Source: Plasmodium relictum (taxonomy: Eukaryota; Apicomplexa; Aconoidasida; Haemosporida; Plasmodiidae). Taken from it: a DNA stretch of 64,000 nucleotides. Below, in pieces: positions 1-64,000 of the stretch. The translations under genes and the position numbers were made by a program. Position 1 is the first letter of the stretch. Each line of letters opens with the position of its first letter. The notes below the pieces were generated by a model. That model was not told where the DNA came from. It ran no database searches and saw only the letters and a list, made by a program, of their open reading frames with translations. The stretch is taken from contig NC_041689.1 of assembly GCF_900005765.1 (NCBI RefSeq), positions 62,001 to 126,000 on the forward strand. Direction: 5' to 3'.

Positions 1-491
1 CAATTTTTTATTTCTTTTCATTAAAATAAATGAAAAATATTTTATAAATAAATTTAATTGAATGTTATAGCTTATATATATATATTTATATCTATATATA
101 TCTATAATTTAATATTGTCTTATTAAAAAAAAACAAAATTATTGTATGCAAATAAAAATATTTTACATATAAACAAATATATCTTAATTTATTTAAAAAA
201 AAATTTATATATAAACGTTTTTTAGTAATTTTGATAAACATTTTTTTTATTTATAATTTTTAATAAATTTAAAAAAAAATATACAGAGTTAAAAGCAATA
301 CACAAAAATATGTACAAAACAAACTTATAAAAAAAAAAAAAATTTGTCTCTTTTAAAAAAATAAAATTTACTAAAATTCTAAAAGAATTTCCAGTTTACA
401 GAAAAACAAAAGGTAAATTCTTCTTCATAGTACTTTTTTTAATAATTTATAAAATAATATAGAAATGTTATTAATCTTTCTGTATGTTTAT
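1..491. other. intergenic, left edge
   Basis: AT-rich spacer downstream of the PYM gene, with poly(A)/poly(T) runs and no open frame that looks coding. It probably holds the PYM 3' untranslated region. I see nothing else in it. Confidence 0.6.
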
Positions 492-1385
492 TTAATTTAC
501 TGATTCTTGGTTATTTAAAATTTTTTTTTTCTTTTTTTTCTTTTTTTTTTTTTTTATATTGCTTATGTTCTCATTTTCATGTTCATTTACAGGGTTCCAT
601 CCTGGAATTTTCTTTTTATGCACTTTATTTTCTTCTTCTGTATTTATATTTATATTTTTACTTCTATCTTGTTCTTCTAATAGTTTTCCTTTAACTTTAT
701 ACACACAATTTTCTTCCTAATATTTAAAAGAAAAAAAAAAAAGTATTTTTATTTCATTTCACAAAAATGAAAGAGTATTATTTTAAATTGTCATTGGCAT
801 ATCAATATTTTAATTTCATTAATATCATCTTTTTTTATATTAAATATATTTTTTTCTCTTATTAAAAGTATAATCATATTATATTTAAAATATTTAAATG
901 TCTTGTTTTTTTTTCTATATAAAATATTATAGAAATTATTCAGTAAAAATATTATCACAAAATTATTTCTTTGTATAAAAAAAGATTAAGCATACATATA
1001 AAATTTATTAAACTATTTTATAGTGTAAATTAATTTCAAGAAAAAATATCCTTTTATATATATTAGATGAATTAAAAAAAATAAAGTAAAATATTTATAA
1101 AAAAAGTTAAGAAAATTAATAAAAAAAGAAAATAAATAATTTTTATTTTTTTTTTAATTTTACTTGTGGCATATAATCGGTTCTTACACGAATATTTTTT
1201 CTAAATGTCCCATCACTTCTTTGTGTTCCTTTTATAAATTTTTCATTAGTTTTTTCATTTATTATATAAACATCACCTAATGGAGTCAAAACTTCTTTTA
1301 TATAATCTTCTGAACTGTTGTCTTTTTCAAATGAATTAGATAAAGTATTTTTAAGTTTACTTTCTCTAAAATTCTCGTTTTTCAT
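492..1385 (-). CDS. PYM: Partner of Y14 and Mago (PYM) homologue, two exons
   Basis: PYM binds the Mago-Y14 pair of the exon-junction complex and helps ribosomes strip the complex from mRNA. Exon 1 is 1164..1385, exon 2 is 492..716, with a 447-bp intron between them (donor GTAAAA after a CAA codon, acceptor TTAG). The joined reading frame is 148 residues and phase 0. The N-terminal PYM signature is clear at about residues 52-84: TQRSDGTFRKNIRVRTDYMP, then Q at the splice joined to EENCVY. In animal PYM the same block reads TQRPDGTWRK...GYVPQEE.PVY, so the homology crosses the intron exactly and fixes both splice sites. A short IPGWNP motif follows, resembling the PPGL.P motif of other PYMs. 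The C-terminus is a run of lysines. Without splicing, exon 1 would stop six residues after the donor. The N-terminal 45 residues are acidic and unconserved. Family call firm; function in the parasite inferred. Confidence 0.88.
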
Positions 1386-2594
1386 ATTGCCACTATTTTA
1401 TGTATATTTAAAAAAAAAAAAAAAAACTTAAAAGATTGTAAAATTTTAAAATATGCTAACTGCTTAAGGTTTTACTTTACATTATTAAAAATAAATAGAT
1501 AAAATGTAACTATTTTATGTAGAATTGTCGTAAAATTTAGAAATTAATTCATAAATAAAAAAAAAAAAAATCAGTGTAATTTAAAAAAAAAAGAAACTCA
1601 ATAATTGTACTAAGGTTAATTATATTTTTTTTATATACATATTTATTCTATTTGAATTTCTATAAAAGAAATTTAAAATAAAATTAAAACATTTTAGTAT
1701 ACTAAATTTATTTCTTATAAAAATGGGAAAATTTTATCGTAATTTTGAAAAAATTTAAAAAAAATATATATTATTTTAAGCTAAATAATTTAATATTAGG
1801 AACTGAAAAGATTAAAAATTTTTAAAAAAATATATTATTGAAATTATAATTTATATTTTCAAAAACATTGCATTTTATAATAAATTATTGAAAATATAAT
1901 TTTAAAATAGTTTCTTGATTTTTATTTATTTTGAACTTAATATTTTCTTTTTTTCTTTTTTTATATTTATGAGTCATTTTTATTCCTTTATTCTTATTTA
2001 AAAAAGAGAAAAAGCATATTATAATTTTGATGTGCAGATAACCAATTTTTATATTAATTATCATAATAATTTTAAAATTCTTTTTTGAGAATATTTTAAT
2101 ATATTATTTTTATTTTTTTAATATTATGAAAGTTAATTTTAATAAAAAAAAAAAAGCATTTTTTTTGTTTTTTTAAAATGATTAAATATATTTTTCTTTT
2201 TTTTTTTGACAAATGTTTTAAGAAAAATTCATGTTATTTTGTTATGAGATCACAAAAAAAAAAAAAAATAAAAATAATATATTCTTTAAAAAAAAGGAAA
2301 GGACAAGAATAATAACAAAAAAAAATTAAGATAAAATATAACTTAAACAAAAAAAAGAGTAATAAACACAGAAAAATAATATGATATTAAAAAAATAAAA
2401 TAATATACTTAAGAAAAAGATATAAAAGAAGGGATAATAATAAGATGAAAAACATAAAAGACATTAATAAATAATACAATGTAATATTAAAAAAGTAGTC
2501 TAATAAAAATACTAAAAAAAAAATATGTTATTTATTGGATGATAAAATATTATTAAAAAAAAAAGATACATATATTTAAAAAAAAAAAAATATA
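1386..2594. other. intergenic between PYM and C2H2 gene
   Basis: About 1.2 kb of spacer between two minus-strand genes. It should contain the PYM promoter and 5' leader and the 3' end of the C2H2 gene. Long A and T runs dominate. No coding frame or RNA gene seen. Confidence 0.6.
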
Positions 2595-5500
2595 CTAATA
2601 ATAATAAATGTAACCATAATGATTTTCTCTTTTAAGATGTATATATAAATATTTTATCGAAGGAAAAGGTTTTTTACAACAATAAAAGACTTTATGTGTT
2701 TTTATTTGTATCAAATGATTTTCTAAACTTTCTATATTATCAAATTTTTCATTGCAGTAACCACATTTTTGCTTAGTTAACATAATTTTTAACCAAGTGT
2801 CTAATTTTTTCTTGTTATTTTCTTTTATTAAATGTTTCAATGTACAGAAATATCTTGGCAATGAATTCGTAGGATCATACTTAAAGTATTTTAAATATGA
2901 TATTTTTTTATATATTTCTCCTTCAATATTATTTATTTGGTTTTTTTTTTTAATTTCATTAATTTTGGTGGATTGAAATTTATCACTGCTATTTTTATTA
3001 TATAAGTTTTTAATATATTTTGGTTTGTAACTTCTTTTTAATTTATTAAATATCTTTGCTTTTGAAAATATTTCCATATCGTTTTTATTTAATAATTTTT
3101 TGTTACAACATGATACGGAGTTATTATAGTATCTTTTATTGTTTTTTCTATATAATTCACAAAAATTTCTATATTTCATATTTTTATGATGACCTTTTTT
3201 ATTTCTCTTGTTATCTAATTGTAAATGATTGAAATTATTAATAATATTATTAGAAAAATATGAATAATTTATCATATCTTCAGTAATATGATAATAATTG
3301 TAATGATTATTGTAATTCATTTGATATTTTTTCTTTTTTAAATATAGGTAATTATTTATGTTAAAATTATATTTATTATATGATCTATTGTTAAATGTGT
3401 TATAATAATTATTTTCTCTAGTAGTTTCACTACTATTATGATATATGTTTCTCAATATATTTTTTTTTTTCTCATTAAAAGTTATAGCATTGTTTTGATT
3501 TTCCATTTCATGCATGTGCCATTGTGAATTTTTTCTTATGAATTTTTCCTTATAATTCATTTTATATTTGTTTAAGTGATTACTTCGAAAGTATGCATTA
3601 AACGCATTGATTTTATTTGTATGAGAGTTCTGATAATTAATAATCTTATTACCATTTATTTTTTTAGCATCATTTATGATATTCCAACTGTTATGATTGA
3701 AATTATCTCTATTAGTATAATTTATATTATTATTGAAAGTATAACTTAGAATGTCTCCACTAATGTCATGAATATTATTGCCATTATTAATATTAGTATT
3801 AGTATAATTAATATTATTATCGTTATTATTAGTAGTGGTGCCAATGCTAGTATTATTATTATGAGGAGCATTGATGTTAGTATTAATATTATTATTATCA
3901 TTATAGTTATCAATAAAATTCATATCATAACTATTGTTATAATCAAAGTTAAAACTCTCATCATAGTTCTTATGATAATCATTGCAAGAATTCATAACGT
4001 AATTATTATTCTGCTTCCTATGATATATATTGTAATAAATAATGTTAGTGCATTCGTTTAATTTTTCCTTTATCGGTATATCGTTACGATTTACATCTAT
4101 ATGGTGTATCATCTCATTTTTTAAAATATTACCATTAAAAGTATAAATATTAAAAGAATTAGATTGATATGAATTTTTGTAAATGAAATTATTAGAATTA
4201 TCAATATATTTTTTATTCCTAATATTCCTATAATTGGGAACATAATTATTTATATTGTTAAAAGTATTAAACTTGTTATTATTAAGAATATCTAAATTAT
4301 TAATATTATTTCTATTATCATAATAATTACTATGAAAAACATTATAATGATTCTTCCTTTTATTTTTATTATATATTTCAAAGGCATTTTTACTGTTTTT
4401 ATAATATATTTTTATTCTTTTTAATTTATTAATTTCTTTATTATCTTTAAGTTTATGTTTTAAACAGTCATTTTGATAAGAATATACTAATTGTTCATAA
4501 TCCTCTTGAATCTTCCCTGGATATTTTAACTGATTTTTTTCGAATTGTTTCTGTTGTTCCTTCTTTTGTTCTTCATTATCTCTTTTATCTATTTCTTTTT
4601 TTTTTCCTTCATATTCTTGCTCTTTTTCTTTTTCTTCTTCATTTTTATTTTTATTTTCATATTCATTTTCTTTTTCACTTTCATTTTCACTTTTATTTCC
4701 ATTTTCATTTTCGTTTTCTTTTTCTTTCTTTTCCCTTTTTTCTTTCTTTTTATTTTCATTGCCATAATCTTTCTTTTTTTCTTTATTTGAAGTAGTTTTG
4801 TTATTAATATCAATATCATTATTTTTGCCATTTTTTTCTATTTCATTTCGTATTCTTTCAGTCATCAAATACTTATCATAATTATCCTCTTTCTCCTTTA
4901 AGTATGTTTTTTTTTTAATACATTCAAAACTTTTATTTTTATTCTTTTTACTTTCCTTTTGGTCATAAGTATGATGTTTTAATCTGCCTTCTTTTTCTTC
5001 TTCTAAAGAAAATAAGATTTTTTCATTTTTTGCTTTTTTTGATTCATAATCAATTTTTTTTTTATTGTGTTTTATAATATTTTTCTCTTCTTTTATTTCA
5101 TAAAAGCTTGCTTCTTTTAAAAAACGTGATATTTCTATTTCATTTCTTGTACATATAATTTTATCAATGGTATGAGTATCCTGATTTGAATCATTGCCTG
5201 AATTATTCATTTCTTTTGTATTAGAAGTAACTTTTTCTTCTAATTCTATTTTAATGGGAATTTCTACTTTATTTTTGTTTTCATCGTATAAATAAGTGTA
5301 ATCATTTTTTAATTCTGTATCATTTTTATGAGTAATAATATTATTTCTTATTTTTGTTTTTGTTTCAGAAAAGTTCTTGTATAAATTATTACCGTTACTA
5401 CTTAAAATATCTTTATATTTTACACTTTTTAAAAAAGACCTGCCATTTTTATTAAAAAGTTCTATTTTCTCTTTTACACTCAAATTATAGTTACATAATA

Positions 5501-5801
5501 TTGTCTTATTTAGCATATCATTATTGGAATTGTAATTTGTATTAGAAAATAAATCAGATATTTCTTCTTTCTTTAAATTGCTTCTACACATTTTATAATA
5601 AACACCATTTAATAATTGTATTTCTATTGTTGCAAGCCCTTTTAAACCAATAATATTTATTTTTACATTATCTTTAGAAAAAACGTAACAATTTTTTTTT
5701 TCTATTTTTTCTAACCAATTATACTTTTTAGCGTTTTGTCTAATTTCATTTAAGTAAACACTACTTTCTTCCTTTTGAATTCCATTTATTACATTAGTCA
5801 T
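2595..5801 (-). CDS. Conserved Plasmodium protein with C-terminal C2H2-type zinc fingers, 1068 aa
   Basis: Single-exon gene. The only recognisable domain is at the very C-terminus, residues about 1013-1062. The first finger is C-x2-C-x12-H-x6-H (starts CGYCNEKF). A second, irregular finger has adjacent cysteines (YCCKKPFPS) and a final H-x5-H. Spacings of this type occur in U1-like or RNA-binding C2H2 fingers, so nucleic-acid binding is likely but the target is unknown. Residues 1-80 look more ordered. Residues about 270-420 are a Lys/Glu/Asn charged tract encoded by a hexamer-like run, and about 430-830 is an Asn/Tyr-rich low-complexity region typical of Plasmodium. The ATG at 5801 is genuine. 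Its 5' end faces LSM7 across a roughly 1-kb shared promoter region. I do not recognise a specific orthologue outside Plasmodium. Confidence 0.8.
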   Translation of the reverse strand: MTNVINGIQKEESSVYLNEIRQNAKKYNWLEKIEKKNCYVFSKDNVKINIIGLKGLATIEIQLLNGVYYKMCRSNLKKEEISDLFSNTNYNSNNDMLNKTILCNYNLSVKEKIELFNKNGRSFLKSVKYKDILSSNGNNLYKNFSETKTKIRNNIITHKNDTELKNDYTYLYDENKNKVEIPIKIELEEKVTSNTKEMNNSGNDSNQDTHTIDKIICTRNEIEISRFLKEASFYEIKEEKNIIKHNKKKIDYESKKAKNEKILFSLEEEKEGRLKHHTYDQKESKKNKNKSFECIKKKTYLKEKEDNYDKYLMTERIRNEIEKNGKNNDIDINNKTTSNKEKKKDYGNENKKKEKREKKEKENENENGNKSENESEKENEYENKNKNEEEKEKEQEYEGKKKEIDKRDNEEQKKEQQKQFEKNQLKYPGKIQEDYEQLVYSYQNDCLKHKLKDNKEINKLKRIKIYYKNSKNAFEIYNKNKRKNHYNVFHSNYYDNRNNINNLDILNNNKFNTFNNINNYVPNYRNIRNKKYIDNSNNFIYKNSYQSNSFNIYTFNGNILKNEMIHHIDVNRNDIPIKEKLNECTNIIYYNIYHRKQNNNYVMNSCNDYHKNYDESFNFDYNNSYDMNFIDNYNDNNNINTNINAPHNNNTSIGTTTNNNDNNINYTNTNINNGNNIHDISGDILSYTFNNNINYTNRDNFNHNSWNIINDAKKINGNKIINYQNSHTNKINAFNAYFRSNHLNKYKMNYKEKFIRKNSQWHMHEMENQNNAITFNEKKKNILRNIYHNSSETTRENNYYNTFNNRSYNKYNFNINNYLYLKKKKYQMNYNNHYNYYHITEDMINYSYFSNNIINNFNHLQLDNKRNKKGHHKNMKYRNFCELYRKNNKRYYNNSVSCCNKKLLNKNDMEIFSKAKIFNKLKRSYKPKYIKNLYNKNSSDKFQSTKINEIKKKNQINNIEGEIYKKISYLKYFKYDPTNSLPRYFCTLKHLIKENNKKKLDTWLKIMLTKQKCGYCNEKFDNIESLENHLIQIKTHKVFYCCKKPFPSIKYLYIHLKRENHYGYIYYY

Positions 5802-6839
5802 GTTTCTATATATTAATATATATCAAGTAAAAAAAAAAAAGAAAACATAAAAAAGAAAAATTAATTATATAAAAAAAAAATTTTTAATAATCAAATACAT
5901 ATTAATATATATATGAAGCAAATTTTCGTTATTTAAACACAGGAGAAAAGTTAACATATTCTATCATGATTTTCATAACTATGGAAACCTAAATATAATA
6001 CACAAATTAATTTTGTTAAAAAAATTCACTATAAAAAAGTCTAAAATTATTTAGAAAATTTAATTAGAACTTATAATCTTAACAAAAAAAAAAAAATAAA
6101 TAAATAAAATAAAATTTACAATAAATTTTAGAAAAAAATTAGAAATACATTTAATTATTTCTTTTTCTTTTCTTTTAGTATCTGTTGTTTATGGACAAGA
6201 AATTTGAGTTTATTAGATTAATACTAATTTTAATAAAAATCAATAATAAATTTATATGTATAATATGTATGTTAGTTAAACCTTTTTATTATAATAACGC
6301 ATTTATATCATAGAAAAAAAAATTAATTATTAATAAAAATATAAAAATTTATAATCAAATTTAAGACATTAATTAGAAAGAAAAATAATAATTACAACTT
6401 TCACAATGATGTGCTAAAATGAAAAAAAAAAAAAAAAAATCACTTAGATTATCATGCGTAATATATAAAAAAAAAAAAACATGCAAATAACTTGATTTTA
6501 TATAAAGAGTATATAAATAACTTTGATCAATTTACAAAATTACGTTTTATTAAAGTTAAATAATTCTAATAATTTTACGTTTAAAAAGTAAAAATATAAA
6601 ATAAAAAAATGTAATAGAATTTAAATTTCCTTTTTTTTATATATATGCTTATTTCATAGAATGCACAAAAAAAAAAAAAAAAATAAGAAATATATAAAGG
6701 CCCATATTTTTATTAAATTACATTTTCCTCTTTTTTATTTTAAATAAAAGAATTTATTTTTAATAAAAAAAAAAAAAAAAAATACGAAAAAAAGAAAAAC
6801 TTTAAAATATTTTTATTTAATTAAAATTTTTTGAAGAAA
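5802..6839. other. divergent intergenic, probable bidirectional promoter
   Basis: About 1 kb between the C2H2 gene (-) and LSM7 (+), both transcribed outward, so both promoters should lie here. The sequence is AT-rich with several homopolymer A runs. I could not pick out specific transcription-factor sites. Confidence 0.5.
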
Positions 6840-7512
6840 ATGTCAGTTTTACCTACTGTTTCAACACAAAAAGATAATAAATTTATGATGGACATAAAGA
6901 AATTCCTTAATCAGAAAATTCGAGTAAAGTTTGATGGAGGAAGGGAAGGTAATTATATTAAAAAGAGACAATTAAATTAATTATATATATATAAATACAT
7001 TAAATTATTAAACGATAAGAAGGAAGAAAATAACATTATAAATATGTTTAATAATGAATTTGACATTCTTTTTTTAACATTTTTAGATATATTTATATTC
7101 AATAATATATATAATTTGAATGCTTTATTGTATCTTTTTTCTAATTTTAGTCGTTGGTAATTTAATTGGTCATGATGCCATTTTCAACTTAGTTTTAGAT
7201 AAAACTGAAGAATATATTAGAGGTATAAGTATAAAATAAAAAAAACTAAAATTCATATTTTTAATAATTTTTAACTTTAATTATTAACAGATCCAAACGA
7301 TCATTTTGTTTTAACTGAGAAAACAAGAAGCATTGGTTTAATTGTCGCTAGAGGCACATCAGTACTTTTTTTTTTTTTTTCTAATTCATTTTTAATGTTC
7401 AGACATTTATTAATAGTTATGTATATGAAATTTTTTTTCATAGGTTGCTTTAATTACACCAGTTGAAGGAACACAAGAAATATCAAATCCTTTCATTACT
7501 ACACCAAAATAA
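6840..7512 (+). CDS. LSM7: U6 snRNA-associated Sm-like protein LSm7, four exons
   Basis: LSm7 is a subunit of the heteroheptameric LSm rings: LSm2-8 binds the U6 snRNA tail, LSm1-7 acts in mRNA decay. Exons are 6840..6948, 7151..7222, 7291..7361 and 7444..7512. All introns are GT-AG and short (202, 68 and 82 bp). The joined protein is 106 residues, the usual size for the family. The Sm1 motif is visible (IRVKFDGGRE then GNLIGHDAIFNLVLD) followed by EEYIRDPNDHFVLTEKTRSI. The Sm2 motif is GLIVARGTSVALITP. The phrase RVK(F)xGGRE together with LVLD and the TR..GL.V.RGTSV stretch is specific to LSm7. The gene lies between two zinc-finger genes and is convergent with the krox1-like gene. High confidence in product and in every splice site, because the family alignment is continuous across each junction. 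Confidence 0.95.
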
Positions 7513-8298
7513 TTTTATTTTTTATTATTAATTATAAATATTTCTTAAAAATAAAAAAATCTTTTTTCTTTTTTTTTTTTCCCTTTTCCGTACAAATATA
7601 AAAAACAAAAAAAAATATGCTTTAAGAAATAATTTATTTGAATAGTTTTCCTTTAAAATTAAAATTAATAATTAAGAAAAAAATGGATATGATCATAACA
7701 GAATAATATTAATAAAAATACGTATACAACTATATTTACCCGATATCGATAGAAACGATATAATAAAAAAAAAATATATAATATCATTACATATAAATAT
7801 TAGAATTACTTTATAGAAAAAAATTATATACATATATATATAATAAAATATGATGACTATTTTATTATAAATCATTTTTTAAAAAGAATAAAACAAGGTA
7901 AAATGAATAACAAAAATATATGTATATAAGTTTAAGTCTTATAATAAAATATAACAAAATACATATGAACAAAGGAAAATATGTGTATAGGCATTTATGG
8001 AATAGAAATAATGCTATAAAAAAATGTAGAAATCATCTTAAAAGGAATTTGAAAAAGGTTTAGATTTTCATTTAAATAATAAAATATATGTGAAAAATAA
8101 AATTTTTACAGCATATATAAATATATATGTTACTAAATAGTAAATTATTAGTATTATCAAATTTTTTTTTTTTCTCTCTTATTTCATATTATAACTTAAA
8201 ACGTTTTCAATTCGGTTTAGGGTATATAGTACTTGAATATATATAATTTTTATTATAATTATTATAACTGATTATTATTATTTTATTTCTTTAATTTT
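7513..8298. other. convergent intergenic
   Basis: 3' flanks of LSM7 (+) and the krox1-like gene (-). AT-rich, no coding frame with convincing composition. A 60-codon open frame at 7693..7875 (-) is mostly Ile/Phe/Tyr from AT-rich sequence and is not supported. Confidence 0.6.
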
Positions 8299-11200
8299 TT
8301 AAGGGTGTATATTAATATTATGTCTTCTAAAAGAACTTCTATAACCAAATGACATGTTACACTTAGAACAAAAGAATCTTTTAACACGATGATGAAAATT
8401 AATTATATGTTCTTTTAAGCTAAATTCGGAAGAAAATTCTTTATTGCAATTATTTATATTACAATTATAATTTGTTTTAATATTTAAATGGACTTTATTG
8501 ACATGTTTGTTATATCCATTAATATGCAAATATATTTTATTGCATTCTAAACAAATATATTTTTTTTTAAAACAACTTTTTTTATGCTGTATAAATTCTT
8601 TATACATAAGAATTTTTTTACAGCAGACTGGACAAGAATAAAAAAGATTACATTTATGTTTGTTTAAATGATATTTCATTTTTGAAATGGTAGAATAAGA
8701 ATAAGAACAATTTTCATATGGACACTTGTAATGTCCAATTTTATGATTTCTTAATTCTTTTGAAGTACTAAAACATAATTGACAAATTGAACACTGAAAT
8801 TTTTTTTCTTCTTTATTTATATTGTGTACTAAAGCATGTTTTTTTAAATGATCTGATCTTTTATATGTTTTTGAACAAATTTCACATTTATAAGGACGTG
8901 CATCCGAATGAACACTCATTAAATGCCTCCTCATTAATTTTTTGTTTGCAAATATCATATTACATAAATTACATGTTCTTATTTCTACTGGAGTATTATT
9001 AGCATTAATAAATTCCTCTTTAATATCCTTTTTTTGCTCTATTACTGCATCTGTTATTTCTTCATTTTTTTTTAGTTCTATTTGATGTGCGTTAATATTT
9101 ATATTAGTTTTGTTTTCATTATTATCACTCTGCAATGCCAAAATTTTTTCATTTGCATTACCATCTTTTTCATTTGCATTACCATCTTTTTCATTTGAAT
9201 TATCTTTTTCATTTAAATTATCATCTTTTTCATTTAAATTATCATCCTTTTCATTTAAATTATCATCTTTTTCATTTAAATTATCATCCTTTTCATTTAA
9301 ATTATCATCTTTTTCATTTAAATTATCATCTTTTTCATTTGAATTATCATCTTTTTCATTTGAATTATCATCTTTTTCATTTGAATTATCATCTTTTTCA
9401 TTTGAATTATCATCTTTTTCATTTGTATTATTATTTTTTTCATTTGAATTATCATCTTTTTCATTTGAATTATCATCTTTTTCATTTGCATTATTGTCTT
9501 TTTCGTTTGCATTATTATTTTTTTCATTTGAACTATCATCTTTTTCGTTTGCATTATTATTTTTTTCGTTTGCTTTTTTTTTTTTTTTTAAAGAATCTAT
9601 TTCGTTTATGTTAGAATTTTTTCCTTCTACATTACCATCATTATATAAAATAGATTCATCCTTATTTAAGTAATTCGTCTTTGAATTTAAAATAGAAGCA
9701 TAAGAACAATTTTCATTAGAGCATTTAGAATGTTTTAATTTGCACATATCTAATTCTTCTGATGTTTTAAAAAATAATTGACATATTGAACATTGAAATT
9801 TTTTTTCTTCTTTATTAATATCATGCTTCATTAAATGGTTCTTTAAATGGTCTGATCTTTTATATGTTTTGGAACAAATATCACATTTAAATGGTCTTGC
9901 ATCTGAATGAACACTTGTTAAGTGTCTCTTCATTAATTTTTTATTTGCAAAAACTGCATTGCATATATTGCATGTTCTTGTATCTATTGGAATATTATTT
10001 ACATTGATAAGTTCCTCTTTAATATTACTTTTTTTCTCTACTGTTGACTTAATACGAATTTCTATTTTTTTTGAGTTATGCTCATTATTTATTTCCATCT
10101 CATTATTTTTATTTCCTGTGTTAATATTATTATTGTCTTCATTTCTAAATTCATTCTCTTTAACAGATAAATTATCAACTTTTTCATTTGAATTACCTTT
10201 TTCCTTTATGATATTTTTTTTATTCATATCATTTATTTTATTCATTTCAATTTTCTTTTCATTTATGTCATTTTTTTCATTGGTATCATTGTTTTCATTT
10301 TTATTATTTTTTTCATTAATATTAATTTCTTTATCTATATCATTTTTCTCATGGTTACTATCTTTTTTATTCATATCATTTTTTTCTATATTATTCTCTT
10401 TTTCATTTATACTATTTTCTTCATTTGTATCATTTTCTTCATTAATGACACTTTCTTCAATTAATACTTTTTTTTCATTTAAGTGAATTTCCTCATTTAT
10501 AATACCTTTTGCATTATCATCTAGCCTTTCACTCATATCATCTCCATTCATAGTACTTTCTTCATTAATACTAACTTCTTCATTTATATTTTTCTCTTCA
10601 TTTATAATTTCTTTTTCGTCTTCCAAATTGTCAAAAGAATTTTTGTTAATTTTTTTTTTCACTTCATAAAAAATTTTTGAAATTTTATTTGATACATTTT
10701 CATAAAACAAATTCCTCTTTTTAATTTGCCTTAAATTATAAATATTTTCATCATTTTCATATAACAATTTACTATTTTCACTAATCTTAGTATTACTGTT
10801 ATCACCTTTATTTTTTTTATTAATCATCTTCTTTGAGCATATGCCCTTTTCTTCAATTTCTTCTTTTATTTTATTATTTTTGCTAATTTCTATCTTTACT
10901 ATTTTTTCCTCATCTATTTCATTTTCTTTAACTTCTTCTTTTATTTTATTTTCTTTGTTCATTTCATTTTCTTTATTTACTTCTTTTTCCTTAACTTCTT
11001 TATCATTTTCACTATCTTCCTTAAATTCTTCATCACATACATAATTTTCTTTGTCTTTTTTATAATTCTCATTTTTTTTAATATCTTTTTGTATTTCATT
11101 TTCTTTATTTGTTCTTTTATTCCTATCTTTTATTTTCTTTAATTTATCTTTTTTATCTTTTTCAATTACCTCAGTTTCATTTTCATCTTCATTCGTTTCA

Positions 11201-12627
11201 ATTTTATTTTCTTCTTGATTTATCTCATTACCGTTATTTTCTATAATTAAAGAATCACCGCTTTTATGATTAATATCATTTTCCATTTCATTATTTATTT
11301 GATCATTATGTGCACTATTAGAATTAGGACATTTTATATTGTGTTCACCATTACTATATACTTCATATGTTTCTTCGTTTAATATTTTTGTTTTTTTTGA
11401 AGATCTATTATTTTGTATATTATTTATTTTATTATTTTCTTTGTTTCTTTTTAAAGAGTTATTTTTTACATGATTTTCTTTTTCATTTTCTCTAATAAAA
11501 TAATTCAAATTTTTATTTTTTTGAAATGGAATATAAAATTCAACATCTTTTTCAATTATATACATATTTTTATAATCATTAATTATATCATTTTCACTAT
11601 TCTTTTTATTTTTATCTTCAACATTACTGTTATTATTATTATTATTATCATCTTTTAATATATCATTTTCTTTTTTATTTGGTAAACTTTTTTTATATAA
11701 ATTTTGCTTTTTATCATCTTTTACTTCATAATTATCACAACTATTTAGTTTATTCTTTTTTTCAGAGTTCTCGGATAATTCATTTTGTGTATTTAAAAAT
11801 TCCTCATCACTAATAGCATCATTATCATTCTTTTCAGAACTGTCTGAACTATCAATTTTTACATATTTTTCTATTTTTAAATTATTTGAAGAATTATTAT
11901 CAATATACATATTATCTGAAGAATGAAAACTTGAAATTTCATTTTCATCTTCACTTTTTGAAAGAAAATCTAAAAACTTTTTTTCTTTATTTTTTTGATT
12001 TTTCTTTTCAATAAAATTTTTAAAGCTTTTTTTCATATTCTTTGTAAGTACAAATGAACTCTTTACATCTTCAATAAATGAATCATATATATTATCTATT
12101 TTAATAGTTTCTAGAATATCATTATTTAAATTATTATTAACATTTGAATTCTCATTTTTATTATCATGATTAGAATAAAATGGTAAATAACTTTGAAAGT
12201 TAATAGAATTACATTCACTATTTTGATCTTTATCTTTTTCTTCAAATTTGTTTGTATTTGAAGAATCTTCCTCACATATACTTGATGAATTTTTTTTCTT
12301 TTCATATTCAACATTTGATTTTTCACATTTTTTTTGATGTAAAATATTTTTATTTGTATTTTTTACATTTAAATCTAATGATTCATATAATTTCATTTTT
12401 TTTAAACATTGTTTATTTGTTTCATTATCATTTTTTTTATCCAAATTAGATCCTCCTTCAACTTTTTTATCATTTAATACTTTTATTTTATTCCAATTTA
12501 TATTATTTTTTAAAAAGACTTTTTCGCTTTCACTATATATATTATTGTTTAAATCCTCATCAATGTAATATAGGACTTTTTTGTTCTTTAAATTACTGTT
12601 CATTTTTTTAATGCTCTTTTCTTGCAT
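8299..12627 (-). CDS. krox1: Krox1-like multi-C2H2 zinc-finger protein, 1442 aa, with internal duplication
   Basis: Putative DNA- or RNA-binding zinc-finger regulator. I remember the P. falciparum gene at this chromosomal spot as krox1; the name rests on synteny and domain type. Residues 1-870 are acidic, low-complexity Asn/Lys/Glu sequence with degenerate NEK repeats. A first finger block sits at about residues 880-990: intact fingers TCNIC...H and FKCDICSKTYKRSDHLKNH, then a third whose first His is Cys, then a fourth lacking both His. Twenty NEK-type heptads follow (about 1018-1160). A second block at about 1213-1442 repeats the first four fingers in intact form and adds four more, one with a C-terminal Cys ligand (QHKKSC). 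The linker HSDARPYKC resembles the Krueppel TGERPYKC linker. The eight-finger C-terminal array also recalls TFIIIA in size, so a TFIIIA-like role is an alternative. The ATG at 12627 is genuine. Confidence 0.85.
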   Translation of the reverse strand: MQEKSIKKMNSNLKNKKVLYYIDEDLNNNIYSESEKVFLKNNINWNKIKVLNDKKVEGGSNLDKKNDNETNKQCLKKMKLYESLDLNVKNTNKNILHQKKCEKSNVEYEKKKNSSSICEEDSSNTNKFEEKDKDQNSECNSINFQSYLPFYSNHDNKNENSNVNNNLNNDILETIKIDNIYDSFIEDVKSSFVLTKNMKKSFKNFIEKKNQKNKEKKFLDFLSKSEDENEISSFHSSDNMYIDNNSSNNLKIEKYVKIDSSDSSEKNDNDAISDEEFLNTQNELSENSEKKNKLNSCDNYEVKDDKKQNLYKKSLPNKKENDILKDDNNNNNNSNVEDKNKKNSENDIINDYKNMYIIEKDVEFYIPFQKNKNLNYFIRENEKENHVKNNSLKRNKENNKINNIQNNRSSKKTKILNEETYEVYSNGEHNIKCPNSNSAHNDQINNEMENDINHKSGDSLIIENNGNEINQEENKIETNEDENETEVIEKDKKDKLKKIKDRNKRTNKENEIQKDIKKNENYKKDKENYVCDEEFKEDSENDKEVKEKEVNKENEMNKENKIKEEVKENEIDEEKIVKIEISKNNKIKEEIEEKGICSKKMINKKNKGDNSNTKISENSKLLYENDENIYNLRQIKKRNLFYENVSNKISKIFYEVKKKINKNSFDNLEDEKEIINEEKNINEEVSINEESTMNGDDMSERLDDNAKGIINEEIHLNEKKVLIEESVINEENDTNEENSINEKENNIEKNDMNKKDSNHEKNDIDKEININEKNNKNENNDTNEKNDINEKKIEMNKINDMNKKNIIKEKGNSNEKVDNLSVKENEFRNEDNNNINTGNKNNEMEINNEHNSKKIEIRIKSTVEKKSNIKEELINVNNIPIDTRTCNICNAVFANKKLMKRHLTSVHSDARPFKCDICSKTYKRSDHLKNHLMKHDINKEEKKFQCSICQLFFKTSEELDMCKLKHSKCSNENCSYASILNSKTNYLNKDESILYNDGNVEGKNSNINEIDSLKKKKKANEKNNNANEKDDSSNEKNNNANEKDNNANEKDDNSNEKDDNSNEKNNNTNEKDDNSNEKDDNSNEKDDNSNEKDDNSNEKDDNLNEKDDNLNEKDDNLNEKDDNLNEKDDNLNEKDDNLNEKDNSNEKDGNANEKDGNANEKILALQSDNNENKTNININAHQIELKKNEEITDAVIEQKKDIKEEFINANNTPVEIRTCNLCNMIFANKKLMRRHLMSVHSDARPYKCEICSKTYKRSDHLKKHALVHNINKEEKKFQCSICQLCFSTSKELRNHKIGHYKCPYENCSYSYSTISKMKYHLNKHKCNLFYSCPVCCKKILMYKEFIQHKKSCFKKKYICLECNKIYLHINGYNKHVNKVHLNIKTNYNCNINNCNKEFSSEFSLKEHIINFHHRVKRFFCSKCNMSFGYRSSFRRHNINIHP
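9148..9577 (-). repeat. 21-bp minisatellite encoding NEKDDNS-type heptads
   Basis: In-frame tandem array inside the krox1-like gene. Reading the protein gives about 20 units beginning NEK: seven mixed (NNNA, DDSS, DNNA, DDNS, NNNT types), four NEKDDNS, six NEKDDNL, one six-residue unit NEKDNS, then two NEKDGNA. It separates the two zinc-finger blocks. The runs of identical variants indicate expansion by slippage or unequal exchange. The opposite strand is open in two frames only because of the repeat. Confidence 0.93.
10172..10617 (-). repeat. degenerate NEK-type repeat region
   Basis: Within the krox1-like gene. Encodes imperfect six- to seven-residue units such as INEEKN, TNEKND and INEKN that share the NEK core with the heptad array 0.6 kb downstream in the gene. 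It is an older or more diverged relative of that array. The units are too irregular to count with confidence. Confidence 0.65.
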
Positions 12628-15098
12628 AATGTTTTTTTATTTTTTTATTTTTTTTATTTTTTACATTTATGCATAATCTTTATAATATTTTCTTCTATAA
12701 AAATTTATTTTATATATTTAAATCTTTTCTTTTTTTTTTTTTATTACATTAGTAAAATATTTTAAAAAATAGCTAAACTTTTTCCAAAAATATGAATATA
12801 TAAAACTTTATTTTCTTTTTTTAAATATTTTTATATTTTTATTCATATATTATATATTTATATTTGTGTATTCTCTTATTAGAAAAATTATATTAATATA
12901 ATTAAAATAATATATATATATATATATATAATATTATTATGCATGTTTTTGTATCTATTCAATGCAAGTATCTAATGTGTTCATTAGTATTAAATGCATT
13001 TTTATTTCTTATTAATAAAATAAAATTTATTATTATAATTAAATATTATTAAAACCATTATTTTTAGTATAAATATTAAAAAAATAACGAAGCAAAATTT
13101 TTTAAACAATCCAAAAAAAACTAGAAAAGAAAAAAATAGAATTATGATTTATGGAAAATAAAGAGATCTTTAAAGGTTTTGCAACAAAAACGAAATATTG
13201 TAAAAACAATGAGGAAAAAGAAATGTTAAAAAAAATATATATATACCTATAATGAAAATAATTTATGTTTATTCTTTGTACATATATTTTTTTATGTAAA
13301 ATTGTGGCTATTAATATAACAAAAAGCATTATAATTAAAACTTAAAATTTATTAAAAAGTAAAAATAAAAAAAGAAGACTGCTTTATGTATTGCTAATAT
13401 TTTTATAAATCATTTACATTTAGATAAAAGTAATACACCTTTAAATGATAAGCAAGAATTCGATTTATTATAATGGTAATAAAGGGGAGAGAATGAAATT
13501 ATCAAAAATTTTAAGAAATGATAATTATGATTTTAAAAACATAAAAATTGTTAATTTTTAGTTAAGTTTTTTAATAATTATTAATAAAAAACGTATTTTC
13601 TCTTTTTTTGTTTTGTATTAATTTATTGAGAAATTCTGATTTTTAGAAATTGATTTTTCTAAAAAAAATTTATCTTTCGAAAAGTTTTAGGCTATTTTAA
13701 AGGAGAAACCATTTTCTTTTCTTTTTTTTTCTATGAATGTGCATTTTTAAATCACTTAAAATTGTATATATAAAAAAAAAACAAGCATTAAAAGAACATA
13801 AATTTTTTCATAGAATTTTTATTTAAAATTTTATTTTTAATTACACAGTGGTAAAATATACCATTTTTTAAATTATTTGTAATTGCCAAGTTTTCCATTT
13901 TCTATAATAAAGAAAAAAAAAAGAAAAAGAAAAGGTAATATATTCTAGAAGTTTTCTTTGAATTTTGGCTAAAATTTTCTAAGGATGCACCAAAAAAAAA
14001 ATAAAATAAGGAAACAAAAAAAAAAAAAAATTTATTTTTTTTTTTTTCCTTCTCTAATCTTTGTTTCAAATTTAAAATCATTCTGTAAAATAAAAAGTTT
14101 TTTTTTTTTTTATTTATTTATGTAAATGATTAATTTAAATATATTAAAGCTAATTCATTAAATTTTGAAAATTGAATATACTATATTAAATTTTTATACT
14201 TACGTAATAATATATTTTGCACTAAATTTTTTCAATTACAAAAAAATTTTTTTTTTTTTGTTATTGTAATATAGTTTGTTATATAAAAGATTACGTTGTT
14301 TTGTAAATTAATTTGTAACATATATTGGAAATTTGTACTATTTTTAAAAAAGATATATGAATAAATTTTTACTTTTAAAATTATATAAAAAAAATAAAAG
14401 ATAAATTCAAGAAAAAAATGTAAAATGGTATACACCTAATTTATAGTTTTAGACAAAATGACACTAAAATAAGTTTGTTTATATATATATATATATATAT
14501 AAATATAATACTTAATTTTATAATAATTAACATTTTTTTAAAAAAAAAGAATAAAATTTTTTTTAATTTAAATTATATAGAAATGTAGGTTAATTTACAC
14601 TTTTTTTTTTTTTTTTTTTAAATTAACATTAAAAAAAATAATAATTAGTAAATATAAAGCTAATATGTCATTTTATTTCCTTTATTTGTTATAAAATTAT
14701 AAATACATAATTTAAATGCTTTTATCATTATAGTCGTAATTATTATAAATTTTATAATTTATTATGAAAAGCTTCAAAATTTTATAAAGTACCTAATAAG
14801 ATTTTTATTTATTTATATATTTAATGATTTATTTTATAATAATAATTATTATTATTTTTTTATTATTTTTAAAATTTTAATTTAATTTAAAAAATTCTTT
14901 ATTTTGAAATTAATTTTATTATTATAATTTTTCTATTTTTACTATTTATGTGCTACTACTAATAAAAGTTATTAATGGTATTTATTATGAAGTGTAATTA
15001 TATATTAAATTTAATTGAGGTTTACACATCTATATAAGTCGAATTTGATATAATTGAATTAAAATTGGGTATAATTATTGGAAATTTTAATTATTAAA
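12628..15098. other. divergent intergenic, probable bidirectional promoter
   Basis: About 2.5 kb between the krox1-like gene (-) and CIA1 (+). Holds an (AT)n tract near 12910..12930, another near 14480..14500, and many homopolymers. No gene detected. Open frames at 13102..13329 and 14232..14435 on the minus strand have Phe/Ile/Tyr composition typical of AT-rich noise. Confidence 0.55.
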
Positions 15099-17045
15099 AT
15101 GGTAATTGAATTAGTAGTAAATTTGGAAAATCATAAAAGGAGAATATGGAGTATATGCTGGAGCCCAGATGGAAATTTTCTGGGATCAGTGGGATCAGAT
15201 AAATATATTATTATCTGGCAAAAAAAAAAAAATACTAGAATTAGAAATATAGATAGTGGAAATAAGATTATGAATGCATCTAATACATATAGAGGAAAAC
15301 AATATTTAAAAACTCAAATGGAGTTTGGTATTTATGACATAATAGAAACAAATCATGAGAAATCTTTGAGGCATATAGAATTCTCTAAAGATGGTAATTT
15401 TTTTGTTGTTGCTTCTTTTGATTCTAGGTGTTCCATTTATAAGAAAAATAAAAATAACAAATGGGTTTTTTATAAAACATTAGAAGGCCATGAAAAGGAA
15501 GTAAAATGTGCTTCTATTCATCCATCAAATAAATATATAGTAACATGTGGTAGAGATAAAAGTATATGGATACATGCAAAAGTAGACAATTTTGAAAAAG
15601 AAAATTTGTGTAGTAATACTTATAATTTAAAAAACTTTTGTACTAGTTCTAATCCTAACTCTAATACTAATTCTAATAATTATGCTTTACTAGATGACAA
15701 TAATTTTGATTTTAATTTTGATGCTTATTTAACTGCTCATACAGAAGATATTAAATTTGTCTCATGGTGTCCTTTAAGTGAGAACACTTTTATTTCGTTA
15801 TCTTATGATAACTCAATAAAAATTTGGAATAGAAAATTAGATGAATGGAATTGTATACAAACATTAAGTGAACACTCATCAGTAGTATGGTGTGTAACTT
15901 TTAACTTTGACGGTTCTGAATTTGCTACATGCTCTGATGATAAAACTATTAAAATATGGAAAAGCGAAAAAAAAAAATTATACAACAAAAAGAAGTATCC
16001 ATTTCTTTATCAACAGATAGTGAAAGATGTTAAAGATATGGCTAATGCATCCAATAAAAATGATTTCAGTAGAATGAATAACTACAGTGAAAGTAGAAAT
16101 AAATATGTAAAAGAACAAAAAACAGCAAAAAAAAATACAAATGAAAATAATAAAAAGAAAGAATATGCAAAAGAAAAAAATACTAATGAAAGAAAGATTA
16201 TTAAAAAAACTAATAATACAGATACCAAGCTGAAAGAAAAAGAGACAAAAAAAGAAAATGATTATGATTCTTGTAATTATGTCATTGTGAATTATTTAGA
16301 AAAGGGATTTAATTTACGAAATATATTAAAAATATTTATTCAAAATAAATTTATTCCTTTATATTTTCATTATGGACTTTTTAAATTCTTGTATAAATAT
16401 TCAAAAATTGAAAAAAATATAAAAAGTGATCCTACTTATGAAAAAATGCCAAAAAAAGAGCTTAATGTGGAAAATGATATATTAAAAAATGAATTAGTTG
16501 ATAAAAATAATACAAATAATATTGACAATAAAAACATTGAAAAAAGAACGAATAAAAATAGTGAAGATATGATCGATAAGGGTAATATAAGTAAGACAAT
16601 TAAACAGAATAATATAGAAAAAATGAATATAAATAATGCAAGCAAAACGAATAGCAATAACAATGAAACAATAAATAAAAAAAACAAAGAGAACATAGTT
16701 ACTAGAAACATTAAAAATATAAATGAACAAGGAGAAAAATTTAAAGACATTATTTTTGATGATTGGGAATTAAAACATGTTATAGAAGGTTATCATAAGA
16801 GAAGTGTGAGCTATATAGATTGGAACCCATATGAAAATTTAATTGCTGTATCATCCTTTGACAATTCTTTAAAAATATTTGAAAAAAGAAAAGAAAAATG
16901 GGAATTAATAGAAAATGTTGAAAATGCCCATTTAAGTGATGTTAATTGTGTTGTATGGTGCCCTCAAAAATTTCAAGATTATTTTTTGTTAGCCACTGCA
17001 GGGGATGATTGTGTTATTAATATTTGGAAATTTAAGAAAAGATAA
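15099..17045 (+). CDS. CIA1: Cytosolic iron-sulfur assembly WD40 protein CIA1/CIAO1, 648 aa
   Basis: CIA1 is the WD40 scaffold of the cytosolic Fe-S targeting complex, which delivers clusters to proteins such as DNA polymerases and helicases. Seven blades can be read. Blade 1 is HKRRIWSICWSPDGNFLGSV near the N-terminus. Blade 2 ends ASFDSRCSIYKK and blade 3 is LEGHEKEVK...GRDKSIWI. Blade 4 is AHTEDIKFVSWCP, blade 5 ends FATCSDDKTIKIWK, blade 6 is YHKRSVSYIDWNP and blade 7 is AHLSDVNCVVWCP...INIWKF. The phrases ASFD...IYKK, LEGHEKEVK and SDVNCV.W.P are CIA1 hallmarks. A Lys/Asn-rich insertion of about 260 residues (roughly 293-552) lies between blades 5 and 6, doubling the usual length of about 340. 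The frame extends upstream only through a TTG at 15078; the first ATG is at 15099, so I start there. Its 5' end shares a promoter region with the krox1-like gene. Confidence 0.93.
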   Translation: MVIELVVNLENHKRRIWSICWSPDGNFLGSVGSDKYIIIWQKKKNTRIRNIDSGNKIMNASNTYRGKQYLKTQMEFGIYDIIETNHEKSLRHIEFSKDGNFFVVASFDSRCSIYKKNKNNKWVFYKTLEGHEKEVKCASIHPSNKYIVTCGRDKSIWIHAKVDNFEKENLCSNTYNLKNFCTSSNPNSNTNSNNYALLDDNNFDFNFDAYLTAHTEDIKFVSWCPLSENTFISLSYDNSIKIWNRKLDEWNCIQTLSEHSSVVWCVTFNFDGSEFATCSDDKTIKIWKSEKKKLYNKKKYPFLYQQIVKDVKDMANASNKNDFSRMNNYSESRNKYVKEQKTAKKNTNENNKKKEYAKEKNTNERKIIKKTNNTDTKLKEKETKKENDYDSCNYVIVNYLEKGFNLRNILKIFIQNKFIPLYFHYGLFKFLYKYSKIEKNIKSDPTYEKMPKKELNVENDILKNELVDKNNTNNIDNKNIEKRTNKNSEDMIDKGNISKTIKQNNIEKMNINNASKTNSNNNETINKKNKENIVTRNIKNINEQGEKFKDIIFDDWELKHVIEGYHKRSVSYIDWNPYENLIAVSSFDNSLKIFEKRKEKWELIENVENAHLSDVNCVVWCPQKFQDYFLLATAGDDCVINIWKFKKR

Positions 17046-18012
17046 ACAACATTTCTTATTTATTATTATTTATATTGTATTATTTTTTTTTTTTTTTATA
17101 TTTTATTTTTTTTTTTTTGTCAATAACTCACCCTTTTTATTTTTATTCCTTTGAATATATATTTATAGAATTAAATTTCTCATTTTTATTTAAATATATA
17201 TATGTTATACAAAATTTTTAATATACATTTATATAAGATACACAATAATGTACTATTTTATTTTTTTTTTTTTTTTTTTTTGAATCATATGTAATTGCTT
17301 TTAGTTTTTTGTGAATTATTAATAAAAAGTTATATATTTTTGATATAAAATTCTAATTTATTATTAGAATATTATTTTACTGAGAAATAATAATTATTTA
17401 TCTACTTATACTTTTTTATATTTACTATATCTTCACATTATTACCCTTTTTAAGAATAAAAATAGTATTTTTTATATTTAATAAAAGAAATTTATAAATT
17501 AATATTATAAATAAAAAATGACATCTTACTCTTTTCTTTTGTACATTGAAAAATTAACTTTTATTATTTCTTAGAAAAAGAATAAAGGATAAAAAAATTA
17601 AGACAATATATATATACATATATATGATATTACTTGTGCTATATTATGTCTTATATTTTTTTTTTTTTTATGTACATATTTTCTTGATATTTTTTTAAAT
17701 GTACTCTAAAATATTTTATTATTTTAAAGAGATAAGTTTATATAAAAAAAAAAATTAATTCTTTTTAGTTTTTGAAATGATATTTTAATGGTAGGTATAT
17801 ATTTCTATATTTTATAAAATTTCAATGTTATTTATTTTTTATTACTCCTTTTTATAATTAAGTTACACATTCCTTAAGTACTATGAAATTATATATTATG
17901 TAAAAAAGTTGAATATTTTTTTTATTTTTATTAGTTAAATATATATATATAAGAATAAAATTAAATTAAATTAAATTAATAGTGATTCATATAATGTATT
18001 TATATATAACAA

Positions 18013-18050
<38 letters not shown>

Positions 18051-18776
18051 AACTTTTTTTTTCTTTTATTTAATTCAAAGTGTGCATACTTAATATAATA
18101 TAATGAAAACATAAATAAAAAACCTTTTAATCATAAACAAAATAATAAATTTAAATAAAAAAAAAAAAAAAAAAGTTTAAAAAAAAAAAAAATGAAAAAA
18201 TTATATAACAATTATAAGTATGGCTTAAGCATACTAATATATCAATCAGAAATAATAAAAAGAGAAAAAATACAAATCAACTTTCTTTTTTAAAAAAAAA
18301 AAAAAATAATAAAAAATTAGACAAATTTAAAATTTTTTAAAAGGTTTTATTTATAGACAAAAATGTATTGAACTTCATAACTTTAAGATAAACAAAAAAG
18401 TACACTTTTTATTGATTTTTTTTTTTTTTTTAAATATGGAAAAAAGTTTGAAGTAAAAGCAACAAATAAAAACAACGTGCTTTTTTTTACATTTTATATT
18501 TTCTAATGTAAAGCAATATAAACCTTCTTTTTTTTTAAAGAATAGAACGGATAAAGAAACAACACAATCATATAAAAAAAAATAAAAATGAAATAAAAAA
18601 AAAAAAAAATAAAAATGAAATAAAAAAAAAAAAAAATAAAAATAAAAATAAAAATTTATACAATCTGGGTAATAAAAAAGTTATATTTATAAAAATTAAT
18701 GGCAGTTATAAATTATAAGATTCTTGTAAAATAAAAAAAAGTGTTTAGCGCAAAAGTTTTTAAAGAGATTTTTAAC
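17046..18776. other. intergenic between CIA1 and PDE alpha
   Basis: About 1.7 kb tandem spacer: CIA1 3' flank then PDE alpha promoter and leader. Contains an (AT)n run at about 18018..18046 and repeated AAAATAAAAATGAAAT-like units near 18585..18650. No gene seen. Confidence 0.55.
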
Positions 18777-18839
18777 ATGGATAAAAAAATAGACAAAAAA
18801 AGTAACTGATTTCTATAAGAGAAAAGAATAAATAAGAAA

Positions 18840-18884
<45 letters not shown>

Positions 18885-21748
18885 CTGTATAGTATATAGC
18901 ATAACACAAGTATTTTTATACAACTGTATATAACAGTTATATCATTTTTTCTTTATTTAGAAATTAATTATTTTTCATAAATCTTTTTCTAGGTTCTATT
19001 AAAGGTGAAAATGTATTAAAAAAAAAATATATAATTGATAAAGAATTAAGTAAATCTTTTGAAAACAAAGAAAGAAAATATGAAGAATTCTATAAATTTT
19101 CCCTACGCGAAAAATCTTATATGTCTAAAAAATGTGCTTTTGAAAAATCAAAAGACTACTTATGGAAAAAATTGAAAAATAGCGCCAAAAAGAAATCGGA
19201 AAAAGAATATAACAGTTTAGAGAATAAAAATTTTAAATTAATATGTATTATAAGAAAATATATAAAGTTTTTTTTTTATTTAAAAAGAGGAAGTTATAAA
19301 AGGAAATGCAATAATTATTCCAAAGGTAATATAAGTAATGTTTCTACTTTTATAGATTATTCAAAAAAAGAGAAAAATAATTTTTCTAAAAACGGTTATA
19401 ATATAAAATATAAAGAGCAATCATCATTATATCAAAAAATTTATTATATTTTTTTTAATAAAACAAATTTTTTAATAAATATATTTAAGAATTCTAAAAA
19501 AAACAAAAAAAAAAGTGATTTAACTGAAATAGGAAAAGGCTTAATATTTAAAAATAAAAATTCTGAAGAAATGTTTTTAAATAAGTTTTATTCTTCATTT
19601 CCTTTTAAAATAAGTGTATACTCTATATTTATGATTTTAATACCATTAATAAATTTTTTTATTTTATATTATATGATAATTAAATTTATGTATGAGTATA
19701 CTGTAATTTTTTTAAGTTTATTTAAATTAGTTTCTGATGTTTTATATTTTATATTTTTTGTCATGTATATCTTATTCTTTAATTCTAAATGTATAGATAA
19801 TATAACACATTATTCTTATATATCTTGTTACTTTTTTGTGTCTTTTACACTTTTACATACCATATTATTATTGCAATTTTTGTCTAATATTGAATTAAAT
19901 AAATTTTTTATAAATAAATATTCTTCTCAGAAATATATCATATTAATGACTAATATGTACATATGTTTATTTTGTTTTCTAAGAAATTATATGATTCTTT
20001 ATAATTTTTTATTGAATTTAAAATTTTCTTTTTTTTGTATTATTTGCATATATTTTTTTCATCTTTCATGTTGTTATTTAAAATATCAAAACAAGCATAT
20101 GTTTGCCATATTTTTTTTCATCCTTTGTACAATTCTTTTATCTTTATATTATGAATATAATTATGAACGAAAATGGAGGATTATATTTATAAATAGATAT
20201 AATTATAAAAAGGGATCTGATAACAATTTAACAAAATATTTTTCAATAGATAATTCTGTCCCAACTTCACCAATAGAAGATATTTTGCATAATCTGAAAA
20301 AATTACTAGATATTATAAAAAATCTTGAAGAAAATTCAAGTGAAAAAGCACTAAAACAAATAAAACAAATGAAAGAAAAAATAAGAAAATGTGAAAATAT
20401 ATTAAGAACAAAAAAATTGAATGAAGTTCAAATATTTAAGTATAGAAAATTTGAAAGAGTTTATAATATGTGGTGTTTAGATAAAATTGACAATAATGTT
20501 AGCACACAATTAGAAACTGATTCACTTTTATTTCATAACCTTAATAAAAATAAAAAATCCAATAGTTCTTTTTCTAATATACAATCATTATTATCAACTA
20601 AGTTTCAAGAACATTATAATGATGCCTATGAATGGAATGCAGATATAGAAAATATATATAAAGGAAATATTTTTATATCTATTGGATATAAATTGTTATA
20701 TCCTCTTGGTGTTTTAGAATCAAATTTTAATAAAGAAAAATTAAAAAAATTTCTTTTTAAGATAAACTCCTTATATAATGATGTTCCCTACCATAATAGT
20801 TTACATGCCTCTCAAGTGATAAATAAATTTATATTTGCTTTATACTTTTTCTGGAATTTTTTAATTTTCTAGTTATACTTCATTTTGTTTTAATTATTTT
20901 GCTTCTATTTTAATTTTTTTTTTTTTCTTTTTTTTTTTTTAAAGGTAGCACATTTCAGCAAAAGTATGCTTTTTTTACTTGATATCAATCATAAAATATC
21001 AGCTATTGATGAATTTTGTCTACATGTATCTTCACTATGTCACGATGTAGGGCACCCTGGTTTAAATAATTATTTTTTAATAAATTCAGAAGATAATTTA
21101 GCATTAACATATAACGATAATAGTGTTCTCGAAAATTATCATTGCTCACTTGTTTTTAAAAGTTTAAAAGAAGAAAGTTGTAATATTTTTGAAAATTATC
21201 CTTATAATATTTTTATTACCTGCAGAAAAAATATTATTAGAGCGATTTTATCAACAGATATGAAAAATCATTTCGAATATATATCTAATTTTAGAACATT
21301 AAAGGAGTTTATAAATTATGATAATTTAACTACAGATCAAATATGGCAAATACTTTGCCTAGTTATAAAAGCCTCAGACATTGGACATTCGGCTCTTGAA
21401 TGGAATAAGCACGTTGAATGGACACTGAAAATTAATGAAGAATTTTATTTACAAGGATTATTAGAAAAATCGTTAAATATGCAAAAAAGCTTTTTATGTG
21501 ATATAACTACTATTGATAAATTAGCTGCTTCTCAAATTGATTTTTTAAAACATTTATGCATTCCTTTATTTAATGAATTAAACTATATATCTAAAAATAA
21601 TAGCATTTATAATCAATGCATATTTACAATTGAAAATAATATAGAAAAATGGGAAAGAAAAAAAAATGATGAAAAAAATCTTGGCTTACAAGAAAAATAT
21701 AAAAATGAAAATTTAAATAATAGAACTAAACTATTAAATTTTATATAA
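18777..21748 (+). CDS. PDEalpha: Cyclic nucleotide 3',5'-phosphodiesterase, PDE alpha type, three exons, 883 aa
   Basis: Class I phosphodiesterase hydrolysing cGMP (or cAMP), anchored in membrane. Proposed exons are 18777..18801, 18993..20815 and 20945..21748. Exon 1 encodes only MDKKIDKK plus one base; its phase matches the acceptor TTTTTCTAG, and the reading frame of exon 2 is open well upstream of its internal ATG at 19121. About six membrane segments lie between residues 216 and 395. The catalytic domain has the metal-site motif YHNSLHAS (His609, His613), then CHDVGHPGLNN (His649, Asp650, His653), Asp761 in ASDIGHSALEW, and the invariant purine-binding Gln813 in AASQIDFL. The second intron splits HASQ from VAHFSKS exactly where the family is continuous. 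P. falciparum has four such enzymes. The alpha assignment rests on position next to HMBS, as I recall it for chromosome 12, where splice variants were reported. Confidence 0.9.
18843..18882. repeat. (AT)20 microsatellite
   Basis: Forty bases of uninterrupted AT dinucleotide, inside the proposed first intron of PDE alpha. Likely length-polymorphic between isolates. Confidence 0.95.
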
Positions 21749-22494
21749 AAACATACAAACAAAAAATGCAATACTTTTTAATTTTTTATTTATTTATTAA
21801 ACTTTCCTTTTATACTTTTTATAATCGTCTCTACTTTTTCTAAACTTTTATTCATATAATTTTGTTTACTAAAAAAAAAAAAAGATATTTTCCTTTTTAC
21901 ATGCTATATTTGTTTTTTTACAAAATATTTGTATAACAACATATTCATCTATATGTTTGTAATTTTAATCTTATTTTACATTTTTTTTTTACTAAAATAA
22001 TTTTTTTTTACTATTTTTTACTTATTTTTAACATTTGTTACATAAAATAATAAGAATTAAGAAAAAAGTGGTATAAATTTTTGATTCCATTTACATGTTT
22101 ATACCTTCAGAATTTTTTTTTATAAATTATATATATATATATATATATATACATGAGATAAAAAAAAATAAAAAATAAAAAAAATATCACTTTAATTATT
22201 TTTTATAAACTTTTACACATATATATATTATTTATAATTAAAATATATATATTTCTTTAAAAAAAAAAATATATACTTTTAAATTATATTCATTTTATTT
22301 ATAGTTGAGTTTTGTCAATGTATGTTGAAAGATTACTTTTAAGAATGTTAATCTGTGCATATATATAGATATATTAAATGCACAAAAAAATTTTAAGTTT
22401 TCTTTTTTTTGAATTTGAAATCATTGTAAATATGAAAATTCGTTCTAAATTATCGTATATTCTACATAAAGTTTAAAAAAAAAAAAAAAAAAGA
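21749..22494. other. intergenic between PDE alpha and HMBS
   Basis: About 0.75 kb with a (TA)12 run near 22128..22151 and an A run just before the HMBS start codon. Should hold the HMBS promoter and leader. Nothing else seen. Confidence 0.55.
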
Positions 22495-23808
22495 ATGTAT
22501 TTTCTGGTTTTTACCATACTAAATATATATTTAAGGATTTATTTATGCGGGAATGTTTATATAAAAAAAAACAATATTATTAATATTAATTATTTAATGC
22601 ATATAAGAAATAGAAAATTAAATATAAAAAATAATTTATTTAGAAAAAATAATTACAAAAAAAATAGTTGTTATATCCCTCATAAGGAAATAATTATAGG
22701 TACTCGTGATTCTCCATTAGCATTAAAGCAATCAGAAAAAGTAAAAAAAAAACTTTTAAATTATTTTAAAAAAATTAATAAAAAAGTGAAAATTATATTA
22801 AAACCAATAAAGACAACAGGTGATAGAATATTAGATAAAAGTGTAAGTTTATTTGGTGGCAAAGGAATATTTACAAAAGAATTAGATGAACAAGTAATAA
22901 AAAATAATGTTGATATATGTGTTCATTCTTTAAAAGATGTTCCTATGATATTACCAGAAAATATTTATTTGTCATGCTTTTTAAAAAGAGATACTACTAA
23001 TGATGTTTTTTTGTCATTAAAATATAAAAGTTTGAGTGATATGAATAAATGGAAATCTAATAATTCTTCAGAAAATCAAGAGAGTAATAGTAAAAATGAA
23101 TTTCAATTTAAAAAAGGCCAAGAGAAAGATTCTTTATGTACAGTTGCAACGTCGTCATTAAGAAGAAGGAGCCAAATAAAATATATGTATAAAAATATAG
23201 ACTTAAAATGTATAAGAGGAAATATCAATACAAGATTAGTAAAGTTGTTTAATGGACATTGTGATTCTATAATAATTGCTATGTGTGGTTTAGAAAGGCT
23301 AATAAAAAAAAAGGCGATTATTGATATAGTGAAGAATAAGAAATGGAATATTCATAAACCTTATATAATTAGATATAATAATACAAATATTGATTTAAGT
23401 ATTTTAAATATACAGAAAATAAATAAAAAATCTATTTATCCTGCTTTATGCCAAGGTATTATAGCAGTCACATCAAATAAAAATAATTCTGAAATTTCTG
23501 ATATATTAAAAAATATAAATGATAAAAAATCAGAAATCATGGCAAAAACAGAAAGAGCATTTTTATCTCAAATTGAAGGGAATTGCATGATGCCTATTGG
23601 CGGATATACAAGAATTGCAGAAAATCAAATTTTTCTTAATGCAGTAATTAATGATATTCATGGGCATGAAAAATTTCAAGTAAAAGAAAAAGGAAATATA
23701 AATAATTATCATGATACTGCAACAAATGCAGCAACAAAAATAAAAAAATTAATAGGTGTTGAAAAGTTTTATAAAATAAAAGAGGAAGCAGCGTCCTATT
23801 ATAAATAA
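22495..23808 (+). CDS. HMBS: Hydroxymethylbilane synthase (porphobilinogen deaminase), apicoplast-type, 437 aa
   Basis: Joins four porphobilinogen molecules into hydroxymethylbilane, the third step of the parasite's haem pathway; in Plasmodium this enzyme works in the apicoplast. The N-terminus has a hydrophobic signal-like stretch (about residues 2-18) followed by an Asn/Lys-rich transit-like region, so the mature enzyme begins near IIIGTRDSPLAL at about residue 65. Key parts are visible: GDRILDKSVS, GGKGIFTKELDE, catalytic Asp148 in VHSLKDVPM, the substrate-binding arginines in TSSLRRRSQI and RGNINTRLVKL, and the dipyrromethane-cofactor cysteine Cys364 in EGNCMMPIGGY. A Ser/Asn/Lys insert of about 30 residues precedes the SSLRRR motif. 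The start is the first ATG after an A run. High confidence in enzyme; targeting is inferred from the N-terminus and family knowledge. Confidence 0.95.
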   Translation: MYFLVFTILNIYLRIYLCGNVYIKKNNIININYLMHIRNRKLNIKNNLFRKNNYKKNSCYIPHKEIIIGTRDSPLALKQSEKVKKKLLNYFKKINKKVKIILKPIKTTGDRILDKSVSLFGGKGIFTKELDEQVIKNNVDICVHSLKDVPMILPENIYLSCFLKRDTTNDVFLSLKYKSLSDMNKWKSNNSSENQESNSKNEFQFKKGQEKDSLCTVATSSLRRRSQIKYMYKNIDLKCIRGNINTRLVKLFNGHCDSIIIAMCGLERLIKKKAIIDIVKNKKWNIHKPYIIRYNNTNIDLSILNIQKINKKSIYPALCQGIIAVTSNKNNSEISDILKNINDKKSEIMAKTERAFLSQIEGNCMMPIGGYTRIAENQIFLNAVINDIHGHEKFQVKEKGNINNYHDTATNAATKIKKLIGVEKFYKIKEEAASYYK

Positions 23809-24874
23809 CAAAAGAAAAATTAATAAAATTTTAAATTAATAGATACAGTAATAATATTTATTTTATTAAATAAAATAATTTATAGTCGAATTATTAAAAT
23901 TTATACTAATTTATTAGATGATACTCCATTGTATCTTTTTATAACATTAATAAATAGATAAGTTTAAGAAAATTTTTTAATAAATTATAAGATTTAGTAT
24001 TTATGAAAACTGAATTTTTTTAAATTGTTGTAATTTTATTTTAAAATAATTTTTTTTTTTGATTTTCTCTTATGTAAATAACTTATTTGTACTCTATATT
24101 TATTTAATGATATGTAATACTTTTTCTTTTTTATTTTACATTTAAAATTCTATAAAGCTATCATTATTATGTTAAATTTTACCTCTATTCCCGTTACTTT
24201 ACGTCAATTACAATTTGTTTCAATGAGTATAAGTTATTATTTAAAGGTTTTTTTGGTAATTTTATTTATCTTTACATATTAATCATATTTTTAACTTTGA
24301 TTATTATGTATTATTTAATTATGTGATTTTTATTAAATATATATATATATATAACACATATTGTTATATGAAAAAAATAAAAGAGAATACAAAATCATAG
24401 TGAGCATACTACAGTATGATACAGAAAGAAAAAAAGAAAAGAAAAGAAAATATTATGAGAACATGAAAATATATATAGTAATTTATTATTTTGTTTTTGT
24501 AAAAAATTATATTTATATTTAATTACATGTTATAATAAAAATTTTGTATTTGCCAACATTAATTTTTGAGTGTAAAGAAAAAAGAGAAGACCATAAGAAA
24601 TTTTTTTTTTTTGATAAATTCATTTCCTCTTAAATTTTTTTTTTTTTTTTATAATTAGCTTATTTTTTCATATTTTTTTTTAATACAAACTGTATTTTTT
24701 TTTTTTTAAATTTAACATAAATTTTTTTAAGATTTATTTCTAGAAAATTTATGTTATTTTTTTTTATTATAAAAATATGAATTGGGACATTTTCTTTTAT
24801 TACTAAAATTTAAGTTATTTAAAAAAAAAATAAAGATTTGTTTATAATAATTTGTCTAAGTAGAGAAAAATAAA
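23809..24874. other. intergenic between HMBS and OCIA-like gene
   Basis: About 1.07 kb tandem spacer of AT-rich sequence with T runs toward its right end. Presumably HMBS 3' flank and promoter of the next gene. No features recognised. Confidence 0.55.
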
Positions 24875-26488
24875 ATGGAAAATGATAAGGTATAACAAAA
24901 TTCAAAAATCATGAGCACATTTTTAAATTTTAATGGAAAACATATATAAAATGATTTTAATAAAAAAAAAAAAAAAAAAAAATTAACTTTTTTTTAATTT
25001 ATTTTATATGAATAGATAAATATGAACGAACACCAATGGAGAATGTTTGAATATAATATGAGTAAATGGATGATTGAAAATAAGTATATTTTAGATCAAG
25101 AAGAAAAAAAAAAATTTTACAAATGTGCAAATTATAGTTTAGGTACAGGTGTGATAAATGCTTCATTAATTTATTTCTTTTGTAAAAAATATAAAAATTA
25201 TTTTACTCCAGTATCAAGATGTTTTTTAACTTTTTCATTTGGTGTTTATACATCAATGGTTGTTAATAAAATATTTAGAAGAAAAGCATATACAGAAGTA
25301 ATAAAAAATTCGTATATATATATTTATAATTTGTTCTGAAAAATAACAAAAGCATTATATTTATATATAACATATAATTTTCCTATTACCACGCATATAT
25401 GTGTTTAATATATTTATTTTTTATAAAAAAAACTTTTTTATTTATAATAGATATTAACTTCAAAAACATCTATGACTGATAAGGCAAGAGAAGTTATGAA
25501 TGATATATTAAATACCAATGATAAAAATAATAAAATTCCATTTAAAGAAATTGAGAAAAATGTAGAAAATAAAAATTTTGATAATACAAATCAATATAAC
25601 TTAATGGATGATAGCGGTCTACAAATAAATAATGATTTTAAATTAGAAGATAATGTAAATTTTTTTTTTTAAATATATATGAATATATATGTGTTTATTT
25701 ATATAATTTCTTTTATGATATAATTTATATTTCTTTTTTTTTTTTTTGTTTTCAGAATAATACCTTTTCAACTCAAGATTTGTAAGTTAATAAAAATATA
25801 TATATATATATATATATAAAGATAATTATTATTTTATAAATACTTCTTTTATTATAATTTTTTAGAAATGATACCATTAAAAATGAACAAATTAATGAAA
25901 TAGAGAGGTATTGATATTTATATATAATAGATATATTTTTATGATTTTTCTTTTTTTAACTATATATATATATATACATTATGTTATATTAAAATAATTA
26001 TTTATAGATGCAAAGATATAGAAATTTGCACCGATGAAAATTTAAAAAATATTATTAAAAAATTAGAAAAATATTCATAAAAATTTTCGTGAATATTTAA
26101 AAAAATATAATTAAAATGATTAAAAAAAAAATATATAAGAAAAACTATATAATAAATAAATTATAAATAGAAAAGATACATAACAAATAAAATATAATTT
26201 AAACAAAAGTTATATAAATGAAAATTATTCATACAAAAACTATAAAAAAAAAAATTTTACGAAATTATAATATTCAAAGTAATGAATATAAAAATAATTG
26301 CAATGTGTTTTCATTTTTCTTAGGCAAAATTCCTACTTTTTAAAGGAACCTACAGAAAGTAATATTTTATATTAAAAAATGCATACTATAAACAATAGTG
26401 TACACATATATATATGTGTGTGTATTTTTTTTTTTTTTTTTAAGGTAAATCTGTTAGCTGGGATGAAATAAGAAGAAGAAATGAATAA
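24875..26488 (+). CDS. Small OCIA-domain-like membrane protein, multi-exon, about 215 aa
   Basis: Proposed exons: 24875..24889 (MENDK), 25016..25297, 25451..25654, 25756..25781, 25866..25907, 26324..26358, 26445..26488. All introns are GT-AG and the phases agree, giving 215 residues. The N-terminal part (about residues 20-100) has the size and pattern of an OCIA domain: a basic/acidic stretch with a KFYKC motif, then two hydrophobic segments (GTGVINASLIYFFC and CFLTFSFGVYTSMVV), then NKIFRRKAY. OCIA proteins are mitochondrial or endosomal membrane proteins; OCIAD1/2 act in complex III assembly. The C-terminal motif VSWDEIRRRNE resembles the YEELRNKNRE motif of OCIAD1, which supports the two last exons. 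An alternative exon at 26008..26080, also in phase after exon 5, would end the protein at KKLEKYS (213 residues). The middle is Asn/Asp-rich. Family call moderate; exon structure partly uncertain. Confidence 0.62.
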
Positions 26489-26517
26489 AATAAAAAATTA
26501 TAAAGATTTTAAAGAAT

Positions 26518-27081
26518 TTAAAATAAATGTTTGAATTTATTAAAAAAGATATCATAACTAAAATTTCTGCTATCATTATTAAATTTATGTACATATTGAA
26601 AATAATTAAAGTCAGAATAAAAGGATAAAATATAATTATAAAATTTATAAGCTTGATCTTTGTTTACAACATTATTTATAATATTTAATTTTGTTAACAC
26701 AATTTCTTTATTTTTTAATTCATCAAAAAAATTTAATGTTACATATGGTATTGAATTAGTTCTAAATTTATTATAATCATGAAGCGGGGTAACAAATATT
26801 AATTTATAATCAATAAATTGCAAATAAAAATTTATATATCCATTTTTATTTTTATGTGGAATAATAAAATGTGAATTATTTTTGCAATTTTTTTTTATTA
26901 ATTCATATTTTTCTGTATGTATATAATCTGCGATTATATTTTTGTTATCTTTATACTTATCCTTCCATATGTTGATAATTTTATCTTTATTCTCTTTTTC
27001 TAACAACTGCAATTTTACTATATTTTTCAATTCTCTTGAGCAAGGTAATGAAAAATAAAATCTTTTACCATTTTTCATCAT
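26518..27081 (-). CDS. ATP11: ATP synthase F1 assembly factor ATP11 (ATPAF1) homologue, 187 aa
   Basis: ATP11 is the mitochondrial chaperone that binds free F1 beta subunits during assembly of ATP synthase. The family core is readable: IINIWKDKYKDNKNIIADYI, a KYELI..NCKNNSHFIIP segment, then FYLQFIDYKLIFVTPLHDY, and SIPYVTLNFFDELKNKEIVL. These match the ATP11 pattern IW..(Y/R)(H/A)..........(F)..P....G.E......Q.....(L)FT.L..Y......A.P...(L)....L...KG.VL. At 187 residues it is shorter than the usual 270 to 320, because the long N-terminal region with the mitochondrial presequence is absent. An in-frame TAA two codons upstream of the start ATG, with no AG acceptor between, argues the visible start is real. 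It is convergent with the OCIA-like gene; the stop codons are only 29 bp apart. Confidence 0.82.
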   Translation of the reverse strand: MMKNGKRFYFSLPCSRELKNIVKLQLLEKENKDKIINIWKDKYKDNKNIIADYIHTEKYELIKKNCKNNSHFIIPHKNKNGYINFYLQFIDYKLIFVTPLHDYNKFRTNSIPYVTLNFFDELKNKEIVLTKLNIINNVVNKDQAYKFYNYILSFYSDFNYFQYVHKFNNDSRNFSYDIFFNKFKHLF

Positions 27082-28132
27082 TGTTTATCCTATTCTATTT
27101 TTTTCTTTTTTATACAAAAGATTAATTTTTTCATTATACTTCAACTTTTTCTTTTTTTTTTTTTTAAAAAGTATTGAAAGTCAAACAAAATGTAATCTTG
27201 AAAACAAAATTATTATATTAGTACATACTTTTTTTAAAAAATATTTGTTTTTATTCCTTATTGTTCATCATTTTCATATATTTGTTTAATCTTCTATTAA
27301 TATGCTACATGGAATTTTTAAAAATTTAATGTTAAAAAGAATATTAATATATATCTATATTATAAAAATAAATTCTAAAAAGATAAAAAAAGTAACAAGA
27401 AAAATGTGTAAAACAAAGATTAAAACGTAAATAATAAAAAAGGAACTACAAAGAAATTATAATATTTAAAAAAATAGAAAAAATTTAAATAAGTATCATA
27501 TAAATTAAGAAGTTAAATTAGAATGAAATCAAAAGAATATAATTTTGAAATAGTATAAAAAAAAGAAAAGAGTTCTCTTGAAAAGGTAAATGTATTTAAA
27601 AGATAAGGAAAAACTCGAAAAAAAATTTTAAGATATAATTACATCTTCATTATTTTTATGCAAAAAAAAAAAAAAAAATTAAAAAAATATGCAAAATACT
27701 ACGTCGTATTATTAAAAAAAGAAAAATCAATTCAATTAAAAATATCATTAATAAAAAAATAAGATAAAACAAAACAAAATAAATATATTTTTGTAAACAA
27801 TTATGAATTTTATTAAGAAAAAAACAAAATTAAAAATCTATAATTAATTAGAAAATCTTAATAATTAAAAAAAAAAGAAAAAATAACATATTTAAATAAT
27901 TGTAAAAATTTCATACACTTATAAAATAAAGGAAATATTAATGTATAATTAAAAATGAAAATTAAACTGTCAAAAAACAATACATATTTATAAAGAAAAT
28001 TTAATTTATAAGAATAAACATTTATTGTTTGTATGAAAAAAAAAAAAAAAAAAAACTATTATTTGCTTATAAGTTTTCTTAAATGAATTTATAAAAATAA
28101 ATATATGAAAAAGAATGTATACATATAAATTA
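27082..28132. other. intergenic between ATP11 and ABCB gene
   Basis: About 1.05 kb between two minus-strand genes: ATP11 promoter side and ABCB 3' flank. Strongly A-rich on the plus strand from about 27340 to 28080. No coding frame. Confidence 0.55.
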
Positions 28133-30409
28133 TTAATAAGTATTTTGATTTAGTATCTGTTTTAAAATATCACATGGATCTTGAAGTACCTTATTCCTTA
28201 AATCAAATTGAACCATAATTCCATCATTTAATACACCAATATAGTCAACAAATTTTAATAAAGCTAATCTGTGTGTAAATATAATAGTAGTTTTTTCTTT
28301 CATATATTTATATAATGCTTCATTTATAAATTTCTCCGATAATTTATCTAGAGAAGATGTTGGTTCATCTAATATTAATATTTTATTATTTTTGAATAAC
28401 TTTTGCGCAATATATACTCTTTGCTTTTGTCCCCCTGATAAAAATGATCCATTTATCCCAACATTAATATTATCATAATTAGAATACTGGTTTAGAAAAT
28501 CATGAATATGAAAATCTTTATATATTTTTTTTAATTTATCTGATGTTATGTTATTTATATTTTCTTGGGTATTTTGTATTTCTTTTGATAAATATGTATA
28601 TATTTCTTTTAAATCTTTACTTTTTTCATCAAAATTTTTATTTATACATATATCTTTTTCTTTAATTAACTCAACTTGTTCTTTTAGCATTTCTTGATGT
28701 GCTTTATATGGATATAGTAAATTGGATTTTACAGATATATTAAATAAAAAGGGATCTTGAGTAACGATACCTAAAATAGATCTAAGTGCTGATGAATTAA
28801 TTTTATTAATGTTAAAATCACCAAAACATATATTACCTTCATTCACAATATTTTTTTTCGAAAGTAAATTTAAAATGGTAGTCTTTCCACTACCACTCTT
28901 CCCTACGATTGCAACTGATTTATTATGTGGTAAATAAAAAGAGACATTTTTTAAAGCATAATTTTTCTTTTCTTTATCCTCATTATTATTATCATATGAA
29001 AAAGATACATTATCAAACTTTATAGAATAATTATTTTTTTTCAAAAATTGAATTGAATCATTAAACCAGTATTCATTAAATTCACTTTTGGGTAAATTTA
29101 TTATTTGCAAAACTTTTGAACATGAACCAATGCATTTCTGTAAATCACCGATTGCCTGCATGATTCCTTGTATTCCACTACCACAGAATAAAGAATACAT
29201 AATCAATGAAAATAAATCTCCTGTATTTATGAATTTATTAACTATTAAATAATTTCCATAATAAATTAAATGTAATAAAAAGAGAGAAATTATACTAAAG
29301 AATAAAAAATGACTTCCTGCTTTTACTAAAGAATATTTTCTACCAATTTTATATACTTCATCTAAGTATTTTGTAAATTCTTTTTTTTCAAAAGATTCTC
29401 CATTCAATAATCTTACATTACCTATATTATATATTTTTTCCGAAGCAAAATCCACACAGTTACTTAATTTTTCTTGCTTTTTTATACTAATTTTCTTAAC
29501 ATATTTTCCATATGAAGTTCCTATTAATAAACATGCAGAAACAGGTAATAAAAAAGAATTAAATAGCTTGCTTGGAGAAATGTGTAAAGCACATACACCT
29601 CCAATTAGAGCTGCTATAAAATTTCTTATACCAAATGATAAATGAATTAATATTTTTGATGATATTTCAATATCATTTGATAATCTATTTATTAATTCTC
29701 CTGTTTTTTGCTTATCAAAAAAAGCAAGATTTTGATTTAGGATTTTCTCAAATAAGCTTTTTCTTAATCTTCTAGTTATTTTTTCAATAGATGTTTCAAT
29801 CAAATATATTCGGAAAAAACTAAATGTAGAAATACCCAAAATCAAAAATACTGTTTTATAAACTTCATTCAATAAATATTTTAATGATTCTTCCTTACCT
29901 CCATATAAATTTATTATTTTACTTATACACATTGGGAAAATCATTTGACCTAACGAGGATATTAATAAACATCCCATTGCAAGTGCTAAGTATTTTCTTT
30001 CCTTTTTTAATATTTTAAATATATCTTTTAAGGAAATACCGTCTAAGTTTCTACCTATTTTTTTTTCGAATTTTTCCTTAAAAATATTCCTTATTTTACT
30101 CGAATTCTTTTCATCTGTACCACTGAACAATCTTGCTTTCCATTTATATGTTAGTTTACTATATCCATTTTTTGTATTTTCTATTTTTGATATATTCTCT
30201 TTTTTTAAAAACTTTGTATTATTATTGTACCTTATGCATCTATTTATAAATAAAAAGTCTTTTTTTTTCAAATTAATGCAGTTTATATTTTTAGTAACAT
30301 ATATAATATTTCTATTATTATGAAAACTAATATTTCTTATGTTAGTGCTAAGCAAATTACAAGGTCGTATCATAAAATAAGGATTTGGTATACAGCAATT
30401 TATTATCAT
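28133..30409 (-). CDS. ABCB7: ABC transporter B family half-transporter (MDR7/ABCB7 type), 758 aa
   Basis: Half-size exporter: one membrane domain followed by one nucleotide-binding domain, so it must dimerise. The first 50 residues carry Arg/Lys but no Asp or Glu, which looks like an organelle presequence. Membrane segments start near residue 139 (YLALAMGCLLISSLG) and run to about 410. The ATPase motifs are complete: Walker A VGKSGSGKTT (about 500), Q-loop VTQDPFLF, signature LSGGQKQR (about 656), Walker B ILILDEPTSSLD (about 677) and H-loop FTHRL (about 708). Between Q-loop and signature is a Lys/Glu/Asn-rich insertion, making that interval near 100 residues. From memory, the P. falciparum gene in this syntenic place is called ABC transporter B family member 7 (MDR7). 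This name does not mean it is the orthologue of human ABCB7/yeast Atm1. Substrate unknown. It faces the L1 gene divergently. Confidence 0.92.
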   Translation of the reverse strand: MIINCCIPNPYFMIRPCNLLSTNIRNISFHNNRNIIYVTKNINCINLKKKDFLFINRCIRYNNNTKFLKKENISKIENTKNGYSKLTYKWKARLFSGTDEKNSSKIRNIFKEKFEKKIGRNLDGISLKDIFKILKKERKYLALAMGCLLISSLGQMIFPMCISKIINLYGGKEESLKYLLNEVYKTVFLILGISTFSFFRIYLIETSIEKITRRLRKSLFEKILNQNLAFFDKQKTGELINRLSNDIEISSKILIHLSFGIRNFIAALIGGVCALHISPSKLFNSFLLPVSACLLIGTSYGKYVKKISIKKQEKLSNCVDFASEKIYNIGNVRLLNGESFEKKEFTKYLDEVYKIGRKYSLVKAGSHFLFFSIISLFLLHLIYYGNYLIVNKFINTGDLFSLIMYSLFCGSGIQGIMQAIGDLQKCIGSCSKVLQIINLPKSEFNEYWFNDSIQFLKKNNYSIKFDNVSFSYDNNNEDKEKKNYALKNVSFYLPHNKSVAIVGKSGSGKTTILNLLSKKNIVNEGNICFGDFNINKINSSALRSILGIVTQDPFLFNISVKSNLLYPYKAHQEMLKEQVELIKEKDICINKNFDEKSKDLKEIYTYLSKEIQNTQENINNITSDKLKKIYKDFHIHDFLNQYSNYDNINVGINGSFLSGGQKQRVYIAQKLFKNNKILILDEPTSSLDKLSEKFINEALYKYMKEKTTIIFTHRLALLKFVDYIGVLNDGIMVQFDLRNKVLQDPCDILKQILNQNTY

Positions 30410-32146
30410 TTTCTACATAAAACAAAATATGAAAAAAAAAAAAAATATAATATAATATAAATATTCAAAATCATATTTTTTTTTTTTTTTATTAAATGAT
30501 AATATCTTTTCGGAAAATATTTTTAAAATTGAACTTTTTTACATAATACAATTTTCAATTTCTTTTGTTTTATTATTTTTATTTTTTATTTTTTTATATT
30601 TCAATGATAAAACTTTTATTTCTTCAAGTTATGAGTGAGAATAGAGTTATCTTTTATCATGTGTAATTCCACTTTTTAGTTGTTATATTATCATTATATA
30701 TATTATAAAAACAAAATATTATATTTTCTTTATTGTTTATATTTATTATTTAATTTTTATTAATTTTATCTATTAAAATTTTTAGTTTTTTAATTTTTAA
30801 AATCCATACGAAATAAAAATGCTTAGTTTTTGATATATCTTCTCATAATTTTTAATATTAATTTTAATTATATTCCCCTTTTTTATAACAAAAAGTTATT
30901 GTTAATCAAATTATTAATATAATTAACTTTATTTTTCAACAATGTTCCTTTTACAATTAAACTTATTACTATAATAATATTACTTCTTTTTCTACTTCTA
31001 TTGCTAAGGTATTTTAATATTTGTAAGTGAAATTTATGACAAATATTAAAAAAAAAAAATAATAAATAATAATAATATTATATCAAGGTAATAAATTCTT
31101 ATAAATGCTAAAAAAAAAAAAATAAATAAACTCATAATAAAATGGATAATATTTTTTAAAATCTTATATTTGTATATATATATGAATGAATTTTTTTGCA
31201 ACAGTATTCTCCCTTCAGTTTATTATAAAAGAAGAAAATAAAAATAAAAAGATAAATAGTTTATTAATAAAATAATTTTTTATTCTTAAATTATTTACAG
31301 TGTCATATTTCTAATTTAAAAAAATAACTTTTAATATATAGAATAAAATAAAAAATTTCACTTAAACTTCAATAGTATATATAAAATGCATTTATTGTAA
31401 AAAAAAAATACATAACTTTTTTTTCATTTATTTAAAAATAATATTAAATTTTTTTTTTTTTCAAGTTTTGTAACTTTTAAAAATATTTTTTTAATTTTTA
31501 TAATTTTTTTTTAATTTTTGTTATTACTTAAAAATATATCGTTAAAGAGTAAAAGTAATTTGAATGTATCTTCTTATAAAAAATACATATATTTTAGTCA
31601 GTGATAATCTATTTTTTTGTTTCTTCTGAAGCAAATTTTAATATATAAATTAAAATTAAAGAAAAGACAAAAGCAGAATAAAACTTATTTTTAATGAATT
31701 TTTTTTTTTTTATTTCTCTTCAAATATGTAATTAATTTAAAAAATGAGAAAGGAATCTGAACAAAATCAAAAATGAAAAGAACTTTTTATGTTTTCATTT
31801 AATAACATAATAGAAAAAAACTCAAATGAAGAATATTAAATTAAAACTTTATTGAAGTTTTCTTAAAGTTTTTGTTTATAGTAGAAAAGTAAAAAAAAAA
31901 AAAAATATATAGAGAATAATATATCAGCATATTTATTAAATATATCGTGATTGTATGATGTTATTTCTATATCTAAAGTGTTTAAGCATTTAATAATATA
32001 ATATAATATAAAATATAACATAAATAATGATAATAATCATTATTAATATTGTTTAATTAATTTTTTTTTTTTTCCCCAATATTTTATAGAAAAATTTTAA
32101 ATATTGTCAAATTTAGTCTTTTTAGAAGTAAGAATTACACTAAAGA
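30410..32146. other. divergent intergenic, probable bidirectional promoter
   Basis: About 1.7 kb between ABCB (-) and ribosomal protein L1 (+). AT-rich with T runs near 31445..31510 and a TAATA/TATAA-rich patch near 31990..32030. No gene found; no specific sites recognised. Confidence 0.55.
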
Positions 32147-33487
32147 ATGACTAAAAAAAATGGTTATAAAATAATTATAGAATTTCTTTTTATTTATACA
32201 ATTGCTTTTAATTTTATGAGTGAATCCTTTTTAATAAAGAATATATATTATAATGAAGCACTAAAAAAATATAATTTTAATAATAACATTAGAAAAGTGT
32301 CAAAAAAAAAAAACATTTCACAAATGAAAAATGTATCACCTACTAGTATTTCCAGTAGCGAAGATAACCCTAATGTAATTAAAAAAGTAAAATTGAAAAA
32401 AAAAGAAAAAAAAATATTAAAAAAGTATAAAGATCATTTAGATATATTACCAAGAAGAAATAAGGAATATGAAATTATTGATGCTTTAGAAAAAATAAAA
32501 ATTTTAGCTGTACATAAATTTGTAGAAAGCATAGATATATATTTATCTTTTAGTCAGAAAAGATCAAAAATGAATAAAAATGATAATATAAAAACATTTA
32601 TAACATTTCCTCATAATTTAAAGAAAAACAGAGAAAAAAAAATTTATGTAATAACCAATAGGAATATGCATAAAATTGCTCGTGAATCAGGTAACTAGTA
32701 CATTAAATTGCATATGAAATTTTTTAATAAAAAAACAAAAATAAAATGAAATTATTATGAATAAAAAATATCTATATTTATAAAAAAATTTTATCAATAT
32801 TTCAATATTACAAAGTTGTGTATTATTATATAACAAAAGTTTTGATGAGCAGAAAATAAAGAATAAGGAATTATTTTTATTGTTTTTTGAGTATATATAT
32901 ATACAAAAGAGATTTTATGATTACAAAAATATATATATATATGATAAAATATATTTTATAAATTTTTTATCAAAAAATTACATATTTCATATTATTATTC
33001 CTGATCACTTTTTTTTTTCTTAATATACTTAAAAATATTTATAGGAGCTGATGTTGTTGGTGAAGACGACGTAATAAATAAAATAAAAGAAAAAGAAATA
33101 AGATTAAAAAAAAAAAACAATAATTTTTTATTATCTACAAATGATGTTATACATAAATTAACACATGTTGGTAAAGAAATAGGAAGGAAAGGATTAATGC
33201 CTAATGAAAAATGTGGGACTCTGGTCAGTGAAATTTTATTAGAAAAACATATAAAATTATTTAAATTTCAAAATACTTACATTTTTAAGTTAAATAAGTT
33301 AAATACTTTAAATTTAAATGTTGGTGATGTTTATATGTCAAATGATGAAATAAGAGAAAATGTTTGCTATTTGTTTGAGTTTTTAGATAATTTAGAATTT
33401 TTTCATTTTAATTTTAGAAATTTGAAAACAATTTATCTAAGTAGTACTATGGGTTTCCCATTTAAAATAAAAAAAAACTTCTTGTAA
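32147..33487 (+). CDS. RPL1: Ribosomal protein L1 (uL1), bacterial type, probably apicoplast, two exons, 328 aa
   Basis: uL1 forms the L1 stalk of the large ribosomal subunit, which guides deacylated tRNA out of the E site. Exons are 32147..32690 and 33045..33487; the 354-bp intron splits a Gly codon and rejoins as ARESG-ADVVGEDD. The N-terminus has a signal-peptide-like segment (IIIEFLFIYTIAFNF, about residues 9-23) and then a Lys/Asn-rich transit-like region, the bipartite arrangement of apicoplast proteins. The L1 domain follows: EIIDALEKIK, SIDIYLSFSQKRSK, TFPHNLKK (in place of the bacterial V.LPHGTGK), ADVVGEDDVINKI, and the signature GRKGLMPNEKCGTLV. The C-terminal half is shorter in conserved text than in bacteria, and the last residues are Lys/Phe-rich. 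Bacterial affinity plus leader supports apicoplast over mitochondrion; that is inference. Confidence 0.9.
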
Positions 33488-34460
33488 AATAATACCATAA
33501 GGAAAAAAATATTAAAAAAAAAATATTTTTTCCTTTTTTTTTTTATTTTTAATGTTTATTAATGTATTACATTCATAATCATATGTGTATTATATAGATA
33601 TATATATATTTTTTTTTTTCTGAAGTATGCACATTTATATCTATAAAAAAATTTACAAATTTATGAAGATACTAATAAAACTACAATAATATTTTTTGGT
33701 ACAAAAAAGAAAAAAAAAAAAATAAAGCACCTTATGAATAACATATTTTTTTAAAAAACAATTTTTTTTATGAAATTGGCTTTGAATTTTAATAAATTAT
33801 ATTATATATATATATAATTTGTTATTATTAATATTAAAAACCTTATAAATTTAAAAAGGAGGTAAAAAAGCAAATTTTAAAAGTACTAGAAATTAAATTG
33901 CCTTATAGTAAAAATATTTTTGTTTTTTTTATGTTTTTATGATAATTTTCTTTGAAGAAAACATATATTATTTTTTAGTAGTACTAAAATATATATATAT
34001 ACCTTAGAAAAAGAAATAGTATAATTTTATTTTAATTATAGAGTTATTCATGTTATGTTTCATTTTTTATTTTTTTTACTATTTTATTAATTTTCTCTTT
34101 AAATAGTATTTTAAAATTTATTAATGAAATATAACGTGACGCTACTATATATAGAATTCATTATTTATTTTTTTTTTTTTTTAATTCATCATAATTTTAC
34201 AAAAAAATTAAAGAAAAAAAATTTAAACGATAATTTTCATTCTAGTATTTTATCTGATCATATTTGAAAAAAGAGTTATTTCCTATTTGTTATAAAAAAA
34301 TATATATATATATGTATGTATATATGTATTTAAAGTTAAAAATGAGAAATGACTATATTTCAAAAATAATACATTATTATATTTATTATTTAATTTTTAA
34401 TTTATACATAAATATATTTGTAACTTTTCGTATTTACTTTATTTTGTATTCATATTTACT
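33488..34460. other. intergenic between L1 and the giant kinase gene
   Basis: About 0.97 kb tandem spacer. It should contain the kinase-gene promoter and leader. An open frame at 34264..34464 overlaps the kinase ATG by four bases in another frame and looks like AT-rich noise. Confidence 0.5.
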
Positions 34461-37400
34461 ATGAAAAATGTAAATAAGCAATCTAGTGGTATTTCACAAA
34501 ATTTAACAAAAATATTAAGTAATATTGAAAATATTTTAAAAAAAAATGCGGAGAATATATTTTATGTAAAAAATATTATCTGTTATTTTTATTTCAGTTA
34601 TTACATAACGCATTCCCCCATTGATGATGATTCTTTAAGAGCATTAGAAAGAAATAAGAGAAAAACGTTTTTATCATTAAATGAAAGATTAAAATTAATA
34701 AGTGAAACAATCCTGTATATATTAAAAAATGACATATTCTCTTATAACAAAATAATTTTAAATAAAGAATTCATTATTTTAGAAAATTACCAAAATGAAA
34801 ATTTCATAATAGAAAATTATTTAAATAGTGTAAGGAGAGGGAAAAAGGAAATTTTTCTAGATTTTTTAAAAATAAAAATAAAAAATGAAGAATTGCTTCC
34901 TTTTATGGTATTACTATGCTGTAGTGATTATAATAATATAGAAAATATGTGTATTTTTATGGTTATAACATTATATATAATTTATACATTTTTAGAAAAA
35001 TATAATGTAAAAACTAAATTATTAATAGAAGAAATGAATATTTTTGAATTAGATAAATTATATTTATATATATCTGATAGATATAAAATGGACGGTTATT
35101 TTATGTGTACAAATAAAGTAATTAATATTGTTATAAGTTTTTATATAAACTTATTAAATATTGGTAAAAATGAATTATTAAATATAATTAATGGGAAAGT
35201 AGTTTTTAGAAACATAAATAAGAATAAAACGAAATATAAAAATTCTATTATTTTAAGCAGTTTTATAGAAGCAAATATTGATAAAAATATCATGTATGAA
35301 AAATTAAGATTTTTATTTATAGCAATATGTGATGGATTATTACTAATTTTGGAAAATTTAGTATGTGTTAATTATTTAACTTTTGTTATTTTAGATGTTT
35401 TTATACTTGTATCTAAATATTATCCATGGTTTATAATAAAAAATATAGAAAAATTTATTAGTTTATTTTGTAAATTTGTTTTAAATTCACAATTATTCTT
35501 TTTTTTCATAAACAAATTACATGGAATTTTTAACAACGAAAAATTATTGACTTTTGAAGTCTATTCCAAAGCAGTTAATTGTGTTTTAGAAAAATTAGAC
35601 AGAAATTATGATAATGTTCAAGAATTATTTCTTTTATTATTTTTTTATATTATTTGTATAAAACTTTTTTTGATTCAACTTTTAAAGAATGATATACATA
35701 ATGTAGAATTTTTATTTTTATCTCTGAATTATTTGAATAATTATTTATGCCATCTAATTAGAATATGGAATTTTAATTTTCCTATTTTTCTTTCATTTAA
35801 AAAATTAATTAATGAATATATTAATATATATGTATTGTTGATAAATAACCTTTTAATTTTTGATACATCACTATTTTCTGAAAAACAAATAATAGAAGGA
35901 AATACTTTGTTACAATATTTCATTAATGAAAATATAAAATGCTCATTAATTTACAGCAAACATATAAGAAATCACGAAATGAATGCATACATGTTAAACT
36001 TATTAGAAAGAGCAATTGATAAAAATGTGCATCTAGAAAAAATAAATGATTATGATATAGAAAAGGAAGAAAAGGAAAAAACAAAGGATATATATAACAG
36101 TATTCCTAATAAAGAAAAATCGAATAATGAAAAAGAATGTATAAAAGAAAATAGGAAACAAATAGTAGATTATAAAGATTTAAATAGATTTAAAAATGAA
36201 GATAATGCTGATTATTTAAAAATTTGTAAAGCTCTATTAAAGGATTTTTCTGAAATTCTCATTTCATGTATTTATAAAATGAAGGATAAAAAAAAATTAA
36301 TTGAAATTGTTATAAGTAATTTTAAGAAAATAAATAGTACAAATAAAAATTTCTTAAAGTTTTATTTTATTAATATTATACTACCTTTTAAAAAATTTTT
36401 TAACGATAATTACATAAAAAATAGATTATTTTACATATATACCTATATAGTAAGAAAATTAAAAGTACAGGAAATAAAAGCATATATCTTCAGTGAAATT
36501 ATATTCATAAATTATTATATTTCTAATGTATTAAAAACCTTAAAGTATTCTCCATTTTTGTTCTATTATTTAGAATATAATAAAAATAAGATCGATGCCA
36601 CTTTCTTTAATAATTCCTTATTTAAAGAAGATTATAACATATATTTTTATAAGTTTTATAAGAACAATTTAGATTATTTTTTTTTAATTGTAAATTCTTG
36701 TAAAAAAGAGCATCCTATATTACCAATAATAATATATAACATTTATATTTTTTATGAAATAACGAAAAACATTTCTGATTATTTTCAGTATGATAAGACA
36801 TATTTAAATAACCTATTGTATTATTATAATTGCAATAATTTAATGAAATTTTATTTATTGTTTTTAAATATATTGAGAAAAATTTACAAGGAAAAAAACT
36901 GCTTTTTAAAAATGGAGGATAATATAAAAAATGATGAAATAGTTTTTTATTTCTTAAGTATGTTTTTTAACTTAAATGATTTCAATAATTTTTTCATAAA
37001 CTTCTTTGTTGATTTATATTTATTTTATAAATCATGTAAAAATCTATTTTTTCTCTATATTTTTTTTCAAAACTTTGATAGAAGTTTATACTTTTCATTT
37101 TTAAAAGAATTTTTTAAATTTCCTTTTTTCTTATTACACAAAGAAAAATTTTTAGGAGGACAAACAAAAATTAACAAAGATACATATATTCATTGTAATT
37201 TTATATCAGAAATTCAAAATAACTCAGGATATGTTGTAAAAAATAAGGATTTCAATAATTTTCAAGTGTATCAGAAACAAAATATAAATAAAAAAGAATC
37301 GAAATATACAAGTAGTGAGCATAGGAAAGAAAATGAGAATACTGTAAATTACAATTACATTAATGAAACCGATGTCAAAATAAATAAAAGTGATAATAAA

Positions 37401-40400
37401 AATTATAATAGCATTGATAAAAATAATAATACTAATAACGATTCCTATAGCAGTATTATGGGTACAGATAAAATTAATATGGAAAAAAAAAATAAAAACA
37501 AGAAGGATATTAATATGAATATACAAAATTTAAGAAGTTATTTTTTAATTAATATAATTAATAATATTTTTGATGAATTAAAGTGTTTTATATTACAGGA
37601 TAATTTTTACGAAGTAATTAAAGATAATAACGAAAAAATATATATAGAAAACAATTATAAGAAAAATAAAATTCATTTGTTTATTTTAACATTACTAAAA
37701 ACAGATATATTAAATAAAGATTTTAAAAGTATAGAAAAATATAATTTAAATGTTAATGACTTTTTTGTTTATTTTATATTAGAAAAGAACTCGTATATTT
37801 TTAATTGTTTGCTTTCCAAATCATCTATTCATGCGCATAAAGTAACAAAATTTTATAAAAATTGTCTTTCTTATTTTAAAATTAACATAGAAGATATTTT
37901 AAATAAAAAATTTTCAGAAACCTACACATCCCTAGAAAACAGAAATAAAAAGAAAAACAATTTTTTTAATGAACTAAAATATTTCATTAAAGAATTTGAC
38001 AGTTTAAATTTATTTAAAAATTATAAAAAGTTAAAGCGATCACTAAATAATATATATAAGAATGAAACAAATTATGAAGAAAGTGACTGTATTTCATATA
38101 ATGATGAAACAAAGCTGAAATGGATAATTGATTGTATTATAAAACAAAAAGAAACAAAAAAAGAAGAAAAAAATATAAAAAATAAAGATTTAGTTAATTA
38201 TGATGTTTATAACATTAATTTATTATTTGTTGGATATTGTTTAATCTTAAATTGCTTAAAATATAAATCAAAAAATAAAAAAGAATCATTTCTTATGTTG
38301 GCAAATATGTTTGACATGTTTTTGAGTAAATTAAAAAATTATAATTATTTAAAAAAATATAAATGCTTACTAAAGAATGCCCAACATATGATTGATTTAA
38401 TATATATAATGGATGCATATCAGTTAAAGATTACTAATAAATTAATAACTATTATTCATGATGGAAATGGTTTTTCCAACAATTCAAATATCAGTTTGTT
38501 TTTACATAATAAATTAGAAGCATATAAAAAAAATTATTTAGATAAATATTTTTCTATTAATCTTTATACTTTTTATTTAAATCACATAAATATTTACAGC
38601 TGCTGGAAAAAATTAACAATTTTTAAAAACATTATATCTAATGATAATTTTTTATATTTTAATACATCATATATTTTTTCAATATTTGATCAAATACTCA
38701 ATGATTTAATAGAAAACTTAACAAATCAAATATCCCAGAGAGAAGTAAACTTAAACATAACTGTCAATTACAAATATACAAAAGAATATAATGATGATTT
38801 TTATAAAATAATAGATAATTTTATACATATAATGTATATCAATAATATTTTAACTTTTATATCTATTTATTCAAAGGAATCCTTCTATATTTATTCCTTG
38901 TTCGATTTTTACAATAAAATGAAATTTTTTTTGAGCCAGATATTTCAAGAAAACTATAAAAATTATGATTATAATAAAAGAAGGAATATATTCATGCGTT
39001 ATTTTAATAAGACAAATAAAAGTGATAAAAATAAAAATTATAGCAATGTTAATACTAAAGATAATAACATTAATAATAATTTCCTAAATAAAAGTGATGA
39101 TAACAAATATATTAAAAATTATGACAGGGATAACATTCACTATTCTAATAAAAGTGATAATGATATAAATGAAGATATTTGCCACACTTTAATTTCTCAT
39201 TTTCCTTTTTGCTTATTAGATATAAATAAAATAATAAATTTATATATTGATTTTATAAATAACAATTTTATTAATATAGTATATTATTTTGAAAATAATA
39301 AAAAAGTATTAACTTTAATTTCTAGCTGTCTATGTTTTATAAATAAAGAAGATAATAATAAAAATAACAAAGATGATATATCGAAATATTATGGTAATTT
39401 AATACTGTGTAATACGTATTTTTTTAAAAGTGTAATTTATATATATATGCAGAGTTGCATATATTCAAGTAACCCATTGCACATTTATAATTTTTTAAAA
39501 AATTTGACTAGTATAAACAAAAATATATTAAGTACGCATATAAAAAAATATTTATTAAGTATGTATTTTTTAAAAAATAAGGATTTTTATTTTTGTAGGA
39601 TGTTTATTGAAAACACTTTGTATGATTTGGAAGAAAAAAATAATGAAAAAAATTTTATTTATGATTTAAATTCATATGATGATTTAATAAATTTATATTT
39701 TATGAATATTTCATTTTGTGATAATAAATGGAAATTAAGAAATTTATGTGAAAATTTAAATCAAAATATATATTTGTATTCAAATCATGTAGATAAAAAA
39801 AATGACTTTTTAAATCTCATTATAAATTATTATGATCATAATTTATCTATAATTTATAATTCAAAATATGATAAAGAAAATTCCTTTTATAATTATGATG
39901 ACATTAAAAGAAGAGAACAATCCTCAGACAGTTATGAGAAATATCATAAAAATAATGACATTGGTAGTGATTACGATATTAACTATAGTGTTAATACAAA
40001 TATATATAATTTAAAATTAAAAAGAAATTATATTTATAATGATATCTTAAAAAAAGATGCTCTATTTATTATTAAGAATATTAGAAAAAATAAATTAATT
40101 TATGAGAATGATGAAAAACTAGAAAAAGCTAAATTTCTATTTTATAACTTTAATAAATATTTAAAGGAAAACTCTTTTTATTGTTATGATTTTTATATCA
40201 GAAAAAAATTATTCTCTGGTTATATTAATAATAATAGTAAAATAAATAAATTAATAAAAAAGAGTAAATTCAATCACACAAATAATGTAAATATATTTAA
40301 CACAAATGATTTGAAAGAAAATTTTGCTAATCATAGTATATATAAATATTGCTCTTATAGAAATAGAAAAGACATTTTAATTTTTTTTTTGATAAATAAA

Positions 40401-43400
40401 ATATTAAATTATTGTAATAAAAAAAATAGTTTTTTTTCTATTTATTTATTATTAAAAAATAATTACAAATATAAAAATTATATAGAAAATAATAATATAT
40501 TTTTTTCAATTATTAGTAATAAATACGCAGATAAATTATCAGTAAAAGATAGATTAAAAAATTATGAAGAACTAAATAAATTGTTATTTCGTCATATTTA
40601 TGTAAAAGAAAGATCTTTTTTAAACAAACCTATTTTAAAATATGAAAATGAATATATACTAGGTAATGAAGTAGATATTGATTATTCTAAAATGAATGAA
40701 AATTATTTAAATTTTATTTACTTTTCACTAAATAAAGGAAACTATTGTAAAAATAGCAATATTAATGAACATACTGAATATATAAATAATATAGAAAATG
40801 AAAAGTATAGTAATACATTTTTATCTAATAATTATGAAGATAATTTTTTTAAACATTTATATTATGAGTATACGAACGAAGAATATTTAATAATCAATGA
40901 AATTAAAAAAAAAAAAACAAATATTCATTATTCTTATTGGAATAATAGATACAAAAATAATTTATTTTTATTAAAATTATATTATGAATTATATGTAGCT
41001 AAAAAAAAAGGAGAATCACATAAGAAGTGCAATGGATATATAGACATCTATTATGTAGTAGAATTAAAAAAAATTAGAAAGTTAATTATAAAATTTAGTA
41101 ATTCCAAACAAAAATTTTATGATTGGAATTACATAAAATCGTATTTATATGATAAAAAAAAGGATAATAGTTCATATACTGATATAATTTTAAATCATTT
41201 ATTATTTTTACAATATACTAAAACATTATTTTTATATAATTCAATTAATTCTATGACAAATTCTTTTGATTATTCATTTAATTATAATGTAAATCAAAAA
41301 AATAATGATAATTCCATCTATATAAAAAATAATTTTAAATTAAAAAATAAATTATTGTTTTTCTTTAAAAACTTGTTTATTTTTTATAATGAAAAAGAAA
41401 TTCTAAAAAAAATGTTATTAAGAAATATTAAAACAAGAAAAGGTGAAATGTTATTTGAAGAAGTCAATAAACTGAAGTTAAAAAATAAAAGTATACCAAA
41501 AATTTGTGAAGAAAAAGAAGTAACATGCATAGACCATGGATATAACAATAATCTTACTTGCGATTATAATTTGATAGATAAAAATAATCAAAATGATGAA
41601 AAAAATGAGATAAAAACAAATGAAACACAAGATAATTTTATAAATAATTCTCCAGCAGATTTTGATATATGTATTTACGACTTTATTATAAAAATTCCTA
41701 TATATATGTATGCGTTAATTTATAGAAACATATTAAATTACCTTTTTGAAAAAAATGAAGATTTAAATTTAAAGAGAATTATCTTTTTTTTGTTTCTTCA
41801 TTTATACAAAAAAATACCTGAAATCATTACTGTTCATATAACTGCTTTTTATAAAATGTTTATATATGATCAATATGTAAAAAATTTTAATAAAAATTTT
41901 TTTTCTTTACTTTGTTACAAACAGAATAATCTTAATAAAAGTAAGAATTACCAAAAAGGGAATAATATGCATAATGATGAATTTTATTTAACGAATAGTT
42001 TATATGAAAAAAAAATTGCTCTTCATAGTTATGATTCAAAAAATGAAATAAAAACTGAGCAAGAGAGAATAATAAATGAGTGTGAAAATACGAAAGAACA
42101 TACAGCAAATTTCATTCTTTACAGTGACAATGAAAAAGAAGAAAATAAATTTCATGAAATTTATACTGATTCATATGCAGAAGAAAATGAAAAAGTGAAT
42201 AACTTATTATGTGATGATTTTATTATACGTAACAATATCACAATTGTTCAATTTTTTAATAAGATAAAAGATTCAAATTTTTTATTTTATTTAGATTTTA
42301 ACAATAGTTTAACAAGCTTATTAAATTCATTTGAATTAATTTTTTCTAGGATTTTTCAAATATTATTGTCTTATGTGAAGCATTTAACGAATATTTATTT
42401 AAAAAATGTTCGATTCTCTTATTGCTTGAATTTTGAAGAAACAAAGGATTCTGTTAAATCAAGACTTAGAGAAAAAGATTTATCAGAAAATGAGGAAACT
42501 GTAAAATATGAATTAGAAAATTTTTGGAAAAGCAAATTTTTATTCCTTTTAATTTTCCTTAACGAGTTAGTTCTTTATTTGAATAATGAATGTGAAAACA
42601 ATAGTACATATCTTAAATATTTTTTTTCTCATATGCATTTAATGTCTGAGTTTTCAAATATTAGTAACCTAGATTTTTACATAAAAAATTTGATTGAAGA
42701 AGAATTAAGAAAAATATATATACTGTTCATAGATTTCTATTGTTATTTATATATTAATAAAAAAATTAAACTAACTAAAGATATAGAAGTTAATATAAAA
42801 AAACATATTTTTATAACGCAAAATGGAGATATGCCTGGATTTAATATAAAATATTTTGAAGCATTAAAAGAATTTTTATATAATTTTAATAATTTTTTGT
42901 ATAAAATTATTGAAAATAATAAAATTGTTGACTTAAAAAATTGTTTCTTTAGTGATTTTATAGAATACAAATCTTCCTCAAAAAACTCGGAGTTTATTAA
43001 TTTACATTTAGAAGAAAAAATATCATATGACATGATATCATATAATAAAATAGTTAATTTTAGAAACGAGGTATATACAATTAAAATAAATAATCCTATG
43101 AAAATTATAACAATTATTTTTCAAAATGGCAATATAAATTCATATATAACTAAAAGTGGGGAGGACTTGAGGATAAATAAATATATATCCGATATTTTTG
43201 ATTTTACATTTCATTTAATAAATAAAAAAAAATTTAATAAGAATTCTCTATATGATAAATTATTATATAATAATATTTTTCGTGTAAATAAAAATTTCGA
43301 AAATACCATTTTAGAAAATGAGGAAATATTTTTTGATTTTAGCAAATATATTCCCGCACAATCGTCTGACATAATATATTTATCTAATGCAATAGGTTTA

Positions 43401-46400
43401 ATAAAAAAGAATAAGAATTTAATATCTATTTTATCTTTAATTAATGATGAAAATAAGAAAAAATTTAATGAAATTTATAATGAAAAATTAACTGAGAAGA
43501 TAAAAAAGTATGAGGAAAAAAAATTGGTTGAGAGATATAGCAATATTTGTAGTAAAGAAAAAATAGAGTTTGAAAATAAAAAAAATGAAATAGAAAAAAA
43601 TAATAAATATGTAGAGATGAAAAATAATAATGTAAATAATATAAATAATATTACCAAAAAAGAAAAAGAAAGAATATTAAGAGAAGTCTATGATGAATTA
43701 AAAGTATATTATGAGAAAGAAACATATAGTATTAAATTATATATACATATGTTAAGTAACGATAATAAAGAATATTTTAATAATAGAAAAAAATATACAT
43801 CATCTTTAATTTTTAATAGTTGTATAAATTTCATCGCAAAGATTGGTGACAGGCATTTAAATAATATCCTATATGATTATATTAATCATGAAATTTTAAA
43901 TATTGATTTAAATTTAACTTTTCAAAAGGGATTATATTTGGCCAATCCTGAAGTAGTACCTATAAGAATAACTGACATTTTCTGGAAAGCATCCCTATTT
44001 AATTTCTCTAATTCTACTTTTATTTATAATTTAAATAAAATATCATCTATTATTTATCAATATAAAAGTTATTATTTAAATAATTTTTTTCAATTTTTTT
44101 TTTATCCTTTTTATAATCATAAAAATAGAAATTTCTTTCATATATTACAGTTTAATCATTTATTAAAAAGTAATTGTTGTATTAATAATTATATAGAAAA
44201 AAAGCGCTCAGTACAAAGCATTAATGATTTATTATTTTTTATTAATTCTATGATCAAGTGTTTTAATAATATATATATGAATCATAGTTTCATAATTAAT
44301 AACATAAATAAGTTTAAGAAAATTATACCTTCTTATTTTCATTCTATATATTATAATAATAATAATCTAAAAAGAAAAATTGTTAATTTAATAAATAATA
44401 GTAGATTATATTACTATCATTTTAGAAAAATTGTAAATTCTTCCAATGACTATATAAAACAGATATTTTATAAGATTTCCCAATTAATAAATAATTACAA
44501 ATTTGTTGAAAAGAAAAGAAAAGAGGGAGTTAAAAAAGAAAAAGTTGATGAAGAAAATGAAGAAACAAAGATAGAAATAAAAAATACCTTAATAAGTAGA
44601 ATAAATGAAAATAGACAATTAAATGATTATCCATATGCATTTATTAAGACAAATGGCAATAATGAATTTTTTTATGATAAAGATTTAAGTGGCAATAACA
44701 AGAATGTTTTAGAATTCGATTTTAAATATAATATAAAATATCTTTTAAAAAAAATACCTCTATATTATTTAAGTAAATTACTTAAAATATTTCAATTAAA
44801 AGAAATAAATAAATTATATTTATTAAAAATTGAAAAGTACATAAAGAGATTATTTGTAATTTATAACCAAAATTATTTAACAAATAAAATAATTAAAAAG
44901 AAATTTCACACCGTAAAAGATTGTATAAAAGAATGTTTAAGAATTAATAATAAAAATATAAATAATGAATCATTAATAGAAATAAATAACATTTTATATG
45001 ATAATTTTTTAATAATAGAAAATATTATAAGTAAAAATACGAAGACTCATTTCATTTATATATATTTCATTTCTTTTATGTTTTATGCTTTTTCTATTAA
45101 TTTAAAAAAAATTATGAAAACATATATATCACATAAAAATAATTCTATAAAGTATTTCTTGCAAGAAACCTTTTTTTTTCCTCAAGTGAAAAGAAATTAT
45201 TTAAGAAAAATAATAATTAAAACTAGTAAATATTTATACATTTTAAAAAATAACAATATCTTATACTATTTATCAAATGAAGATAATAAAACTAAAGGTG
45301 ATAATAAATATTTACCTAAAGAAACAACAAAATATTCAAAAAATGATAACAGTCATGATATTAATTTCCTATACACGAAAGAATATGAAAAAATAAAAAA
45401 TTATTTAATTGCTATTAATGAACATATAAGTAATATAAGTAAGATTTATAATGTGATTAAAAAAAAATATGCAAATTTATTAAATTTAATTATAATTTAT
45501 TCTACATTATTTATATTTTTGTACTTGAAGAATACTGACTTGAAAATTGAAGAAAAGGAAAAGATATTTTATACCTATTATAGCAACTTTAAATTAAAAT
45601 ATGATTTTTTTTATACATATATATATAATTCTCCTTTAGAAGATAACACATATATTTATTATATTTCTTTTAAAATTTTATATATAATGAAATATATACA
45701 ATATTTTTTACAAAATAATTATTACAAATATTATTTAAATTTACTATTATGCATAGAAGAAAATAATAAAACAAAAAAGAAGATATATACTAATAATAAT
45801 AATGTGCATAGTCAAAATATAAAATTAGGAATTAAGCAAAAAAGATACAATACATTATATAAGTTGAAAAGAGCAAAAATGAAGAAAAAATCAAAAAAAA
45901 GGAAAAGAAGTTTTATATTCATTCATAAAATTAATATAAAAAGCAATATAAGACATTATGCTAGCTCTCATTACAAGAATAGAAACCTCTTAAATTATTT
46001 TAATTTTTTAATTTATTTATTAAGTAAAAATAATTTTAAGAAAAATATAATGAAACAAATAAACAATTTTTATAAATATTTGATCATTTTTCACAATATA
46101 AAAATGAGTAATAAAAAGAAAATTAATATTGTATATGCATACAAAAAAATAACTGGATTATACCGATTTTATGATTTAAATGTACATTATAAGAAAAATA
46201 TAATTGATATATATAAAGACAAAAATTTATATTTTTATAAACCTTTTTATGATTCAAAAATGTTTTTATATGATAAAAATGACTTAGATTATTCGGAAAA
46301 TTCTGATGATAGTGTTACTTATAATGAAAAAGATAATCAATTAACATTTCAAAAAAGTTTATACCAGAGTAATCATAAAATGAAAAAAATAAAAGAATTT

Positions 46401-46808
46401 AAAAAGGGAAATAGAAAGAATTACTTCATTCAAAAAACAAAAATGAATATAATATCATTTGAAAAATTCCAAAATATTAAAAAATTACATAAAGAAATAG
46501 AAAAGGAGAAGTTACATTTTAATGAGTTAAATATGCTTTATTATATGACACATTTTGAAAATAACAATGATGTTCATTTTTTTAATCAGAAAACTTATTA
46601 CAATGAAAAAGATTGTGATATTTTGTTATCCTCTAAAAGTTTAATATCCTCTATTTATTATACACAACATGATTTTATGAAAAAAAGAAGGAAAACTGAT
46701 AATTTAGATTTTTTAAGAAAAAGTAATTTATTTCAAAAAGTTTTTTATGTTTCAAAGTCACCAAATTATTTATCTAAAATATATGAAGGATGGGCACCAT
46801 GGTTGTAA
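34461..46808 (+). CDS. SMG1-like: Giant PIK-related protein kinase, SMG1-like, 4115 aa, single exon
   Basis: PIK-related kinases are giant helical-repeat Ser/Thr kinases (ATM, ATR, DNA-PKcs, mTOR, SMG1). Residues 1-2850 are Leu/Ile/Phe/Tyr-rich helical sequence with Asn/Lys inserts and no readable repeat consensus. The kinase domain is near 2860-3230: SYITKSGEDLRINKYI supplies the ATP lysine (Lys2898), IAKIGDRHLNNIL the catalytic loop (Asp3130, His3132), and NIDLNLTFQKG the metal-binding Asp3149. Next comes NPEVVPIRIT, matching the family's .PE.VPFR.T activation segment. The last 33 residues are a FATC tail ending IYEGWAPWL. SMG1 rather than ATM is suggested by D-x-N where others have D-x-G (SMG1: IDYN), by F-x-K-G, by a YEGW FATC, and by about 850 residues between kinase and FATC, as only SMG1 has a very large insert there. 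SMG1 phosphorylates UPF1 in nonsense-mediated decay. PIKK identity firm, subfamily inferred. Confidence 0.8.
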   Translation: MKNVNKQSSGISQNLTKILSNIENILKKNAENIFYVKNIICYFYFSYYITHSPIDDDSLRALERNKRKTFLSLNERLKLISETILYILKNDIFSYNKIILNKEFIILENYQNENFIIENYLNSVRRGKKEIFLDFLKIKIKNEELLPFMVLLCCSDYNNIENMCIFMVITLYIIYTFLEKYNVKTKLLIEEMNIFELDKLYLYISDRYKMDGYFMCTNKVINIVISFYINLLNIGKNELLNIINGKVVFRNINKNKTKYKNSIILSSFIEANIDKNIMYEKLRFLFIAICDGLLLILENLVCVNYLTFVILDVFILVSKYYPWFIIKNIEKFISLFCKFVLNSQLFFFFINKLHGIFNNEKLLTFEVYSKAVNCVLEKLDRNYDNVQELFLLLFFYIICIKLFLIQLLKNDIHNVEFLFLSLNYLNNYLCHLIRIWNFNFPIFLSFKKLINEYINIYVLLINNLLIFDTSLFSEKQIIEGNTLLQYFINENIKCSLIYSKHIRNHEMNAYMLNLLERAIDKNVHLEKINDYDIEKEEKEKTKDIYNSIPNKEKSNNEKECIKENRKQIVDYKDLNRFKNEDNADYLKICKALLKDFSEILISCIYKMKDKKKLIEIVISNFKKINSTNKNFLKFYFINIILPFKKFFNDNYIKNRLFYIYTYIVRKLKVQEIKAYIFSEIIFINYYISNVLKTLKYSPFLFYYLEYNKNKIDATFFNNSLFKEDYNIYFYKFYKNNLDYFFLIVNSCKKEHPILPIIIYNIYIFYEITKNISDYFQYDKTYLNNLLYYYNCNNLMKFYLLFLNILRKIYKEKNCFLKMEDNIKNDEIVFYFLSMFFNLNDFNNFFINFFVDLYLFYKSCKNLFFLYIFFQNFDRSLYFSFLKEFFKFPFFLLHKEKFLGGQTKINKDTYIHCNFISEIQNNSGYVVKNKDFNNFQVYQKQNINKKESKYTSSEHRKENENTVNYNYINETDVKINKSDNKNYNSIDKNNNTNNDSYSSIMGTDKINMEKKNKNKKDINMNIQNLRSYFLINIINNIFDELKCFILQDNFYEVIKDNNEKIYIENNYKKNKIHLFILTLLKTDILNKDFKSIEKYNLNVNDFFVYFILEKNSYIFNCLLSKSSIHAHKVTKFYKNCLSYFKINIEDILNKKFSETYTSLENRNKKKNNFFNELKYFIKEFDSLNLFKNYKKLKRSLNNIYKNETNYEESDCISYNDETKLKWIIDCIIKQKETKKEEKNIKNKDLVNYDVYNINLLFVGYCLILNCLKYKSKNKKESFLMLANMFDMFLSKLKNYNYLKKYKCLLKNAQHMIDLIYIMDAYQLKITNKLITIIHDGNGFSNNSNISLFLHNKLEAYKKNYLDKYFSINLYTFYLNHINIYSCWKKLTIFKNIISNDNFLYFNTSYIFSIFDQILNDLIENLTNQISQREVNLNITVNYKYTKEYNDDFYKIIDNFIHIMYINNILTFISIYSKESFYIYSLFDFYNKMKFFLSQIFQENYKNYDYNKRRNIFMRYFNKTNKSDKNKNYSNVNTKDNNINNNFLNKSDDNKYIKNYDRDNIHYSNKSDNDINEDICHTLISHFPFCLLDINKIINLYIDFINNNFINIVYYFENNKKVLTLISSCLCFINKEDNNKNNKDDISKYYGNLILCNTYFFKSVIYIYMQSCIYSSNPLHIYNFLKNLTSINKNILSTHIKKYLLSMYFLKNKDFYFCRMFIENTLYDLEEKNNEKNFIYDLNSYDDLINLYFMNISFCDNKWKLRNLCENLNQNIYLYSNHVDKKNDFLNLIINYYDHNLSIIYNSKYDKENSFYNYDDIKRREQSSDSYEKYHKNNDIGSDYDINYSVNTNIYNLKLKRNYIYNDILKKDALFIIKNIRKNKLIYENDEKLEKAKFLFYNFNKYLKENSFYCYDFYIRKKLFSGYINNNSKINKLIKKSKFNHTNNVNIFNTNDLKENFANHSIYKYCSYRNRKDILIFFLINKILNYCNKKNSFFSIYLLLKNNYKYKNYIENNNIFFSIISNKYADKLSVKDRLKNYEELNKLLFRHIYVKERSFLNKPILKYENEYILGNEVDIDYSKMNENYLNFIYFSLNKGNYCKNSNINEHTEYINNIENEKYSNTFLSNNYEDNFFKHLYYEYTNEEYLIINEIKKKKTNIHYSYWNNRYKNNLFLLKLYYELYVAKKKGESHKKCNGYIDIYYVVELKKIRKLIIKFSNSKQKFYDWNYIKSYLYDKKKDNSSYTDIILNHLLFLQYTKTLFLYNSINSMTNSFDYSFNYNVNQKNNDNSIYIKNNFKLKNKLLFFFKNLFIFYNEKEILKKMLLRNIKTRKGEMLFEEVNKLKLKNKSIPKICEEKEVTCIDHGYNNNLTCDYNLIDKNNQNDEKNEIKTNETQDNFINNSPADFDICIYDFIIKIPIYMYALIYRNILNYLFEKNEDLNLKRIIFFLFLHLYKKIPEIITVHITAFYKMFIYDQYVKNFNKNFFSLLCYKQNNLNKSKNYQKGNNMHNDEFYLTNSLYEKKIALHSYDSKNEIKTEQERIINECENTKEHTANFILYSDNEKEENKFHEIYTDSYAEENEKVNNLLCDDFIIRNNITIVQFFNKIKDSNFLFYLDFNNSLTSLLNSFELIFSRIFQILLSYVKHLTNIYLKNVRFSYCLNFEETKDSVKSRLREKDLSENEETVKYELENFWKSKFLFLLIFLNELVLYLNNECENNSTYLKYFFSHMHLMSEFSNISNLDFYIKNLIEEELRKIYILFIDFYCYLYINKKIKLTKDIEVNIKKHIFITQNGDMPGFNIKYFEALKEFLYNFNNFLYKIIENNKIVDLKNCFFSDFIEYKSSSKNSEFINLHLEEKISYDMISYNKIVNFRNEVYTIKINNPMKIITIIFQNGNINSYITKSGEDLRINKYISDIFDFTFHLINKKKFNKNSLYDKLLYNNIFRVNKNFENTILENEEIFFDFSKYIPAQSSDIIYLSNAIGLIKKNKNLISILSLINDENKKKFNEIYNEKLTEKIKKYEEKKLVERYSNICSKEKIEFENKKNEIEKNNKYVEMKNNNVNNINNITKKEKERILREVYDELKVYYEKETYSIKLYIHMLSNDNKEYFNNRKKYTSSLIFNSCINFIAKIGDRHLNNILYDYINHEILNIDLNLTFQKGLYLANPEVVPIRITDIFWKASLFNFSNSTFIYNLNKISSIIYQYKSYYLNNFFQFFFYPFYNHKNRNFFHILQFNHLLKSNCCINNYIEKKRSVQSINDLLFFINSMIKCFNNIYMNHSFIINNINKFKKIIPSYFHSIYYNNNNLKRKIVNLINNSRLYYYHFRKIVNSSNDYIKQIFYKISQLINNYKFVEKKRKEGVKKEKVDEENEETKIEIKNTLISRINENRQLNDYPYAFIKTNGNNEFFYDKDLSGNNKNVLEFDFKYNIKYLLKKIPLYYLSKLLKIFQLKEINKLYLLKIEKYIKRLFVIYNQNYLTNKIIKKKFHTVKDCIKECLRINNKNINNESLIEINNILYDNFLIIENIISKNTKTHFIYIYFISFMFYAFSINLKKIMKTYISHKNNSIKYFLQETFFFPQVKRNYLRKIIIKTSKYLYILKNNNILYYLSNEDNKTKGDNKYLPKETTKYSKNDNSHDINFLYTKEYEKIKNYLIAINEHISNISKIYNVIKKKYANLLNLIIIYSTLFIFLYLKNTDLKIEEKEKIFYTYYSNFKLKYDFFYTYIYNSPLEDNTYIYYISFKILYIMKYIQYFLQNNYYKYYLNLLLCIEENNKTKKKIYTNNNNVHSQNIKLGIKQKRYNTLYKLKRAKMKKKSKKRKRSFIFIHKINIKSNIRHYASSHYKNRNLLNYFNFLIYLLSKNNFKKNIMKQINNFYKYLIIFHNIKMSNKKKINIVYAYKKITGLYRFYDLNVHYKKNIIDIYKDKNLYFYKPFYDSKMFLYDKNDLDYSENSDDSVTYNEKDNQLTFQKSLYQSNHKMKKIKEFKKGNRKNYFIQKTKMNIISFEKFQNIKKLHKEIEKEKLHFNELNMLYYMTHFENNNDVHFFNQKTYYNEKDCDILLSSKSLISSIYYTQHDFMKKRRKTDNLDFLRKSNLFQKVFYVSKSPNYLSKIYEGWAPWL

Positions 46809-47314
46809 TTTTTTCTTTTTTTTATATTTTGTATATTTATTTATTCCGTGCATAAACTTTTTATTTAATTCATAAATTTTAGTTAAATATTAATGATGTT
46901 ATATATAAATATTTTTTTTTTTCTTTTTTTTTAAATATCATTTAAAGTTATAATTTTTTTAATGTAATATTTTTTTAATATGCTTTTTTATTATGATTAT
47001 TTCTCAGTTTTTACTACTAATTCTTTAATCTATAGAAAACAAATATAATTAATAGTTATTATGTGTATCATTATATGAGCTAATAATTTCTCTTTTATCT
47101 TTAAATATAAATACTTTAATGTTAAAAAAAGAATAATTATCAATGATATTATAAAAATTCCTTTTTATTTTATTTTTTCATATTTTTTTTTTTTTTTTTT
47201 TTGACAAATTTAATTTAAAAAACATATACACATAACAATCTATAAAAACCTTATGTTTTTAATAAATAGTACAAAAAAAGAAAATTTTTAAAATATAGGG
47301 AAATAGATACATAA

Positions 47315-47345
<31 letters not shown>

Positions 47346-47711
47346 AAGTGCTATTTGCATATTACAAAAAAAAAATGTGTATAAATAAAAACTACAAAAA
47401 TATTAAAAATTTGTTAAATTAACATAAAAAATAAATCATTAAAAATAATAAAAACAAAAAACACAGAAAAGGAAAAAGAATAAAAAATTTCTATATATAT
47501 AAACAAATATGTTCTATTTTATTTTATTTTTTATGTAAATTCTAATATATATAATTATAACTTTAAATAAATCAAAGAATATAACAGCAATTTTTCTTTT
47601 TGGCACTTGATTATTTTAAAAAAAAATTTGATATAAAATATTCTAAAAAATAATTTAACTTTTTTATTAGATAAAATTATAAATTAGGTAATTGCAATAA
47701 GAAGTAATAAA
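46809..47711. other. convergent intergenic
   Basis: About 0.9 kb between the ends of the kinase gene (+) and the syntaxin gene (-). T-rich on the left half and A-rich on the right half, as expected for two facing 3' flanks. Nothing else seen. Confidence 0.55.
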
Positions 47712-48602
47712 TTAAGTGAAAAAAGAAAAATGAAGTAATTTAAAATAAATAAAATAGATAAATATCAAAAGAGTTACTACAGCTAAAAACCAAGAAAATC
47801 TTTGTTGCTTTACATTATGATATGTTTTTTTTAACTCCTTTGCACTATTAAAAGTATTTACACTAGTTTCATATACATTATTATTTAAAATTTCAATATT
47901 TTCTTTTTGTGTAAAAACAAGATTTGCTAAATCTTTAAAAACTTCTTGTGCTTGTGCCACTTGTCCTTGTATTTTTTTTATTCCTTCAAATCTCTCTTTA
48001 GCTATTTCATTCTCAATTAAAAAATCGTTTTCACTAAACTGATCTAATTCATAATCATATATATTAGAAGATTCAATGAAATCATCATTATTAACATAAC
48101 TTTTGTCAACATTTAAAATGAAATTATCATTAGTTAAATCACTTGAAGCAAATTTACTGCTTTTTCTTTTATTTAAAGCATTATTTATATTATTATAATT
48201 CATTTCTCCATTTTCTATATTAGGTAATTCATTAGCTGCTTTTTTTACATTAACAGATATATTTTCTAATTTATTCACTTCATTTTTAAAATGAATATTT
48301 AACTTTTCAAATATATATTTTTTTTTTTGTTTTTCAAATGGATTTCCAGCAAATTTTATCTCCCAATCACGAAATAAATTTTCTGTTTCTACTACTTTAA
48401 CATATATTTGTTGTATTTCTTCATGTAATGCTTCTATAATTCTTTTAGATATTAAATTATTTTTTAAATTTTCTAAATTTTCTTCAGCATATATCATATT
48501 TTTTTTAATTAGTAAAATATTATCTTTTATTTTTTTTTCATAATCATCTGCCCTTTCCTCTATATGTGATAAATGACTACTTTCATAATTTTTATATGAC
48601 AT
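47712..48602 (-). CDS. Syntaxin, Qa-SNARE, 296 aa
   Basis: Qa-SNAREs sit on target membranes and drive vesicle fusion by forming a four-helix bundle with Qb, Qc and R-SNAREs. The protein has an N-terminal helical region (residues about 10-125, Habc-like, heptads of Leu/Ile), a polar linker and a SNARE motif at about 207-262 (ERFEGIKKIQGQVAQAQEVF, then KDLANLVFTQKENIE). It ends in one hydrophobic anchor at about 271-290 (WFLAVVTLLIFIYFIYF). The zero-layer glutamine is Gln232 in LVFTQ. The EVFKDLANLV..Q pattern matches EIFKDLG.MI..Q of syntaxin 7/12-type Qa-SNAREs, so an endosomal or Golgi membrane is possible, but compartment cannot be assigned from sequence. Length is normal for syntaxins. 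Single exon; ATG confirmed. Confidence 0.9.
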   Translation of the reverse strand: MSYKNYESSHLSHIEERADDYEKKIKDNILLIKKNMIYAEENLENLKNNLISKRIIEALHEEIQQIYVKVVETENLFRDWEIKFAGNPFEKQKKKYIFEKLNIHFKNEVNKLENISVNVKKAANELPNIENGEMNYNNINNALNKRKSSKFASSDLTNDNFILNVDKSYVNNDDFIESSNIYDYELDQFSENDFLIENEIAKERFEGIKKIQGQVAQAQEVFKDLANLVFTQKENIEILNNNVYETSVNTFNSAKELKKTYHNVKQQRFSWFLAVVTLLIFIYFIYFKLLHFSFFT

Positions 48603-50991
48603 TTTATATCTATGATCAAAATGAAATAGAGTAATAAAAAAAAAAAAAAAAGAAGCTTATCCTTATGATACAAAAGCATGAAGATGAAATTAAACATGCA
48701 CATACTAATCCTCTTTATAAGGCAACATAATTCATACAATTGTAAAATGGATAATAATTCACAAAAAAAAATAATAAAAAAAAATGATATAAAAAGTAAA
48801 ATTATTAAATTTAATATATATGCATTTATTTATTTATTTAATTCAAATGCTTATAAAACCAAAATTAATTTTTTTTTTTTATAATATATATATATATATA
48901 AAATATAAGAAAAAAAAGGAAAAATATCCATGAAATATTATAAGAGGTTTTAAAAAAAAAAATATATATATATATTTATATATATATATAAATAAATATT
49001 TATGAAATAATTGAATTTCTACATTTTAACTTTTGCTATTAAAAAAAAAATTAATAGACTTGAAATAAAGAAAAAAATATAATTTTTTATTTAGATAAAA
49101 AGTAATAATATGTTTAAAAAGAAAAAAAAATATAATAAAATAACTGAACAGATAAACAACAAATTAACACAAAAAAAATTTATTATTATGAAAAGCATAA
49201 CATAAAAAAAAGTATATTAAAAAGTAATAAATACTAGAATTCTTAAAATTCATAAAAAAAAAAAAGATAATTTATTATAAGTGTACTTAAAGTGCTTATA
49301 TAATTAATGAAAATATTTTTTTTAGAATTCAAGGAAATATATTATTATATATTTATTATAGTAACGATTGTCAAAAGTTTTTTATTTGTTAAAATTATTT
49401 GAATTTTTCCTCAGATGAAAAATTGAAAATTAAATGTTGAATATATTATAAATTTTTATTTTATGCGTATTTTCTTTGTACTTATATATATCAAACACAA
49501 ATTAAAGTTGCAAATATTACACAATATAAAATTAAAAAGAAGTTATAACTCTTTTATTTTACAAAAATATTTCATAAAAAAGAATAAATTTGCATATTAT
49601 AAGGATAATTCAAAGTCTAATATTTTAATGTTTATAAAGATAAGTTTATATTATTTATACTATCTTTAACAAAAAAAAAAATATTTTCTTTACTACATAT
49701 GATTGCATATAAAAAGAGAGATAAAATATAATTCTTAAAAAAATTTTTTTTTTTTTCATATCATATGGATAATTTATAAAAATGATATAAACTTATGCAT
49801 TTTAAGAATTATACTTATTCTCATGTGTTATTCATGCTCTTTTTATAATTCAAAAGTTAAAATTGGAAATGCAATTTTTAAAAGTGTATAAAAAAAAAAT
49901 TTTCATAGACATAACCAGTCAATTCTTTTAAAAATAATTTTTATTCTAATTTATTGCTTTTTTAATTTATAGAATACATTAAATTTAATATCTTACAATG
50001 TTTTACAATAAATTTTTGGCTTAATAATGTAAAATATTTCAAAATAACAATTGTTAAAATCTTTTAAATAATATATGTAAGATATTTACTTAATGATAAA
50101 CTTTAATATATTTTAAAATTAATCTGTAATAATAAATTTTGTAGCTTCTCTTCTATGTTAATTTCCTTTTTTTTTTTTAATATAATATATAAAATTTTTT
50201 CTTAATAGTTAAAAATAAAAGTAAAAAAAATTATTATTTTTTTTTAAATTAATACAATAAAAAAAATATGCATATTATATAATTATAATATTATTTAATT
50301 TCAAATTTTTTCATTCCTGTAACAATAAAAATAAATTCATAATTATTTTTATTAATTAGAAATATGTAAGTTTCATTAAAAGAAAAATTTATTATAAATA
50401 ATTAAAGAATAGTAAACACAAAATTGTATCTAATAAAAAAAAAAAAAAAAAAAAAAAAGTAAAAAATAGTGTATATAGAAGAATACAAAAAAACAAAAAT
50501 GTGTAAAAAGGAAATTTCTTAATTATACTTAATTATTTTTTTTAAAAAAAAAAAAAAGGAAAGATAGATTAATTTATAATTATATCTATGTAAAATATTC
50601 TTCAAAATATTTTTATTTTATTAAAAAAATCAACAACAATAATTGAGCATATATGTTTTTGCTTAAAATGTGAAGCAAACAACATAAAAAAACAAAAAAA
50701 AAAAAAAAAACAAAAAAAAAAAATATATGCTATTATTTTTATTTATATGTAAAAATTTGATTATAGAGAGAAATTATAAAGAATTTTAATAATAGAAAAG
50801 GACCATACATGTATTAAAACTATATACAAGACTGCAGAATTAAACAAAAAAAAATAAATAATATAAAAATTGAATAAATTATATCGGTTTGTTAATTTCA
50901 TCACATTAATTTATATAATAAAATTACATACATTATTTCTGTAATGAATATATTTCTTTTTATTATATATATAAATAGTATTTATGTTCTC
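48603..50991. other. intergenic between syntaxin and CCCH gene
   Basis: About 2.4 kb between two minus-strand genes (syntaxin promoter side, CCCH 3' flank). Contains TA-rich tracts near 48885..48990 and poly(A) runs near 50435..50458 and 50692..50722. Small plus-strand frames at 48678 and 49463 lack any recognisable domain. I see no gene. Confidence 0.5.
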
Positions 50992-53316
50992 TTAATTTAA
51001 ACTACTTAAATTAATAGATTTCGAAATATTAAAAAAATCATTATTCTTTTGATTATTTATCCAATCATGTGATAATATAGGATAAGCATATTTATTAAAA
51101 TTTACATTATTATTCCAAATATTCTGATCATTATTTATTTCCTTTTTGTATTTTGATAAATCATTATTTAATTTATGATTATTATTGTCATTCATGTAAC
51201 CATTATTATTATCATAATCACTATTGTTATTATTAATAATAGTACTGCTGTTAAGAATATTATTGTTTGGAATATCAACAGGCATATTATTATAAGTTGT
51301 TGAATATAAATGATCATTAAATAATGTATTTTTTGTAGTTAAACTATTATTAACATTTGAGATATTAGTAAAATTGCTAATTTTTCTACTTGTATAATTG
51401 TTATTCTCATTATTTTTTAATTCATTAGAAATTATATTTCTTATTTTTTTTAAAATATCTGATTTCTCACTAGAAAATTCCAAAAGTTTATCTAAATGCA
51501 CATTATTATCATTTAACTCTGTATTTTCTCTTAAATTTAATTTTGCATTTTTTTCTTTAATAATATTTGTTGTATTTTTTGGTATTAAATTTAGATTATT
51601 AATATTCCTATTATTATTATTATTACTACCACTACTATTACAACCAATATTAAGATCATTTCTCAATACAACGAAATTATCTTGCCAAGAACTTATATCT
51701 TTGTTTTTATTTAACTCTTCCTTTTTCATTTGTTGTAACTGTATAACCCTTTGCTGCATATTTTGAATTTCTTGGTTTAGTTGTTCTTTCTGTTGAAAAG
51801 TAATTGAATTAAAATTTTTTTTTTGGGAAAACTCTTCTAGTTCTTTTGTTTGATTATTTTCATATGGAAAAGATATACATTTTGCAAATGTAAAATTTTC
51901 ATCATAACAATTTTTCTTCTTTTCTACTTGTTCATTATTCGTATTGTTATTTTGAAAGAACTGCTCTAAAACCTCTTCTTCTAGTTTATTATTTGTCTTA
52001 TTATCTATTATATTAAATGAATTAAAATTGGGATAAATGTTTTTTAGAGTTTCAAATGATTTAAGATTGCATAATAAATTTTCATATTCTCTACTAATAT
52101 CATTAGTATTTTTACTAGAATATATATCTTTATTCTCATAATTGGTATTTGAATCTTTTACGCTTGGAAAAGAACAGACATTTTGTGAAATTAGAATATC
52201 ATCTATTGCTTTAATTATGCTATTAAAATTTTCATCTATTCTAGTTGTATCATCATGAGTAGAGATATTATTTGCATTTCTATTTTCACTACTTATTAAA
52301 AGCTTCTCACTATTTTCATCAGGAAATAAATATTTTGTTAAATCTTCACTATTCATTTTACTACTAGTGCCTGCTATACTACTTCCAAAGGATGTTTTAT
52401 TTTTTTGTTCCTCTTCTTGTTCTTCATCTTGTTCTTTTTGTTCTAGCATCATATTTATTTGATCTTTTCTTAATGATTCTTTTAAAAGGTTATTTTCATT
52501 CAACAAATATTTAATAACTTTAGTGTATTTATCATTATTCTCTATAAAAGTAGACAATGCCATATTTTCAATTTTATCAATAACTTCTTTAATAGAATTT
52601 GAATTTTTTTTATCGTAAAATGTAAAACCGTTTGTTGTTATTTCGTTATTAATTATTTCATTTCTATCTTCAATAATATCTTTATTTAGATCTAAATCTC
52701 CTAATTTAGTTTTTGCTTTTGTTTTGTCTTTATTATTTTTTTTTAACATTAAAATTTCTCTACTTTTGTCAAAAGAAGAAACATTTGTAGTTTCCAAAGA
52801 GCAATTAATAGAATAATCACATGTATTAAAAGAATTTGTAGAAGATGTTCCTTGCTTTAAATCATAATGGCTATTTTTATTTTTATTTTTCTTGGAATGT
52901 TTTCCACTTTCTAGTAAGTCTATCTCTTCATTCGTTTTTATATCTTCATTTCCATGAGCAAATCTACATTTGTTTCCATTAAAACATTTCCCTTTACCCC
53001 AAAAACTGCATATAGTAGATTTATATGTGGCTAAATGAACACTAGGTTTCAAGGTATCAATATCATGAGCAAATTTACAGTTGGCATTACGACAAGGTAT
53101 TTTTTTCTTTATATAATCACACAATTTCGTATTTCTTAAATCCGGCATAGGTTTCAATTCATCTACACTGTGAGCATAATGGCAATTCGATTCATTTAAA
53201 CAATAATTTTTATTCTTTTGAAAAGGACACATTTTTGTTTTGAAGAATTGTTGCTTTATAAGAGACAACGTTTCTGATTGAACCTGTGACATATTCTTAT
53301 TGTGTTTTTCGTTCAT
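50992..53316 (-). CDS. CCCH-type zinc finger protein, three fingers, 774 aa
   Basis: Likely RNA-binding regulator. Three CCCH fingers stand at the N-terminus, about residues 15-115. Finger 1 is C-x8-C-x5-C-x3-H (KMCPFQKNKNYC...CHYAH), finger 2 C-x8-C-x4-C-x3-H (LCDYIKKKIPC...CKFAH), finger 3 C-x7-C-x5-C-x3-H (ICSFWGKGKC...CRFAH). The repeated AH(S/D).(D).LKP linkers show they arose by duplication. The rest is Asn/Ser-rich disordered sequence with a Gln/Glu-rich coiled stretch (IQNMQQRVIQLQQMKKEELN) around residue 540-560. The frame runs upstream to 53433 through a poly-Phe run but only from a GTG and across a 34-base A/T tract, so I take the ATG at 53316 (MNEKHNKNMSQVQ) as the start. Proteins of this kind bind AU-rich RNA in other eukaryotes; the target here is unknown. 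Confidence 0.87.
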   Translation of the reverse strand: MNEKHNKNMSQVQSETLSLIKQQFFKTKMCPFQKNKNYCLNESNCHYAHSVDELKPMPDLRNTKLCDYIKKKIPCRNANCKFAHDIDTLKPSVHLATYKSTICSFWGKGKCFNGNKCRFAHGNEDIKTNEEIDLLESGKHSKKNKNKNSHYDLKQGTSSTNSFNTCDYSINCSLETTNVSSFDKSREILMLKKNNKDKTKAKTKLGDLDLNKDIIEDRNEIINNEITTNGFTFYDKKNSNSIKEVIDKIENMALSTFIENNDKYTKVIKYLLNENNLLKESLRKDQINMMLEQKEQDEEQEEEQKNKTSFGSSIAGTSSKMNSEDLTKYLFPDENSEKLLISSENRNANNISTHDDTTRIDENFNSIIKAIDDILISQNVCSFPSVKDSNTNYENKDIYSSKNTNDISREYENLLCNLKSFETLKNIYPNFNSFNIIDNKTNNKLEEEVLEQFFQNNNTNNEQVEKKKNCYDENFTFAKCISFPYENNQTKELEEFSQKKNFNSITFQQKEQLNQEIQNMQQRVIQLQQMKKEELNKNKDISSWQDNFVVLRNDLNIGCNSSGSNNNNNRNINNLNLIPKNTTNIIKEKNAKLNLRENTELNDNNVHLDKLLEFSSEKSDILKKIRNIISNELKNNENNNYTSRKISNFTNISNVNNSLTTKNTLFNDHLYSTTYNNMPVDIPNNNILNSSTIINNNNSDYDNNNGYMNDNNNHKLNNDLSKYKKEINNDQNIWNNNVNFNKYAYPILSHDWINNQKNNDFFNISKSINLSSLN

Positions 53317-53365
53317 CTTGTATTTTAAATAATTTATAGATAATTTAATAGTTTCTAAAAACGAA

Positions 53366-53366
<1 letters not shown>

Positions 53367-53400
<34 letters not shown>
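53367..53400. repeat. 34-base poly(A) tract
   Basis: Uninterrupted run of 34 adenines on the plus strand, about 50 bp upstream of the CCCH gene start codon (poly(T) in the direction of that gene). It creates a false poly-Phe extension of the reading frame. Confidence 0.95.
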
Positions 53401-53403
<3 letters not shown>

Positions 53404-55079
53404 AAATTCTACTTTATAAAAAAAATAAATCACATAATTCTACTATAAAATTATATATAGGGATTAAAATTGATAAATTAAAAAAAATAACCTTATATGT
53501 CATAAAAAATAATATACATAAATGCTTATATACATATATATATATATAATATGTATTTTATTTATAAAATTAATTAAAATTTATGTATACATCTGTCTTT
53601 TTTTTTATAAAATAAAGTGTTTTATGCATTATGTAAAATTCTGTCAAAAAAAACAAATATTAATATAAAAATAATTTAATAATTTTTTAATAACAAAAAG
53701 AGAAAATATAAAAGAAATATAAAATAAAAAAAAGAAAAAAAATTAAAACAAATAATTAAATAATATATCAAATTTAATAAAATTACGGTGTATAAAACAA
53801 AATTAACTCAAATTTGAAAATAAAAAAATAATCCTATTATAAAATAAAAACAAAATAATTACACCGACAAAATGTTTTTGATAGTTCATCATTAAAAATT
53901 ACATAAATGTGTTGTTTTTATGCTATAAACATATTACTATATATAATTCTTTTTCTATTTAACATTTTATAAAAATATGTATATGTATCAAAAAACAATA
54001 AATAACATATGTAAAAAATAAATTAGTATAAAAAAAAAAAAAAATAACAGTAATGTTTATTAGACAATATTCAATAATTCATTAAATACATCTATATATG
54101 TATTATTTATAATTATAAAAAAAAGTTAAATATAAAAAATATATCAACTATAAACAAATAAATAAATAAAAAAAAAAAAAAAAAAAATTAAAATTGTAGA
54201 TTTATAATAAAAATAAACAAATAACTATTTAATATATGAATAAGTTCACATCTCGAATACGTATTTATACTTTATTTTTTTTTTATATGTATGCATATTT
54301 GAAATAAATAATTTCACAATATTTTTAAAAAAAATTATGCACAAGCACCTTGTATTTCATAAACTTTAAGAGAATATATATATTTTTTACAACATTATGT
54401 CTTATTTATTTGTTTATTTAATTTTTTTTTTTTTTTTTTTTTTTGAGTTATTTTAAATTTCTTTATACACTAGAATATTTGCTTATATATTTTTTTTTAT
54501 ATATATAATTTATTTATTTTTTTTTTTTAAGACTATAAAAAGAAACAACAAAAAAAAAGAAAAAGTATAAAGAAAAAAAAATTATGTGTGTGATTAGATA
54601 CCATTAATATTTTATACTTCAGATATAAAAAAAAAAAGTAAAATAAAATTATTTTTTAATTGTTTTCAAGAAAAGCTTGTATTTATGCATAGATGTAAGA
54701 ATCAATTGTATAAGAAAAAATCTTAAGAAAAAAATTTTCAGTGAAAAAAATTTAATAGAACAATTATAGATATAATAATATAAAATGTGCAAAATAGGCA
54801 TGAGTGCAGGACAATTCTTATACATATAGTTATTTATACATACAAATATTTTATACATTTAATTATTTATCTTATTCATTTATTTCATTTTTTTTTTTTT
54901 TTAGATATAGTTTTGTGTGTTTCATTTTAATCTTTCATTGATTCCTTGATCTTATAAAAAAAGGACAAATTTTCTTTTTGTATTTTTCTTAATTTTATTC
55001 TTTTGTTAAAATTTTTTTTTTTTTCTATAACTTATTTTATTTTAAATTAAATGAAGAGTTTTGTTTGTCTTTTTACAAG

Positions 55080-55089
55080 GTGCGCGCAC
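55080..55089. promoter_or_regulatory. GTGCGCGCAC palindrome, possible transcription-factor site
   Basis: A perfect 10-bp palindrome with eight G or C bases, inside the most AT-biased kind of sequence. It lies in the shared upstream region of the CCCH and PAC3-like genes. ApiAP2 factors of Plasmodium bind short GC-containing palindromes such as GTGCAC or TGCATGCA, so a binding site is possible. That is inference only. Confidence 0.3.
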
Positions 55090-57070
55090 TTTATGATAAT
55101 TATAAATTAAGAAAATCTATAATCATATATACTTATATCTAGATTAACTAATTATATTAAATATTATATTTAAATAAAATAAAAAGAAAAAATAATGTTA
55201 ACTTAAACGATTAATCTTTAAAATATGTTGTTTTTTTTTTTTTCCCTCCTTCTTTTCTTTAATATAATAACCTTAAAAAAATAATCCTTATATTCTAATA
55301 TATATATATTTATATAGATTTGTTTATATTATATTATATATTTATTTATTATTTTTTTTTTCTTATGATTTCATGTGTGCGCTTATTAATTTTAAGAAAT
55401 GCTTTTCTATAAGTGTGTGAATTCTATGTTATACGAAAAATAAAATTATAAAAAGAAATATAAGAAAATTTCATATGAAAGAACCAGTAACATTCATGCA
55501 TGAATTGTTATGTTAGAGCTAACTTTTTTCTTTCTTGAGTAATGATAGGTATTGATCATAATATTTCTCTAAATAGGTAAATATATTATCATTATATTTT
55601 TTCTATTTTTCAAAATTTTTATTTTTAATTTTAACTCCTATTTAAAGGAAATCATTGTTCCTTTAACACAATTTTCCAGATTCATCAAATTTAATAAAAT
55701 TACTGGAATTATAAAGCTACACAAATTATTATTATTTTTTAAACATATGTTCTATTTTTTATAAAAATTTCAGTAGATGAGAGATAATTTAAAAAATAGA
55801 AAAATTGTTTTTTTCTTTATACAAGTTAATAATTAGAAAATAATATTTTTCTTTTTTTTAATGTATACACATTTATTCAATGTATTTATGTGTAAATAAA
55901 ACATATTTCTACATAAAAAAAAAAAATAAAAAATAAAATAAAATTTATGTCTAATAAAACATTGTTTTAAAAAATGTATTTAATTATTACAATGATTGTA
56001 CATTAAAGTTCTACATATTATTTGAGAAATATTATTTTAAAATGATAAAATAATATTTAATGAATCTAAATTAACAATAGAATTATTAGAATATAAATTT
56101 TATACATAAAATAAAATTTGAATAATTGAGGCTTTTTTTTTTTTTTTTCAATTCTTAGATCTTAGTAAAAGTCATTTAATAATATTGGTGAGGAAAAAAA
56201 AAAAGATTTAAAAAAAAAAAAAACGAATAAGAAATTATATTTAAATTCTTTTTTTTGTATGAATATATTAATAGTTTTTTTTTTAATCTAAGAAGTCTTG
56301 TGTCTAGCATTTATTTATTACTAAAAAAAAATAAAAAATTTAAGATATATGTCAAAATAAACAAGGAGAAGAAAAAATAATGCAGTTTTTTAAATGGTAC
56401 TTTTCTTAAGAGTATCTTGTTTTAAGGATAATGCTTATTTTTTTTTTTTTAATCCATCTTTTAATTATAGTTTATCATAAAGTTTCCTAATAAAATTTGA
56501 ACATTTTTTTATATATTATTATGCTTTTTTATTTATATAATAAATAAAGTATTTAAAATTTTGAACAAAAAATATTCAATAAAATATGAATTTTTGAAAA
56601 TTTTAATTTCTAAGTATATAACTAAAAATGCAGAATATATATTAGCATAAAAAAAGTAAGGTCAGAAAAAAAATGAAAAATATTGAGTAAAATTTAGAAT
56701 TAACATGTAATTATCAGTAACTCAGCGGTATTACCTTCATTTGCAAAAAAAAAGAAAAGAAAAAATTCTTAAATTTAAATAAAACTTAAATACTAGTTAA
56801 CAAATAGACTTTCAAGGCAACTTTTTTTTTTTTTCTTGATATAAAGATAATTAAAAACGACATAAAATTTTAGTTTTTTTACGTTAACTATGGAAATTTA
56901 TTTCATAATTCTCTGAGTGCTTTTATCAAATTTTTAATTAATTTTTTTGTGAATTAGTAAAAAGAATAAAAATATAAATACGAATAAAGTATTAAAAGAA
57001 ATTAAAAGATCATTTATAATTTTTATTTTATAATTCATTTTTAAAATAGAATAAAAAGAAAAAAAAGCAA

Positions 57071-57685
57071 ATGAATGAAGATTCCCCTATAAATAGTAAA
57101 TTCAAAGGAATAGAAGCTGAATCATCATTAAATTTTCAAGAATATTTCCTCAAAAATGGAATAGAAGAAAAAAAAAAAAATAATGATGAAAATAATTTAA
57201 AAAATTGCGACATAAATGTAATAAATAGTAAAAAATATAAAAATATAAGTTTAAATGAACAGGAAAAAGATGAACAAAATGACAAAATAAATTCTCAAAG
57301 TATTTCAAATATTAACTTTATACCAAAAGTAGTCAAAAAACATATTAATATTACTCATAAGGAAGAAATAGTGTCATATATTTATACACTGGTTTTTTAT
57401 AAAAATTATAATATTTTTTTTATTACGCATGATGGAAAATTTGCTTCATGGATTTATTCATATAATGTTATTTTACCTTTTTCAGTTGAACAGGAAACTG
57501 AGATAATTTTTGGAGAAAGAAATTATCCTTTTTTAGAAATTTTATGTTCAAAATTTATGAAAGATCATGCACATTTATTAAAATATAAACCAATTATATT
57601 TGCATTGTCTATATATAAAATGTGTTTTTATGATAAAGAAATTTTAACTCAAATATTTAACAATTTGAGTAATATGATAAAATAA
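57071..57685 (+). CDS. Proteasome assembly chaperone 3-like protein (PAC3/PSMG3), 204 aa
   Basis: PAC3 (with PAC4) helps build the alpha ring of the 20S proteasome. The first 90 residues are a Lys/Glu/Asn-rich disordered extension absent from animal PAC3. From about residue 95 the layout fits the PAC3 fold: THKEEIVSYIYTLVFYKNYN (beta strand pair), IFFITHDGKFASWIYSY (like the LVTQFGKMGTLV strand of human PSMG3), and ETEIIFGERNYPFLEILCSK (like KVLLGQDEPLIHVFAKN). KPIIFALSIY and a terminal helix KEILTQIFNNLSNMI follow. The G-x-x-x-P-x-(L/I) core after the edge strand is the best match. Overall identity is low, so this is a moderate call. Single exon, first ATG. It stands isolated between a 3.75-kb upstream and a 2.65-kb downstream gap. 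Confidence 0.65.
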   Translation: MNEDSPINSKFKGIEAESSLNFQEYFLKNGIEEKKKNNDENNLKNCDINVINSKKYKNISLNEQEKDEQNDKINSQSISNINFIPKVVKKHINITHKEEIVSYIYTLVFYKNYNIFFITHDGKFASWIYSYNVILPFSVEQETEIIFGERNYPFLEILCSKFMKDHAHLLKYKPIIFALSIYKMCFYDKEILTQIFNNLSNMIK

Positions 57686-60339
57686 TTTATCCATATATCT
57701 TACAAATAAAGAGAAGAATAAGTTAATTTAATTTTTGAATAAACTCTTTTAATATACATATCCTTTATTATAATTCTTTTTTTTTTTTTTTTTACATGTA
57801 GAAACATGTAACTCATTTGTATCTATTTTTGTATGTTTAAAATTTTTAATTTAATAAATAAATTTTCCAATAAAATATATTTTTTGGCTTATATTCTATA
57901 TAAAAAAAGTCTAATTTAAAATATTTTTATAAATAAAAAAATTATTTTTAATATATATATTTTTTTTATATTGATTATATAAAGAATTATAATTATATGT
58001 ATAATTGTATTATTCATATTTTATTATTCTATTAATTATCCATATTTTATCAAATCATATAGACTTTTAAAAAATATGATAAAGTTTTAATTTTTTTTTT
58101 ATATTTAATATATATTATAGTTTTATTTGAGTATGTATAAAAAAAATTATGTTTAATGCAAGTAATATTTTATTTTTTTTTTTGCTATTTTCTTTGTAAA
58201 ACCTTCAAAAGATAAAGTAGTTCCCTATTAAAATTAAGAGTTAAATATATATATCATTGAACATTTTTTCATTTTCATATTTCGAGTTACAGAAATTAAA
58301 GGTAAAAACTTCAAATACTCATACGGAATAATTAATTTTAATTATGAGTATTTATTTTGGAAATTATATAAATATTATTATTTTTTTTTTATTTTATATA
58401 TAGTTTAATAAATAGAAGAATATGAATGGATAATTATCACTATATTTAAACATGAGACAATGTACACTATTTTTTTTTAAAAGATTGTGTACTTCATCTT
58501 TTTTAGGAATATGAGACTTTTTATTAATTTTAATTTTTTCTTTTTTTTTTAAGCACGTAAATTATGTAAAATTTAACTCTTTTTACACACAATAACTTCT
58601 TAGTAGTTTAATTATTTAAAAAAAAAAAAAAAATTAATGAAGATAAATAAGTTTTATTATGAAAGTGTAAATTAATTAAATATTTTTTAAATGTACTACA
58701 TTTTTATTTATCTCAATAAATTATTATTATGGAAAATTTAATTTAAACAAAAATATCATATGTGCATAAACTAAAAGATATAAATGATAAAATTTCCTCA
58801 TTTAAAAATTTTTTTCTTTTTATATTTATTATGAATAGAATGTTTTTTGTAGCTGTTTTTATTGTTTTGTTTTATGTTCTCTCATAGAATTAAGTTATTG
58901 ATATAAGAACAATGAAATTATTTTATGGTAAAATTAAAGGGGAAATAATTGTTGTAAAGCACGTTATCAGAATAATAATTAATTCTATATAGAAATAAAA
59001 TAGGAAAAAAAATAAAAAAAATTTAAAAAACATTATTCATTTTTATTTAGGACTAGATACTTTTAATTAATATATAAAATTAAATGTGAAAAAAAAGAAA
59101 AAAAAATTACTTTCTAATATGTAATTTGTTTCTAATTATATTTCTAAAATAAAATATAGTTGTATTTTATCTTTATTAATATATTGCACTTTCTTACATT
59201 TTCTGAAAATTTTTAATAATTTGGTATTTTATGTGTTCTTAGATTATTAATTTAAAAATGATATATAATTAAATTGTAATTAAAATAATAATTACAAATT
59301 TTAAGCAAGACAAATTCATTAATACAATTTCAAAATCCTTAAAGATACTATTACCTAATTTCTTTTCAAATATGGAAGTTTGAAAAAATATTTTCTTTCT
59401 ATTTACACTGAATATATAAATAAATAGTAAACATTTATTTGAACATTTTTATTTTTGAATATTTTATGATAAATGTAATTTTTTATATCAGCACATATTT
59501 TTATCATTTTTTTTTTTTATTACGGTTTAAAAAGTTATAATGTCCTTGATAATTATTTAGTTGATGCAAAACTTCGCTTAAATGAAAATTTTTTTTTCTT
59601 TTTTCAATTATTATTGTTACTGTTCATTATATAATTTATCACTGATGTTATATACTATAGGCATTGTTTATTTTTTCATTTCATCACTAACATAATTACG
59701 ATTTTTATTTTTAAATATATAAAATAAAAGCTTTTTGTAAAAAACAAGTTTAAGGAATGGATATTACTCTTATTAGGATTTTTTTTTTTTATATTTATTT
59801 GGAGTGTCTGAAAATTTAATTTATGTTTTAGTCAGAATTTGAGTCTATTTACTGTTGTTTTTTCAGATATTAGGGGATATGAAATGTTTTCCTCTCTTTT
59901 GAGTTTTTCTTTCTATTTAAAATGTGTTTTTCAATTAAAAAAAATAAATTTTTTATATGATATTAAAATTTTAATATATTGTATATTTAGGATATAAGTG
60001 AACACATTTTTTTTCAATTTATTTTTTCGTTTTAGCGATTTCAGAAGTTCTTATAATTATATTAATAAGTAGTGTATTTTTCTTAGTTTAACTTTTTTTT
60101 TTTCATTTCTTTTTTTTTATTAACAATGTTATTATTTATTTTAGATAAAATTTTATTTTTTTTTATTTTTTATACTTTCTAATATAAAAATCATCAATAT
60201 TTTAAAACACATTTTTTATACAATATTATTTTTTTTTTGCAGTTTCATAATTTTCTTTTATTTTTTCACTAAATATCAATTTATCTTTCTACAATATTTG
60301 GAGAGTTATGGATTTATATATGCTTTATTGTTTTCATTA
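57686..60339. other. large convergent intergenic region
   Basis: About 2.65 kb between two 3' ends, unusually long for convergent genes here. T-rich on the plus strand, especially 59500..60340. No frame longer than a few dozen codons. A short frame from about 58831 reads like a signal peptide but stops after 18 codons and has no obvious donor before its stop. I see no RNA gene. Confidence 0.45.
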
Positions 60340-61692
60340 TTAAAATTCTGTCTTTTCTTTCATTGTTTTAGTTTTATTGCTGATAAAAAAGCAAAAAAAT
60401 AGTGCATATCCCAATAGTCTAAGCTTTTTCATTAATTTAGAAAATAAATTTTTAGCATATATGTATTTATTTTTACAAGTAATTTTCTTATGACTCCCTT
60501 TACTTTTTCTGGGTCTATAATCAGTGAAATTATTTGATAAATTTTTATATTTCGTATTTTTATTATAAGGATAATTAATAATATCATTAAATATATTCTG
60601 ATTTTTTTTTAAGTTTTGCACAATAAAGGGGCTATAATAACTCTTGGTATATTTGAAGTTTTTCGAATTATATCGCCTAAAAAAAATACAATTATTTCTT
60701 TTTTTCATGCATTTTTCTTTTACATATGGGTTATTTATATTATATGAATTTTTTAAATAGTTTTTATATTTTGACATATACTTTATTTTATGAGTTTCTT
60801 CATTGTTCATTTTACTAAAATTTTTAAAAAAAGTAATATTTTTGTTGAATAATTTATTAGTTGGGTCATAATTTATTTGAATATTTCTATTATTGCATGT
60901 ATGAGGATTGAAATTAATTTCATTCTTTTTCGTAGGGATCTTGCCTTTAGTTTGATTTAAATAAGTATAACGTGATTTATATGATGAACTGTCTTTATAT
61001 TTATGTAAATTTTCATTATCTTTTAGAATTTTTTTTTCATTCATTTTTTTTAGATTCACTGAAATATTTTCATTCGATTTTCCAGTTATTTTTATGTTTC
61101 TGTTACTTAAATATATATGTTTTAATGAAACATTATTTTTATTAGTATTGTAGTTCGTTATCAAATTAATTTCTGAATTAGGTACACATGATAGTTCATT
61201 TTTTATATCTTTAATTTTGGTGAAATAATCATAATTTGTTTCATACATTTTTGTTATACTATTGTTTGAAGACAAAGAAGGATCTGTGCTTGACATAATA
61301 TTGTAATGTTCAATATTATTATAATTTTGATTATTGAACTTATTCTCTTTTAAATTTTCCAAGTATTTTATACTTTTCTCACTAATTAAACCACATTTTA
61401 TTTGATCTATATTTTCATACAATTTTTCTGAAATTAATTTTTCACTTTTTAGTTTGTCACCATAAATAGTATAGTTTTTAATATAATTTTTTTTGCTATC
61501 TGACTCATTTATATCTTCTATTTTTTTTATTAACTGCTTATAGTTTTTTTTTTGAGTTTCATTACCTATGTTTTCTATATGTATTCTCTTCAAGTCTTTA
61601 CAACCCCCTTCACTTAAACAATTTTTGTTAATCAATTCAGTGATTTTCTCTTTTGAACCTTTTTTCATTATTAATTCATTTTTATAATGCAT
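60340..61692 (-). CDS. Orphan conserved-type Plasmodium protein, 450 aa, function unknown
   Basis: I do not recognise this protein. It is a single uninterrupted frame of 450 codons, too long for chance at this base composition, with normal parasite codon and residue use (Asn, Lys, Ile, Tyr, Ser). It is basic, largely low-complexity, with scattered motifs SLSSNNSITKMYETNYDYF and FNPHTCNNRNIQINYDP and no known domain. Near the C-terminus a hydrophobic patch (LLGYALFFCFFIS, about residues 425-440) is followed by a short basic tail, which could be a tail anchor or a read-through into an intron. The first ATG is at 61692; an internal Met at residue 9 is an alternative. It is oriented like the edge gene to its right. 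Confidence 0.65.
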   Translation of the reverse strand: MHYKNELIMKKGSKEKITELINKNCLSEGGCKDLKRIHIENIGNETQKKNYKQLIKKIEDINESDSKKNYIKNYTIYGDKLKSEKLISEKLYENIDQIKCGLISEKSIKYLENLKENKFNNQNYNNIEHYNIMSSTDPSLSSNNSITKMYETNYDYFTKIKDIKNELSCVPNSEINLITNYNTNKNNVSLKHIYLSNRNIKITGKSNENISVNLKKMNEKKILKDNENLHKYKDSSSYKSRYTYLNQTKGKIPTKKNEINFNPHTCNNRNIQINYDPTNKLFNKNITFFKNFSKMNNEETHKIKYMSKYKNYLKNSYNINNPYVKEKCMKKRNNCIFFRRYNSKNFKYTKSYYSPFIVQNLKKNQNIFNDIINYPYNKNTKYKNLSNNFTDYRPRKSKGSHKKITCKNKYIYAKNLFSKLMKKLRLLGYALFFCFFISNKTKTMKEKTEF

Positions 61693-63578
61693 ATTTGAAT
61701 TTTTTTATGAATTAAAAAATTTGATTTGAGTAATGTTTCCTTTTTTTTGTTTTTAGAATAATTAAAGTTACTATTTATATTTTTTTCTAACTTTCTAATA
61801 AAAATGTTTTTCTTTGTATTTTTTACTTAATATATTATTATCTTAGTTGTGGGAAATTATATTAGGGTAATTCATACTTATATTTTGTTATCTTTTTTAA
61901 TAAAGGTTAAAATTTATAGTTTATATATTTGATTATTTTTTTTTTTTTTTTTGAATAGTTCTTTTATATTTTATTTATGATTTCTAAAAAAAAAAAGGAA
62001 AAAATTAAAAAGAGATCCATAAGGAAATTTTAAATATCACTTATAAGGAAATGCTGTGTATAAAAAAATAATAAAAAGTTTTTAAAATAGTATTATTCAT
62101 ATTTGTTTCATATACATGCATATATATATCTATAAAAAATATTTGTCCTATAAATGTAAATTATATTATATTTATAGTTTTCTGTATTGATGTATCATAA
62201 GCTATGATAAATTTTGGAAAATTTATTATAAATAACGGTTTTAATTATGCGCACATCTAAATATCAAATAAGTAAAGAATATATCATATAATTTTCATAT
62301 AAATGAGGAAAGTAATAATTTATAACAAATTATATGGTTGTACATTAGTATATATTTTATAAAATGAAATAAAATAGATCTACTAGGATTTAACAAATTA
62401 TAGTGTTTTAATTATAATAAAGTTTATTTAATATTTATCAACTATTATGTTTTACATTGTTTTCATAAAATGACGCTAAATTCAGGGTGTTATGAAATGC
62501 ACATAAAAAAAAATATAAGCTTATATTTTTTTTAAATTGTTAAAGTTCTATAGTTAATGCATATATTTTTATAGAATTAGAATTACAATAATGAAAAAAA
62601 AAAAAAAAAAAGAAACAAAGTTAAGACAAAAATCTTAAAAAATAAAATTTTTTGGAATAAAACTTTTTATTATTGATATTTTTTTTATATAATATGCAAG
62701 CTTCTTATAATTTTATTTCTTTTTTCTCTTTATTAGCTAAATACACCTTTTTTTTCCCCCATGAACTATATATTTTTTTTCCATTAATTATATATTAACT
62801 TTATTTTGAATTATTTGGAATAACTATTTTCATTTTTTATATTAATATTAACAATCATAAGAAATTAAAACAAAAAAAAAAAAAAAAAGCCTGAACATGA
62901 TATAAAAAAAAAAAAAATACTCTCAAACTAATTAAGCTATTTCATCTTTTCAATTATTTTGATTTCCCTTTTTTTTTTGAACTCATCCTCTAACTCTCAG
63001 ACTTTAAAAACCTTGATTTTATATATTAATTTAAAAAAGAAATTTTTAATAATTTTTTTATTTAGTAATAATAAATAAAATGAAAAATGTAAGGCTTTCA
63101 GATTTTTTAAAAAAACTATTTCGAAAAGATAAAGTTTATATATATATATATATATTAAATGAGTAGAAATTAATAATAAATATAAATATAAATATATTTA
63201 TTTTTCTAGCGTGTGCAAAAGGTATTTAAATTGAAATAAATAGAGACATAAATAAACTAATATATTAATATATATTGAAGTATCGTGTTGATTAATTATT
63301 ATATTTATATTTTTTATGATTATAAAATATATGTTATATAATAAATATTATTTGAGAAGTAAGACACATGGAAAAAAAAGAAATAACAAAAAAAAAAAAA
63401 AAAGATTTTCTAACAGTATCCTAAAAAATACACTTGAGAAAATATTCTGAAAAGAATATCCATAAAACTATGATAAATAGTAAAATTATGAAGTATAAAG
63501 CAAATGAATAAAATAAATTATAATAAAATATAACAAAGCATATAAAAATGCTATATAAAAAAAAAAAAAAAAAGTATT
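61693..63578. other. intergenic between orphan gene and right-edge gene
   Basis: About 1.9 kb between two minus-strand genes. It should contain the orphan gene's promoter. Poly(A), poly(T) and (TA)n tracts (for example 63136..63155) with no coding frame. Nothing further seen. Confidence 0.5.
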
Positions 63579-64000
63579 TCATTTAGAATGAGCATGCCTT
63601 AAAGTAACAGATCTAACAAATAAAATATCTCGAATTTTTGCAAGATCTTTACTATTGAGCCATCCATAATCCTTTGAGCATGTTTCTTGGGTTTTGACAT
63701 TTAATAAATAATTTAAAACATTGTTATCAAAAATATCTATAAATTGAAAAATTGTTGATATTTTCAATGGTGTTACGGAAAAATGTACTTCAGCAGAAAA
63801 ATGTTGCCTGAGGTGAAAAGTCTTTGATCTTTTTAAAAATTGGAGTATATCATTAATTTCTTCATCATCATGAAAAAAAATTTCATCTTTTAAATCACAG
63901 TTATTTAATTGTTGTGCTAATTTATCTTTGTCAATATTTAAGTCATTAGAAATAGTATTTATCATACTAATATGAAAGTTATTACAACTTTTCGCATTAT
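63579..64000 (-). CDS. C-terminal part of an unrecognised protein, cut by the window edge
   Basis: The frame ends at a stop at 63579 and stays open through the right edge, so the gene starts outside the window; about 139 residues are visible. An internal ATG at 63965 is preceded in frame by coding-like residues (NAKSCNNFHIS), so it is probably not the start. The visible part is unusually free of low complexity and looks folded: acidic LNNCDLKDEIFFHDDEEIND, then ILQFLKRSKTFHLRQHFSAE, STIFQFIDIFDNNVLNYLL, a DYGWLNSKDLAKIRDILF helix, and a basic tail ending RHAHSK. I do not recognise the family. It is likely a conserved globular domain whose identity needs the upstream exons. Confidence 0.65.
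   Translation of the reverse strand, partial: NAKSCNNFHISMINTISNDLNIDKDKLAQQLNNCDLKDEIFFHDDEEINDILQFLKRSKTFHLRQHFSAEVHFSVTPLKISTIFQFIDIFDNNVLNYLLNVKTQETCSKDYGWLNSKDLAKIRDILFVRSVTLRHAHSK

Follow-up and report, generated by a model that had tools for sequence, protein, structure and literature searches.

The gene under study lies in a window of 64,000 nucleotides (the whole stretch of DNA that was analysed, positions 62,001 to 126,000 of contig NC_041689.1 of Plasmodium relictum, a malaria parasite of birds), where a single exon opened by an ATG encodes a protein of 4115 residues in one open frame. At the 17% GC of the window the probability of a stop is 0.10 per codon, so a frame of this length is not a product of chance. 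The first-pass annotation had read the gene as a single-exon SMG1-like PIK-related kinase (PIKK) of 4115 residues, and its length, its exon structure and all of the motifs named could be located in the protein, among them YITKSGEDLR at residues 2895-2904, NPEVVPIRIT running to Thr3171, and YEGWAPWL at residues 4108-4115. The parts of the gene are listed in Table 1.

Table 1. Features of the PIKK gene, with positions in the window, strand and basis of assignment.
Feature	Position	Strand	Basis or remark
Divergent PIKK, 4115 residues, single-exon gene	34461..46808	+	ORF and PDB matches
Pre-kinase region, residues 1-2859	34461..43037	+	Pfam; low-confidence structure prediction
Kinase domain, residues 2860-3218	43038..44114	+	Pfam, PDB profile search
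Lys2898, beta-3 ATP lysine (P. ovale: Thr)	43152..43154	+	Alignment
GDRHLNN catalytic loop, residues 3129-3135 (P. ovale: GNRYLCN)	43845..43865	+	Alignment
IDLN metal-binding motif, residues 3148-3151 (P. ovale: ITLN)	43902..43913	+	Alignment
PEVVPIRIT, residues 3163-3171, end of activation segment	43947..43973	+	VP.R.T is PIKK-like, not lipid-kinase-like
Insert between kinase and FATC, about residues 3230-4083	44148..46709	+	Conserved in three Plasmodium species
FATC, residues 4084-4115, terminal YEGWAPWL	46710..46805	+	Under Pfam cut-off

That the gene encodes a PIKK, as the first-pass annotation had proposed, and a genuine and highly divergent one from an avian malaria parasite, is in our judgement virtually certain. 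All 26 matches at E<=1 in a phmmer search of the kinase domain against the PDB were PIKKs (SMG1, Tel1, ATR, mTOR and TOR2), and a kinase profile built from three Plasmodium sequences gave 39 PIKKs among 43 matches at E<=10, the remaining four being unrelated proteins with E values of 0.13-6.1; lipid kinases were found among neither the 26 nor the 43. PF00454 scored 39.6 bits, against a cut-off of 27.1, when the kinase stretch was scanned alone, and was not reported in the Pfam scan of the whole protein, in which FATC alone appeared, at 14.7 bits; an NCBIfam scan returned no meaningful match. The FATC segment stayed below its cut-off of 25.3 bits throughout, at 19.7 in the best of the Pfam scans and at 21.3 in the genome search, and despite these scores the C-terminal FATC proposed earlier can be retained, as the segment stands at the extreme C-terminus with its key residues kept. 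A lipid kinase of the PI3K or PI4K type with a chance FATC-like tail is hardly credible as an alternative: UniRef labels the orthologues as PI3K/PI4K catalytic domain, the kinase tree described below leaves PI3K as sister unrejected (AU 0.24), and 6/133 PI3K-only residues occur in all three Plasmodium proteins, but the kinship with PI3/PI4 lipid kinases that the annotation had named as evidence against itself appeared in neither PDB search, the VP.R.T segment is present here and missing from the aligned PI3K and PI4K of the parasite itself, and the C-terminus is FATC-like.

The closest protein found was PGAL8A_00312000 of P. gallinaceum, 81% identical over the part of the kinase that was searched. 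Full-length identity is 77% to the P. gallinaceum protein (P0002) and 43% to that of P. ovale (P0003), which indicates that the frame has been maintained, and all three species share the conserved insert that separates kinase and FATC. Plasmodium matches came from P. gallinaceum and P. ovale only, in protein searches with length windows of about 2263-7201, 2079-6617 and 1163-3701 residues; these searches require shared five-letter words, so that a missing match in P. falciparum or P. vivax, of which the latter yielded no protein in them, does not amount to absence. Outside the genus five homologues were recovered, two named Tel1 and three unnamed, carrying the same Pfam set (PF00454, PF11640 and PF02260), and two of the five were found again in a further protein search. 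According to the available text of a kinome paper, P. vivax has a divergent extra PIK, PVP01_1309200, and the P. falciparum family is one member smaller (PMC8960227), and a 2017 survey, in its accessible portion, reports ATM in P. vivax alone among five Plasmodium species (PMC5709506); either of these P. vivax entries could be the counterpart of our gene. The kinome paper was the only literature found on PVP01_1309200 or PVP01_1309, and the literature search, with supplementary tables outside its reach, retrieved no publication dealing with the gene or with a Ku80 in bird malaria.

Little can be assigned upstream of the kinase. Residues 1-2800, scanned separately, matched no Pfam family, FAT included, and Pfam did not find the TAN motif (PF11640) there either, its sensitivity being low at such divergence. 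AlphaFold models based on a three-sequence alignment had a mean pLDDT of 30.2 for residues 2060-3230, which were predicted as mostly helical, and of 29.4 for residues 3195-4115, in both cases too low to use.

The catalytic residues have fared differently in the parasites of birds and in P. ovale. Aligned to human PIKKs, the proteins of P. relictum and P. gallinaceum keep Lys2898, Glu2901, Asp3130, His3132, Asn3135 and Asp3149, and the catalytic segment at residues 3121-3180 is among the better conserved parts, being 90% identical between these two species. A lysine (Lys2983) occupies the hinge position in each of the three Plasmodium proteins, where all eight PIKK references and the PI3K of the parasite have an aromatic W or F. 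The Asp of R-x-D is replaced by Asn2906 in both bird parasites (Asp in P. ovale); because of these two residues the kinase activity of the bird copies is uncertain. In the P. ovale curtisi orthologue, of 3781 residues, Lys2898 is replaced by Thr, Glu2901 by Gln, Asp3130 by Asn, His3132 by Tyr and Asp3149 by Thr; with the ATP lysine, the catalytic Asp, the His and the Mg-binding Asp lost, this protein is a predicted pseudokinase that has been kept as a long protein. The chief rival to the reading that we prefer starts from here, and holds that the PIKK is becoming a scaffold like Tra1/TRRAP, with the long helical body kept and kinase activity weak in the bird parasites and gone in P. ovale. The retention of 3781 residues in P. 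ovale through the exchange of Lys2898, Asp3130, His3132 and Asp3149 is consistent with it, as are the hinge Lys and Asn2906 already present in the bird copies, whereas the textbook catalytic residues, all kept in both bird species, and the good conservation of the catalytic segment argue against it, as does a separate Tra1/TRRAP-like protein, encoded in the same genome by a gene on contig C14 with a frame of 8319 residues. We consider the scaffold reading unlikely; it is compatible with a DNA-damage role, and both can be true.

As far as its sequence goes, the PIKK is tied to no known subfamily, and any placement relies on a small set of references and on long branches. Against the PDB, the kinase profile scored 48.3 bits with yeast TEL1, 41.4 with TOR2, 41.3 with ATM, 40.8 with mTOR, 37.4 with SMG1, 34.3 with ATR, 32.7 with another Tel1 and 23.1 with DNA-PKcs. 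With two Tel1 proteins at 48 and 33 bits, such scores vary within a subfamily as much as between subfamilies, and DNA-PKcs was also the lowest-scoring PIKK among the matches listed for ATR and mTOR probes, so that its low score carries little weight. The best PDB match by phmmer was nominally SMG1 (2.4e-7, against 2.7e-7 for Tel1).

The kinase-domain phylogeny suggested by the first-pass annotation, run with one human SMG1, ATR, DNA-PKcs, mTOR and ATM each, three rows of Tel1 type, one of them unnamed, and the PI3K of the parasite, over 257 columns for the full domain and 136 columns for the C-lobe (the parasite PI4K entering neither tree, and P. ovale the first only), groups the protein with no family at usable support. 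The Plasmodium clade could be placed in neither tree; its stem measures 3.4 changes per column for the full domain and 6.5 for the C-lobe, and the tree program issued warnings about long branches and unusual residue composition. Approximately unbiased (AU) values for the full tree were 0.32 for SMG1, 0.24 for DNA-PKcs, 0.24 for PI3K, 0.16 for ATM and 0.076 for ATR, and those for the C-lobe tree 0.39 for SMG1, 0.31 for ATM, 0.29 for mTOR, 0.27 for DNA-PKcs and 0.26 for ATR. Forcing SMG1 as sister cost only 0.5 (full) or 0.07 (C-lobe) log units; SMG1 is neither favoured nor rejected. Residues peculiar to one family and present in all three Plasmodium proteins numbered 6/153 for ATM/Tel1 (four rows pooled) and 6/133 for PI3K, followed by mTOR (2/86), SMG1 (1/96), DNA-PKcs (1/112) and ATR (0/82). 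An ATR/Mec1-type or TOR-type PIKK appears decidedly improbable: ATR also has the D-x-N and F-x-K-G residues seen here, and mTOR is the nominal sister in the full tree, but this position has a support of 36/48, under any usable level, and is not recovered in the C-lobe tree, of the AU values for the full tree that of ATR is the smallest, none of the residues peculiar to ATR occurs in all three species, and a genome search gave no match to Raptor, for which 14 control genomes were silent too, so that this is not proof of absence.

Over the last 16 residues of the FATC, identity and BLOSUM62 sum were 8/16 and 60 for DNA-PKcs, 8/16 and 43 for Tel1, 6/16 and 46 for ATM, 6/16 and 45 for SMG1, 6/16 and 41 for ATR, 6/16 and 30 for mTOR, and 5/16 and 32 for the parasite's own Tra1-like protein. 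By score the FATC is thus most alike to DNA-PKcs in both bird species (60 against the next 46 in P. relictum). The P. ovale FATC scores 42 with the own Tra1-like protein, 36 with ATM and 35 with DNA-PKcs over 16 residues, and over 29 residues DNA-PKcs leads.

While the PIKK assignment stood, the SMG1 part of the first-pass annotation did not find support, its features being shared with ATR, unconserved or alike in position only. The Asn after D-x and the F-x-K-G loop are present, but ATR has both, and YEGW is found in P. relictum, its counterparts in P. gallinaceum and P. ovale being YQGW and SPSW; given these residues in ATR and the orthologues, all three were dropped as SMG1 markers. The huge insert before FATC is real, at ~850 residues, and conserved in three species, and it stands where SMG1 has its own, but kinship to the SMG1 insert was not detected: a profile of insert and FATC against the PDB returned no PIKK and two matches at E of about 3, both PU.1, and hhalign against the C-terminal part of SMG1 aligned FATC alone, at 1.7% probability (reversed control 0.1%), each being a weak test at this divergence. 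Genome searches for Smg8_Smg9 (PF10220), PF15785 (the SMG1 N-terminal family) and EST1 gave no match, and the same 14 control genomes were silent here as well, so this is not proof of absence. The search of the parasite UPF1 (L021) for S/T-Q sites, also suggested by the annotation, did reveal an excess, with 12 sites in 1381 residues against an expectation of 5.4 from shuffling (p 0.004). The final 231 residues contain 7, against 2.2 expected (p 0.0013), and the N-terminal 190 contain 1, against 0.4 expected, the segment limits having been picked once the sites were known. S/T-Q is the target of ATM, ATR and DNA-PK as well, and the excess fits these equally.

An SMG1-like kinase of UPF1, supplying the missing kinase of nonsense-mediated decay and binding regulators through its C-terminal insert, would draw on the position of that insert, on the UPF1 sites, on the nominal first rank of SMG1 in the phmmer search and on a sister placement that neither tree rejects; the shared or unconserved diagnostic residues, the single SMG1-only residue kept in all three species and the alternative kinases for S/T-Q sites weigh against it, and we think it quite unlikely. 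In its accessible text the 2017 survey finds SMG1 absent from all the alveolate genomes examined and links early disappearances of SMG1 with a loss of S/T-Q sites from the ends of UPF1 (PMC5709506), and this loss of SMG1 is repeated elsewhere (PMC10449492, as far as its available text goes); set against that link, the UPF1 excess leaves room for a PIKK that acts on UPF1, in a permissive sense only. SMG1 is therefore one possibility without special support, and the name should not be used on present evidence.

The wider genome offers a different context. A search with the Ku domain (PF02735) found two genes, both on contig C4, of which one (L020, 4676-6538, minus strand) scored 46.3 bits and the other (L019, 3692-6460, plus strand) 33.6 bits when its stretch was scanned alone, each against a cut-off of 25. 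The second protein had no Pfam match in a whole-protein scan, PDB searches with each Ku protein gave no matches, and single-sequence hhalign of the Ku proteins against human Ku returned probabilities of 0.1-0.6%, with 0.1-0.4% for the reversed control, and thus nothing usable. According to Boehme et al. 2018, the two bird parasites have Ku70 (PRELSG_0411800) but Ku80 is not present (PMC5880244, in the text available). From position and number, we infer that the gene at 440 kb of contig C4 is probably the Ku70 of Boehme et al., and that the gene at 136 kb is a candidate for Ku80. The genome search gave one match to an ATP-dependent DNA ligase and found no second one, and none to XRCC4, on which the 14 control genomes were again silent, so that absence is not proven. 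TELO2, a PIKK chaperone, was found at 29.6 bits; its presence can be explained by the Tra1-like protein as well. The single complete H2A tail seen ends in TANQEY, without S/T-Q (the S-Q of H2A.X), the H2A.Z-like tail lying outside the sequence seen. Toxoplasma gondii is described, in the accessible part of a 2020 review, as having DNA-PK (266010), Ku70 and Ku80 and as lacking XRCC4 (PMC7325978), from which it follows that the common ancestor probably had both DNA-PK and Ku. A Toxoplasma ATM is also given, as TGME49_248530 (PMC4853372).

On this basis our tentative preference is for a DNA-damage PIKK of DNA-PKcs/ATM type that has degenerated in part and been retained in bird malaria parasites, a serious possibility that nevertheless stops short of being probable. 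The PIKK-only PDB matches at E<=1, the catalytic residues of the bird copies, the Tel1-type homologues, the DNA-PKcs-like FATC, the two Ku genes, DNA-PK with Ku in T. gondii, and TELO2 are consistent with it; against it stand the 23 bits of DNA-PKcs and 33 bits of the second Tel1, the single ligase, the P. ovale FATC favouring the Tra1-like protein over 16 residues, the XRCC4 search (controls silent), the H2A tail, the altered ATP pocket, a second Ku gene that is no more than a Ku80 candidate, and a report, in the portion of the paper available, that Ku70, Ku80 and Lig4 were lost in Plasmodium (PMC6635534), with the trees indifferent (AU 0.24 and 0.27 for DNA-PKcs, 0.16 and 0.31 for ATM). In such a scheme the PIKK would have been inherited from the apicomplexan ancestor as a remnant of its DNA-damage equipment, may bind broken DNA or chromosome ends via Ku70 and Ku80-like proteins, and would phosphorylate S/T-Q sites there or serve partly as a scaffold. 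A role with Ku proteins is at least as likely as SMG1 identity. The more specific proposal that bird malaria keeps a stripped DNA-PK apparatus (Ku70, Ku80 and the PIKK) without ligase IV, serving chromosome ends or breaks and not classical end joining, and that this apparatus has decayed in mammalian parasites, being dead in P. ovale and elsewhere lost or unrecognisable, seems to us doubtful.

A PIKK with a FATC-like end is a real and interesting finding in a genus mostly reported to be without such proteins. The 2004 P. falciparum kinome describes PI3K/PI4K-type genes without FAT or FATC and no DNA-dependent kinase (PMC526369), and the 2020 review says much the same of Plasmodium and FATC-bearing PIKKs (PMC7325978), both as far as their available text goes, the exception being the ATM reported in P. 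vivax (PMC5709506, accessible portion). With a bird PIKK that has its catalytic residues and is accompanied by two Ku genes in its genome, and with a catalytically dead counterpart in P. ovale, the loss of the DNA-damage kinases within one genus would become directly testable. If the proposal of a stripped DNA-PK apparatus were true, it would be a relic of a pathway whose absence counts as a hallmark of Plasmodium; if SMG1 were true, the gene would point to the kinase of UPF1, which for P. falciparum is given as not known in the available text of PMC10449492.

Compared with known systems, the protein resembles ATM/Tel1 in its best kinase profile match (yeast TEL1), in its Tel1-type homologues outside Plasmodium and in GDRHLNN, which yeast Tel1 also has, and it differs in the lower score of the second Tel1, in an N-terminal part where neither TAN nor any other family was detected, in IDLN in place of IDLG, and in its hinge Lys and large pre-FATC insert, along with an H2A tail without S/T-Q. 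With DNA-PKcs it shares GDRHLNN, the FATC of the bird species closest by score, and a genome with Ku-domain genes, whereas the kinase profile score is the weakest, a second ATP ligase was not found, and DNA-PKcs is without a large insert between kinase and FATC. The likeness to SMG1 lies in the long insert (about 1000 residues in SMG1 according to the accessible part of PMC5709506), D-x-N, F-x-K-G, and YEGW in P. relictum alone of the three species, and the difference in an insert without detectable relation, a YEGW that varies in orthologues, two features common to ATR, and no SMG8/9 match (controls silent). Tra1/TRRAP is likewise a giant PIKK that has lost its catalytic residues, as the P. 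ovale protein has, but the bird copies keep theirs alongside a separate Tra1-like gene in the genome.

A second gene bearing a Ku domain was found in the P. relictum assembly (G000), with a domain match of 33.6 bits when that stretch was scanned alone, and its protein is a candidate Ku80 of the bird malaria genome, for which Ku70 is the only Ku reported in the published account (PMC5880244). The genome search returned only one match to an ATP-dependent DNA ligase, so ligase IV seems to be absent from this assembly despite the presence of Ku.

Loci in G000 (C, contig; L, extracted locus)
Feature	Position	Strand	Remark
Second Ku-domain protein	L019:3692-6460; C4, about 134.7-137.5 kb	+	923-residue frame
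ATP-dependent DNA ligase	C14:91388-92002		single match
UPF1	L021:2180-6337; C8	-	S/T-Q count
H2A-like protein	L033; C11:1176186-1176449		C-terminal tail read
Tra1/TRRAP-like frame, C-terminal end	L005:511-3600; C14, about 57.2-60.3 kb	-	8319-residue open frame

Seven S/T-Q sites fall within the C-terminal 231 residues of UPF1, where 2.2 would be expected. The H2A-like protein ends in TANQEY, retaining Q-E-Y but lacking the Ser or Thr before Gln, and thus has no gamma-H2A.X site.

The P. ovale curtisi orthologue of the PIKK (P0003, POVCU2_0040800) has substituted catalytic residues in its kinase domain and is predicted from its sequence to be a pseudokinase. Degenerate catalytic motifs were also seen in the Tra1/TRRAP-like frame, which matches Tra1/TRRAP with a best E of 1.3e-13 and terminates in WFPWF.

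Genes at 8299-30409 of the window include those for a C2H2 zinc-finger protein, a WD40 protein, porphobilinogen deaminase and an ABC transporter, together with a phosphodiesterase exon, a neighbor set that we take to resemble the PF3D7_12093-12099 block of P. falciparum.
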